From Pocillopora verrucosa (taxonomy: Eukaryota > Cnidaria > Anthozoa > Scleractinia > Pocilloporidae): 64,000 bases of DNA. The notes below the pieces were generated by a model. It was not told the origin of the DNA. It saw only the letters and a list, made by a program, of their open reading frames with translations, and did no database searches. The position numbers were made by a program, and so were the translations under genes. This document shows positions 1-64,000 of this stretch, one piece after another (positions within the stretch are counted from its first letter, which is position 1; every line of letters starts with the position of its first letter). The stretch spans positions 31,062,634-31,126,633 of the forward strand of contig NC_089314.1 of assembly GCF_036669915.1 (NCBI RefSeq), written 5' to 3'.

Positions 1-4782
<4,782 letters not shown>

Positions 4783-5003
4783 TCGCACGAAGGAAAGGAG
4801 AGGAACTTTTAAAGAAGGGCTGAAGTAGCTTAGATATTTCGAGCAACTACTGTGTCAACTTTTCATCATGTACAAACCAGGATGGATTTGCATCTGTTCT
4901 CAATGTTTGAATTCTATTCCCAGGGAGTGAAGCTGAACATCAGCTAAAATAAGCTATGGACATCATCACTATGGTTAAATGTTAACTTTGTAAATTTTTG
5001 AAA

Positions 5004-5009
5004 AATAAA
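5004..5009 (+). promoter_or_regulatory. Poly(A) signal of the AFG3L2-like gene
   Basis: AATAAA lies 222 bases after the TAG stop, in an A-rich stretch. It is the only canonical hexamer close behind the stop, so it probably sets the 3' end. Confidence 0.65.
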
Positions 5010-5034
5010 ACGATATGAATTGATACTTAGTCGA

Positions 5035-5430
5035 TTTTGAAAACTAGGATTAAACTATCTATTAGTGTTCTTAGTTTTTCATACCCGTGACAATCAAGGG
5101 CTTTGCCAAAAGCGAAGAGGGGCGCGGCGTGCTCCCTCCTAGGGACGTAAAACGAAATGAGATTTATCCGAGAAGCATCAAGGGATTGTTCCCTCTCCAC
5201 CTACTTCTGGCCAACTTGCCTTTTGTGGAATGAGGCAAACTAGATATTTCTGAGAAAGACCTACAAAGCAAAATTCAAACTTGATGTGACGCTTCTAAAT
5301 CGACCCCAGGCTATGATGGTGGGAGGCAGGCTCTCTGCAGAGTCCAAGCCACCTATCCCCCTCCCAATAGAACTAGCCAAGGGTCGATAAAAGAAACATG
5401 TCTACACACTTTCAGGCCATGGTCTCTCAA
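5035..5430. other. Short intergenic gap between convergent genes
   Basis: This lies between the two inferred poly(A) sites of the convergent AFG3L2-like and USP10 genes. I see no coding signal, RNA gene or clear repeat in it. Confidence 0.5.
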
Positions 5431-5438
5431 AAGAATCA

Positions 5439-7657
5439 TTTATTCAGTCAAAAATCATTGAAAGTTGTGACATGGATAACGTTGAAAGCGTAGTAACACT
5501 TTGACACGTAGGCCTCACAAAGACGTATTATCCCAGAGAAAATGCATTTCTTTCCACTCAAACCAGTACAAAAACTTGATTAACACCAGGTAAGCCCCTT
5601 CTAAATTATCTCCCCACACTCTGCACTAAAAGCATGTTATTCTTCCAAGTTCCTGGTAGGCTCATTGCGTTTGCTCTGTGTGTCCAAATGTGACTGCTGT
5701 TTGATGTTAACAAATATAACCACTTCTTCGGATTTTAGATGGTAAACATTTTTCTAAATGACCTTCATAGCGAAGATCAGCAAATACTTTAACACCAAAC
5801 TCAATAGAGACTTAATTACACCTGAAAATATTTTTCTTTGAATGACTCTCGTGTTTTATGCACTGCTCGTTCGTTATTCTAGTCACAAATAAGAATTAGG
5901 TGTTTAGACTTTTATCACAGTGACACAAAAATGGTTCACCTCAGCAAGAACGTGTGCGACCGGTTGTTTACATGTTTTCCTTCCCGACATTAAATTTTTA
6001 ATTTAAGAAAAGTCTCTGGCAAGTCATCACTGCATTCCACATTAGGTTGTCGCCAAACATCTTTGCTTCATGACTTTTTAATGCCGAAGTGAGTAACTAA
6101 AATTACAGTCACTAGTGCAGCTTTCCGAGCATTCACAGAACCTCGGGAGGCAGTTTCAGAGTGTGTCATTTCCTACCGAGTGTCGGCATAATTTTTTCCT
6201 TCAATCAACCATCAGATCCTTTTCTAGCCTCTAGCTGTAGGCAGTAGAGTTGTCTTAAAACTTAGTCGAGATTGTTCGCAAACATTTAGATGTATTTTCC
6301 ACAGTTACAAATGCCATCTTTCATTTTAAATCTCCGTATCCACATTTCATCATCCATGGTGGTTTTTTAATCTTCATTTCAGTCATCCTTTTCAATTCAC
6401 TTACGGAATTACACATCAACCAAAAAAATTATTGACTATTTCCGTTTCCTATTTCTATTCCAACGTATCGCAGTTTTGCCAATGTCTCACATTCGCTTCG
6501 CCCTATTTTTCCTTTACTTGTCTCTTACAGCATCTACAAAGGACTTTTAGTAACATTGGTCTAAACCTCACACCTAACGTTTTTTTTTTCAAATTTTTTT
6601 GAGAAGTTTTTGTCAAGAAGATATGGCTCCAAATCATACAGGTATTTACGCCCGGTTGTTTACAGCGCCGTGGATAAATTCTATATTTTCTTGAAGAGTA
6701 GTAGAGATATTTATCACAAAACTCACCAGGAACAACCTTCGGAGTATACGTTAGAAGTCTTCGCTAGTCCCTTATTTCTATACGAAACGAGATCACAGCG
6801 AAATTTGTTCGAACTTAGCGGGCGTTTGTATGTTTGGTTGCGACCGTGATAAGCCTCTTTAGTATGTACTAAAACAGTGGATAGCGTTGAAGGTGCGCTC
6901 TGATTGGCTACTCAAACTCCGTATTGCTATTCACTTCAAATCAACCCGTGAGGAATTTGCGCCCGAAAATAACGTAATCGTTGCAAAAATATATAATTTA
7001 AAGTCATCTCTTTGTGCTATATTACTTCACTGTTTTAGCATTTACTTAAACAACTATTCATCTCGGCGTTACTGTTATGAACGTCAATTGCGCAGTGTGT
7101 TATTCCCATAACACACTGCGCAATTGACGTTCAATTCTCTTGATTAGGTGTAAGTTTTTGTTTTCTAACCCTAAATGGCTACTTGTGCCTCCTAAAAAAG
7201 ATCATCGAACTTACTCTTAGGCTATCCAGTTAGCCGTTCTTTGGTGCGTTACGCAATCCATAGAGGCATTACGAGACAAATCATGATATGAAGATAACTT
7301 AACATGTCTAAAACGTTCAACCAAATTTACACGAGTAATTTTCCCTTGGCCTGGCAAGAACACACAGTCACTCCATACGCGAGCAAAGAAAATTTATCAG
7401 TCAACCCTAATTCACGGGCAAACATGGTTTTGAGTGGCATTTCCCTCCGAATATTCCATCCTTGATAAATCTTCCAGCCCGTGATGAATATTGTTGGCGA
7501 GCAAGCGTTCAGTGTTCCCTCATGAATTTTGTCAACCAAAAAGTTATGTTTTCCCTTCCAATCGACCTTAGAGAACATGCCAAGGAAAACTTAACAGTGT
7601 AAACGAGAATTACTGTTCTAAAGACACTACCCCCTTCCCTTCTCTGCCTCGCCTACT
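5439..7657 (-). other. Probable 3' UTR of USP10 (copy 1)
   Basis: No reading frame here matches a family I recognise, on either strand. On the minus strand AATAAA occurs at 5444-5439, about 2.2 kb after the USP10 stop, and is a plausible end of the message. The stretch contains the perfect hairpin at 7078-7133. Short open frames (for example 6610-6849 and 7327-7578) look like chance. The long UTR is an inference; part of the stretch may be transposon-derived. Confidence 0.45.
7078..7133. repeat. Perfect 26-bp inverted repeat with 4-base loop
   Basis: Left arm 7078-7103, loop TCCC 7104-7107, right arm 7108-7133. The arms are exactly complementary, and the pairing stops at both outer ends. It lies in the presumed USP10 3' UTR and would fold into a stable hairpin in RNA of either strand. 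It could be the end of a foldback transposon or a structured RNA. Confidence 0.95.
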
Positions 7658-7920
7658 TCAAGGCATGAGGTCTGTTCTTCGATAGAAAAGCATGTATGGA
7701 TCTTTTCCCTGTGTGGGTTTGAGAACGTAGTTTACTGGCACGACTTTAAGCCTAGTGTCGTCTGTTCTAATCCAGCCATGTGTTGGGTGACAGACATCGC
7801 TCGTGTAATGGCCACCCCATGCATTTTTTCCATGGTGGTACACAACTGGAAAAGAAATTCACACAAATGACACGTTAGCACAATTGGGAAACCTTTTTGA
7901 CACCAGCTGGAAAAGCCTGC

Positions 7921-7971
<51 letters not shown>

Positions 7972-10900
7972 ACACTTTCCAGAGAATTTTTTTCAAAGTG
8001 TGACGAAAGTAATACAGGATTGTATTTGGTTTAATTCTCTTCCTTTACTCCACTACCATGTCAACTAATTATTTTTAAACTAAAACCTATTCTGCCTTGG
8101 TAACTCGAGTTTTCCTGCGCCTGATAAAACTTTTTTTGTCACCTTGAATTTTTTCTTCCGTTTTTAGAACAGCCATCCATCGACAAGCGCTGTATCAGGT
8201 TTAGGGCTTGTCAGAACAACTAAGAAACATTTTAAAGATTCTAAAAGATGATAGCTGTTCAAGCCAGACAATTTTTTTTGTTACTACAACAGAGTAAAAC
8301 TTTACTTACCGGCGAAAAGCTTATAGTTCTTTTGAGAAGCAGAGTACTTATTCTTTACGTTCGAAGATAGCAGGTCTATTTAAAGCAAAGACGATAATTA
8401 TCGTTAAATCAAATAACAAGGTGCTGAAATTCAACGAGTCACTATCAACGAAAAAACATTGCCTTTCTGAAGGAATGACTAACTCTGACTGATTTACTGA
8501 GCGACTGTTTACCTGACAGACTGACTCACTGACCAACTTGTAGACTGAGTGACTTACTGAACGAGCTTAGTCAGACTGACTGACTGACTGGTTAAATGAA
8601 CGAGCTTAGTCAAACTGACTGACTGACTGATTAAATGAACGAGCTTAGTCAGACTGACTGACTGACTAATTGAATGAACGAGCTTAGTCAGACTGACTGA
8701 CTGACTGGTTAAATGAACGAGCTTATTCAGACTGACTGACCGACTGATTAAATGAACGAGCTTAGTCAGACTGATTGACTTACTGATTGACTGAATAAGC
8801 TTAATCAGACTGACTGACTTACTGATTGACTGAATAAGCTTAATCAGACTGATTGACTTACTGATTGACTGAATAAGCTTAGTCAGACTGACTGACTGAC
8901 TGATTAAATGAACGAGCTTAGTCAGACTGATTGACTTACTGATTGACTGAATAAGCTTAGTCAAACTGACTGACTGACTGATTAAATGAACGAGCTTAGT
9001 CAGACTGACTGACTGACTAATTGAATGAACGAGCTTAGTCAGACTGACTGACTGACTGAACGAGCTTAGTCAGACTGATTGACTTACTGATTGACTGAAT
9101 AAGCTTAGTCAGACTGACTGACTGACTGATTGACTGAATAAGCTTAGTCAGACTGACTGACTGAACGAGCTTAGTCAGACTGACTGACTGACTGATTGAC
9201 TGAATAAGCTTAGTCAGACTGACTGACTGACTGAACGAGCTTAGTCAGACTGATTGACTTACTGATTGACTAACTGATTGACTGAATAAGCTTAGTCAGA
9301 CTGACTGACTGACTGACTAACTGATTGACTGCACGAGCTTAGTCAGATTGATTGACTGAACGAGCTTAGTCAGACTGACTAACTGACTGATTGACTGAAC
9401 GAGCTTAGTCAGACTGACTGACTGACTAATTGACTGAAAGAGCTTCGTCAGACTGACTGACCGACTGACTGACTGACTAACCGATTGACCGACTGACTAA
9501 CTGATTGACTAACTAGCTGACTGACCTACTAATGGACAGACTAACTGACTGACTGGTTACCTGTCTGACTGACTGATTAACTGGTTTCCCAACTAACAGA
9601 GAAAGACAGACAGACTGACTAACTGACTGGTTGACTGAATGAATGAACGTGACTGTCTGATCGATCGACTGATTTCTACAACATTTACTATTGTCCGTTT
9701 TTTTTTCAGAAAAATAGCTTCAACCAGAGACGTATCTCATATTTTTAGCATTTTCCATTACCTTGGATGCCTATCTATATACATCCTTTGGTTTTTTTTT
9801 AGTCATTTCTCATCGCCTCGAACTACTTTGAAAAGATCCGTTCATGGACTTTACCTTTTCCAATGGTGAGCTCCAAGGGGTAATCAACTACCTTTGTTAG
9901 CTTTTGGCTGCCAGATTTGGAGTAAATAAATCTCTTCAAGTGCAAGATGAGGACTTTAGGGAGCCCTTCGAGGGTCACACGTCGGCAAATGTCAACCTTA
10001 AAGAAACGTCAAAGGACATATTAGTTTGATTAATCGTCGTTACAGACTCAGATTTTGTTTTGTTATACCACATTCGCATCGAAACAACAGCATTGTTTTT
10101 TCAACGACGTCTAAGCTCAATAGTTACCAATCCTTCATGTCATCACAAAAATTATTTCTCTCCCTTACCTGTACTTTAGTTTTAGTACAAGTGTAACCTT
10201 GTACTTCTTCTTTCAAAGCCAGGCTCTTCAAGGCATCTTCAACGGATGTAACAGTCTATCAAAAATATGGATCATCACAAATCAGGAAGTCTCACTACAA
10301 ACACAAATTGACACCAAAAACCAAACTCAACAGAGCAGTCAATTAAATGGAAAAAAAGAAAATTTTTCACTAAGCCAATGAGAACTCAAAGTAACCAGAC
10401 AATGTTCAAGCGCGGGAAAGCGCATGTGATCAAGTGACAATTCCTTTCCACTCTGCGTTTTATTGGTTGAGGAAGTGATGGGAAATTTCTTGACCAATCA
10501 GGGAGCGTTGTGAAGTAAGAAAAAAAATGGGTTGGCTCTGGAAATTCAATTGAAAATAGGTGTATAAAAATTGGTAAGGTACATTGGAGAGTATTTTTCG
10601 TGTAGGAACCACATTAAAATGCTTCAAAATCTGACGAGGACTGCTCTTTTCCCGCACTTTCTTGCAAAAGGGTCTTGATGAGGTGTTAACCGTTTGCCAT
10701 AAAACGGAAAAAAATCGACACATTTCAATAGTTTATTGTAAAAAAAAATTAACCGTAAAAAGTTCTTCTTTCAATCGCAACTGAAGGAAATTAACCGTTA
10801 GCTGTAGAGTGGTCAAAATTTGAACCGTGAGCCGTTAGATCCAGCACCCCATTGAGACCCTCTGACATGAGCCGTAAGTTGCAAACCTGCACGTCCAACT

Positions 10901-13900
10901 GAAGTTCGAAGAAAGGTTCTACATTAGCAGAGTCCTTCAATCCAGCTTGGTGAACTGACGAGCGCAGAAAACCGCCAAACATCTCCGATATCAGTGACTG
11001 CGGGTACGATGCCTGAAATTTGCATAGTATGGTTAAAGATATTACATAAAAAAACAACAACAACAACGCCCAACTGGGAAAACCACAACATAAAATTGAC
11101 ATATTTTACTAAAGGAAAGACATATGACATATTTAAAGGAGTTGACTGATTTGTTTTTGCTAATTTTGATCTTTCAATTTCTTTTGGAAGGATTGATGAG
11201 TTCCAGGAGCACTAAAAATTAATGTTTTGGAAAATATTAGGAACAATAAAGAGTAAAAAGAGCCTCCTTTCTTTTCTTTTTTTTGAGGGGGGGGAAAAGG
11301 GGGATGGGGGGCACTTACCATTCTAGTCACCATGGATTTGTTTTTGGGTCCGACTTGTTCCCAGTCCCCTTCATCTTCCTGCTCCTCAGCTTTAGGTTCA
11401 TCATCATCTGCCGAGTCTTCAGCCTTCAATGGCAAGTCAACATCTCTCTCTGGGGCTAAGAAAATAAATGAACAAAGGTTATACACCTCATTTTGAAATG
11501 ATCCATTATCACGGAGTTCTACTTTTTGTCGTTCGCTCACCAAAGGCCATCACCATCGAGCAGGTCATTCTTATCCGCACTGCAACACGAGCGTTTCCTT
11601 GTCAGCGAGAGAGTTTGAAAGAGACAGAGGTCTGTAAACGGGTTTGACCCAAACCTCTCCCACAACTTTCGCCTCCCTCAAACTCTCTTTGGCGCTGCAG
11701 TGCTAACCATGAAGACCTGCTCCTAATACAAAGGCTATTCGTTAGGGTGTAAGGATCAGTACTAAGAGAGTTTAGGAGAATCTTAACCTTTCAGCGGTTT
11801 TGATATTATCTTTGCAAGCTGCAGCATCTCTTCATGTAATCCGTTTAAAATGCAGCTAAGAAACTCTTGAGCATCCTCCTGTCGGCCCTATAAGAGAGTT
11901 CAACAAGTTACCCCAATATTTCATTTAAAAACCGTAGATAGCTTGTGATCAGTTTCTTCTGAGTAAGTTTTGTGAAGAAAACAAGTTTGGGAACCCTTTT
12001 TCCAACAGGTCTGAGTAGCTCGGAGATTTTGGCTAATCTTTCGCGGGTGGTGGTGATGACTATTTGTTTGTTTATTTGTCTTTATTTGTGGCCAGCGTTG
12101 AGGAGAGTGAGACTATGATTCATGACACATTTGTGCTCTCAATCCCCACAAAACAAGTCAACTAGACTTCTTGATCATGTTTATCCCTTGATGTGGAGCA
12201 GGCAAGATTTTACAGCAAGAAGAACCTTGGACAATTGAGAATTTGAGAGGTGACAGGGTGTGTCCTGCCCAATAAGGTCTCAACCACCTTTTGATACTTC
12301 CATTAACACATTTCTTATCCAATTTTGCTGTCCCCTCACTTTTATGTGACCGTAAGAGAGGAAGCAGAAAATAAGAATAATCAGCAAGTATCACTGTGTT
12401 TCTGGAGGAAAAAAACTCACCTTAACTGAGAGTGAGCTCTGAATGATCGCTAACATCTTGTATACATATACAGGTTCAAATTGTTCTCCAGTGTTAAACT
12501 CAGGTTTTGAAGAAGGAGAACTGCCACCTATAAAAAAAATCATAAATAGCCAACTTAGAATGAAGAGGATATTTCAAAAAATAAATTTTTCTTTGTGTAG
12601 AGTATGATTCTAAAGGATGGTTATGATTGATTCAAGAACATGCAAATAAGGTGGAGGAGAATAACTCTAAACATTGTTATCCTAACTTCAAGTAATAATA
12701 TACAAAATGACAGTAAGTTGAAAGATAAAAAATCTGAGGTGACTGAAGTAATATGAAAAGTGGGCTTGTTTACCCAGACCATTCAGGTATAGCACTACTC
12801 TAAAAACAATTCTCAGAGCAGTGAAGTGTGGATTCTGAAGGTCTGAGGTTTGATTCCTCATGGGGACTCAGAATTTTTTTCTTTGTCCCACACTCATGAC
12901 AAGACAAAAAACAACATCTCTCTCTAATTTTCACAACTGTTGTAAACACATACCTGGTTTTATCTTTGTCTCCTTAAACTCATTCATAAAGACTATTCTG
13001 TAAAAGGGAAAAAATCGTTATCTTAAAAAACAAACTTGAAAAAGGGAGTAAGGTTTTATTTTTTGCTTTGTTTTACTGATAGCAAGTACATTTTCTTTTT
13101 GCATGAACATATTGTAAACAAGGCCGCCATGCTTGAACTTTGTTAGAAATGCTTTGCCTCATACATAGACCTCACAATACCAGTCTTACAAAATTGAAAA
13201 AAATTGTTTCAAAGGTGAAAAACTAGACCGAGACAGGTGGCCAATTTAACAACTTTTGACCAGAGTGCTCCCATGCAAGACAAAACTTTTTCACTTACAG
13301 ACTGTCCAAAATAGGTGTTGATGTTGGACCTCTTTCCTTTAGTAAAGGCAATTGTCTCAGTAGGTTGAAAAATGGTGGGCACCCCACCAGAGCTTGAAGA
13401 GTCTGTTCACAGTTAAGGACAAAAAACAGTTACTGTTCCCAATACATATGAAATTCACTCTTGAGTTAAAAAGACATTGCAGAAGCAATCAAGAAAGATA
13501 TGAACTCTGTCTTTCACCTAATCAATAAAAGGTGATCTCTTAACCCTTTAAGCCCAAAGGGTGATCAGCATTTCATTTCTCCTTACAGTAATAATGCTCA
13601 ATCATTCATTGACACTTGTTAGTAATTCTCTTCACTGCCTGCCATACAATTCTGATGATGTTACTTTGGTGAATTTGGTATTGGATCAACTGATATTCCC
13701 CTAATTGATGTTTTTTTTACTCTCATCACTTGTCTGCCTGATATATAACATGCATTATTGACCAAACATGAGGTCAAGATGGCTGGACGTTGGCCAAGTT
13801 CTTTTTTGGAATTTTTATGGACCAAAAAGCAAATTCTCCTTGTCAGCACCCAAGAAAGTGTACGGACAAGAGTATGAAGAATATGGACACTACACAAGGT

Positions 13901-16900
13901 GTGAAGGGTTCACATGAACATTTCAGATCAATATCAGTATCTGGGAAACTGCCCACCTACCCTTCCCTTAACCCAACATTAACCCTAAGTTGCTATCAAT
14001 TGACTGTTGTTGAGTTAGGGGAGGGGTAGGTGGGCAGTTGCCCAGATACTGATATTGATCCAACATTTCTTGATGTAACTTAAAGGATACAGCATTAATG
14101 TAACACCAGTTCCCTCTGTTGATCAGTCCTCTTGGAATGTAAGGTTTTTGGATGTACTGTAACTCTTGTCTTTGAATACTTTCTGCAAATAAAAAAAAAT
14201 GAAGCACAAAGAAATGTATGAATTCAGTCTACAAGTGGTACTTTTCTATCATAGTGAATTTTCAGTTCTTATAGTAACAATACACCCATAAAATAATAAT
14301 GTGCATAACAACCTTAGCCATTGCAGTTTTGGAAAATATTTTTCTTCTTCAGTTCTGATTTGTAATTTAAACTTAGTTATATTCCACTCCTCAAGATTAT
14401 TTTCTTCACTTCCCTTCTCTTTTTTAAAAACCAGAAAATGTTACTTAATTTCACTCCAGCTTGACTTGGAATACTGTTCAAAGTTTAATAATTGAGAAAA
14501 AAAAAACCAATAAGAAAATTGATGTTTTGTTCCAAACAGCAATATTTACACACACACATGCACACACAAAATAAGAGTGCAACACTTACAGTCCATACTT
14601 GATGTCCCCTTGTGGAAATATCTGGACTGCTAGTGCAACCACATCATGTTCAAGACTGTTTACTTGGACAATGACTGACTACAAAGCAGACAGACAGAAA
14701 GACAGACACACAGATAGACAGACAGATAGACAAAAAACAAACACACAGATAGACAGACACACAGATGGACAGTTAGAGAGACAGAGAGAGAATCTTTAGA
14801 GGTATCTACCTGCAAATTTCTTGGCAAACTTGTCCTCTTCCATAGTAACTGGTATCTGTAATGTATCATCTGTCTTTTTAGGATTTGAAGTTGTTTGCAT
14901 TTCATTTCTCACAACAGGACTTACTGTTTTAACAACAATACCAGGTAATGGTTTTGCAGAGTTTTTGAACAAGTCTGCCCATGATGAAGGCTTTGGAGGC
15001 TGATCTTTCCTGCCAGTGATTTCTTCTGGTGCACCACTTGTTTTTACACTCTGATCCACTGGGATGGAACCTTCATGTTCTTTTTCCAGGTTTTTATAGG
15101 TTTGATTAGAGCTTAAGGGATCTTGTGCAGTGTTGATGGAAACTGTAACTTTAATGTCTGTGTCACTGTAAACAGGGCTGTTTGATGTGCCTTCTGTTGA
15201 TAAAGAACTCTTCCTTTCTTCCACAGTGTCTCCATCGCAAGAACTTGTGCTTTTTCTCTGTACAGCTGTTCTTTTGTCTGTGTTAGAGAGAGCATCGGAT
15301 TTTTGCTCCTTTAACCTTGCGCTCAAAACATTTACCTGTACTTTTGAAGCTTCTTTAACATCATCACTGAGAACAACTTTATCTGTAGTAGGTAAAGATG
15401 CCACAGCTTTTCCTTTTAGCCCAGAGCCATTGGAATTAACTGAAGCCCTTTCCTTTTCACTACATTCACTAGAAGAGCTGGACACAGATCCAGACCTCTT
15501 TCTCTGCCTCCTTCGCTTGCGCCGTTTACGTGATCTTTCAGTCTCTGTCTTCTCCACTGCTCTCTGGGTGTTCACTGTTAATGACAAGGGAGGGAAGTGG
15601 TCAACATCAGCTGCTGAAGTTCTTGAGGGACTGCAAAATAAAACAACAATTCTTCATTTAACAATACATGTATTTGTGAATTTTCTCAACTTGAAGTGTA
15701 ATCTATAAAGTTACCCTATACTCAAAAATTATGTAACAACTAATCCCCACTCACATGTTGTATAAGAATGGAACATAATCAAAATGATCGAATAAAATAA
15801 CATATTATATGTAGCAGTGAACATAAACAAGGTAGTTTTCATGTGTTCTGTTTGCAGAGAAAAACTCAGAATTCACATTGCTGGATCTTGTAAAAAGATG
15901 AAAACCACAAAGACGAGTCCTCGATGTAATAAGGATAAACAGTAAAACCCTCAACTCACCTCTGATGCTACGGTGGCCAGGATCAAGAATCAAACACCTT
16001 TTGAATGCAGTAATTTTTGTAAGATCAACTACGTTGATAATGTAAATTGGCTACTGTTAAGAAGTTCAAAGCTGACATTCTGAGTGTTAACCCTTTGTGA
16101 AAGCCCTTTGAATAGCCATTCACCAATTCAAGTTACGTTATCAACTCAGTTGATGATGCCAAATCACCAAGTGTTATACCATTCCTCTGATGCAGCACCA
16201 CAGTTTCTTAAAAACTTACTCCCTATTAATATACCTTTGTTACTTGTCAAGTATAGAATTCATTACTTAAAAATTACTTTGCCCTAAAGAAACATCCCTT
16301 GAAGAAAGATGCCACAAAAATTGACCACCCTCTTTCCAGTGAAACTTCTATGAAGCAGCCAAGGGACTTAGGAAGACTTTTTATTTTGTTATTGAATTAA
16401 AGCTTTTTGAGCTGTTGGTGTTGCATGAACTTTTCTAATAATTTTAAGAATTCAGTAAACATTTTTCTGATATTAATTACATAAAAAGAACCATAAACCA
16501 GAAATGAAAAATTTTCATGTCAAAAAGGATTTTTAAGCTACTCCTCTACCTTTCAGGTTTGCTTTGCCTCACATCTTGTTCATGCTCTTTGATACTGTTT
16601 CCACCAAAAACAATATGTTCAGAGCTACTTTGTATGGTTTTCTCTGATGATTGTTTGACTTGTTTCTGTTTTGCTTCTGGTAAACAATCACCTGCACCAG
16701 CTGTTGTTTTCACCAATTTTCCTGGAGATGTTTCCTGTTCACTTTCTTGTCCCACTTCAACACCTGAGTCTTCAAGACCTGCCGTAACATTTTTAGCTGC
16801 CGCAGAACTGTCATTTGATGAGACATGTGTTGAGGAGTCACCAGCTACAAGGCAAAGAACCAAACATGTTACCTTAAATGTGGATATTAGAGTAATATTA

Positions 16901-19900
16901 CCTCTACCACTTCCAAATCTGATTTGTAATTCTCCTTACTGTCTGCCTTACAATTCTCATGATATTAGTTTGGAGAATTTGGTATTGGATTGGGTAAGAA
17001 TACTCTTAACTTATCTTTTTCTTTTTATCTCATCACTTGTCTGCTTGATATTGTATTGTACGGAAAAATTCTGTCTTGGTCACTTATAGAGGGGGATATT
17101 CAGGGGTTCTGAACACTGCAATACAGTTAAGAATTTGTTAATGAATATTTAGTCAGGTAGTTTTTATTTAAGTCTGTTTACAAAAGAATCAGAGTCTGGA
17201 AAAGGCTTGAGAAACAGTGGAGGACAAGAGAGTGTAACCTGTATCCTGCACGTTAGGAGAATACCGCAATAATGCAATTCCAGATTAATGAAATGACTGA
17301 AATACCAGGAGAAAAATTGTCCAAAATCCCAAAATCACAAACTCCAATGTTCCCCTCCTCATAGGAGAATTAATGCTGTGTTGTGCATTGATGCTTCTTG
17401 TATGGTTGCTATTGGGAAAATTAAGAGATCTGCTCCAATAAATTTATAGTTTGTATGGAAAAATAAGGATGCAAAATTTCAAATCACTTTTGCTTTCGAA
17501 GGTATCAAATGGATACGTACAATCTTAACTATACTAGAAACTGAAGCTTGGATAAACATCCCCTGAAACCAATGGTGTGCAGTTACTCACTCTGTGCGCT
17601 TACAATATATCTTTGTTAACTCAAAAAGCAATCCTCATCCATTCTGAGTAAAATCTAAATGACAACCGCCACCTCAATTGTTGGTTGCTTTAGAAAATTA
17701 ATTGGAATGTACAAAGCTAGAGATTGCATTCATTTATAACCTTTTCCAACATAAAAGACAATCTAACAGCAAAACAAACACAAGCACTTAAAAAAACTTT
17801 TAGCACCAACAACAAGATAAATCTTAAAAACACTGACAAAGGAATCACTATTGTTAGAAAAGATACTAAACATAAAATTCAGGAAGGTTACAAACAAGTC
17901 CTTAATGAGAAATTCTATAACCCCCTAATATAAGCAATAGTATCTGAAACAGTCACAAAAGTCAAAACAATTTGTCAACACTTTGTTCACTAGAAGGCAT
18001 ATTGATGACATGGCCTGTAAGTGGCTCAATTTAGGCCAAAACCACCTAGAATACCAGAATTTCACACACTGACCAAAGTACATGAAATCATTCCTGTTGA
18101 CAATCAATCTTATCTTGGAGCACTGGCCCAACAGAGCACATTTCCATCTTTGTTGACTCACACTTATAACCGATTGAGCAGAAACAACAGTCTTATATCA
18201 AAGACACCACTCATTTTATAAACTTCAACAAAAACATCCTACTTCCAGAAGAAGCAATTTGGGTACTTTTGACATTTGTTCTCTCCACACTAACATTCCC
18301 CAAGAGGAGGGAATTAATATCATCTGCCAATATTATGAAGAGCATTATAGTTAAAATCTCTCATCACAACAAAATTTTGGGAGACCTTAAGAGACTGCTT
18401 CTTAAAGAAAACTTTTTCAATGACAAAGACAAACACTATCTAGAAACACTCGGAATAGCTCTAGGAACAAAAAAATGATAATAGATAGAGGTCATGTTCA
18501 TGGCTCATACTGAGAAACAGGTACTAGCTACGTATATACAAGCCCACCTAAACTATTTCTTTAACCCTTTGACCCCCTAGGAGTGACTAGCATCTAATTT
18601 CTCCCTACAATATCAGCCCTGAATCACACAGTAAGGTCAGGAGAATAAAGTAATTGACCATCAACTAATTAAGCTCTTGATCATTTAACAAATTCTCCGT
18701 ATCAGCATCTTTGGAAATGTATAGAGAATAGTAGGGAGAATATGCATACTGATGTTTGGCTGTAGAGGGTTAAAAAGATATATTCATAACACTTTTTAAG
18801 GTGGACCATTCCTGAAATTGAAATCATCAATTTCATTGATAACAGTAACTCATTCCACGCCACTATTAAATTCATGTATGAATTGTCATCAGAAAAAATG
18901 GTTTTCCTCGATACTGAAGTTTTTAAAGGACCTAGATTTACCAAAAGAAAAATTCTTGATGTTCAAACACATTACAAGCTGAAAGAAACATGCCAATATA
19001 CTTGATCCCTCCCTTTCAATGTTAAGAAGAGTTATGGTAAAGGATATGCACTACACTTATTGAGAACAAACTCAGTAAAAGAATCTTATGACTAAAAGAA
19101 GAAAACTTCATAGAATGTTCTTATAGAACAAGGCAAGGCTCAGGACCTTGTTGAAAAGACCCTAGCAGAAGTACAATTCTTATCATGCAACAAGCCTTTA
19201 AAAAGCAAACCAAAAACATCTAAAAAAGATTTTGTTGTTCACTAAAACTTTTAACCCTGCTGACAAGAATCTTAAAAAGATTCTTATGAAACACTAGCAC
19301 CTTACTTTGGGCCATGAAAACCTGGCGCAAATATATCCTATCCCCCAACTGTTGCTTATTGGAAGGACAGGTTTGTATAAGATTCCCTTGTTAGAGCACA
19401 ACTTCCTTCACTTAAATTAAACAACAGCATTTTTGAAGTTATTCACTGTTAGGGTCTGGTGACAATACTACAACACTATAACAACTTGTCAAGGAAACTT
19501 CCTAATAACAATTAAAATATCAGAGGTTGTAACATTTAGGATTTGTACTTGCTGCAGGGCATAATTTTAAAAGTTGTAATCCACTTTGTCTCACTCATCA
19601 GTTTCCAGTAGTAAGAAAAAATCAAAGCAATGTATATTTAAATTACGCTGACCATCAACAAAATAAGGAAACGGGTATTGTCACTGTCTGCACATGACTG
19701 GGTGTTAGATATTGTTTACTACCATAATCATTGATAGTATTTCGACATTTTTCCCCGGCCTCTCCCTCTTGACTCCTCTTCGATCCGAACATTACACATT
19801 CAAGCTCTATATCACACAAATTTAAAATTTGAACTCAAGTTCCGTCATAACAAAGACGAACCGGAATATTACTCATATTTGAAAATAAACAACCATCACC

Positions 19901-20487
19901 ATAACCATTCGCTACTTTCATTATTTCTTACGAACAACATGGAGCGCCTCATAAATTAAATGTCGATGTAAATTTTTAAAATAGTGTTGTTTGCCGAGTG
20001 TGGATGCTCGCGAGAAGATAAATTTGTAAGTATTAGATACATACCTAAAAAATTATCGCCTCGTTCCTCGTCATCTGAGTAATTAAAGTTGAAGAGAAAC
20101 TGCAAAATAGAAAATCTCAGTGAAACAAAATAGAAACCAACGCGAGGAACGATCGAAAATTAAAGCGTGAGTAAATATTGTCTCGACGTGAAGTATAACA
20201 TAAACCTAAAAATAAAAACAATTTCCCAGACGTAGGTATAATAAAAAGATCTAGTAAGCTAATTTTTACCTCAACCGGTGGTATGTTTCCAATTTGAGCT
20301 AATGAATTACTGAAGTATTTTTCCCATTCTTCAGCTGTGAAATCGCCAAACGTAAAACCCTGAGACACGCAAGAACAAGAAATTTTAGGACACGTCTTGG
20401 TTGAATTCAATTCCGTTTGTACAACAAGTGATAACGAGGAATATAAGGCAAATCTGCCATTTTTCTTACCTCTTCCGAATTACGCAT
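7658..20487 (-). CDS. USP10: Ubiquitin carboxyl-terminal hydrolase 10, complete 17-exon gene
   Basis: Exons in gene order: 20487-20470, 20359-20270, 20099-20045, 16844-16550, 15630-14810, 14674-14590, 14178-14091, 13402-13299, 12997-12954, 12527-12421, 11887-11788, 11455-11319, 11012-10887, 10255-10169, 9996-9855, 8375-8310, 7845-7658. The coding length is 2553 nt and every phase fits, giving 850 residues (human about 798). The start MRNSEE runs into FGDF (residues 10-13), the known G3BP-binding motif. A basic tract (about 187-198) and a Ser-rich disordered region follow. The catalytic domain has the Cys box GNWCYINA (Cys about 480), [15 protein letters not shown] and the His box GGHY (His about 801). 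Human USP10 is a cytosolic deubiquitinase acting on p53 and other clients and modulating stress granules. The exon 7 acceptor (AAAG) is the weakest splice call. Confidence 0.93.
7922..7971. repeat. (CAGC)n microsatellite
   Basis: About twelve tandem CCAG/CAGC units in the last intron of USP10, between the exons at 7658-7845 and 8310-8375. Confidence 0.95.
8540..9660. repeat. GACT-based minisatellite in a USP10 intron
   Basis: About 1.1 kb of GACT tetranucleotide runs punctuated by a recurring segment with GAACGAGCTTAGTCA or its GAATAAGCTTAGTCA variant. The higher-order period is roughly 45-60 bases. It lies between exons 9996-9855 and 8375-8310 of USP10. Because the unit has few stops on the minus strand, a 136-codon open frame arises there (8964-8554); it is repeat-derived and not a gene. 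Confidence 0.95.
13540..13745. repeat. TTAACCC-family dispersed repeat (copy 1, USP10 intron 8)
   Basis: It starts TTAACCCTTTAAGCCC and contains the segments TTCTCCTTACAGT, GAATTTGGTATTGGAT and CATCACTTGTCTGC. These recur in the window (16915-17075, 18561-18773, 27876-28040 and the duplicated copies). I recognise it as a short non-autonomous repeat frequent in coral DNA. It is also present at 39471-39690 in the second block. Confidence 0.7.
13927..14060. repeat. Foldback MITE-like element, about 134 bp
   Basis: The ends are inverted repeats of about 45 bases, from GATCAATATCAGTATCTGGG to its complement at the right end, around a short unique centre. It has no coding capacity. It lies 30 bases downstream (minus strand) of USP10 exon 7, which carries the catalytic Cys box. 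The same element is at 42082-42215 in the second block. Confidence 0.88.
14684..14790. repeat. (GACA)n/(GATA)n microsatellite filling USP10 intron 5
   Basis: CAGACAGACAGA and CAGATAGACAGA runs. Intron 5 (14809-14675) is only 135 bases, so most of the intron is microsatellite. The second block has the same arrangement at 42837-42940 with small length changes. Confidence 0.9.
16015..16165. repeat. Short inverted-repeat fragment with GTTGATAA ends
   Basis: The ends carry ATCAACT followed by GTTGATAA and, about 130 bases later, the complementary arrangement. The left part resembles the sequence at 31617-31680 next to a Penelope-like fragment, so it may be a Penelope-derived terminal piece. It is in USP10 intron 4 and is also present at about 44170-44310. 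Confidence 0.5.
16915..17075. repeat. TTAACCC-family repeat fragment (USP10 intron 3)
   Basis: It shares TTCTCCTTACTGTCTGCC, GAATTTGGTATTGGATT and CATCACTTGTCTGCTTGATA with the repeat at 13540-13745, in the same orientation. Its left end is truncated. The second block has it at about 45065-45220. Confidence 0.65.
17724..19440 (+). pseudogene. Decayed Penelope-like reverse transcriptase in USP10 intron 3
   Basis: Broken plus-strand frames carry recognisable Penelope-like RT blocks in order: [13 protein letters not shown] (about 17845), [15 protein letters not shown] (about 18045), a degenerate LPEEAIW and TNIP-like block (about 18250), [19 protein letters not shown] (about 18420-18477) and MVFLDTEVF (about 18900-18930). 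Frameshifts and stops separate them, and a TTAACCC-type repeat (18561-18773) splits the element. It is antisense to USP10. The family is distinct from the intact element at 39867-42075. The corresponding remnant at 46285-47700 shows that insertion and decay began before the duplication. Confidence 0.7.
18561..18773. repeat. TTAACCC-ended MITE-like repeat
   Basis: The left end is TTAACCCTTTGACC and the right end is GAGGGTTAA, forming short terminal inverted repeats. The inside has the TTTCTCCCTACAATATCAG segment of the family. It is inserted in the decayed Penelope-like RT. The counterpart is at 46855-47065. Confidence 0.75.
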
Positions 20488-22828
20488 TTCTTGAGCCACA
20501 AGAGTGCTCAATTAACTAGCACTCAAATTCTCCATTGGACAAAATTTCCCTTAAAAACCCTCAACCTAAACACATCAACTTGCTTCTTCCATTTTGCAAG
20601 ACAGGCGCATGAGCTGTGAGAACGTGTGACGTCAGTTATCGTCCCTATCCCGTGAAATCCCGAAACCTCACGAAATAACATGAACCGGGATATCATTGGG
20701 CGCACGATCATAACATCGTTGCTTTTTCTTTTTTTTATCATCGAAACAGCTGACCAATTTTGCGTGTACAGGTGTATGCTGGTAAGAAGTCAGTGTCAAT
20801 ATGAAAAAAAGAGCTCTGCTGATTTACAGAATTTGCAAAGGAAAAATGGTTGCATTCAGAGCCGAAAATGACTGGAATACTAAATTAGCTTAGTATGTTC
20901 CCTGCTTGGGTAGTGTGTTACTTTGTCATTGGTGTATTTTTGGGGTCGATTCCTTGAAGTCTACGTAGTTTTCGTTCTTGCCCTTCTATTCTATTGAATG
21001 AAATAAAAATAATCTGACAGCACATGTGGCTACTGGTACAGCACAATTCTTAAAGAACAAGCTAAAGGTTGTATGATGACGCTAGAAGGTAGTGTTGCAG
21101 AAAATTTGTAATCACACACAAAACAGAAAACCCACCGCATCCCACTCATTTAAGAGTACCCTGTTCCACGAGAGAAAATTGATTCAAGAATATAGGGGTT
21201 AGCTCGAAAGCCTCACGGTTCCCCTATCCTCTGGGCTCCAAAAATAATAAAGCTTCATTTAATTTTGCCTTCTGGCAGGTTCTAAGCTTGCTGTGAGCTA
21301 GTCAAACTCGCAAAGAAATTAACATGACGATCAGAATTCTCCTCTTCCATGTTTTCTGCTAGCTGATGGTTGATCTACATCCAATTTGGTTAACAAGGAA
21401 AGCGCCCAGGGTTCACTCAGTCTTTCACTTGAAGCGGTTAAATATAACATTTATCAACAATTTTTATTTCTTGCACCTAAACAGAAACAAGACACCGATC
21501 TGGTACGGAATAATAGCACTTTTTCGTTCAATTTACAAAAATCATGTATTTAAATAGTCAAAATATCTTTTTCCTTCTTACAGTTGGTGCACCATAGCCC
21601 TCGGCGCAGCTTATTTTGGTGTGTAGGTATCTCTGATGATCGACGGTTAAGTGTTTGGGTATCTCTCACGGTTGACGGTTAATTTTTAAGAATAAACGTT
21701 CTTCATAAAACGTTAAAATATCTTTACAAAATTTGAGTAAACCAATTTTCGGCAAAAATTTGTTTTCAGCAAAATTCCCGAAGAAAAGTGTATTACCCTT
21801 TACCCGCCGACAAATCAGAAGAAAATATAACAAGATAACAGCTCAAAGAACATTTGAGTTGAGTCCGACTTTGATTTCTTCAGATTTGTTGTTTGTTGTA
21901 TTCAAGTGTCTATTTGCCGGATAAAGCTTTTGAGGTAACTTGAAAACCTTTTTTCTTTTTTTTTATCTTTTTTTTCATAACTATTGGTCAGCAGCACGGT
22001 TAACGGTAACAATGTTACATTTATGACGATTTACCACATTGAGACCGTCATGAGGCGGGGGCGAAAGTTATTTTATTTCAGAAGAGCAAGCATTCTTTTG
22101 ACACAGAGAGAACGAGCATCTAAGTAATAAGACTCGTTATTGTTATTTGGAAAATACAAGGATACTTTACGGTGATGCAAATCCCTTAAAAAATTCCAGT
22201 GGAAGACATATGAAATGATATGACAGTCGAGTCAGATACATGGTTTCGCTTTCGTACGGGAATGTCTTTCATTTCCTCACTGAAAAGTCACACTCTGCTG
22301 TAACACGAGCGAAAAGAGAAAACATGTAACTTAGCAGACTCTTTGTAAAAATAAAAGTCGAGGTACCATGCCTCCTATTAAGGAGCTTTCATACTCAGTA
22401 GAAAGCCCCGGACTAAGGCAAAGGTAAACTTGAAGAGTTATCAGCGACAGTTCACAATTTCTTTTGTCGTGACGCTTCTATTTGCTTCAGAAAGCGAAAT
22501 ATCTCTCCCTACTTGTAATTGTTTCTTTTGCGCCTCTCTCAACGACATAGAATCTCACGCACTAAAAATAAAGAAAATTTGAACCAGCCGACACATTTAT
22601 CTGTCCATTTCAGTTTTCTATGTCAGTTTCCGATATCAGAAAGAAAATGATGGCGTGCGTGAATAAACCATTGACAGCCGGCATAAGTTTGCCAATAGTT
22701 AAAATCGTATTTTTGTCATGATCAAACTTAAAAATCTGACACAATCTTTAACCGGAAGTCCACAACCAAAGCTGTAGAGCAAATTTGATCTCATCGAAAA
22801 CAGCGAAAATACAAACAGTACTGAAACG
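20488..22828. other. Shared upstream region between divergent USP10 and NLR-A
   Basis: About 2.3 kb between two head-to-head start codons. I see no convincing coding frame. It should hold the 5' UTRs and promoters of both genes. Compared with 48774-50969, most of it is nearly identical. The second block lacks roughly 80 bases near 21370-21460 and some bases near 21660 and 21920, so short open frames there (21366-21557, 21733-21924) are not conserved and are unlikely to be genes. Confidence 0.6.
20627..20634. promoter_or_regulatory. CRE-like palindrome TGACGTCA upstream of USP10
   Basis: A perfect CREB/ATF consensus 140 bases upstream of the USP10 start codon. It is also kept in front of the broken copy at 48913-48920. 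It is a plausible promoter element for the minus-strand gene. This is inferred from position and consensus only. Confidence 0.4.
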
Positions 22829-25800
22829 ATGGATTTTCTCAAGGAATCACTTGCACCAAGAACCTTCAGCAAAATTAGCTATGCCTTAGTTTTAATTTGG
22901 TTCGTGATCAGTGTAATTTTCTTTGGCATTTTTGCCGAAGTGGAAAATACCGAATCCAGGTACGATTTCCGTTGCGGTGGCACCAAGAGTGAAAACATCG
23001 ACCTTATCCGTGGGGAATGTTTCGAAAAATACCAGAAGCAATACAACAAGTACGGTGTTCCTGTCTATGGCTTCGTGATCATCAATTTCCTCCTTATTGC
23101 AATTGTATGTGTTATCTACTCCCAAATAGTGAAAAACGCAGTCGATCATTTGTCGTCGAGCAGTCGTAACAGTGATCCAGAGAGCGGACAGTCGCGCGAC
23201 CAAGAAAACCCAACAGGACAAACAACAAATTGCGGACACAAGCTTTTCATAGCTTACTGTTGTCAACTATCTACGAGACTTGTTCTAGGAGTTCTCTTCA
23301 TATTGCTGCAAACTCAGTTGCTTTATCCTTTAAAGTTTTCCTCCACGTTTGAATGTTACTTGAACTCTGGAACCAATCAGCCGAGGAATTCATCGAACGC
23401 CGCCCCAAACAGTACTTTACACAAATGTCACAATCAACGAGCGATAAAGAAAACCTTTTGGATGAACGCTGTCCTTGCAGTGAATGGAATTTTTGACGCT
23501 GGCATTCTGATTGAAATCGTCTACATTTTGACACAGGCATGGATAAAAAGGAAATTTATGCAAGACTCAGACTTTCTAAAAACCTATCTAAATGCTAACC
23601 ATGACAAGTCGCATAATGTTCTTAAACAGCCAGAGGGAACGAGCGGACATGATAAGCCTCAACAGCTTCAACCATTCACAGAACGAACGAAGAAAATCAT
23701 CAAAGAAGACACCCAATGCCTCTACGAACTCCAATCACCGTTTCGACGTCCTCCAGGCGCAGAAACAGAAGCCACAGATTTGACTTTGGATCAGATTTAC
23801 ACAAACCTTGTGATCATTCCCAACAGGGTTACGTACAACTTTACTACAGACAGACAAGAACAACTCAAAGTTTATCCAAGGTCGCGCGACGAAGAATCAC
23901 ATTCGAAAGGCCTGGAAGACCTCCTAAATGATAAAAATAAAAAGGTATTGATCGTCGGTCGCCCCGGAATCGGCAAAACATTATGTTGCATCAAACTTCT
24001 CAGAGACTGGGCATTTGAGAAAGTCAAATCCCAAATCCAATTTGATGCTGCTTTCTTCGTAAAGTTCAGAAGATTCAACTCGGCAGACGACCTTAGCCTT
24101 AGGGAACTACTCACTCGGTCAGAACATTCCACCTCAGATCACCTGGATGATGAGGTCTGGAATTACATCCTGCAGCACCCTAAAGGTGTCCTCATACTTT
24201 TTGACGGATTTGACGAATTCAAAGATAACGCAAACATGGCCGTGGCGCCTTCTCATCCCGGAAACATTAAAGACAAGATGCCGCTACAAATCCTTTATCA
24301 GTGGCTTGTGACCGGGAAACTTCTTGAAGATGCTTCAATTGTAACGACTACTAGACCTACGGCTTTGACCGGTATCGCACATCTTAATTTCGACAAAACT
24401 TTTGAAATCTTAGGGTTTTCAACCGAGCAAATTCAAGAGTATATCAACAAATTCGCCGGAGTTGACAATCAAGTAGGCGAAACACTATGGCGACACATCA
24501 GCAGCAACATGAACTTACTTTCGCTCTGTTATGTCCCTGTGAACAGCTTCATCGTATGCTCAAGTCTGTCACAAATATTGCAGTTCGAAAGTTCCGCTAG
24601 TGTTACCCTCCCTTCCAAATTAACCACGATATACAAGATTGCAGTGAAAGTATTTTATTTCAAACACACGAAAGAATTCCGCGATAAACATTTTACCCGC
24701 GAAGACTTTCTATCAGATGATTTGCCCTCGGCTATGGAGGGGGAATTCGAGAAACTAGGAAAAGTGGCGTTTGAAGGAATCAAAGAAGGAAAACTGATCC
24801 TTGGAGGAAACGAAGTACGCGAAATGAAAGACAGCGCCCTTTTTCACCGCTTACCCGACCGTGAAAATGCCGCGTTAAAAGATGAGAAACAATTCTGTTT
24901 CATTCACCTAACAATGCAAGAATTTTTAGCAGCGCGGCACCTGACAAACAACATGACAGAAAGAGAATTAAGGAACTTTGTTTCAGAAAACATCGAGAAC
25001 GGCAAATGGCAGCTGGTTTTTCAGTTTCTGGCGGGACTAATGGAGGAGAAAAACCACCTACCAAGCGAAATCATCACTGACCTTCTTCCTGTGCAAACTG
25101 AAGAGAAAAAAAACGAAGCCGAAGAAAGCGAAGACAAAATGGTGACCTGCTGGCCGACTAAAGACGAAAAGGATTTAGCAGTGACATTGCTTAAATGTAG
25201 TTACGAAAGTAATACGATGGAGTCGATAGTTCAGAGAAAACTACAACAAATTAACTTTAATTGTGTAAATTTTATTGATTGTCACCTCACAGCTGTTGGT
25301 TGCCCTTCCGTAGTAAATATAATTAAGAATGTTCAACAAATTTCACATTTAGATTTGAGTTTCAATAACATTGGTCCATTAGGTTCTTTTGAGATTTGTA
25401 AATTGTTAAACTATAGGGAATTTCAACTGAGCTCGTTAAACCTCACAAGAAATCAACTGACAGATGAAGCAGCAAAGTATTTGGCTGAAGCCATCAACAG
25501 CAACAACAGTCAGCTACGCACGTTAAACCTCTCAAAAAATAATATCTCAACAATCGGAGCACGGCACTTGGCTGAAGCTATCAACAACAACTGTCAGCTA
25601 CGCACGTTAAACCTCTCACACAATAACATCTCACACATTGGAACACGGCACTTGGCTGAAGCTATCAACAACAACAACTGTCAGCTACGCACATTATACC
25701 TCAGCGCAAGTAACATCTCAGACTTTGGAGCACGGTACTTGGCTGACGCCATTAATAACAACAGTCAGCTACGCACGTTAAACCTCTCAGAAAATAACAT

Positions 25801-26569
25801 CTCTGAGATTGGAGCACAGCACTTGGCTAAAGCCATCAACAACAAAAACTGTCAGCTATGCACGTTAAGTCTCTGGTTAAATGACATCTCAGACATTGGA
25901 GCACGGCACTTGGCTGACGCCATCAACAACAACTACTGTCAGCTACACACGTTAGACCTCTCAGACAATCACATCTCACACATTGGAGCACAACACTTGG
26001 CTGAAGCCATCAACAACAACAACTGTCAGCTACACACGTTAGACCTCACATACAATAACATCTCAGACATTGGAGCACAACACTTGGCGGACGCCATCAA
26101 CAACAACAACAACTGTCAGCTACGCACATTAGACCTCTCACACAATAACATCTCAAACATTGGAGCACAACACTTGGCGGACGCCATCAACAACAACAAC
26201 TGTCAGCTACGCACATTAGACCTCTCACACAATAACATCTCAAACATTGGAGCACAGCACTTGGCTGACGCCATCCACAACAACAACTGTCAGCTACGCA
26301 CATTAAACCTCTCACACAATAACATCTCAAACATTGGAGCACAACACTTGGCGGACGCCATCAACAACAACAACTGTCAGCTACACACGTTAAACCTCTC
26401 ACACAATAACATCTCAAACATTGGAGCACAGCACTTGGCTGACGCCATCCACAACAACAACTGTCAGCTACGCACGATAAACCTCTCAAACAATCAACAC
26501 ATAACAAATGCAGGTAAGCAAAAGGCACGTAAATTACTTGGCGATAGTCGGTGTACGCTTATTCTTTAG
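22829..26569 (+). CDS. NLR-A: four-TM (innexin/connexin-like) NACHT-LRR protein, 1246 aa
   Basis: A single-exon frame; the ATG at 22829 is in good context (AAACGATGG). TM1 is about 16-36, loop 1 has Cys49 and Cys64, TM2 about 80-100, cytosolic loop to about 145, TM3 about 147-168, loop 2 has Cys176 and Cys200 with N-glycosylation sequons at 187 and 194, and TM4 about 211-236. A linker leads to a NACHT ATPase: Walker A GRPGIGKT (377-384), Walker B ILFDGFDE (456-463) and a TTTRPTAL sensor. A winged-helix-like region with FCFIHLTMQEFLAARHL follows, then about 13 ribonuclease-inhibitor-type LRRs from about residue 850. Inferred: a membrane-anchored innate immune sensor with a channel-like N-terminus and cytosolic NACHT-LRR. 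No signal peptide is seen. The closest known layout is LRRC8, which lacks NACHT. The function is unproven. Confidence 0.88.
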   Translation: MDFLKESLAPRTFSKISYALVLIWFVISVIFFGIFAEVENTESRYDFRCGGTKSENIDLIRGECFEKYQKQYNKYGVPVYGFVIINFLLIAIVCVIYSQIVKNAVDHLSSSSRNSDPESGQSRDQENPTGQTTNCGHKLFIAYCCQLSTRLVLGVLFILLQTQLLYPLKFSSTFECYLNSGTNQPRNSSNAAPNSTLHKCHNQRAIKKTFWMNAVLAVNGIFDAGILIEIVYILTQAWIKRKFMQDSDFLKTYLNANHDKSHNVLKQPEGTSGHDKPQQLQPFTERTKKIIKEDTQCLYELQSPFRRPPGAETEATDLTLDQIYTNLVIIPNRVTYNFTTDRQEQLKVYPRSRDEESHSKGLEDLLNDKNKKVLIVGRPGIGKTLCCIKLLRDWAFEKVKSQIQFDAAFFVKFRRFNSADDLSLRELLTRSEHSTSDHLDDEVWNYILQHPKGVLILFDGFDEFKDNANMAVAPSHPGNIKDKMPLQILYQWLVTGKLLEDASIVTTTRPTALTGIAHLNFDKTFEILGFSTEQIQEYINKFAGVDNQVGETLWRHISSNMNLLSLCYVPVNSFIVCSSLSQILQFESSASVTLPSKLTTIYKIAVKVFYFKHTKEFRDKHFTREDFLSDDLPSAMEGEFEKLGKVAFEGIKEGKLILGGNEVREMKDSALFHRLPDRENAALKDEKQFCFIHLTMQEFLAARHLTNNMTERELRNFVSENIENGKWQLVFQFLAGLMEEKNHLPSEIITDLLPVQTEEKKNEAEESEDKMVTCWPTKDEKDLAVTLLKCSYESNTMESIVQRKLQQINFNCVNFIDCHLTAVGCPSVVNIIKNVQQISHLDLSFNNIGPLGSFEICKLLNYREFQLSSLNLTRNQLTDEAAKYLAEAINSNNSQLRTLNLSKNNISTIGARHLAEAINNNCQLRTLNLSHNNISHIGTRHLAEAINNNNCQLRTLYLSASNISDFGARYLADAINNNSQLRTLNLSENNISEIGAQHLAKAINNKNCQLCTLSLWLNDISDIGARHLADAINNNYCQLHTLDLSDNHISHIGAQHLAEAINNNNCQLHTLDLTYNNISDIGAQHLADAINNNNNCQLRTLDLSHNNISNIGAQHLADAINNNNCQLRTLDLSHNNISNIGAQHLADAIHNNNCQLRTLNLSHNNISNIGAQHLADAINNNNCQLHTLNLSHNNISNIGAQHLADAIHNNNCQLRTINLSNNQHITNAGKQKARKLLGDSRCTLIL
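25480..26500 (+). repeat. LRR-coding tandem repeat array of NLR-A
   Basis: About a dozen units of 81-90 bases, each coding for an IGAQHLA(D/E)AI helix and an LRTLxLSxNN strand. A variable (AAC)n run gives 3-5 Asn per unit and so alters unit length. Units 8-12 are nearly identical in DNA, which implies recent gene conversion or unequal crossing over. Confidence 0.95.
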
Positions 26570-27403
26570 GCCTCAGCAATTCCAATTAAAAACTAAAAAG
26601 AAATTATTTGAACGACTTACTATTCAAAATAACTGCGAGGTGACCGGCTCAGTGACAATTACAACCCAAAAAGCTAAACGTGAATGAAGGCAAATTAAAT
26701 CTGTGAAGTGCTCAGAGCAGCGAGACTATTTGAACCGGATCGAAATGAAGAAAACAAACCAATGAACATGTTTATTGAGAACAAAGGATGTCAAACTTTT
26801 TATAAACGAACCAATAATATTGAAGTAAAAACACAAAGCTTCCTGCAGAGAAAACAAACAAACCTCGGACCTCTCAGGAAACTTTGTCATTTTATGAATG
26901 GTTACTCTCGATCCTAAATTATCTCCATGCTTGTGTCTGTTTTGATCGCGTGTGTCTTTCTCTAGGAATAGTTTCCTGTAGTGTTTATTGATGTTAATGT
27001 AGTGCAGATTGTAGGATACAACACATTTGTTTTAGTGCTCGATTTTTCTTCTGATCGAAGCGATCCGATTCAAGTAGTTTAAAATTTACTGCCATTGAAA
27101 TCCTACCGGAACTGTACGTAAACTCGTGGCGCTTCGTAGAAAAGTTCTTTTGGTAGGTTAGTGATGTGAGATTTATGTCATACTAGTTCGAAAATTTTTT
27201 TGGGGAGTTTCTGCAGTTGATGTAAATATTAATATATTTTTGTATATATTTAAGGCCTGTTTCTCAAATAATGTAATAATATGTCAATAAGTTGCTGTGC
27301 AAAATCAGAGGATGAAGCATCAGACTTATAGACAGTTAAAATTTTCACTTACAAGTATTTGTAAATGGAGCCTGAACTCCCAAATTTATTAGTGTAGAAT
27401 AAA
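26570..27403 (+). other. Probable 3' UTR of NLR-A with AATAAA at 27398-27403
   Basis: No coding frame of note. AATAAA occurs about 830 bases after the TAG stop. The same arrangement, with the same flanking sequence, follows NLR-B. Confidence 0.55.
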
Positions 27404-27875
27404 TGTTGTAAATGGATTTATACTTTGTGTTGTGATCTATTTATCCTCTATGATTAGTCACCAATTGAAAGCAATGGGGAGGGAGTAAGGGGAGGGTGTA
27501 GCCTTCTGAAAATCACTTCTAAAACCTCACTTCACTGCCACATAATCATGACAACATAGTAAAAAAAAGTGGCCCGGGAAATATACCTCTTGAGACTTCT
27601 TTCCATTTCTTTTAACACTTTTAATCTCCATTCCTTTGCAATTTCTTTATACTTAAAAATCATTTTGAAAATTTCCACAATTTTGGAAGAAACCACAACT
27701 CTAGATACAAAGTGAAACCCATCTGAAAAACCAGGTAATTAGAATTCCAGAGTCCAAACAAACAACTTTATTCAATAAACCTTTCAATTGAATTGAAATA
27801 AATGTTACAGAGTGACTGTGTGACTGTGTACTTAAAAATTTTGCTTCAGGACATCACTTTACCCCCACAAATATT

Positions 27876-28040
27876 AACCTTTTCAGTCCATGAAATGATC
27901 AATAAGTAATTTCTCCTCACAATCAAACACACCTTGAGTATACTTGTTTGATTAAATGCCAAATTCTCTGAGCTAAAATTAAAAGAAATGTATGTGAGAC
28001 TGAGGATAATTAATGTTTATGTCAAAACGGTTAAAGAGTT
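27876..28040. repeat. TTAACCC-family repeat, diverged copy
   Basis: It begins TTAACCTTTTCAGTCC, has TAATTTCTCCTCACAATC and CCAAATTCTCTGAGCT, and ends near ACGGTTAAAGAGTTA. This order matches the other family members at lower identity. The counterpart is at about 62925-63090. Confidence 0.5.
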
Positions 28041-28358
28041 AGCTGAAAACAATCTGAAAACCTTTTTACTGCCACCAATCAAGAAAAACAATTTGTCACT
28101 CTAGAAGTAGGAAAGTAAAAAGTAATCAATGAGTTACTCATGGATATTGCAAGGAACTGAATTTCACAGTTTTCAGAGGCACTCTGTTAAAAGTAACTTT
28201 GTGTATCAATTGGCTCGATTTTCTCTCCACAACAAGCAGACAAGGCATAGTTAGGGTAACATTAAGTTATGCACTCAATCTTTATTCTATTGTAGTCATT
28301 AAATGTGGAAGAGTGTTCTTCATTGTCGGCCTCTTGAGGTGATGGTTATTGTATGGAG

Positions 28359-28477
28359 CACAAAAGGAATGGCTCTGCAGGGATTGGTCTTCAAGAAGTT
28401 ACAATTAACAGCCATCCACAAGTGTGACATCAGCTGTGAAAGAGAAATCAGTTGCCCGATTTATAATTATGTGATTG
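28359..28477 (+). CDS. PAN/Apple-like domain exon (orphan, single exon seen)
   Basis: The frame reads GMALQGLVFKKL, then KCDISCEREISCPIYNYVIG. This fits the start of PAN/Apple domains of cnidarian secreted or membrane proteins: aliphatic strand, Cys-x3-Cys and Cys-x2-YNY. A strong donor (GTGAGA) follows at 28478. A possible acceptor is the AG at 28357-28358, but the 5' border is uncertain because the frame stays open back to 28303. I could not find the neighbouring exons. The second block has the same exon at about 63410-63528 with three amino-acid changes and the donor kept. It may be part of a gene or a remnant of one. Confidence 0.45.
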
Positions 28478-28486
28478 GTGAGAAGT

Positions 28487-28520
28487 CTTGAACTTGAACT
28501 TGAACTTGAACTTGTACTTA
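28487..28520. repeat. (GAACTT)n hexanucleotide repeat
   Basis: About five units here, but only two to three in the corresponding place at 63540-63556, so this short tandem repeat is length-variable. Confidence 0.85.
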
Positions 28521-28537
28521 GTCCAAGTTCTATTTAG

Positions 28538-29661
28538 AAGGAGAATCAATTGCTAATGATAGCACTATCCTGTCATATCTATTTTATAGACAGAAAGGCA
28601 GACATATGCCAGACATTTGTGCATATCAGTGAGATACTGTGGCAGGCAATTCAAGCATAAAAGCTTTCTGAAACTGCTATGATTAAGAAAAAATTAGGGC
28701 CAAATTTTCAAAGTTGGCTGACTTTAACAGTTATTTCCAGTACTTGGACTGGGTCTAGCTGAATTACTGAAACAGATTTACCTTGCCAAAGGGTTCAACT
28801 AACTTTATTGTCTTACTTTGGGAAAATTGAAGAAGAGGAAGAAGTTGTACACTTTTTATTTTGTAAAACTAAGCTTTTGGGGAACTTTTAGAAGGAAACC
28901 TTTATTAAGATTCCCTCTCAAATTTCTATAAAAAGCAGCAATCATTAATTACTGATGCAGTTTATGAAAAATACAAGAATTTTTTTTCATTGGATGAATT
29001 TACTTCAAGATTTTTAAGTACATGTTTATCTCAGCTCAGATACATTAATATGTAAATGATTGATTTTGTGTGGAACATGAAAAATTCCATCCTTTTCACA
29101 CAGTTCACCTTTTTGGCACTAGATTTTACAAGTTGGGTGTCACAACTTTTGATGTAAACAAACTGCAATAGTTCAGACAGAGTCAACCACTCACTACCCA
29201 TGTCTGAACTTTGGCTTCACTAAGTTGTCATAAATAATTTCACACTATCCTTAAGTATTAATCTTTGCTCAAAATTGACTTATTCATTTTATCATATGTT
29301 TTCAAGATTATATATCAAGCACATTATTATTTTGCTACCCATTGAGAGGATGCGAAGAATGTAACAGGAAACATTTTGGCTTGGATTAATCTAATGCTGA
29401 AAAGGTGAATTTTGAATCAAATAGTGGCAGCCATATTAGTTGTTTAAAGGAATTATACCATATCACAAGTAAAGTTTGAGTCACAAGTCAAGTTTGTGTC
29501 ACAAGTCAAGTTCGAGTCAATTCAAATTGTTTTTCTTCTTTGTTTGTTTTTATTTGATATGTGTCAAAATGATGTACCAGGGATTCAAGAACACTTAGTT
29601 TTATCGTAAGCTTAAAACGTTTTTCATGGCCATTTGCAAGGGTTAATTCAGCATTGATTCA
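28538..29661. other. Segment present only in the first block
   Basis: The second block joins TATTTAG directly to CAGCTCAG at 63576/63577, so these 1.12 kb are either an insertion here or a deletion there. The junction has only an AG of shared sequence. I see no intact gene. A weak frame near 28830-28900 looks like the Cys/His end of a LINE polymerase, but too little is left to call it. Confidence 0.65.
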
Positions 29662-30548
29662 CAGCTCAGTTTATAAAAGTTAACATTCCAGAGTATCTAC
29701 CGTTTCCCCCAGAGATTCCAACTTTTTTCCCTTTATTTTGCAAAACTGAGGCAGAAGTCCTTATGCTACAGCAAACCACCTAGACTTGCAGTGTAAAACC
29801 AATTTCTAGTACTTGACTGCCGTGTTGCATCCACAGGGATCCCATTCTCTCATTAGCCAAAATTGTGGAGAACATATGTATTCCTCTATAAAACGTTTGA
29901 TTCACCAGAATGATCAAGTTTAACTTTATTTGATTTTCTTGTGGTATATGGGTTTCACTTGCTCAAAACTTGTAAAGTGAGCCATGTTTCAAAATGATCA
30001 CATAATAATGTGTGGAATACAAAATGTATAATATGGACTGAGTAGTATGCATGAAAAAGAAGTTGAAAGTTAGCAAGTTAAATATCTTCCTTGTCAGAGC
30101 TTTAGTTATGGTTTCCACCAGGTTTTTAATATGTCTTAATGGACAATAACAGCCTTTGAAACATTTTGAAAACTCTGCAACAATTCTATAAGATGGACAA
30201 TAACAGCCTTTAAAACATTTTGTAAACTTTGTGACAATATTCTGTAAGGTGGAGAAAGGTCTAAGAGCCCTCAGCAACAATCTAGAATGCAAGAATCTTT
30301 GTATGCAGTGAAATCAAACCAGATGAAACAAGCTCTGTCAATTGAAGTGAAAAGTAAAAAACTTCATTAAATGATCAGGTTTCCATTTCTTGCTTTAACT
30401 TTTTGGTGGCTAAAATAATAGCATATTGCCTTACAATGTTATTTTTCAAAGAGGAGAAAAATTTAAGTTCATTTGAACTTGACTCATGACTGGAGCTTGA
30501 CTTGAGCTCAAAGTTGACTTGTGAAATGGTATAACTCTGTTTAACATC
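29441..30548. repeat. Imperfect inverted repeats flanking about 1 kb
   Basis: The left arm at about 29441-29530 (AATTATACCATATCACAAGT and following) matches the complement of about 30465-30548. The part in between has two roughly 54-base direct repeats near 30142-30249 with GGACAATAACAGCCTTT. There is no coding capacity. It could be a non-autonomous foldback element. Confidence 0.45.
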
Positions 30549-30549
30549 T

Positions 30550-31600
30550 GCAATGTAGTTTGCAGCATAAAATCATATGAAAGGACTGTATTTCCTTGAA
30601 TAAGCATTCTCCCCCCAAGCACACACACCCTAAGCCAAAATGTAAAATAAGTGCCCCCCTCCTCGCAGTTAGTGGGGATACTATAAAAAATCCTGTTTCT
30701 ATTGCAAATTTATCTATACAGTAAAATCAGCACAGGAGAATAGTTTACTTTCTGCATGTAGTTAATTCTATCTTGTGTTTGCAAAGGTATCATGGAAGGA
30801 AAAAAAGTCATATTTTTCAATTTCCTGAAATTTCATATTTAGTAGAGAAAATAAAGATCTAATAATTTCGGAAAATTTTATTTTGGTATCTTTTTTATTT
30901 CAAGATATAAAGCAAAGAGTATTTTCAAAGTAAAACAGCGGACGCAAGATTGATAACACTTCATGTCAACTTCTACTCGTCACCTAATTCATGATTACGG
31001 AACCATAATTGATTTACAACGACACACTACAGTTTTGTACAGATATGAGATCGTTCATTCGTTATCAAATTACTCACTTAAGTTCTTTGCAAAAGGTAGA
31101 GAGATTGTTTTTGTTATTTAAATGTTGTAATCACGCTGTTATCAAGTCAAAAAGCGACACAAGTCTCTTTTGCCGTTCCAGAAAAAGGACAAATTCCTTC
31201 GCAAAAATATTGTCCACTGATAATGATAGCAGTTCCTTCTAAACTCAAGAGATGCAGTGGTCAGAGTCTTTTTCAATAGAACTTGTCGAAGGCCCTAGTT
31301 ATAATTAGCGTAAAATCTAACCGACAGACCGTCATTTTACTTAATTTTCGGTTTCTATGCGAGTTAAGACCTCGTATACTCACCTGTTCGGTTTAGCTTC
31401 GTCTTCAAGTCCTTCAATATCGACCAAACTTTTCCATAGATATTGATGTCTACGAGATCGAACTACACAAGAATAAGCCAACTTGATAATCAACGCGCAT
31501 GGCTTCGGGGGAAGAACGCTGTCGATGAAAAGGGTTGCTAATTATAAATGGGGTAAGTTCCCAGAGAAACTGACGTGCTGAGTCGGTAGGAGAGTATAAC
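30550..31600. other. AT-rich region without recognised genes
   Basis: Short open frames only (for example 31009-31242), with no similarity I recognise. The equivalent part of the second block lies beyond the window, so conservation cannot be judged. Confidence 0.5.
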
Positions 31601-31609
31601 AAGGTAATT

Positions 31610-31904
31610 TTGTATCATCAACTGCGTTGATAACGTAAATTGGCCACCGTTAAGAGTTTAAAATCTGACGTTTTATCTGCAAGCCCGAAAAGCTGTCTAT
31701 GTTTTTGTCGCGTTTGAAGCGGGCCACCGGCCACCACCGCGCGCGGCAAATTTATCGACAATCCGGCACTACAAATGGCACAGAGGGAAAATACCGATGG
31801 CATTCCACTCACTCTCACACTTCACCCTCACAACCACTCAGGTCTATCATTCTTGAAAACTTTAAATCACCTCAAAACGATTGAGAGACTGGTACGATCT
31901 TTTC
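31610..31904 (+). mobile_element. Penelope-like element fragment at the duplication junction
   Basis: 31617-31680 carries the GTTGATAACGTAAATTGGCC terminal sequence of a Penelope-like family. A frame from about 31725 reads TTARGKFIDNPALQMAQREN and IPLTLTLHPHNHS, a block typical of the region between RT and GIY-YIG in such elements. It stops abruptly at about 31904, exactly where homology to the first block (from 10149) begins. It is truncated at both sides, and its family differs from the element at 39867-42075. Confidence 0.65.
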
Positions 31905-33949
31905 AATTATTTCTCTCCCTTACCTGAACTTTAGTTTTAGTACAAGTGTAACCTTGTACTTCTTCTTTCAAAGCCAGGCTCTTCAAGGCATCTTCAACGG
32001 ATGTAACAGTCTATCAAAAATATGGATCATCACAAATCAGGAAGTCTCACTACAAACACAAATTGACACCAAAAACCAAACTCAACAGAGCAGTCAATTA
32101 AATGGAAAAAAAGAAAATTTTTCACTAAGCCAATGAGAACTCAAAGTAACCAGACAATGTTCAAACGCGGGAAAGCGCATGTGATCAAGTGACAATTCCT
32201 TTCCACTCTGCGTTTTATTGGTTGAGGAAGTGGTGGGAAATTTCTTGACCAATCAGGGAGCGTTGTGAAGTAAGAAAAAAAATGGGTTGGCTCTGGAAAT
32301 TCAATTGAAAATAGGTGTATAAAAATTGGTAAGGTACATTGGAAAGTATTTTTCGTGCAGGAAACACATTAAAATGCTTAAAAATCTGGGGGGGGGGGAG
32401 GGGAAGGGGGATGGGGGGCACTTACCATTCTAGTCACCATGGATTTGTTTTTGGGTCCGACTTGTTCCCAGTCCCCTTCATCTTCCTGCTCCTCAGCTTA
32501 AGGTTCATCATCATCTGCCGAGTCTTCAGCCTTCAATGACAAGTCAACATCTCTCTCTGGGGCTAAGAAAATAAATGAACAAAGGTTATACACCCCATTT
32601 TGAAATGATCCATTATCACGGAGTTCTACTTTTTGTCGTTCGCTCACCAAAGGCCATCACCATCGAGCAGGTCATTCTTATCCGCACTGCAACACGAGCG
32701 TTTCCTTGTCAGCGAGAGAGTTTGAAAGAGACAGAGGTCTGTAAACGGGTTTGACCCAGACCTCTCCCACAACTTACGCCTCCCTCAAACTCTCTTTGGC
32801 GCTGCAGTGCTAACCATGAAGACCTGCTCCTAATACAAAGGCTATTCCTTAGGATGTAAGGATCAGTACTAAGAGAGTTTAGGAGAATCTTAACCTTTCA
32901 GCGGTTTTGATATTATCTTTGCAAGCTGCAGCATCTCTTCATGTAATCCGTTTAAAATGCAGCTAAGAAACTCTTGAGCATCCTCCTGTCGGCCCTATAA
33001 GAGAGTTCAACAAGTTACCCCAATATTTCATTTAAAAACCATAGATAGCTTGTGATCAGTTTCTTCTGAGTAAGTTTTGTGAAGAAAACAAGTTTGGGAA
33101 CCCTTTTTCCAACAGGTCTGAGTAGCTCGGAGATTTTGGCTAATCTTTCGCGGGTGGTGGTGGTGGGGGGGGGGGGGGGGGAAAGGGGGTGGGGACTATT
33201 TGTTTGCTTATTTTTCTTTATTTGTGGCCAGCGTTGAGGAGAGTAAGACTATGATTCATGACACATTTGTGCTCTCAATCCCCACAAAACAAGTCAACTA
33301 GACTTCTTGATCATGTTTATCCCTTGATGTGGAGCAGGCAAGATTTTACAGCAAGAAGAACCTTGGACAATTGAGAATTTGAGAGGTGACAGGGTGTGTC
33401 CTGCCCAATAAGGTCTCAACCACCTTTTGATACTTCCATTAACACATTTCTTATCTAATTTTGCTGTCTCTTCACTTTTATGGGACCGTAAGAGAGGAAG
33501 CAGAAAATAAGAATAATCAGCAAGTATCACTGTGTTTCTGGAGGAAAAAAACTCACCTTAACTGAGAGTGAGCTCTGAATGATCGCTAACATCTTGTATA
33601 CATATACAGGTTCAAATTGTTATCTAGTGTTAAACTCAGGTTTTGAAGAAGGAGAACTGCCACCTATAAAAAAAATCATAAATAGCCAACTTAGAATGAA
33701 GAGGATATTTCAAAAAAACCATTTTTCTTTGTGCAGAGTATGATTCTAAAGAATAATGGTTATGATTGATTCAAGAACATGCAAATAAGGTGGAGGAGTA
33801 TAACTCTAAACATTGTTATCCTAACTTCAAGTAATAATATACAAAATGACAGTAAGTTGAAAGATAAAAAATCTGAGATGACTGAAGTAATATGAAAAGT
33901 GGGCTTGTTTACCCAGACCATTCAGGTATAGCACTACTCTAAAAATAGG

Positions 33950-35670
33950 TCCGCAATGCGTACTTGTGTGGGATTTTATTGACAAAGTGTTTGGAAGAGG
34001 TTTTTGAGCGGAAGCAAACCTGTCGCTCACTGTGAGTCAACTGTACTACAGGGTTGATATTAGGCCTGGAATCAACAGTCTGAATAGTAATTTTTGTGTG
34101 GGAATTATTTGAACAAATACAGATTCACAGGAGGGATCTGGGGTATTAACTTTTCCTTTTATCAAGCAATATGCCTTTCCTTCCCTCCCTGGAAGCTTTT
34201 TGGCGTGTTTTTGAACGTTTGGTAATCGTCTTCAACAAATAAATTACCTCTTGGTGGCTTAGGCTATTTATTTGTTTATACGGCAATACTGGAAATACTT
34301 GGAGCAGTAAATATTTTCGTAACAGTCATTGAAAAAAATTGAAAAAATTTCTGCTACTACTTTTTAACTCGTGGATACACGATAGCGTAGAAACGAGTTC
34401 TTGTGGGCGCTCTGCGATATGCAAATTAGCGTGGACTCTTCGTAATTAGTCGTAATTAGTCGGCTTCGAACTCGAGATCTATCCTTCCGAAGAAGTAAGT
34501 CCAAAGTCGTGGCGCTATTATGATTGCACTGATCGTTGCGATATTTATTGTCTTTACACGCCTGTTTCGACATTTACTATATTGAAATGGACTTCAAATG
34601 TTTCAGATTAGTGCTATGATCAACTTAAAAACCAAATTTGAAGCGTCTTCGAATCGTCCATGCGCTGAACATAACGAGGACCAGCGAGAATCACGAAGAG
34701 TTTGTGAGTGACAGCAAGCTGTTGACACAGAAATTCCCACGGAAACATGTACACATGACATAAAAAAATGGTAATTTGCAGCATTATTTCTTTCTACGCC
34801 AATTTGGGTCTTTCCGTTGTAATCGTTTCGTTTTGTTATTCTTCTATGCAAGCGTGACTGTTTTGATGGTAAGAATGAAAGATGATCGCTTTCCACAAGT
34901 CGTTGCCGAGCACGTGACTATAATCTGGCCGGTGTTGTTTTGATCACTTGACAATCTTTTTCGCTGAAAATACAGGACGACTTCCTATTTCAAGGAATGT
35001 TTTTCCAATTAATTTCTATCGCATCGGTGTAAAAAAGTACAGGTATATGGGTGTTCTGAAAAACAAAAGGGAAATTCAAAACTACGAGAAATTGCGAGTA
35101 ATCGGCCTCTTGTACTACACGCGGGTTTTTTTGGTGTAACATGCGTGTGTTTCCCGTAAGTTACAAGCACTTTACGCACGTGGGAATGCTGCAATCACGA
35201 ATTTTATATTACGTGAAAGTCACGCATGTGGTTGTTTGCTCACTTCACTAATATGTTTGTTTGCTTGTTGTTGTTTTTTTTGGTATCCTGGAGTATTTCA
35301 GGAGGGGTTGCAGACTTAACTGTGGAATAATTGTTTAATGCAGGGTTGTCAATAAAGGTTGCAGTTAGAAATTAGCCAAGATGCTAAAGGAGCTGCCTTG
35401 AAATTTCAGGACTGTGTGTTATGTAGTTTATTTTTGTCTTTTGTAAATGGTTGTTAAACTGGACAACTCTTAGAAAGATGACTTCAAACTTAATTTTAAA
35501 AGGCCTGTTCTGGTACCAAATGAATAAGCAGCATTTCCTTATTATTAGTTTTGCAAGTTTCTCATTACAAATTCCTCTGAAAAAAGAGAAACAACTCTTT
35601 TCATAACTATTTACTGCTTTCTTTTGTTGCTCTCTTAACTTAAAAACAATGTACATCATGATAAAGTAAT
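33950..35670. other. 3' non-coding part of the Helentron insertion
   Basis: Small open frames on both strands (for example 34896-34603 and 35701-35384) have no recognisable domain. A short imperfect hairpin lies at 33948-33962, next to the element border, where Helitrons usually have one. Confidence 0.45.
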
Positions 35671-35673
35671 TTG

Positions 35674-36360
35674 TTATAGGACACTGTGAAATGAGGCCCA
35701 AACAGCTTTATGATCTGTGAAATGTGTTTCTAAAACATCTGCTTGTATATCAATGTTAGATATATTTGTATATATATGATCAATTACTGTGTTGCTGTCA
35801 GTTGTATAAGTTGATATGAACTGTTTGTAGTGGTTATCCCTCACTAGTAAATTATACAAAGGTCTTCTGTCTGTTTCAACAAGCCAATTTATATCAAAGT
35901 CTCTAGTAATGATATTGTTGTCTGGTGAAATGTTATTTAATACCTCAGTTATTGCTTCATAAAGTTGTCTTACAGGCACGTTTGGGGAGTGATATATCCC
36001 TATGATTGTCCAATCCTCAAACCTTGCTAACTTAATTACTGTTATTTCAACACCATGTATATTGTGACAATAGGGGTATCCAGGTAAGTATGGGATTTTA
36101 CTGTACACAGCTGTACCACCATAAGACCTTGATCCATTGCTGGAATTAAGGTTATCATTACGGAAGAGAACATAACCAGCAATGTCATACATGTCATTAT
36201 TATCTTGAGAATTAAATCTTGTTTCTGTGAAAATATTGATATCAGCACTTAGATAAATTAAGTCTTTACGTATATCTTCTATGTGTTTGTGAAGAGACCT
36301 TACATTAAGATAACACAGTTTAAGAAGGGAAAATGTTATGTCATGGAGAGGGAGATGCAA
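35674..36360 (-). CDS. Endonuclease/exonuclease/phosphatase (APE-like) domain of the Helentron
   Basis: A 228-codon frame with EEP-fold landmarks: LNVRSL at the start, FTETRF (metal-binding Glu region), GGTAVYSK, IIGIYHSP, an ITRDFDINW block where GDFN would be expected, IDHIY and THFTDHKAV (the SDH-like box). It begins 4 bases after the helicase stop on the same strand, so it was probably the C-terminal part of one protein. A helicase followed by an APE-like domain is the Helentron/Helitron2 layout. The altered GDFN box suggests loss of activity. Confidence 0.75.
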   Translation of the reverse strand: MHLPLHDITFSLLKLCYLNVRSLHKHIEDIRKDLIYLSADINIFTETRFNSQDNNDMYDIAGYVLFRNDNLNSSNGSRSYGGTAVYSKIPYLPGYPYCHNIHGVEITVIKLARFEDWTIIGIYHSPNVPVRQLYEAITEVLNNISPDNNIITRDFDINWLVETDRRPLYNLLVRDNHYKQFISTYTTDSNTVIDHIYTNISNIDIQADVLETHFTDHKAVWASFHSVL

Positions 36361-36363
36361 AGC

Positions 36364-37946
36364 TTAAGTTTTGCAGTTGTTCTTAATCTCTCCATCTGGA
36401 TTAACAGCAATCTTGCTTTCACACAAATCAGAAATATATAGGCCTTCTATAGCAGTCACTCTACTGAGTCCCATATAATGTATGTGTGGAATAGTATTTC
36501 TGGTACTAAAATCCACAACAATTCTACTGTCAGTATCACCTTGTGACCTGTGAATTGTTTTTGCTGCTGCGGGACGCAGTGGAAATTGTTTTCTAACAAC
36601 TTGTGCTGTTCTGTTTCTACCTACCGCAAACTGTGTAGTCACAGGGTTTACTGGGGTCCATGTGTGTTCAATTCATTGTACATACAAATGTCTTTTTTCA
36701 TTCCTTGTTTTCTGACCTACATCTGAGTGGTCAAATTGTACCCATACAATACCAGATGGTTTGGTTTGTTGATGTAACTGAACTAGTTTAACAACATTTC
36801 CAGCACCATTTGTTATGCCATCTTCTGTTCGTACATTCATGACAAGGTGTGTTCTTTCACCCTCAGCAAGACAAAGGGTTGAGGCTAACTGTTTTGTTTT
36901 TCTTGGATCATTGGGTATTTGTCTTAGTATTTTGTTTCTTAGCTCTGGAGAGATAGCTCCAAAAACACTATCTTGAGCATTTATTGTGAATTTGTTTCCT
37001 GTGGCTGCATTATGGGCCCTTTGTTTAAATTCATCTACTTTAGCATTCTGTATAAATAGGTGAGCTGCATCTATTGGGTTGTTGATGTCTTCTTGTATAG
37101 CTCTCTTTAAGTTTTGCAATGTCAGCTACTGTGTGTTTACCTTAACGCAACCTATTAAGTAATTCTACAAACAATTTGCTGTCTCTTTGACCCATGATTT
37201 CATTAAGTTCAAACATTTTAAAGTGTTTATGCCATAAACTGAGAGAAAGAACAGCATAAATCTACATTTTGAGGTCTTTGAAAATATAAGCATCCATAAC
37301 AGATTCTAATTGGAATAAGTCACCAATAGCAATTATGCTCACACCTCCAAAATCCTCTCTACAGCCTTTTATATCTTTAAGCCTATTGTTTAGCTGTATT
37401 GCAAACATACCATTTCCTACCACTGAGATTTCATCAACAAAAATCAATTGACTTCTCAAAGTGTTTAGTCTACTTGAATCAAGCTGTTTGTAATTTCTCA
37501 GTGATTGATTGGCAGGAATGGCCAGAGTGCTATGAAGAGTGTCACCCTTAAGCTTTACCAGTTGGAGCTAATAGTATAACTATGATCTGATGAAAATCAT
37601 CACCAGCTCTAGTGTTATAATACTTAAGCACTGCCTGATACAAAGCTTTTGTTAAATGCGATTTGCCAACACCAGCCCCTCCACTGAGGAAGCAGTAGAA
37701 AGGGGTTTCTAAGGTTTTAATCTGATGTAAAATGTGTTAAAAAAATTCTTTTTGCTCTTTATCGGGTGTCTGGACCATTTGACGAAAATCAAAATCAGGT
37801 AATTCATTCAATATCAGTGGTTCATTATTCAGCAATGTTGATGAAATGTTGAGATCATCAAAGAGGTCATAGTTTTCACTAAAATCAGGATGTAAATCTT
37901 CATGAGATCCAATCCTTGAACGGAATTGGTCAATGGAGATCCCCAT
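36364..37946 (-). pseudogene. Pif1-like helicase of the Helentron, frameshifted
   Basis: Pieces in order: 37946-37737 (N-terminal, acidic), about 37735-37600 with Walker A GGAGVGKSHL, 37459-37262 with LIFVDEISVVG (Walker B) and GDLFQL (motif III), 37119-36673 with NGAGNV, and 36642-36364 with AAAKTIHRSQG and MGLSRV (motifs V/VI). Stops and frameshifts separate the pieces. In Helitrons this helicase unwinds donor DNA during rolling-circle transposition. It directly precedes the endonuclease piece. Confidence 0.8.
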
Positions 37947-39853
37947 ATTTACTTGTGTGCTTGAGCGAGCAACAACAACAATCCAACTAACTAGAAACTC
38001 AGTTTATTAAAATAGATAACACTCTTGACAGTTCAAGGCAAACAATAGTTTCTTTCAGTTTGTGACACTTTGAGACACTCGTGAGACACTTTGAGACACC
38101 CTGAGACTCTTTGAAGAGCAACCCGCACAAATACATTCAAGCCGACAAATGTTGGCTTGCGAGAGTACAATGACTCCTTTCAATCTGACACAACCCGCAC
38201 CGAAGGTCCAAGCCGATAAATGTTGGCTTGTGAAAGCGTAAAAGCTCCTGTGCAACCTGCACTGAACACAAGCCGCGTTTCAGCGTGTTGACTTACGTGA
38301 AAAAATCTTTTGTTATAGACACCTGAAGAAATAACGAAACAAACGCCTCAGATTATGAAAGAAAGAACACAAACCAGGTGTACAAACGTAATCGCCTTTC
38401 GTGAGAGCTTAATCATGAAGCTCCCGCAACAAAATTGAAAAGTTAAAGCACGCAAAGAACCCGTGAAAATATGAAATGACTTATCTTTACCTTGGAAACA
38501 AAAATCCCCAAGAAACAAACATGAAATTCCAAATAAGTTCTTCAAAACCCAACGACTGAGAAGAGAAATGGCCGCCGTACAATACACTATGAAAAAACGC
38601 CGACTGGAATCCAGTCTTCACGGCTCACTGAACGCAAATAAAAAACCACGTGACAAGCACTTCTCTCTCGTGGACAAATAAATAAAGAAATAAATTTCGC
38701 GGGCATTGACAAAGTGTGGGAAATCCCACACAAAAACAATTCTCAGAGCAGTGAAGTGTGGATTCCGAAGGTCTGAGGTTTCATTCCTCATGGGGACTCA
38801 GCATTTTTTTCTTTGTCCCACACTCATGACAAGACAAAAAACAACATCTTTCTCTAATTCTCACAACTGTTGTAAACACATACCTGGTTTTATCTTTGTC
38901 TCCTTAAACTCATTCACAAAGACTATTCTGTAAAAGGGAAAAAATCGTTATCTTAAAAAACAAACTTGAAAAGGGAGTAAGGTTTTATTTTTTGCTTTGT
39001 TTTACTGATAGCAAGTACATTTTCTTTTTGCATGAACATATTGTAAACAAGGCCACCATGCTTGAAGTTCGTTAGAAATGCTTTGCCTCATACATAGACA
39101 TCACAATACCAGTCTCACAAAATTGAAAAAAATTGCTTCAAAGGTGAAAAACTAGACTGAGACAGATGGCCAATTTAACAACTTTTGACCAGAGTGCTCC
39201 CATGCAAGACAAAACTTTTTCACTTACAGACTGTCCAAAATAGGTGTTGATGTTGGACCTCTTTCCTTTAGTAAAGGCAATTGTCTCAGTAGGTTGAAAA
39301 ATGGTGGGCACCCCACCAGAGCTTGAAGAGTCTGTTCACAGTTAAGGACAAAAAACAGTTACTGTTCCCAATACATATGAAATTCACTCTTGAGTTAAAA
39401 AGACATTGCAGAAGCAATCAAGAAAGATATGAACTCTGTCTTTCACCTAATCAATAAAAGGTGATCTCTTAACCCTTTAAACCCAAAGGGTGATCAGCAT
39501 TTCATTTCTCCTTACAGTAATAATGCTCAATCATTCATTGACACTTGTTAGTAATTCTCTTCACTGCCTGCCATACAATTCTGATGATGTTACTTTGGTG
39601 AATTTGGTATTGGATCAACTGATATTCCCCTGATTGATGTTTTTTTTTTTACTCTCATCACTTGTCTGCTTGATATATAACATGCATTATTGACCAAACA
39701 TGAGGTCAAGATGGCTGGACGTTGGCCAAGTTCTTTTTTGGAATTTTTATGGACCAATAAGCAAATTCTCCTTGTCAGCACCCAAGAAAATGTACGGACA
39801 AGAGTATGAAGAATATGGACACTAATCATGAGGTGTGAAGGGTTCACATGAAC

Positions 39854-39866
39854 ATTTCAGATCAAT
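39854..39866. repeat. 13-bp target site duplication, left of the Penelope-like element
   Basis: ATTTCAGATCAAT, repeated at 42076-42088. The first block has a single copy (about 13919-13931), confirming the empty site. Confidence 0.92.
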
Positions 39867-39921
39867 AAAAGTTAAAAATTTTTTTCCAAACTCGGAGCTA
39901 AAAGTTAAAACTTATGAAATA

Positions 39922-39952
39922 TTTCGTCCGTATTTCGACCGGACTTCATCAG
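39922..39952 (-). ncRNA. Hammerhead-ribozyme-like core in the Penelope-like element (minus copy)
   Basis: The mirror copy of the motif at 41951-41981: CTGATGA at 39952-39946 and GAAA at 39925-39922, with the same five-pair stem II. It lies near the 3' end of the minus-strand element copy. Confidence 0.5.
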
Positions 39953-39997
39953 TCAATGATATGAATGTTAAAAAGATGAATTTTAGAAAAGGTTTTT

Positions 39998-41413
39998 TTA
40001 ACGCCTCTTGGGGGTTAGAATTGTGTCATAGATAGCTGCTAATTCGTAACCATTGTCTCTGTTTAACGCCGGTTTCCTAAGTTTAATTTGAATAGCTTCT
40101 TTTATCCTGCGTTTGAAGGTGTTAACTTCGGTTGATAGTACTTTTGTCTTATTTGGGTCCACCGAGTGGCCCTCTAGGCGACAATGCTCGTGAACAGCTG
40201 ATGAACTTCTTGATTGGTGTTCTTTCACTCTGATTTCCAGAGCGCGGGCCGTTTCGCCAACGTACTCCTTGTTACACTTCTCACAATGGATCTGGTACAC
40301 AGTACCGCATTTCTTGAGATTGACAGTTGTGTCCTTGACACGTACCAATTGTGATCTTAAAGAATTGACGGGTTTATGAATAAGTGTAACATCGTGTGAC
40401 TTGAACGCTCTTTGCAGGCGTTCCGAGGTACCTTTGATGTATGGCGTTGATGCATAGATTTTCTTCTTGTTTTGAGGCTCTTCGGTATCTTCTGTTGTAG
40501 ATTTTGGATGTGGTATTGTTAGCATCCATTCTGGATAGTTATTCATTTTTAGAGCTTGCTTGACATGCTGTGTTTCTCTAGTTCTGTCCTCGTTTTTCGT
40601 AACCAAGGTCTGAGCTCTCAACATCAGGGTGTTAACCACAGCTCTTTTGTGTTGTAGATGATGGTTTGACTGGAAGTTTAGGTACTGGTCCGTGTGCGTA
40701 GGTTTGCGGTACACGCAGATCTTGGTAGAACCATCTTGGTTAATACTCACACAGGTATCAAGGAAAGGAATCCTGCCATCCTTTTCTTGTTCCGAAGTGA
40801 ACTGGATGTGTTGGTCAATGGAGTTTAGATGTTCTGAGAAGGAATCGACGGCGTTTTCGTGAATCTTGGCCATCGTGTCATCAACATATCGATACCACAT
40901 AGTTGGAGGGGTGGGGGCGGTGTCCAGAGCTCTGCTCTCGAACTGTTCCATGTAGAGATTGGCCACTACAGGGGAAATTGGAGACCCCATTGCGGCTCCT
41001 TTCTTTTGTTTATAGAATTCACCCTGGAATGTGAAGTATGTGCTCGAGAGGCACATCTCTAGTAGAACAGATAATTGGGCGATATCTAACGGGCATCTGT
41101 CCGGTAAGCTCTGGTCATTTCCCAGTTTGGCTCTGACAACTGGAATGGCTTCATTGATCGGAATACTGGTAAACAGTGAGGAAACATCGTATGAAACGAG
41201 TTTCTGTCCAGGGGGTACTTTAAGTTCTGCAATCTTGTTGACAAAGTCTTCACTGTTAACGATGTGATGACTGTTGAGGCCAACAAGAGGTTTCATAATC
41301 TTAGCAAGGAACTTGGCAGTGTCGTACATCACGCTACCAATGCTCGAAACTATTGGCCGTAGCGGTACGTCTTTCTTGTGAATCTTGGGTAGCCCGTAGA
41401 ACTTTGGGACATT
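39998..41413 (-). CDS. Penelope-like RT with GIY-YIG endonuclease (5'-truncated)
   Basis: The frame is open from the truncation point at 41413 to 39998; the first Met is at 41332. Motifs in order: FYGLPKIHKK, LRPIVSS, VSYDVSSLFTSIP, GAAMGSPISPVVANLYME, WYRYVDDT (catalytic Asp pair), PFLDTCV, YRKPTHTDQYLNF, and then a GIY-YIG module with GTVYQIHCEKCNKEYVGET, EIRVKEHQ and a HEH-type region. Penelope-like elements use this RT, related to telomerase, with the GIY-YIG nuclease to prime copying at the target. The RT N-terminus is missing. No internal stop is seen, so the insertion is young. Confidence 0.9.
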   Translation of the reverse strand, partial: NVPKFYGLPKIHKKDVPLRPIVSSIGSVMYDTAKFLAKIMKPLVGLNSHHIVNSEDFVNKIAELKVPPGQKLVSYDVSSLFTSIPINEAIPVVRAKLGNDQSLPDRCPLDIAQLSVLLEMCLSSTYFTFQGEFYKQKKGAAMGSPISPVVANLYMEQFESRALDTAPTPPTMWYRYVDDTMAKIHENAVDSFSEHLNSIDQHIQFTSEQEKDGRIPFLDTCVSINQDGSTKICVYRKPTHTDQYLNFQSNHHLQHKRAVVNTLMLRAQTLVTKNEDRTRETQHVKQALKMNNYPEWMLTIPHPKSTTEDTEEPQNKKKIYASTPYIKGTSERLQRAFKSHDVTLIHKPVNSLRSQLVRVKDTTVNLKKCGTVYQIHCEKCNKEYVGETARALEIRVKEHQSRSSSAVHEHCRLEGHSVDPNKTKVLSTEVNTFKRRIKEAIQIKLRKPALNRDNGYELAAIYDTILTPKRR

Positions 41414-41452
41414 CTATAAACAAAAGAAAGGAGCCGCAATTCACATTCCAGG

Positions 41453-41905
41453 GTGATGCCATACATCAAAGGTATCTCGGAACGCCTGCAAAGAGCGTTC
41501 AAGTCACACGATGTTACACTTATTCATAAACCCGTCAATTCTTTAAGATCACAATTGGTACGTGTCAAGGACACAACTGTCAATCTCAAGAAATGCGGTA
41601 CTGTGTACCAGATCCATTGTGAGAAGTGTAACAAGGAGTACGTTGGCGAAACGGCCCGCGCTCTGGAAATCAGAGTGAAAGAACACCAATCAAGAAGTTC
41701 ATCAGCTGTTCACGAGCATTGTCGCCTAGAGGGCCACTCGGTGGACCCAAATAAGACAAAAGTACTATCAACCGAAGTTAACACCTTCAAACGCAGGATA
41801 AAAGAAGCTATTCAAATTAAACTTAGGAAACCGGCGTTAAACAGAGACAATGGTTACGAATTAGCAGCTATCTATGACACAATTCTAACCCCCAAGAGGC
41901 GTTAA
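41453..41905 (+). pseudogene. Inverted GIY-YIG fragment of the Penelope-like element
   Basis: 150 codons identical or nearly so to the C-terminal part of the minus-strand frame, starting at YIKG and ending with TPKRR. The RT part is absent, so it cannot work alone. Confidence 0.88.
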
Positions 41906-41950
41906 AAAAACCTTTTCTAAAATTCATCTTTTTAACATTCATATCATTGA

Positions 41951-41981
41951 CTGATGAAGTCCGGTCGAAATACGGACGAAA
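41951..41981 (+). ncRNA. Hammerhead-ribozyme-like core in the Penelope-like element (plus copy)
   Basis: CTGATGA (41951-41957), a five-pair stem II GTCCG/CGGAC (41959-41963 with 41973-41977), then GAAA (41978-41981). This is the conserved hammerhead core order, and hammerhead motifs are known from Penelope-like element ends. Stems I and III are not convincing by eye, so activity is uncertain. Confidence 0.5.
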
Positions 41982-42081
41982 TATTTCATAAGTTTTAACT
42001 TTTAGCTCCGAGTTTGGAAAAAAATTTTTAACTTTTATTATGCTTCCGGAGCAGGAAATTAACGTTTTTGATTGTATTTCA

Positions 42082-42215
42082 GATCAATATCAGTATCTGG
42101 GAAACTGCCCACCTACCCCTCCCTTAACCCAACATTAACCCTAAGTTGCTATCAATTGACTGTTGTTGAGTTAGGGGAGGGGTAGGTGGGCAGTTGCCCA
42201 GATACTGATATTAAT
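42082..42215. repeat. Foldback MITE-like element (second block)
   Basis: The counterpart of 13927-14060 with few changes. The Penelope-like element inserted at its left border, so the target duplication overlaps the first bases of this element. Confidence 0.85.
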
Positions 42216-45200
42216 CCAACATTTCTTGATGTAACTTAAAGGATACAGCATTAATGTAACACCAGTTCCCTCTGTTGATCAGTCCTCTTGGAATGTAAGG
42301 TTTTTGGATGTACTGTAACTCTTGTCTTTGAATACTTACTGCAAATAAAAAAAAATGAACCACAAAGAAATGTATGAATTCAGTCTACAAGTGGTACTTT
42401 TCTATCATAGTGAATTTTCAGTTCTTATAGTAACAATACACCCATAAAATAACAATGTGCATCACAAACTTAGCCATTGCAGTTTTGGAAAATATTTTTC
42501 TTCTTCAGTTCTGATTTGTAATTTAAACTTAGTTACATTCCACTCCTCAAGATTATTTTCTTCACATCCCTTCTCTTTTTTAAAAACCAGAAAATGTTAC
42601 TTAATTTCACTCCAGCTTAACTTGGAATACTGTTCAAACTTTAATAATTGAAAAAAAAAACCAATTAGAAAATTGATTTTTTGTTCCAAACAGCAATATT
42701 TACACACACACATGCACACACAAAATAAGAGTGGAACACTTATAGTCCATACTTGATGTCCCCTTGTGAAAATATCTGGACTGCTAGTGCAACCACATCA
42801 AGTTCAAGACTGTTTACTTGGACAATGACTGACTACAAAGCAGACAGACAGAAATACAGACACACAGATAGACAGACAGATAGACAAAAAACAAACACAC
42901 AGATAGACAGACACAGATGGACAGTTAGGGAAACAGAGAGAGAATCTTTAGAGGTATCTACCTGCAAATTTCTTGGCAAACTTGTCCTCTTCCACAGTAA
43001 CTGGTATCTGTAATGTATCATCTGTCTTTTTAGGATTTGAAGTTGTTTGCATTTCATTTCTCACAACAGGACTTACTGTTTTAACAACAATACCAGGTAA
43101 TGGTTTTGCAGAGTTTTTGAACAAGTCTGCCCATGATGAAGGCTTTGGAGGCTGATCTTTCCTGCCAGTGATTTCTTCTGGTGCACCACTTGTTTTTACA
43201 CTCTGATCCACTGGGATGGGACCTTCATGTTCTTTTTCCAGGTTTTTATAGGTTTGATTAGAGCTTAAGGGATCTTGTACATTGCTGATGGAAACTGTAA
43301 CTTTAATGTCTGTGTCACTGTAAACAGGGCTGTTTGATGTGCCTTCTGTTGATAAAGAACTCTTCCTTTCTTCCACAGTGTCTCCATCGCAAGAACTTGT
43401 GCTTTTTCTCTGTACAGCTGTTCTTTTGTCTGTGTTAGAGAGAGCATCGGATTTTTGCTCCTTTAACCTTGCGCTCAAAACATTTACCTGTACTTTTGAA
43501 GCTTCTTTAACATCATCACTGAGAACAACTTTATCTGTAGTAGGTAAAGATGCCACAGCTTTTCCTTTTAGCCCAGAGCCATTGGAATTAACTGAAGCCC
43601 TTTCCTTTTCACTACATTCACTAGAAGAGCTGGACACAGATCCAGACCTCTTTCTCTGTCTCCTTCGCTTGCGCCATTTACGTGATCTTTCAGTCTCTGT
43701 CTTCTCCACTGCTCTCTGGGTGTTCACTGTTAATGACAAGGGAGGGAACTGGTCAACATCAGTTGCTGAAGTTCTTGAGGGACTGCAAAATAAAACAACA
43801 ATTCTTCACTTAACAATACATGTATTTGTGAATTTTCTCAACTTGAAGTGTAATCTATAAAGTTACCCTATACTTAAAAATTATGTAACAACTAATCCCC
43901 CATCACATGTTGTATAAGAATGGAACATAATCAAAATGATCGAATAAAATAACATATTATATGTAGCAGTGCACATAAACAAGGTAGTTTTCATGTGTTC
44001 TCTTTGCAGAGAAAAACTCAGAATTCACATTGCTAGATCCTGTAAAAAGATGAAAACCACAAAGACAAATCCTTGATGTAATAAGGATAAACAGTGAAAC
44101 CCTCAACTCACCTCTGATGCTAGGGTGGCCAGGATTAAGAATCAAACACCTTTTGAATGCAGTAATTTTTATAAGATCAACTACGTTGATAATGTAAATT
44201 GGCTACTGTTAAGAAGTTCAAAGCTGACATTCTGAGTGTTGACCCTTTGTGAAAGCCCTTTGAATAGCCATTCGCCAATTCAAGTTATGTTATCAACTCA
44301 GTTGATGATGCCAAATCACCAAGTGTTATACTATTCCTCTGATGCAGCACCACAGTTTCTCAAAAACTTACTCCCTATTATACCTTTGTTACTTGTCAAG
44401 TATAGAATTCATTACTTAAAAATTACTTTGCCCTAAAGAAACATAACTTGAAGAAAGATGCCACAAAAATTGACCACCCTCTTTCCAGTGAAACTTCTAT
44501 GAAGCAGCCAAGGGACTTAGGACGACTTTTTATTTTGTTATTGAATTAAAGCTTTTGAGCTGTTGGTGTTGCATGAACTTTTCTAACAATTTTAAGAATT
44601 CAGTAAAAATTTTTCTGATATTAATTACATAAAAAGAACCATAACCCAGAAATGAAAAATTTTCATGTCAAAAAGGATTTTAAGCTACTCCTCTACCTTT
44701 CAGGTTTGCTTTGCCTCACATCTTGTTCATGCTCTTTGATGCTGTATCCACCAAAAACAATATGTTCAGAGTTACTTTGTATGGTTTTCTCTGATGATTG
44801 TTTGACTTGTTTCTGTTTTGCTTCTGGTAAACAATCACCTGTACCAGCTGTTGTTTTCGCCAATTTTCCTGTAAATGTTTCCTGTTCACTTTCTTGTCCC
44901 ACTTCAACACCTGAGTCTTCAAGACCTGCCGTAACATTTTTAGCTGCCGCAGAACTGTCATTTGATGAGACATGTGTTGAGGAGTCACCAGCTACAAGGC
45001 AAAGAACCAAACATGTTACCTTAAATGTGGATATTAGAGCAATATTACCTCTACCACTTCCAAATCTGATTTGTAATTCTCCTTACCGTCTGCCTTACAA
45101 TTCTCATGATATTAGTTTGGAGAATTTGGTATTGGATTGGGTAAGAATACTCTTAACTTATCTTTTTCTTTTTATCTCATCACTTGTCTGCTTGATATTG

Positions 45201-45562
45201 TATTGTACGGAAAAATTCTGTCTTGGTCACTTATAGAGGGGGATATTCAGGAGTTCTGAACATTGCAATACAATTAAGAATATGTTAATGAATGTTTAGT
45301 CAGGTAGTTTTATTTAAGTCTGTTTACAAAAGAATCAGAGTCTGAAAAAGGCTTGAGAAACAGTGGAGGACTAGAGAGTGTAACCTGTATCCTGCACGTT
45401 AGGAGAATACCGCAATAATGCAATTCCAGATTAATGAAATGACTGAAATACCAGGAGAAAAATTGTCCAAAATCCCAAAATCACAAACTCCAATGTTCCC
45501 CTCCTCATAGGAGAATTAATGCTGTGTTGTGCATTGATGCTTCTTGTATGGTTGCTATTGGG

Positions 45563-45990
45563 AATAATAATAATAATAATAATGAACGTTCTTTAATACG
45601 CATTTAAGAATCTCAATGCGCTTACAATTTTTACTAAGGTTGAGATCGGACGTCAGCATAATCAGGCGCCTCTGGCAGCCGCTTTAGTCCATGTAACGAC
45701 CTCACCTTTTCCCCCCCATCCCACCCCAGGGGAGGACATCCATCACACAGTAATCTCGTGCGTGGGAAATTAACGTCTCCTACCCCTAACCCTGCAGGAG
45801 ACGGGACCTCCATTTATTCGTCCCTATCCGAGAAGACTAGAATATCTAACCATTTCTTGATGTTGAGAAAGGAAGCATATTCTTCTCAGTTAATTTTAAG
45901 ACCCTGAGTGTTGGTCCGGCCGGTATTGAACTCTCGACCTCCCGCACAGCAGTCCGGCGCTCTCCCAATTGAGCTAACCAGGCGGCGGTT
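45563..45990 (-). mobile_element. tRNA-derived SINE
   Basis: On the minus strand it starts near 45986 with a tRNA-like head: box A-like TTAGCTCAATTGGGAGAG and box B-like GTCGAGAGTTCAATACC. It ends in an (ATT)n tail at 45583-45563. The first block is empty at this place (about 17417). The insertion is in intron 3 of the broken USP10. The body (about 45600-45900) has no coding capacity. Confidence 0.85.
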
Positions 45991-46284
45991 AAAAAATTAA
46001 GAGATCTGCTCCAATAAATTTATAGTTTGTATGGAAAAATAAGGATGCAAAATTTCAAATCACTTTTGCTTTCAAAGGTATCAAATGGATACGTACAATC
46101 TTAACTATACTAGAAACTGAAGCTTGGATAAACATCCCCTGAAACCAATGGTGTGCAGTTACTCACTCTGTGCACTTACAATATATCTTTGTTAACTCAA
46201 AAAGCAATCCTCATCCATTCTGAGTAAAATCTAAATGACAACCGCCACCTCAATTGTTGGTTGCTTTAGAAAATTAATTGGAAT

Positions 46285-47700
46285 GTACAAAGCTAGAGAT
46301 TGCATTCATTTATAACCTTTTCCAACATAAAAGACAATCTAACAGCAAAACAAACACAAGCACTTAAAAAACTTTTAGCACCAACAACAAGATAAATCTT
46401 AAAAACACTGACAAAGGAATCACTATTGTTAGAAAAGATACTAAACATAAAATTCAGGAAGGTTACAAACAAGTCCCTAATGAGAAATTCTATAACCCCC
46501 TAATATAACCAATAGTATCTGAAACAGTCACAAAAGTCAAAAAAATTTGTCAACACTCTGTTTACTAGAAGGCATATTGATGACATGACCTGTAAGTGGC
46601 TCAATTTAGCCCAAACCACCTAGAATACCAGAATTTCACACACTGAAATCAGTTAAAATCTCTCATCACAACAAAATTTTGGGAGACCTTAAGAGACTGC
46701 ATCTTGAAGAAAACTTTTTCAATGACAAAGACAAACACTATCGAGAAACACTTGGAATAGCTATAGGAACAAAAAAATGGTAATAGATAGAGGTCATGTT
46801 CATGGCTCATACTTAAAAACAGGTACTAACTACAAGCCCACCTAAACTATTTCTTTAACCCTTTGAGCCCTAGGAGTGACTAGCATCTAATTTCTCCCTA
46901 CAATGTCAGCCCTGAATCACACAGTAAGGTCAGGAGAATAAAGTAATTGACCATCAACTAATTAGGCTCTTGATCATTAAAAAAATTCTCTGTATCAGCA
47001 TCTTTGGAAATGTATAGAGAATAGTAGGGAGAATATGCATACTGATGTTAGGCTGTAGAGGGTTAAAAAGATACATTCATAACACTTTTTAAGGTGGACC
47101 ATTCCTGAAATTGAAATCATCAATTTCATTGATAACACTAACTCATTCCACGCCACTATTAAATTCATGTATGAATTGTCATCAGAAAAAATGGTTTTCC
47201 TCGATACTGAAGTTTTTAAAGGACCTAGATTTACCAAAAGAAAAATTCTTGATGTTCAAACACATTACAAGCTGAAAGAAACATGCCAATATACTTAATC
47301 CCTCCCTTTCAATGTTAAGAAGAGTTATGGTAAAGGATACGCACTACACTTACTGAGAACAAACTCAGTAAAAGAATCTTATGACTAAAAGAAGAAAACT
47401 TCATAGAATGTTCTTATAGAACAAGGCAAGGCTCAGGACCTTGTTGAAAAGACCCTAGCAGAAGTACAATTCTTATCATGCAACAAGGCTTTAAAAAGCA
47501 AACCAAAAACATCTAAAAAAGATTTTGTTGTTCATTACAACTTTTAACCCTGCTGACCAGAATCTTAAAAAGATTCTTATGAAACACTGGCACCTTACTT
47601 CAGGCCATGAAAACCTGGCACAAATATATCCATCCCCCAACTGTTGCTTATTGGAAGGACAGGTTTGTATAAGATTCCCTTGTTAGAGCACAACTTCCTT
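46285..47700 (+). pseudogene. Decayed Penelope-like RT, second-block copy
   Basis: The counterpart of 17724-19440 with the same broken RT blocks and the same TTAACCC-type insertion at 46855-47065. It has an additional internal deletion near 46646, where the TKVHE block and its surroundings are lost. Confidence 0.7.
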
Positions 47701-48773
47701 CACTTAAATTAAACAACAGCATTTTTGAAGTTATACACTGTTAGGGTCTGGTGACAATACTACAACACTATAACTACTTGTGATGAAAACTTCCTAATAG
47801 CAATTAAAATATCAGAGGTTGTAACATTTAGGATTTGTACTTGCTGCAGGGCATAATTTTAAAAGTTGTAATCCACTTTGTCTCACTCATCAGTTTCCAG
47901 TAGTAAGAAAAAATCAAAACAATATATATTTAAATTACGCTGACCATCAACAAAATAAGGAAACGGGTATTGTCACTGTCTGCACATGACTGGGTGTTAA
48001 ATATTGTTTACTACCATAATCATTGATAGTATTTCGACATTTTTCCCCGGCCTCTCCCTCTTGACTCCTCTTCGATCCGAACATTACACTAGCTCTATAT
48101 CACACAAATTTAAAATTTGAACTCAAGTTCCGTCATAACAAAGACGAACCGGAATATTACTCATATTTGAAAATAAACAACCCTCACCATAACCATTCGC
48201 TAATTTCATTATTTCTTATGAACAACATGGAGCGCCTCACAAATTAAATGTCGATGTAAATTTTTAAAATAGTGTTGTTTACCGAGTGTGGTGCTCGCGA
48301 GAAGATAAATATGAAAGTATTAGATACATACCTAAAAAATTATCGCCTCGTTCCTCGTCATCTGAGTAATTAAAGTTGAAGAGAAACTGCAAAATAGAAA
48401 ATCTCAGTGAAACAAAAAAAAACCAACGCGAGGAACGATCGAAAACTAACGCGTGAGTAAATATTGTCTCGACGTGAAGTATAACATAAACCTAAAAATA
48501 AAAACAATTTCCCAGACGTAGGTATAATAAAAAGATCTAGTAAGCTAATTTTTACCTCAACCGGTGGTATATTTCCAATTTGAGCTAATGAATTACTGAA
48601 GTATTTTTCCCATTCTTCAGCTGTGAAATCGCCAAACGTAAAACCCTGAGACACGCAAGAACAAGAAATTTTAGGACACGTCTTGGTTGAATTCAATTCC
48701 GTTTGTACAACAAGTGATAACGAGGAATATAAGGCAAATCTGCCATTTTTCTTACCTCTTCCGAATTACGCAT

Positions 48774-50969
48774 TTCTTGAGCCACAAGAGTGCTCAATTA
48801 ACTAGCACTCAAATTCTCCATTGGACAAAATTTCCCTTAAAAACCCTCAACCTGAACACATCAATTTGCTTCTTCCATTTTGCAAGACAAGCGCATGAGC
48901 TGTGAGAACTTGTGACGTCAGTTATCGTCCCTATCCCGTGGAATCCCGAAACCTCACGAAATAACATGAACCGAGATATGATTGGGCGCACGATCATAAC
49001 ATCGTTGCTTTTTTTTTATCATCGAAACAGCTGACCAATTTTGCGTGTACAAGTGTATGCTGGTAGGAAGTCAGTGTCAATATGAAAAAAAGAGCTCTGC
49101 TGATTTACAGAATTTGCAAAGGAAAAATGGTTGCATTCAGAGCCGAAAATGACTGGAATACCAAATTAGCTTAGTATGTTCCCAGCTTGGGTAGTGTGTT
49201 ACTTTGTCATTGGTGTATTTTTGGGGTCGATTCCTTGAAGTCTACGTAGTTTTCGTTCTTGCCCTTCTATTCTATTGAATGAAATAAAAATAATCCGAGA
49301 GCGCATGTGGCTACTGGTACAGCACAATTCTTAAAGAACAAGCTAAAGGTTGTATGATGACGCTAGAAGGTAGTGTTGCAGAAAATTTGTAATCACACGC
49401 AAAACAGAAAACCCACCGCATCCCACATATTTAAGAGTACCCTGTTCCACGAGAGAAAATTGATTCAAGAATATAGGGGTTAGCTCGAAAGCCTCACGGT
49501 TCCCCTATCCTCTGGGCTCCAAAAATAATAAAGCTATGCTTCATTTAATTTTGCCTTCTGGCAGGTTCTAAGCTTGCTGTGAGCTAGTCAAACTCGCAAA
49601 GAAATTAACATGACGATCAGAATTCTCCTCTTCCATGTTTTCTGCTCGCTGATGGTTATTTCTTGCACCTAAACAGAAACAAGACACCGATCTGGTACGG
49701 AATAATAGCACTTTTTCGTTCAATTTACAAAAATCATGTATTTAAATAGTCAAAATATCTTTTTCCTTCTTACAGTTGGTGCACCATAGCCCTCGGTGCA
49801 GCTTATTTTGGTGTGTAGGTATCTCTGATGATCGACGGTTAAGTGTTTGGGTATCTCTCACGGTTAATTTTTAAGAATAAACGTTCTTCATAAAACGTTA
49901 AAATATCTTTACAAAATTTGAATAAACCAATTTTCGGCAAAAATTTGTTTTCAGCAAAATTCCTGAAGAAAAGTGTATTACCCTATACCCGCCGACAAAT
50001 CAGAAGAAAATATAACAAGATAACAGCTCAAAAGAACATTTGAGTTGAGTCCGACTTCGATTTCTTCAGATTTGTTGTTTGTTGTATTCAAGTGTCTATT
50101 TTTTTTATCTTTTTTTTTTTTTCAGAACTATTGGTCAGCAGCACAGTTAACGGTAACAATGTTACATTTATGACGATTTACCACACTGAGACCGTCATGA
50201 GGCGGGGGCGAAAGTTATTTTATTTCAGAAGAGCAAGTATTCTTTTGACACAGAGAGAACGAGCATCTAAGTAATAAGACTGGTTATTGTTATTTGGAAA
50301 ATACAAGGATACTTTACGGAGATGCAAATCCCTTAAAAAATTCCAGTGGAAGACATATGAAATGATATGACAGTCTGATACATGGTTTCGCTTTCGTACG
50401 GGAATGTCTTTCATTTCTTCACTGAAAAGCCACACTCTGCTGTAACACAAGCGAAAAGAGAAAACATGTAACTTAGCAGACTCTTTGTAAAAATAAAAGT
50501 CGAGGGACCAAGCCTCCTATTAAGGAGCTTTCATACTCAGTAGAAAGCCCCGGACTAAGGCAAAGGTAAACTTGAAGAGTTATCAGCGACAGTTCACAAT
50601 TTCTTTTGTCGTGACGCTTCTATTTGCTTCAGAAAGCGAAATATCTCTCCATACTTGTAATTGTTTCTTTTGCGCCTCTTTCAACGACATAGAATCTCAC
50701 GCACTAAAAATAAAGAAAATTTGAACCAGCCGACACATTTATCGGTCCATTTCAGTTTTCTATGTCAGTTTCCGATATCAGAAAGAAAATGATGGCGTGC
50801 GTGAATAAACCATTGACAGCCGGCGTAAGTTTGCCAATAGTTAAATCGTATTTTTGGCATAATCAAACTTAAAAATCTGACACAATCTTTAACCGGAAGT
50901 CCACAACCAAAGCTGTAGAGCAAATTTGATCTCATCGAAAACAGCGAAAATACAAACAATACTGAAACG
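48774..50969. other. Shared upstream region of broken USP10 and NLR-B
   Basis: Nearly identical to 20488-22828 apart from small deletions, with the CRE-like TGACGTCA at 48913-48920. No gene is seen. The promoter of NLR-B should lie here. Confidence 0.6.
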
Positions 50970-53900
50970 ATGGATTTTCTCAAGGAATCACTTGCACCAA
51001 GAACCTTCAACAAAATTAGCTATGCCGTAGTTTTAATTTGGTTCGTGATCAGTGTAATTTTCTTTGGCATTTTTGCCGAAGTGGAAAATACCGAATCCAG
51101 GTACGATTTCCGTTGCGGTGGCACCAAGAGTGAAAACATCGACCTTATCCGTGGGGAATGTTTCGAAAAATACCAGAAGCAATACAACAAGTACGGTGTT
51201 CCTGTCTATGGCTTCGTGATCATCAATTTCCTCCTTATTGCAATTGTATGTGTTATCTACTCCCAAATAGTGAAAAACGTAGTCGATCATTTGTCGTCGA
51301 GCAGTCGTAACAGTGATCCAGAGAGCGGACAGTCGCGCGACCAAGAAAACCCAACAGGACAAACAACAAATTGCGGACACAAGCTTTTCATAGCTTACTG
51401 TTGTCAACTATCTACGAGACTTGTTCTAGGAGTTCTCTTCATATTGCTGCAAACTCAGTTGCTTTATCCTTTAAAGTTTTCCTCCACGTTTGAATGTTAC
51501 TTGAACTCTGGAACCAATCAGCCGAGGAATTCATCGAACGCCGCCCCAAACAGTACTTTACACAAATGTCACAATCAACGAGCGATAAAGAAAACCTTTT
51601 GGATGAACGCTGTCCTTGCAGTGAATGGAATTTTTGACGCTGGCATTCTGATTGAAATCGTCTACATTTTGACACAGGCATGGATAGAAAGGAATTTTAT
51701 GCAAGACTCAGACTTCCTAAAAACCCATCTAAATGCTAACTATGACAAGTCGCACCAAGAATCTCAAAAGCAGGATGATGTTCTACTTCAGCCAAGAGAA
51801 CATGAACGTCCTCCGAGTCCAATTCAAGAACCTCGAAAACAAGATGCAGTTGTCCCACTACAGCCACGAGACCAAGTCGTGCCGCATCATGTTCTTAAAC
51901 AGCCAGAAGGAACGAGCGGACATGATAAGCCTGAACAGCTTCAACCATTCATAGCACGAACGAAGAAAATCATTAGAGAAGACACTCAATACCTCTACGA
52001 ACTCCAATCACCGTTTCGACGTCCTCCAGGCGAAGAAAAAGAAGCCACAGATTTGACTTTGGACCAGATTTATACAAACCTTGTGATCATTCCCAACAGG
52101 GCTCAGTACAATTTTACTACAGACAGACAAGAGCAACTCAAAGTTTATCCAAGGTCGCGCGACGAAGAATCACATCCGAAAAGCCTGGAAGACCTCCTTA
52201 ATGATAAAAATAAGAAAGTGTTGATTGTCGGTCGCCCCGGAATCGGCAAAACATTATGTTGCATCAAACTTCTCAGAGACTGGGCATTTGAGAAAGTCAA
52301 ATCCCAAATCCAATTTGATGCTGCTTTCTTCGTAAAGTTCAGAAGATTCAACTCGGCAGACGACCTTAGCCTTAGGGAACTACTCACTCAGTCAGAACAT
52401 TCCACCTCAGATCACCTGGATGATGAGGTCTGGAATTACATCCTGCAGCACCCTGAAGGTGTCCTCATACTTTTTGACGGATTTGACGAATTCAAAGATA
52501 ACGCAAACATGGCCGTGGCGCCTTCTCATCCCGGAAACATTAAAGACAAGATGCCGCTACAAATCCTTTATCAGTGGCTTGTGACCGGGAAACTTCTTGA
52601 AGATGCTTCGATTGTAACGACTACTAGACCTACGGCTTTGACCGGTATCGCACATCTTAATTTCGACAAAACTTTTGAAATCTTAGGGTTTTCAACCGAG
52701 CAGATTCAAGAGTATATCAACAAATTCGCCGGAGTTGACAATCAAGTAGGCGAAACACTATGGCAACACATCAGCAGCAACATGAACTTACTTTCGCTCT
52801 GTTATGTCCCTGTGAACAGCTTCATCATATGCTCAAGTCTGTCACAAATATTGCAGTTCGAAAGTTGCGCTAGTGTTACCCTCCCTTCCAAATTAACCAC
52901 GATATACAAGATTGCAGTGAAAGTATTTTATTTCAAACACACGAAAGAATTCCGCGATAAACATTTTACCCGCGAAGACTTTCTATCAGACGATTTGCCC
53001 TCGGCTGTGGAGAAGAAATTCGAGAAACTAGGAAAAGTGGCGTTTGAAGGAATCAAAGAAGGAAAACTGATCCTTGGAGGAAACGAAGTACGCGAAATGA
53101 AAGACAGCGCCCTTTTTCACCGCTTACCCGACCGTGAAAATGCCGCGTTAAAAGATGAGAAACGATTCTGTTTCATTCACCTAACAATGCAAGAATTTTT
53201 AGCAGCGCGGCACCTGACAAACAACATGAAAGAAAGAGAATTAAGGAACTTTGTTTCAGAAAACATCAAGAACGGCAAATGGCAGCTGGTTTTTCAGTTT
53301 CTGGCGGGACTAATGGAGGAGAAAAACTACCTACCAAGCGAAATCATCACTGACCTTCTTCCTGTGCAAACTGAAGAGAAAAAAAACGAAGCCGAAGAAA
53401 GCGAAGACAAAATGGTGACCTGCTGGCCGACTAAAGACGAAAAGGATTTAGCAGTGACATTGCTTAAATGTAGTTACGAAAGTAATAAGATGGAGTCGAT
53501 AGTTCAGAGAAAACTACAACAAATTAACTTTAATTGTGTAAATTTTATTGATTGTCACCTCTCAGCTGTTGGTTGCCCTTCCTTAGTAAATGTAATTAAG
53601 AATGTTCCACAAATTTCACATTTAGATTTGAGTTTCAATAACATTGGTCCATTAGGTTGTATTGAGATTTGCAAATTGTTTAAATATTGGGAATTTCAAC
53701 TGCGCTCGCTAAACCTCACAAGAAATCAACTGACAGATGAAGCAGCGAAGTATTTAGCTGAAGCCATCAACAGCAACAACAGTCAGCTACGCACGTTAAA
53801 CCTCTCAGAAAATAATATCTCACGCATCGGAGCACGGCACTTGGCTGAAGCTATCAACAGCAACTGTCAGCTACGCACGTTAAACCTCTCACACAATAAC

Positions 53901-54926
53901 ATCTCACACATTGGAACACGGCACCTGGCTGAAGCTATCAACAACAACAACTGTCAGCTACGCACATTATACCTCAGAGCGAGTAACATCTCAGACTTTG
54001 GAGCACGGTACTTGGCTGACGCCATTAACAACAACAGTCAGCTACGCTCGTTAAACCTCTCAGAAAATAACATCTCTGAGATTGGAGTACAGCACTTGGC
54101 TAAAGCCATCAACAACAAAAACTGTCAGCTACGCTCGTTAAACCTCTCAGAAAATAACATCTCAGACATTGGAGCACAGCACTTGGCTAAAGCCATCAAC
54201 AACAACAACTCTCAGCTACACGCGTTACACCTCTCAGACAATAACATCTCAGACATTGGAGCACAGCACTTGGCTGACGCCATCAACAACAACAACTGTC
54301 AGCTACGTGAGTTATACCTCTCACACAATAACATCTTAGACATTGGAGCACAGCACTTGGCTGAAGCCATCAACAACAACAACTGTCAGCTACGTGAGTT
54401 ATACCTCACACACAATAACATCTCAGACATTGGAGCACAGCACTTGGCTGAAGCCATCAACAACAACAACTGTCAGCTACGCGTGTTATACCTCTCAGAC
54501 AATATCATCTCAGACATTGGAGCACAGTACTTGGCTGAAGCCATCAACAACAACAACTGTCAGCTACGCGTGTTATACCTCTCATTAAATTACATCTCAG
54601 ACATTGGAGCACAGCACTTGGCTGAAGCCATCAACAACAACAACTGTCAGCTACGTGAGTTATACCTCTCACACAATAACATCTCAGACATTGGAGCACA
54701 GCACTTGGCTGAAGCCATCAACAACAACAACTGTCAGCTACGCGTGTTATACCTCTCAGAGAATAACATCTCAGACATTGGAGCACAGTACTTGGCTGAA
54801 GCCATCCACAACAACAACTGTCAGCTGCGCACGTTAAACCTCACAACAAATCAACACATGACAAATGCAGGTAAGCAAAAGGCACGTAATTTACTTAGCG
54901 ATTGTCGATGTAAGCTTATTCTTTAG
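50970..54926 (+). CDS. NLR-B: four-TM (innexin/connexin-like) NACHT-LRR protein, 1318 aa
   Basis: An intact single-exon paralog of NLR-A. The four TM segments, the two Cys per extracellular loop and the loop-2 sequons are unchanged. After TM4 it has about 45 extra linker residues rich in Gln, Pro and charged residues, with repeated LQPR. The NACHT domain is nearly identical: GRPGIGKT, ILFDGFDE, TTTRPTAL. The LRR part has about 14 units. The first five align with NLR-A, while later ones carry LRELYLS or LRVLYLS where NLR-A has LRTLDLS or LRTLNLS. Unlike the neighbouring USP10 copy it has no stop or frameshift, which points to selection for function. Inferred role as for NLR-A. Confidence 0.88.
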   Translation: MDFLKESLAPRTFNKISYAVVLIWFVISVIFFGIFAEVENTESRYDFRCGGTKSENIDLIRGECFEKYQKQYNKYGVPVYGFVIINFLLIAIVCVIYSQIVKNVVDHLSSSSRNSDPESGQSRDQENPTGQTTNCGHKLFIAYCCQLSTRLVLGVLFILLQTQLLYPLKFSSTFECYLNSGTNQPRNSSNAAPNSTLHKCHNQRAIKKTFWMNAVLAVNGIFDAGILIEIVYILTQAWIERNFMQDSDFLKTHLNANYDKSHQESQKQDDVLLQPREHERPPSPIQEPRKQDAVVPLQPRDQVVPHHVLKQPEGTSGHDKPEQLQPFIARTKKIIREDTQYLYELQSPFRRPPGEEKEATDLTLDQIYTNLVIIPNRAQYNFTTDRQEQLKVYPRSRDEESHPKSLEDLLNDKNKKVLIVGRPGIGKTLCCIKLLRDWAFEKVKSQIQFDAAFFVKFRRFNSADDLSLRELLTQSEHSTSDHLDDEVWNYILQHPEGVLILFDGFDEFKDNANMAVAPSHPGNIKDKMPLQILYQWLVTGKLLEDASIVTTTRPTALTGIAHLNFDKTFEILGFSTEQIQEYINKFAGVDNQVGETLWQHISSNMNLLSLCYVPVNSFIICSSLSQILQFESCASVTLPSKLTTIYKIAVKVFYFKHTKEFRDKHFTREDFLSDDLPSAVEKKFEKLGKVAFEGIKEGKLILGGNEVREMKDSALFHRLPDRENAALKDEKRFCFIHLTMQEFLAARHLTNNMKERELRNFVSENIKNGKWQLVFQFLAGLMEEKNYLPSEIITDLLPVQTEEKKNEAEESEDKMVTCWPTKDEKDLAVTLLKCSYESNKMESIVQRKLQQINFNCVNFIDCHLSAVGCPSLVNVIKNVPQISHLDLSFNNIGPLGCIEICKLFKYWEFQLRSLNLTRNQLTDEAAKYLAEAINSNNSQLRTLNLSENNISRIGARHLAEAINSNCQLRTLNLSHNNISHIGTRHLAEAINNNNCQLRTLYLRASNISDFGARYLADAINNNSQLRSLNLSENNISEIGVQHLAKAINNKNCQLRSLNLSENNISDIGAQHLAKAINNNNSQLHALHLSDNNISDIGAQHLADAINNNNCQLRELYLSHNNILDIGAQHLAEAINNNNCQLRELYLTHNNISDIGAQHLAEAINNNNCQLRVLYLSDNIISDIGAQYLAEAINNNNCQLRVLYLSLNYISDIGAQHLAEAINNNNCQLRELYLSHNNISDIGAQHLAEAINNNNCQLRVLYLSENNISDIGAQYLAEAIHNNNCQLRTLNLTTNQHMTNAGKQKARNLLSDCRCKLIL
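53750..54850 (+). repeat. LRR-coding tandem repeat array of NLR-B
   Basis: Units of about 81-87 bases with CATTGGAGCACAGCACTTGG cores and (AAC)n runs. Units 8-13 are almost identical in DNA but differ from the matching NLR-A units, so each array has been homogenised separately. Confidence 0.95.
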
Positions 54927-55828
54927 GCCTCAGCAACTCCAATTAAAAACTAAAAAGAAATTATTTGAACCACTTACTATTCAAAATAACTGCGAGGTGA
55001 CCGACTCAGTGACGATTACAACCCAAAAAGCTAAACGTGAATGAAGGCAAATTAAATCTGTGAAGTGCTCAGAGCAGCGAGACTATTTAAACCGGATCGA
55101 AATGAAGAAAACAAACCAATGAACATGTTTATTGAGAACAAAGGATGTCAAACTTTTTATAAACGAACCAATAATATTGAAGTAAAAACACAAAGCTTCC
55201 TGCAGAGAAAACAAACAAACCTCGGACCTCTCAGGAAACTTTGTCATTTTATGATTGGTTACTTTCGATCTCAAATTATCTCCATGCTTGTGTCTGTTTT
55301 GATCGCGTGTGTCTTTCTCTTGGAATAGTTTCCCGTAGTGTTTATTGAAATTCTTTTGAAGATTGCAATCGCATCAGATGAGTTAATGTAGTGCAGATTG
55401 TAGGATACAACACATTTGTTTTAGTGCTCGATTTTTCTTCTGATCGAAGCGATCCGATTCAAGTAATTTCAAATTTACTGCCATTGAAATCCTACCGAAA
55501 CTGTACGTAAACTCGTGGCGCTTCGAAGAAAAGTTCTTTTGGTAGGTTAGAGATGTGAAATTTATGTCAGACTAGTTTGAAAAATTTTTTGGGGAGTTTC
55601 TGCAGTTGATGTAAATATTAGTATATTTTTGTATATATTTAAGGCCTGTTTCTCAAATAATGTAATATGTCAATAAGTTGCTGTGCAAAATCAGAGGATG
55701 AAGCATCAGACCATAGTTAGTAGTCCCCTCTACTAACTATGATCAGACTTATAGACAGTTAAAATTTTTACTTACAAGTATTTGTAAATGGAGCCTGAAC
55801 TCCCAAATTTTTTTTTGTGTAGAATAAA
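54927..55828 (+). other. Probable 3' UTR of NLR-B with AATAAA at 55823-55828
   Basis: It matches the NLR-A 3' region, including the position of the poly(A) signal, and has a short extra segment near 55349-55384. An additional palindrome, with ATAGTTAGTAG and CTACTAACTAT arms around TCCCCT, is at about 55713-55740 and is absent from the first block. Confidence 0.55.
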
Positions 55829-56701
55829 TTTTGTAAATGGATTTATACTTTGTGTTGTGATCTATTTATCCTCTATATCAGTCACCACTTGAAAGCAATG
55901 GGGAGGGAGTAAGGGGAGGGTGTAGCCTTCTGAAAATCACTTCTGAAACCTCACTTCACTGCCACATAATCATGACAACATAGTAAATGCAGCACCCCTC
56001 TTAAAACCCTTACCATATGCCAGATAAAATGATTTCCCTCCCAATAATAAGACAAAATTCTTCTTCACCTCTCAAACCACTGCTATAGTACCTAAAACAG
56101 CTTGAAATGTGAATGACATAAAATGAATGTCTCACATTTGCTTGAATAAGTTCCAGCCTGGCTATTTATTTAAACTTTTGGCCAAATAGGAGGAGATCTG
56201 TTCAGCTTTGCTATGTTCTTAAAATCAGTGGAACTTGGAAGCCATATAAAATATGACTAAGACAAAAGAAAACAAATCAGAGAACAGAGATGAATTCCAC
56301 ATGTAAAAGGAATGAAAAGAGAAGGCAAGGAAACCCCACATAGAATTCCAGCTGCAATTAAGTACTTGTTGCAGCTTAGAAAAAGCATAACATTTGAGAT
56401 TTCTTTCCAATTTTTTAATGCTTCTAATCTCAATTTTTTGACACAAACGACACATCTGTCCATTTAATTTTTCTGCTTCAGTTTCTGACATCAGTTTCCT
56501 GTGTACATGCCATGTAAAAAGCAAACATGGACAGCCATAAGTTTGCCTAGAGTTGAAATTTTAGTTTTGCCACAAATAAATTCAAAGTCTGAAACATTGA
56601 GTAACTGGAATTCCACAAACTAAGATGTAAAGCTCTATTTTTATCTAATCGAGAGTGAAAATGCAAACAGTATTGAAATGTTGGATAATCTCAAGGAAGT
56701 A

Positions 56702-56705
56702 CCTG
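56702..56705. repeat. 4-bp target site duplication of the BEL/Pao element
   Basis: CCTG directly left of the 5' LTR, repeated at 62511-62514 directly right of the 3' LTR. With this assignment the LTRs have canonical TG...CA ends. Confidence 0.85.
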
Positions 56706-56918
56706 TGTGAGAGATTATTCAGCGTTAATTGATTTCCGGTTGATTTTTTGCGATAAGTGACAGATGATTGAACAATAGGATCATATTATATATTTAAAAT
56801 GAGAGAGACCAGAGCGTGGGACAGAGAACGGTGAGAGAGAGCGGGAGATTAAGTTGATTTTATAAAATAAAACGTGAAGTTTCGGAACATAGCAGATTCT
56901 TTAGTCTCATTTCCGACA
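56706..56918 (+). repeat. 5' LTR of the BEL/Pao element
   Basis: 213 bp starting TGTGAGAG and ending CCGACA. TATATATTTAAAA-like sequence in the middle may be the TATA region, and a TAAAATAAAA tract near the end may serve in 3' processing. It is identical by eye to the 3' LTR. Confidence 0.95.
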
Positions 56919-56921
56919 CAG

Positions 56922-56938
56922 TGGCACCTCCGACGGGA
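56922..56938 (+). other. Primer binding site
   Basis: TGGCACCTCCGACGGGA starts three bases after the LTR. The TGG start is complementary to a tRNA 3' CCA end. The tRNA was not identified. Confidence 0.6.
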
Positions 56939-56948
56939 CGCGCGAAGC

Positions 56949-59900
56949 ATGGAGGAACTAACCAAAGAAGCAGAGGCTAAATTGCAGATGTTGCTGTACA
57001 CTAATGGAAAAACACGTGGCATTGTGGAAAAGGGAAACCTAGGAGCGGTCGCGCGACATCGCGACAACCTACGAGCATTAGTAAAAGAAGTAGACGCGCT
57101 TAAACTAAAGGTTGAACAGACCATGTTCAAGGCCGGGAAAAGTGCAGAAGACGTTGGAAGTTGGAGCAGTAGCATTGAAGAACCGATCGCCGAAGCTGAC
57201 GAAGAAGTTTCGCGACTAGAAAAATGGCTCGTGGAGACGAATGGAGAGATCGAACATCGAAAGCACAAGGACGAAGAGGAAAGGAAAGCCCGTGCTCGTG
57301 AAGAGGAGCTTAAATTCGAAAGAGAGCAAATGGAGATGAAGCTAGAATTCGAACGCCAACTGGAAGAGACCAAGGCAAAACAGCAACCTGTTGAGAAGGC
57401 CAATCAGACTGAACAAAGGACAACAAAGCTACCGAAACTACAGATCACAAAGTTTAATGGGACGTATGAAGCATGGCTGCCGTTCTGGAACAAATTTCAA
57501 GCTGAAATTGATAAAGCAAACCTTGCATCTGTGACTAAGTTTGCATACCTAAAAGAGCTGGTAGATCCAAAGGTTCGAGCGGAGATAGACGGACTGCCTT
57601 TCACAACAGAGGGCTACGAAAGGGCAAAGAATATCCTCATCGGCGAATATGGGAAAACGAGCGAGATCGTGAATGCGTACGTCCAGAACATCGCGAATTT
57701 GCCTGTCATTACAGGAACACAACCTGCGCCTATCCACGAATTTTACAAGAAGCTCGTGTACAATGTGCAATCTTTGGAGACACTGGGCAAATTGAAAGAC
57801 GTCACTGGAAATGTAAGGAGTGTGCTCGACAAACTAAAGGGTGTAAAAGCAGATCTAGTGAGAGGACAAATGGACTGGCAGGACTGGGACTTCTCACAGT
57901 TGATAAAAGCTTTGAAAAGTTGGAAGGAAATCAACCCCATTGGGAGCGGCGCGGATAATGCGGGGAAGCAAGGTGCTAAATTCCGCGATCGCGAGAAAAC
58001 ATTTCACGCAAACGAAACTACGCCAACACAAAGAGGGTGCGTCTACTGTGACGCAACTGACCACAGAGCTGTGAATTGCGACAAGTTTGTGACAGTTGGA
58101 GACCGCAGGAAACAATTAGGACTGAAACAGCTTTGTTTTAACTGCACAGGAAGTCGACACCGTGCTTCTGAGTGCAAAAGCCGTTCTGGCTGCCAGATCT
58201 GCAGTCGAAGACATCATACATCGATCTGTGACAAACATACATCGCGAGACCAGCTGATGACCACAACGAGCGCAGAAAGGAAAGGAGTGGTGTATCCTAT
58301 GGTAACAGTTGAAGTGAACGGTGTTAAATGCCGAGCATTGTTGGATATAGGAGCCGGAAGTTCCTACGCTTCATCAACGCTTCTGAACTGTTTACATTTG
58401 CGCCCTATCCGTCAACAATTCAAGCGCATTGAAATGATGTTTGGTACTTCAAACAAAGCGATAGACATCTATGGCCTACAAATTCGAAGCGTTGATGGTA
58501 AATTCACCTTGGAAGCCGAAGTAAACAAAGTCGACCGCAAAGAGTTGTTGACATTGGAAAACCCAAAATGCGCAGAAATCGTGGCTCAGTTTTCTCATTT
58601 GAAGGGCGTAACCACAAATGATAACGACGAGAAAGCGATGTTGCCTGTTCATCTGATCCTTGGAACAAACGAGTACGCTAAGATCAAAACAGGGGCAAGA
58701 CCAAGAGTTGGGCGCTCGGGAGAACCAGTAGCAGAATACACGAAGTTCGGCTGGACGATCTTGTCACCTGGAACAGAGTTGGATCTCAGCAACATGTTGT
58801 TAACGCAAACCTCCGCAATTGATTACGAAGAATTGTGCAAGTTAGACGTCTTGGGGTTGAAGGACAATCCAAGTGGAGACCAGGAAACCGTTTACGAAGA
58901 ATTCAAAGAGCAACTAACTAGGAGTTCAGAAGGCTGGTACGAGACGAACTTGCCCTGGAAAGGAAATCACCCCCCCCTACCGAACAATCACACTGGAAGT
59001 TTAAAACGTCTCAAAAATCTCGTGCGGAAGTTAGAGATACAAGGCGAGCTGGAGAGGTACAACGACATTATCCAGACTCAACTGAGCCAAGGGATCGTAG
59101 AACACGCTGACGAGGTGGTCAAGGACGGAAAAGAGTTCTACATTCCTCATAAAGCGGTCGTGCGCGAGAATGCAGAATCTACAAAGATACGCATTGTTTA
59201 TGATGCTTCTGCAAGAGCTAATGCAAGTGTCCCCTCACTCAACGAGTGCCTCGAAATCGGCCCTCCACTACAGAACCAGCTTTGGAACGTGCTGGTACGA
59301 AATAGGTTCTATCCCGTGGCAATAGCTGGCGACTTAAAACAAGCATTTTTGCAAATTCGCGTCCGAAGAGAAGACCGAGATGCCTTACGCTTTCATTGGA
59401 TAAAGGATCTGGCAAGCAAACAAGTAGAAACCTTGCGATTCACTCGAGTACTCTTTGGTTTGGCACCGTCTCCATTCCTCTTGGCCGCAGTTATCAAAGA
59501 ACATCTACAGCGATACAAAATGGTGAACCCGGAATTAGTAGAGGAAATAGAGCGCAGTATGTACGTGGATGATTTAATCAGTGGTGGGGAGACAACAGAA
59601 CAAGCGTTAGAAATCAAGATGACAGCCACGACCATCTTTGGTGAGGCGACTTTCAAGCTGCACAAGTGGCATTCCAACGATCGGGAACTAGAAGTTGAAA
59701 CTGCGACTGTAGATGAAGAAAATCAGAGTTACGCCAAACAACAACTGGGAACCAGAAAGGGCGAATCAAAACTGCTAGGAGTCCCCTGGGACAAAGAAAA
59801 GGACGAAATTCAAGTCAGCTTCCCGATTTCAACCGCTGAGCCGACAAAAAGAGGTATCCTTGGAAAAGTCGCAAAAATCTACGATCCACTCGGTCTGGCT

Positions 59901-61775
59901 TCACCCGTGACCCTCTCCGGAAAAATGCTCTACAGAGACGCCTGCGACACGAAGATCGCGTGGGATAGGCCCTTACCAAGTGACTTACAAGCCAAATGGA
60001 AGAAATGGGAGCAAGGACTTCCAGAGCACGTGAACGCGCCAAGAAATGTCGTCAAGCATTTAGGGAAGATATTATCAATCGACTTACACACATTCGGGGA
60101 CGCAAGCGGGAAAGGAGTTGCAGCCGCGGTTTATGCAGTGGTGGAGCAACCATCAGGCACGAATCGAGGCCTCGTGACGGCAAAGTCGCGGCTCGCGAAG
60201 AAGGGACTCACGATTCCCCGATTAGAACTAGTGGCTGGACATATGGCTGCGAACCTAGTACACAATGTGAAAGAAGTCCTGAAGGGTTTTCCCGTAAGAA
60301 GTGTCTATGGTTGGCTGGATAGCACAGTCGCACTGCATTGGATCCGTGGTAATGGCGAATACAAACAGTTCGTGGGAAATCGAGTGAGGAAGATCCAGGA
60401 AAAAGAAATAAACTGGAGGCATGTACCAACAGAGGAGAATCCTGCGGACGTGGGGAGTCGGGGAGGAGATGTTAGTAGATTGACAGCTCTTTGGTGGCAG
60501 GGACCAAGCTGGTTAGCAAAACCGCAGGACTGGCCGCCAGACCTTGTAACGACATCTACTCAAGAATCAAAAGCGGAAGAAGTGAAACAAACTCGCGAGT
60601 TGTTTGCTCTAGCAGTAGAGAAAACAGAGAACAACGACGCCTTCGATGCGCTGCTGGAGAAGTACGAGCTGTGGCGTGTGTTGCGAGTGGGTGCTTGGAT
60701 CTGGAGATTCCTCCACAACATAAGAACCGTCCGTAAACAGAGAATCGTTGGTCCCCTTACCACTGAAGAAATACAGAAACAGACAACGTTCTGGATCAAG
60801 CGATCTCAACAACAAGCAAAGTCGAGCCAGAAATTTGAAGAAGACCGTTTACAGTTGAATGTGCAAGGAAACCAAGAGGGAATATTAGAGTGTAGGGGAA
60901 GAATTCAAGGCCATTACCCCATCTTTCTGCCAGACTCCTCGCCCTTCACTCGCAAGTTAGTTCACCGATCACATGTCGACACACTGCACGGAGGAGTGGC
61001 CCTTACCATGACCAAAGTACGAGAGCTATACTGGGTACCGCGTTTAAGGACACTCGTAAAACAAGTTCTCAGAGCGTGTTCAGGCTGCAAGCGTTTTCAG
61101 GCCATGGCACTGGCAACGCCGCCTCCCGGACTCCTACCCACTGACCGCACAGAGGGGAGCACCCCATTTGAGGTTATCGGAGTCGATTTTGCAGGGCCCG
61201 TCAAGTACCGTATCAGAGCCAAAACAGAAGGAAAGGCCTATCTCGCATTGTACGCGTGCAGTCTTACCCGAGGATTATTCCTGGAAGTACTACCAAGCCT
61301 GGAAACCAGTGAATTCCTAAGAAGTCTAAAACGGCTCATCGCGCGCCGTGGGCGTCCGAAGAAGATATATTCCGACAATGGCAAAACCTTTGTTGGCGCC
61401 GAGAAGTGGCTCAAACAAGTTATGCGTGACGAGAAGACACAAGATTACTTAGCACATGAGAACATCAAGTGGCAATTCAACCTCAGCCGCGCCGCTTGGT
61501 GGGGAGGACAGTTCGAGCGCCTCATCGCACTGGTAAAAACAGCTTTAAACAAGACTATCGGATGCGGAATGTTGACCTGGACAGAGCTGTGTGAAGTGGT
61601 ACTGGACGTGGAGATTGCTTTGAATAATCGCCCTTTATGTTACGTCGAAGACGACATACAGTTACCCGTGCTTACCCCTAACTCACTGCTATTTCTTCGA
61701 TCAAACCAGCTACCAGAACTGGAACCACACCATCTAAGAGAATTTGATCTGCGTAGAAGAGCTAAATATTTGTGA
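56949..61775 (+). CDS. BEL/Pao Gag-Pol polyprotein up to an in-frame TGA
   Basis: The start is taken at the MEELTK Met (56949), because the upstream in-frame ATG (56874) lies in the LTR. About 1608 residues: a coiled Gag region rich in Glu/Lys, a DUF1759-type capsid block with FNGTYEAWLPFWNKF, CCHC-type knuckles (about 58036-58215), an aspartic protease with LLDIGAGSSY (DIG instead of the usual DTG, at 58344), RT with FGLAPSPF and MYVDD (about 59560), RNase H with HTFGDASGKG (about 60090), and integrase with an H2C2 zinc finger (about 60965-61095) and DDE residues in GVDFAGP, YSDNGKTF and GGQFERL. The frame ends at TGA (61773-61775) just after RRRAKYL. The role is retrotransposition. Confidence 0.93.
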   Translation: MEELTKEAEAKLQMLLYTNGKTRGIVEKGNLGAVARHRDNLRALVKEVDALKLKVEQTMFKAGKSAEDVGSWSSSIEEPIAEADEEVSRLEKWLVETNGEIEHRKHKDEEERKARAREEELKFEREQMEMKLEFERQLEETKAKQQPVEKANQTEQRTTKLPKLQITKFNGTYEAWLPFWNKFQAEIDKANLASVTKFAYLKELVDPKVRAEIDGLPFTTEGYERAKNILIGEYGKTSEIVNAYVQNIANLPVITGTQPAPIHEFYKKLVYNVQSLETLGKLKDVTGNVRSVLDKLKGVKADLVRGQMDWQDWDFSQLIKALKSWKEINPIGSGADNAGKQGAKFRDREKTFHANETTPTQRGCVYCDATDHRAVNCDKFVTVGDRRKQLGLKQLCFNCTGSRHRASECKSRSGCQICSRRHHTSICDKHTSRDQLMTTTSAERKGVVYPMVTVEVNGVKCRALLDIGAGSSYASSTLLNCLHLRPIRQQFKRIEMMFGTSNKAIDIYGLQIRSVDGKFTLEAEVNKVDRKELLTLENPKCAEIVAQFSHLKGVTTNDNDEKAMLPVHLILGTNEYAKIKTGARPRVGRSGEPVAEYTKFGWTILSPGTELDLSNMLLTQTSAIDYEELCKLDVLGLKDNPSGDQETVYEEFKEQLTRSSEGWYETNLPWKGNHPPLPNNHTGSLKRLKNLVRKLEIQGELERYNDIIQTQLSQGIVEHADEVVKDGKEFYIPHKAVVRENAESTKIRIVYDASARANASVPSLNECLEIGPPLQNQLWNVLVRNRFYPVAIAGDLKQAFLQIRVRREDRDALRFHWIKDLASKQVETLRFTRVLFGLAPSPFLLAAVIKEHLQRYKMVNPELVEEIERSMYVDDLISGGETTEQALEIKMTATTIFGEATFKLHKWHSNDRELEVETATVDEENQSYAKQQLGTRKGESKLLGVPWDKEKDEIQVSFPISTAEPTKRGILGKVAKIYDPLGLASPVTLSGKMLYRDACDTKIAWDRPLPSDLQAKWKKWEQGLPEHVNAPRNVVKHLGKILSIDLHTFGDASGKGVAAAVYAVVEQPSGTNRGLVTAKSRLAKKGLTIPRLELVAGHMAANLVHNVKEVLKGFPVRSVYGWLDSTVALHWIRGNGEYKQFVGNRVRKIQEKEINWRHVPTEENPADVGSRGGDVSRLTALWWQGPSWLAKPQDWPPDLVTTSTQESKAEEVKQTRELFALAVEKTENNDAFDALLEKYELWRVLRVGAWIWRFLHNIRTVRKQRIVGPLTTEEIQKQTTFWIKRSQQQAKSSQKFEEDRLQLNVQGNQEGILECRGRIQGHYPIFLPDSSPFTRKLVHRSHVDTLHGGVALTMTKVRELYWVPRLRTLVKQVLRACSGCKRFQAMALATPPPGLLPTDRTEGSTPFEVIGVDFAGPVKYRIRAKTEGKAYLALYACSLTRGLFLEVLPSLETSEFLRSLKRLIARRGRPKKIYSDNGKTFVGAEKWLKQVMRDEKTQDYLAHENIKWQFNLSRAAWWGGQFERLIALVKTALNKTIGCGMLTWTELCEVVLDVEIALNNRPLCYVEDDIQLPVLTPNSLLFLRSNQLPELEPHHLREFDLRRRAKYL

Positions 61776-62177
61776 AGGTGCAAGCAGGCTTTGTGGACCA
61801 GGTGGACTACCGAATATTTACGAGGGTTGAGAGAACGACACCGGATGAAACACAAGGATCAAACCACGCCCTTGGCCAAAGGAGAGGTAGTCATCATCAA
61901 GGACGAGGAACGAAATCGCAATAAATGGAAAATTGGAATCGTGGAAGATCTGATTTCGGGACGAGACGGAATCGTTCGAGCTGCCAAACTTCGAGCGGGG
62001 AAAGGAACACTTGAACGGGCGGTACAACACCTTTACCCACTGGAGCTGTCCTGCGATCGGGAGAATGTACAGGCTCCTCTACAGCTCAACCCCTTAGCCC
62101 CGACATTCAGGCCCAGGAGGGATGCAGCGGTAGCCGCTCGTTGTCGCATTCAAGACGCGAACATTGATGCTGATTAG
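61776..62177 (+). CDS. C-terminal DUF5641-type end of the BEL/Pao Pol, after the TGA
   Basis: The same frame goes on without a gap: RCKQALWTRWTTEYL, then GEVVIIKDE, WKIGIVEDLI, GRDGIVRAAKL and LYPLEL. This is the domain that normally ends BEL/Pao integrases. Only the TGA at 61773-61775 interrupts it. Either a point mutation has cut the last 134 residues or the stop is read through. A later Met at 61845 could not start a useful product. Confidence 0.85.
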   Translation, partial: RCKQALWTRWTTEYLRGLRERHRMKHKDQTTPLAKGEVVIIKDEERNRNKWKIGIVEDLISGRDGIVRAAKLRAGKGTLERAVQHLYPLELSCDRENVQAPLQLNPLAPTFRPRRDAAVAARCRIQDANIDAD

Positions 62178-62279
62178 AGATATTTAGGAACACTGAACTG
62201 ATATACTGGACTAACTTTCTGTCTCGTTCATTGAATTTCAAATTTTATCGAGCGCGCCATTCTAGTGTTTTTCTCCGTT

Positions 62280-62297
62280 GAGAAAAACAGGGGAGTG
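62280..62297 (+). other. Polypurine tract
   Basis: GAGAAAAACAGGGGAGTG ends directly before the 3' LTR and would prime plus-strand DNA synthesis. Confidence 0.75.
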
Positions 62298-62510
62298 TGT
62301 GAGAGATTATTCAGCGTTAATTGATTTCCGGTTGATTTTTTGCGATAAGTGACAGATGATTGAACAATAGGATCATATTATATATTTAAAATGAGAGAGA
62401 CCAGAGCGTGGGACAGAGAACGGTGAGAGAGAGCGGGAGATTAAGTTGATTTTATAAAATAAAACGTGAAGTTTCGGAACATAGCAGATTCTTTAGTCTC
62501 ATTTCCGACA
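62298..62510 (+). repeat. 3' LTR of the BEL/Pao element
   Basis: 213 bp, identical by eye to the 5' LTR, followed by the CCTG target duplication. Confidence 0.95.
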
Positions 62511-62626
62511 CCTGTGCCAAAGGTCTCAGACAAAATGACTCATGCATGAGTCACAGTTTTAAGCTGTATTGCAATCAATGTAATCTTACAAGGCAATAAA
62601 TTTTGGTTTCATTTCTGTCATCATTG

Positions 62627-64000
62627 TGGCCTGGGAAATTTACCTCTTGAGACTTCTTTCCATTTCTTTTAACACTTTTGATTCCTTTGCAATTTCTTTA
62701 TACTTAAAAATCATTTTGAAAATTTCCACAATTATGGAAGAAACCACAACTCTAGATACAAAGTGAAACCCATCGGAAAAACCAAGTAATTAGAATTCCA
62801 GAGTCCAAAAAAACAACTTTATTCAATAAACCTATCAATTGAATTGAAATAAATGTTACAGAATGACTGTGGGACTGTGTACTTAAAAATTTTGCTTCAG
62901 GACATCACTTTACCCCCACAAATATTAACCTTTTCAGTCCATGAAATGATCAATAAGTAATTTCTCCTCACAATCCAACACACCTTGAGTATACTTGTTT
63001 GATTAAATGCCAAATTCTCTGAGCTAAAATTAGAAGAAATGTATGTGAGACTGAGGATAATTAATGTTTATGTCAAAACGGTTAAAGAGTTAGCTGAAAA
63101 CAATCTGAAAACCTTTTTACTGCCACCAATCAAGAAAATCAATTTGTCACTCTAGAAGTAGGAAAGTAAAAAGTAATCAATGAGTTACTCATGGATATTG
63201 CGATGAACTGAACTTCACAGTTTTCGGAGGCACTCTGTTAAAAATAACTTTGTGTATCAATTGGCTTGATTTTCTCTCCACAACAAGCAGACAAGGCACA
63301 GTTAGGGTAACGTTAAGTTATGCACTCAATCTTTATTCTATTGTAGTCATTAAATGTGGAAGAGTGTTCTTCATTGTCGGCCTCTTGAGGTAATGATCAT
63401 TGTATGGAGCATAAAAGGAATGGCTCTGCAGGGATTGGTCTTCAAGAAGTTACAATTAACAGCCATCCACAAGTGTGACATCAGCTGTGAAAGAGAAATC
63501 AGTTGCCCGAGTTACAATTATGTGATTGGTGAGAAGTCTTGAACTTGAACTTGTACTTAGTCCAAGTTCTATTTAGCAGCTCAGTTTATAAAAGTTAACA
63601 TTCCAGAGTATCTACCGTTTCCCCCAGAGATTCCAACTTTTTTCCCTTTATTTCGCAAAACTGAGGCAGAAGTCCTTATGCTACAGCAAACCACCTAGAC
63701 TTGCAGTGTAAAACCAATTTCTAGTACTTGACTGCCATGTTGCATCCACAGGGATCCCATTCTCTCATTAGCCAAAATTGTGGAGAACATATGTATTCCT
63801 CTATAAAACGTTTGATTCACCAGAATGATCAAGTTTAATTTTATTTGATTTTCTTGTGGTATATGGGTTTCACTTACTCAAAACTTGTAAAGTGAGCCAT
63901 GTTTCAAAATGACCACATAATAATGTGTGGAATACAAAATGTATAATATGGACTGAGTAGTATGCATGAAAAAGAAGTTGAAAGTTAGCAAGTTAAATAT
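62627..64000. other. Second-block counterpart of 27568-30084
   Basis: It carries the diverged TTAACCC-family repeat (about 62925-63090), the PAN-like exon (about 63410-63528), a shortened GAACTT repeat, and then DNA equal to 29662 onward. No intact gene other than the PAN-like exon is seen. Confidence 0.7.
63410..63528 (+). CDS. PAN/Apple-like domain exon, second copy
   Basis: The same frame as 28359-28477: GMALQGLVFKKL, KCDISCEREISCPSYNYVIG, with a GTGAGA donor at 63529. The Cys-x3-Cys and the YNY region are kept; Ile becomes Ser before YNY. The 5' border is uncertain, and neighbouring exons were not found. Confidence 0.45.

Follow-up and report, generated by a model that had tools for sequence, protein, structure and literature searches.

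A connexin-like four-helix membrane domain joined to NACHT and LRR domains in a family of stony-coral NLR proteins

The window analysed here is a 64-kb stretch of the Pocillopora verrucosa genome. On its forward strand lies NLR-A (22829..26569), a single unbroken frame of 1246 codons from ATG to stop, with no in-frame ATG between the upstream stop and its start. Residues 1-245 (22829..23563) form a connexin-like four-transmembrane (4TM) domain, assigned by PF00029, by a predicted model searched with Foldseek, and by hhalign. The predicted model and hydropathy place its helices TM1 at residues 13-40 (22865..22948), TM2 at 79-113 (23063..23167), TM3 at 129-165 (23213..23323), and TM4 with its extension at 203-245 (23435..23563). 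A sequence-only reading of this DNA had described four hydrophobic helices near the N-terminus, and hydropathy bears this out with four segments before residue 245 (11-41, 74-106, 139-170, and 210-239). The same reading had noted two cysteines per loop and glycosylation sequons in the second loop, and both are present: C49 (codon 22973-22975) and C64 (codon 23018-23020) in loop 1 (22973..23020), and C176 and C200 at the ends of loop 2 (23354..23428). N187 and N194 of loop 2 are the only N-X-S/T sites within residues 1-260.

Downstream in this frame come the NACHT ATPase and the leucine-rich repeats that had also been read there, each above its Pfam cut-off. The NACHT match (PF05729; residues 373-542; 23945..24454) scores 102.3 bits against a cut-off of 26.7 and contains the Walker A motif GRPGIGKT at residue 377, and the array of similar LRRs (residues ~860-1240; 25406..26548) scores 117 bits with LRR_6 against a cut-off of 23.4. 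Between them lies an NLRC4_HD2-like helical region (residues 693-795; 24905..25213), which Pfam reports under its cut-off. The sole further stretch above the hydropathy threshold is at residues 562-584, C-terminal of the NACHT match. A public P. verrucosa gene model, P0002 (1131 aa), is identical to NLR-A along its entire length and has the same joining of 4TM domain and NACHT; residues 934-1048 of the LRR array are absent from it.

A second copy, NLR-B (50970..54926, forward strand), occupies a neighbouring duplicated block as an unbroken frame of 1318 aa. Its 4TM domain (residues 1-245; 50970..51704) is 98% identical to that of NLR-A, and the whole protein matches PF00029 with an E-value of 1.4e-4 (22.1 bits). 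Indeed, dozens of 4TM-NLR frames exist in the Pocillopora genome, together with one stand-alone connexin-like ORF (on C1). The close copies considered below number 21, namely the two in the window and 19 chosen from the genome matches, each of the latter being a single unbroken frame of 1005-1442 aa. All 21 keep the four loop cysteines, four of them carrying one extra cysteine in loop 2, and two cysteines per loop are found in every one of the 19 rows of a further alignment, A5. The 4TM-NACHT-LRR fusion is therefore not a chance arrangement, since it recurs in the second window copy and in 19 unbroken frames with the four cysteines constant. Among 29 copies, 25 have the Walker A pattern and 28 the Walker B pattern, every copy having at least one of them. 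Named taxa among the database matches are Pocillopora, Stylophora, Desmophyllum, and Oculina; a search with the stand-alone ORF returned three proteins only. No protein named connexin occurs in the best 120 of the 411 matches, nor in a second list of 113, most of which are nameless.

The 4TM domain matches connexins, and not innexins or pannexins, in both sequence profile and predicted fold. The domain of NLR-A (residues 1-250) matches PF00029 with an E-value of 2.3e-6 and 28.0 bits, under the curated cut-off of 31.3, which relatives in the same genome exceed, with scores such as 40.0 and 39.1 bits; in a genome-wide search, 6 of 40 matches lie above it. When Pfam was run on 55 chosen members at E ≤ 0.01, Connexin was found in all 55, Innexin (PF00876) in none, and the LRRC8 model Pannexin_like (PF12534) in one (E 0.0081). 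Searches of PDB sequences at E ≤ 10 gave a similar picture: with the most divergent coral set connexins made up 34 of 38 matches, and the top 34, while galanin receptors and photosystem chains, two of each, supplied the other four (E 0.76-2.3), and none of three coral profiles retrieved an innexin, pannexin, or LRRC8 chain. Moreover, the best E-value fell as the coral sets grew more divergent, from 1.8e-3 to 3.2e-4 to 1e-5. Chance hydrophobic similarity is disfavoured both by this strengthening of the match and by its specificity across the genome. In profile-profile comparison, hhalign gave a probability of 96% with connexins and of 1.4% with an innexin of the same coral genome, the latter being one partial sequence only. 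An innexin or pannexin origin thus has the Pfam, hhalign (with that one partial innexin), and PDB sequence searches against it. The sequence-only reading was right that a large-pore-channel type of 4TM domain is fused to NACHT-LRR, and wrong in taking innexins and pannexins as the nearest family.

It was its side remark on a connexin-like DFRC and second loop that proved to be the important lead. The coral domain shares with connexins the DFxC motif and an R/K-T and an E before and in TM4. In each loop its two cysteines (C49/C64 and C176/C200) align with connexin cysteines 1 and 3 (C53/C64 and C169/C180 in Cx26), so the two-per-loop pattern, once likened to that of innexins, is better read as a connexin set from which the middle pair is missing. 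The predicted fold agrees with the profiles: a template-free model built from the coral sequences has the four-helix connexin fold, and connexins account for 50 of the 50 Foldseek matches listed. A fold from a single sequence was poor (pLDDT 57) and was left out of the analysis. The intron-free coding region typical of connexins is found here too, judged from the DNA, with 4TM, NACHT, and LRR in one frame. This is nevertheless not a canonical connexin, for only two of three cysteines are kept per loop and the window copy falls under the Pfam cut-off. Tetraspanins and claudins, which had been named as families to check, were absent from the 22 Pfam families found in the 55 members (E ≤ 0.01) and from the window (E ≤ 1). 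A weak 7tm_1 match was seen in the window domain (E 0.0032, under the cut-off) and in 4 of the 55 members; these matches, like the galanin-receptor and photosystem ones, lie far beneath Connexin, and a tetraspanin, claudin, or GPCR reading was rejected. We infer that the coral domain and connexins are of common descent.

What could such a domain do at the head of an NLR? The reading that we favour, with some reserve, is that these proteins are membrane immune receptors whose own connexin-type hemichannel opens upon NACHT oligomerisation. By analogy with connexins, both termini would be cytosolic, and NACHT-LRR would therefore lie inside the cell, while two disulfides, C49-C200 and C64-C176, would link the loops. 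Ligand binding by the LRRs and ATP exchange in NACHT would lead to oligomerisation, which would assemble or open a putative connexin-like hemichannel made of a ring of subunits; the open pore might then let Ca2+ and other ions through and ATP out, and cause cell death or raise an alarm. Because the connexin-like membrane domain and the NLR body share one frame, the sensor is predicted to open the pore itself.

A rival explanation is that the domain is a mere anchor tethering the NLR to the plasma membrane or to an internal one, such as that of the symbiosome, its pore function having been lost. The Connexin score of the window copy beneath the cut-off, the absence of the middle cysteine pair, and the variability of E39 and D46 in the most divergent copies would all fit an anchor, as would the fact that pore formation is a prediction. 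Yet the whole fold has been retained, with both loops and with the four cysteines in all close copies and A5 rows; the acidic residues E39, E42, and D46 adjoining TM1 are present across the 21 close copies; and the median dN/dS of 0.40 among these indicates purifying selection (182-208 of 210 pairs kept after removal of any with dS ≤ 0.05, under 30 codons, or distances that were undefined). For the LRRs, dN/dS is only an approximate figure, as these repeats are similar to one another and undergo turnover. Since a plain anchor requires neither the kept fold and cysteines, nor the acidic residues, nor purifying selection, we regard it as unlikely.

Another possibility is that the domain docks between touching cells, forming a channel that is gap-junction-like or senses contact and is gated by NACHT-LRR, for example in the isolation of infected cells or in allorecognition. 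The likeness to connexins speaks for this, as does the absence of a loop-2 sequon from the stand-alone ORF and from 4 of the 18 other A5 rows. However, loop-2 sequons are present in all 21 close copies and in 14 of the 19 A5 rows, a third cysteine pair is missing, and loop glycans are held to block docking in pannexins, according to part of one survey (PMC8769644). Docking is thus quite improbable, and in most NLR copies the loop-2 sequons point towards an undocked hemichannel and away from a gap junction between cells. Very improbable, finally, is derivation of the domain from an innexin, pannexin, or LRRC8 protein with convergence on connexins within the large-pore channel fold, given the contrast between Connexin and the Innexin and Pannexin_like models across the 55 members, the low hhalign probability with the partial coral innexin, and the PDB matches.

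If the hemichannel reading holds, an animal NLR with a built-in channel could do without adaptor or gasdermin; one polypeptide would both sense and permeabilise the membrane, as plant resistosomes do, through another kind of pore. The reading would also offer a concrete candidate for the coral reaction to microbes and symbionts. A connexin-homologous coral domain would bear on how connexins arose by pushing the fold far back and supplying an outgroup. Surveys, in the parts drawn on here, place connexins in chordates only, with none in cnidarians and a de novo origin in early chordates (PMC8769644, PMC6391747). The case seems to us evenly balanced that the connexin channel was already present in early animals and is no chordate invention, that in dozens of stony-coral NLRs it serves as a built-in effector which NACHT opens directly once the LRRs sense a pathogen, and that a stand-alone coral connexin survives alongside.

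Among known systems, connexins (PF00029; Cx31.3/GJC3, Cx32, Cx26, and Cx43 in the PDB) are alike in profile, four helices, predicted fold, cysteines 1 and 3 of each loop, DFxC, the R/K-T and E at TM4, and a one-frame coding region. They have three cysteines per loop where the coral domain has two, and the coral copies differ further in the loop-2 sequons of most, in having NACHT-LRR as the C terminus, and in their cnidarian host. Innexins and pannexins (PF00876) resemble the coral domain in four helices, two cysteines per loop, and loop sequons, but no sequence-profile relation was detected, and innexin genes have coding introns. LRRC8 volume-regulated anion channels, to our knowledge, are without a NACHT ATPase, and their Pannexin_like model matches a single coral member. 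Other animal NLRs, including cnidarian ones with unusual N-terminal domains, as parts of two papers describe them (PMC8260672, PMC10236652), share the NACHT and Walker motifs, the helical region, and the LRRs; the word connexin is absent from the main texts of both, as far as these were available, and the titles and abstract openings of open-access PMC articles yielded no report linking connexin to coral or cnidarian NLRs. Like animal NLR genes, the coral genes form large tandem families with fast-evolving LRRs; they differ in their N-terminal effector, which is a multi-pass membrane domain of channel type. In plants, the oligomer of NLR resistosomes such as ZAR1 itself forms a cation-permeable membrane pore, in which N-terminal helices of a soluble protein insert as a new funnel. 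The coral protein would likewise make its own pore, but with a ready four-helix channel domain, as predicted here.

The NLR-A frame at 22829-26569 (+) runs uninterrupted for 1246 residues and encodes, from N- to C-terminus, a 245-residue four-helix membrane domain (4TM), a linker, a NACHT domain (residues 373-542; PF05729, 102.3 bits), a helical part and an LRR array. The fusion of a 4TM domain to NACHT-LRR, proposed in the sequence-only reading, is thus borne out in a single frame, with the membrane topology of the protein being a prediction. The public P. verrucosa gene model P0002 is identical to NLR-A but lacks residues 934-1048 of the LRR array. This array (25431-26499) consists of similar repeats, offset by 87 bp and about 84-88% identical within the gene, and this similarity looks like a sign of repeat turnover.

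A second copy, NLR-B, at 50970-54926 (+), sits within the neighbouring block of a tandem segmental duplication (10150-30085 versus 31905-64000), in which each block carries one NLR copy and the matching stretches, broken by insertions, are 94.9-98.8% identical. Further copies lie on the same contig (C3) beyond the window, up to about 31.33 Mb. A Ser/Lys-rich ORF of 263 aa is also duplicated (14796-15587 (-) and 42948-43739 (-)); its first copy, scanned against Pfam, had no match at E<=0.001. The window also holds the polyprotein of a BEL/Pao-type retrotransposon at 56874-61775 (+), with Peptidase_A17, RVT_1 and integrase, and, at 39998-41332 (-), a reverse transcriptase that matches a GIY-YIG endonuclease weakly and that we take to be a Penelope-like element.

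The 4TM domain is very probably homologous to connexins, judging from profile comparisons. The best Pfam match of NLR-A residues 1-250 is Connexin (E 2.3e-6; 28.0 bits, under the 31.3 cut-off), and Connexin was found at E<=0.01 in 55/55 chosen members (the two window copies, 10 of 120 proteins from one list of relatives and 43 of 113 from another). In the same scan, the LRRC8 Pannexin_like model matched one member and Innexin none. Three coral profiles of growing divergence, built from overlapping rather than nested sets of 12, 16 and 19 sequences, were compared with PDB sequences at E<=10, where connexins made up 12/13, 29/30 and 34/38 of the matches, respectively. The best E-value improved from 1.8e-3 to 3.2e-4 and then to 1e-5, the best match of the 19-sequence profile spanning nearly the whole domain (27-226). 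True homology would be expected to show this trend, whereas a composition artefact should become diluted. Compared profile to profile with three connexins, the coral domain reached Prob 96.0 (pairwise E 4e-9) and, in a second comparison, 95.2. The connexin-like features noted earlier proved a good lead. The kinship with innexins and pannexins suggested at the same time is not supported: against a single partial innexin from this genome, the coral domain scored Prob 1.4 and 3.5, and connexins themselves scored 0.8. From these comparisons, we infer a common ancestor of the coral domain and connexins. Counting against this reading, Connexin at E<=0.5 is absent from the Pfam matches of five of eight very divergent copies; the other three have it at E 0.0027, 0.063 and 0.17.

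The family extends across the genome (353 Mb scanned). The NLR-A protein found at least 87 matches, a lower bound given that 37 of 435 candidates were scored. From among them, 19 further copies were chosen and retrieved, each a single frame of 1005-1442 aa. The Connexin model found 40 places at E<=0.01, six of them above the cut-off; 36 fall in frames of 898-1459 codons, a count by frame length and not by NACHT at each place. At one of the other four places (L009), the frame runs on into NACHT; at another (L017), NACHT starts in frame and then continues in another frame; the third (C7:5933870) is closely followed by a NACHT match downstream; and the fourth, C1:22326432, is an ORF that stands alone. 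Where frames were examined in full, the Walker A pattern was present in 25/29, the Walker B pattern in 28/29, and at least one of them in all 29. The innexin model, in a scan where introns can hide innexin exons, has a sole match at E<=0.01 (C11:12871452); a connexin-like NLR copy (C11:12929855) sits some 58 kb away, a closeness that may be due to chance.

The stand-alone ORF (L019:5349-6098 (-), or G000:C1:22326348-22327097) has 249 residues and matches Pfam Connexin at 39.1 bits with the first Met left off, above the cut-off. No NACHT was seen in ORF translations of the 5.3 kb downstream and of a 10-kb stretch past a 5 kb unfetched gap. A 96% identical protein, from a source labelled lgn, has 109 member sequences, so the ORF does not appear to be a one-off fragment; it is possibly a coral connexin proper. 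As a genome query, it matched 65 rows, and 49 of these lie within frames of at least 1000 codons. Among the matches are very divergent copies, 26-33% identical to it, on C13, C2, C3 and C14. Each of the eight fetched (L051-L058; C13, C2, C3:16.84 Mb and C14:4.62-4.66 Mb) combines the 4TM domain with a Walker A motif within a single frame; their 4TM-NACHT layout is unchanged, and all four cysteines are there. Pairwise identity in the most divergent alignment, of 19 rows including the stand-alone ORF, goes down to 18%.

Among the 21 close copies (the two in the window and the 19 fetched), median pairwise dN/dS is 0.40 for the 4TM domain, 0.44 for the linker, 0.26 for NACHT, 0.36 for WH/HD2 and 0.90 for the LRRs, the last being rough because the repeats are alike and turning over. 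On this pattern, the effector and motor are constrained while the sensor changes fast, which is what one would expect if the protein is an immune receptor. The most likely mechanism is that recognition by the LRRs would free NACHT, whose ATP-driven oligomerisation would bring the 4TM domains into a ring, or alter an existing one; a putative connexin-type pore would then open, with a flux of Ca2+ and ions, release of ATP, and either alarm or death as the outcome. That the protein is an NLR-gated hemichannel, with the ring, conductance and gating this entails, is somewhat favoured.

Judged by title and start of abstract, no report of a connexin fused to an NLR was found among the open-access papers searched. 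Earlier surveys, Welzel and Schuster 2022 (PMC8769644) among them, place connexins in chordates alone. Slivko-Koltchik 2019 (PMC6391747), in the part available, used the same Pfam family, reported connexins from vertebrates and tunicates only, and had Hydra as the cnidarian listed. In the main texts of two cnidarian NLR surveys (PMC8260672 and PMC10236652), the word connexin is absent, and the former reports predicted TM segments for TLRs and for C-type lectins. Automatic Connexin labels (PF00029.25) are present on many of these coral proteins in the database, apparently unremarked so far. The available portion of PMC5412853 describes three cysteines per loop in connexins versus two in innexins, glycosylation sites in innexin loops, and an intronless connexin coding region.

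Aligned to Cx26, C49, C64, C176 and C200 of NLR-A correspond to C53, C64, C169 and C180; D46-F47 to D50-F51; R204, K208 and T209 to R184, K188 and T189; E229 to E209; and, in one of two alignments, W24 to W24. Next to TM1, E39, E42 and D46 are retained in the 21 close copies; E39 and D46 are not conserved in most very divergent ones. Unlike connexins, the coral domain lacks the middle cysteine in each loop. In the Cx26 structure, these middle cysteines pair together (C60-C174), so the coral domain would lose one disulfide as a unit and keep two. Sequons in loop 2 occur in 21/21 close copies and in 14 of the 19 rows of the most divergent alignment; the stand-alone ORF has none in its loops, loop 2 included. 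In pannexins, such loop glycans are held, in the part of Welzel and Schuster 2022 (PMC8769644) available, to block docking, and by this analogy the coral protein would more likely form a hemichannel than a gap junction.
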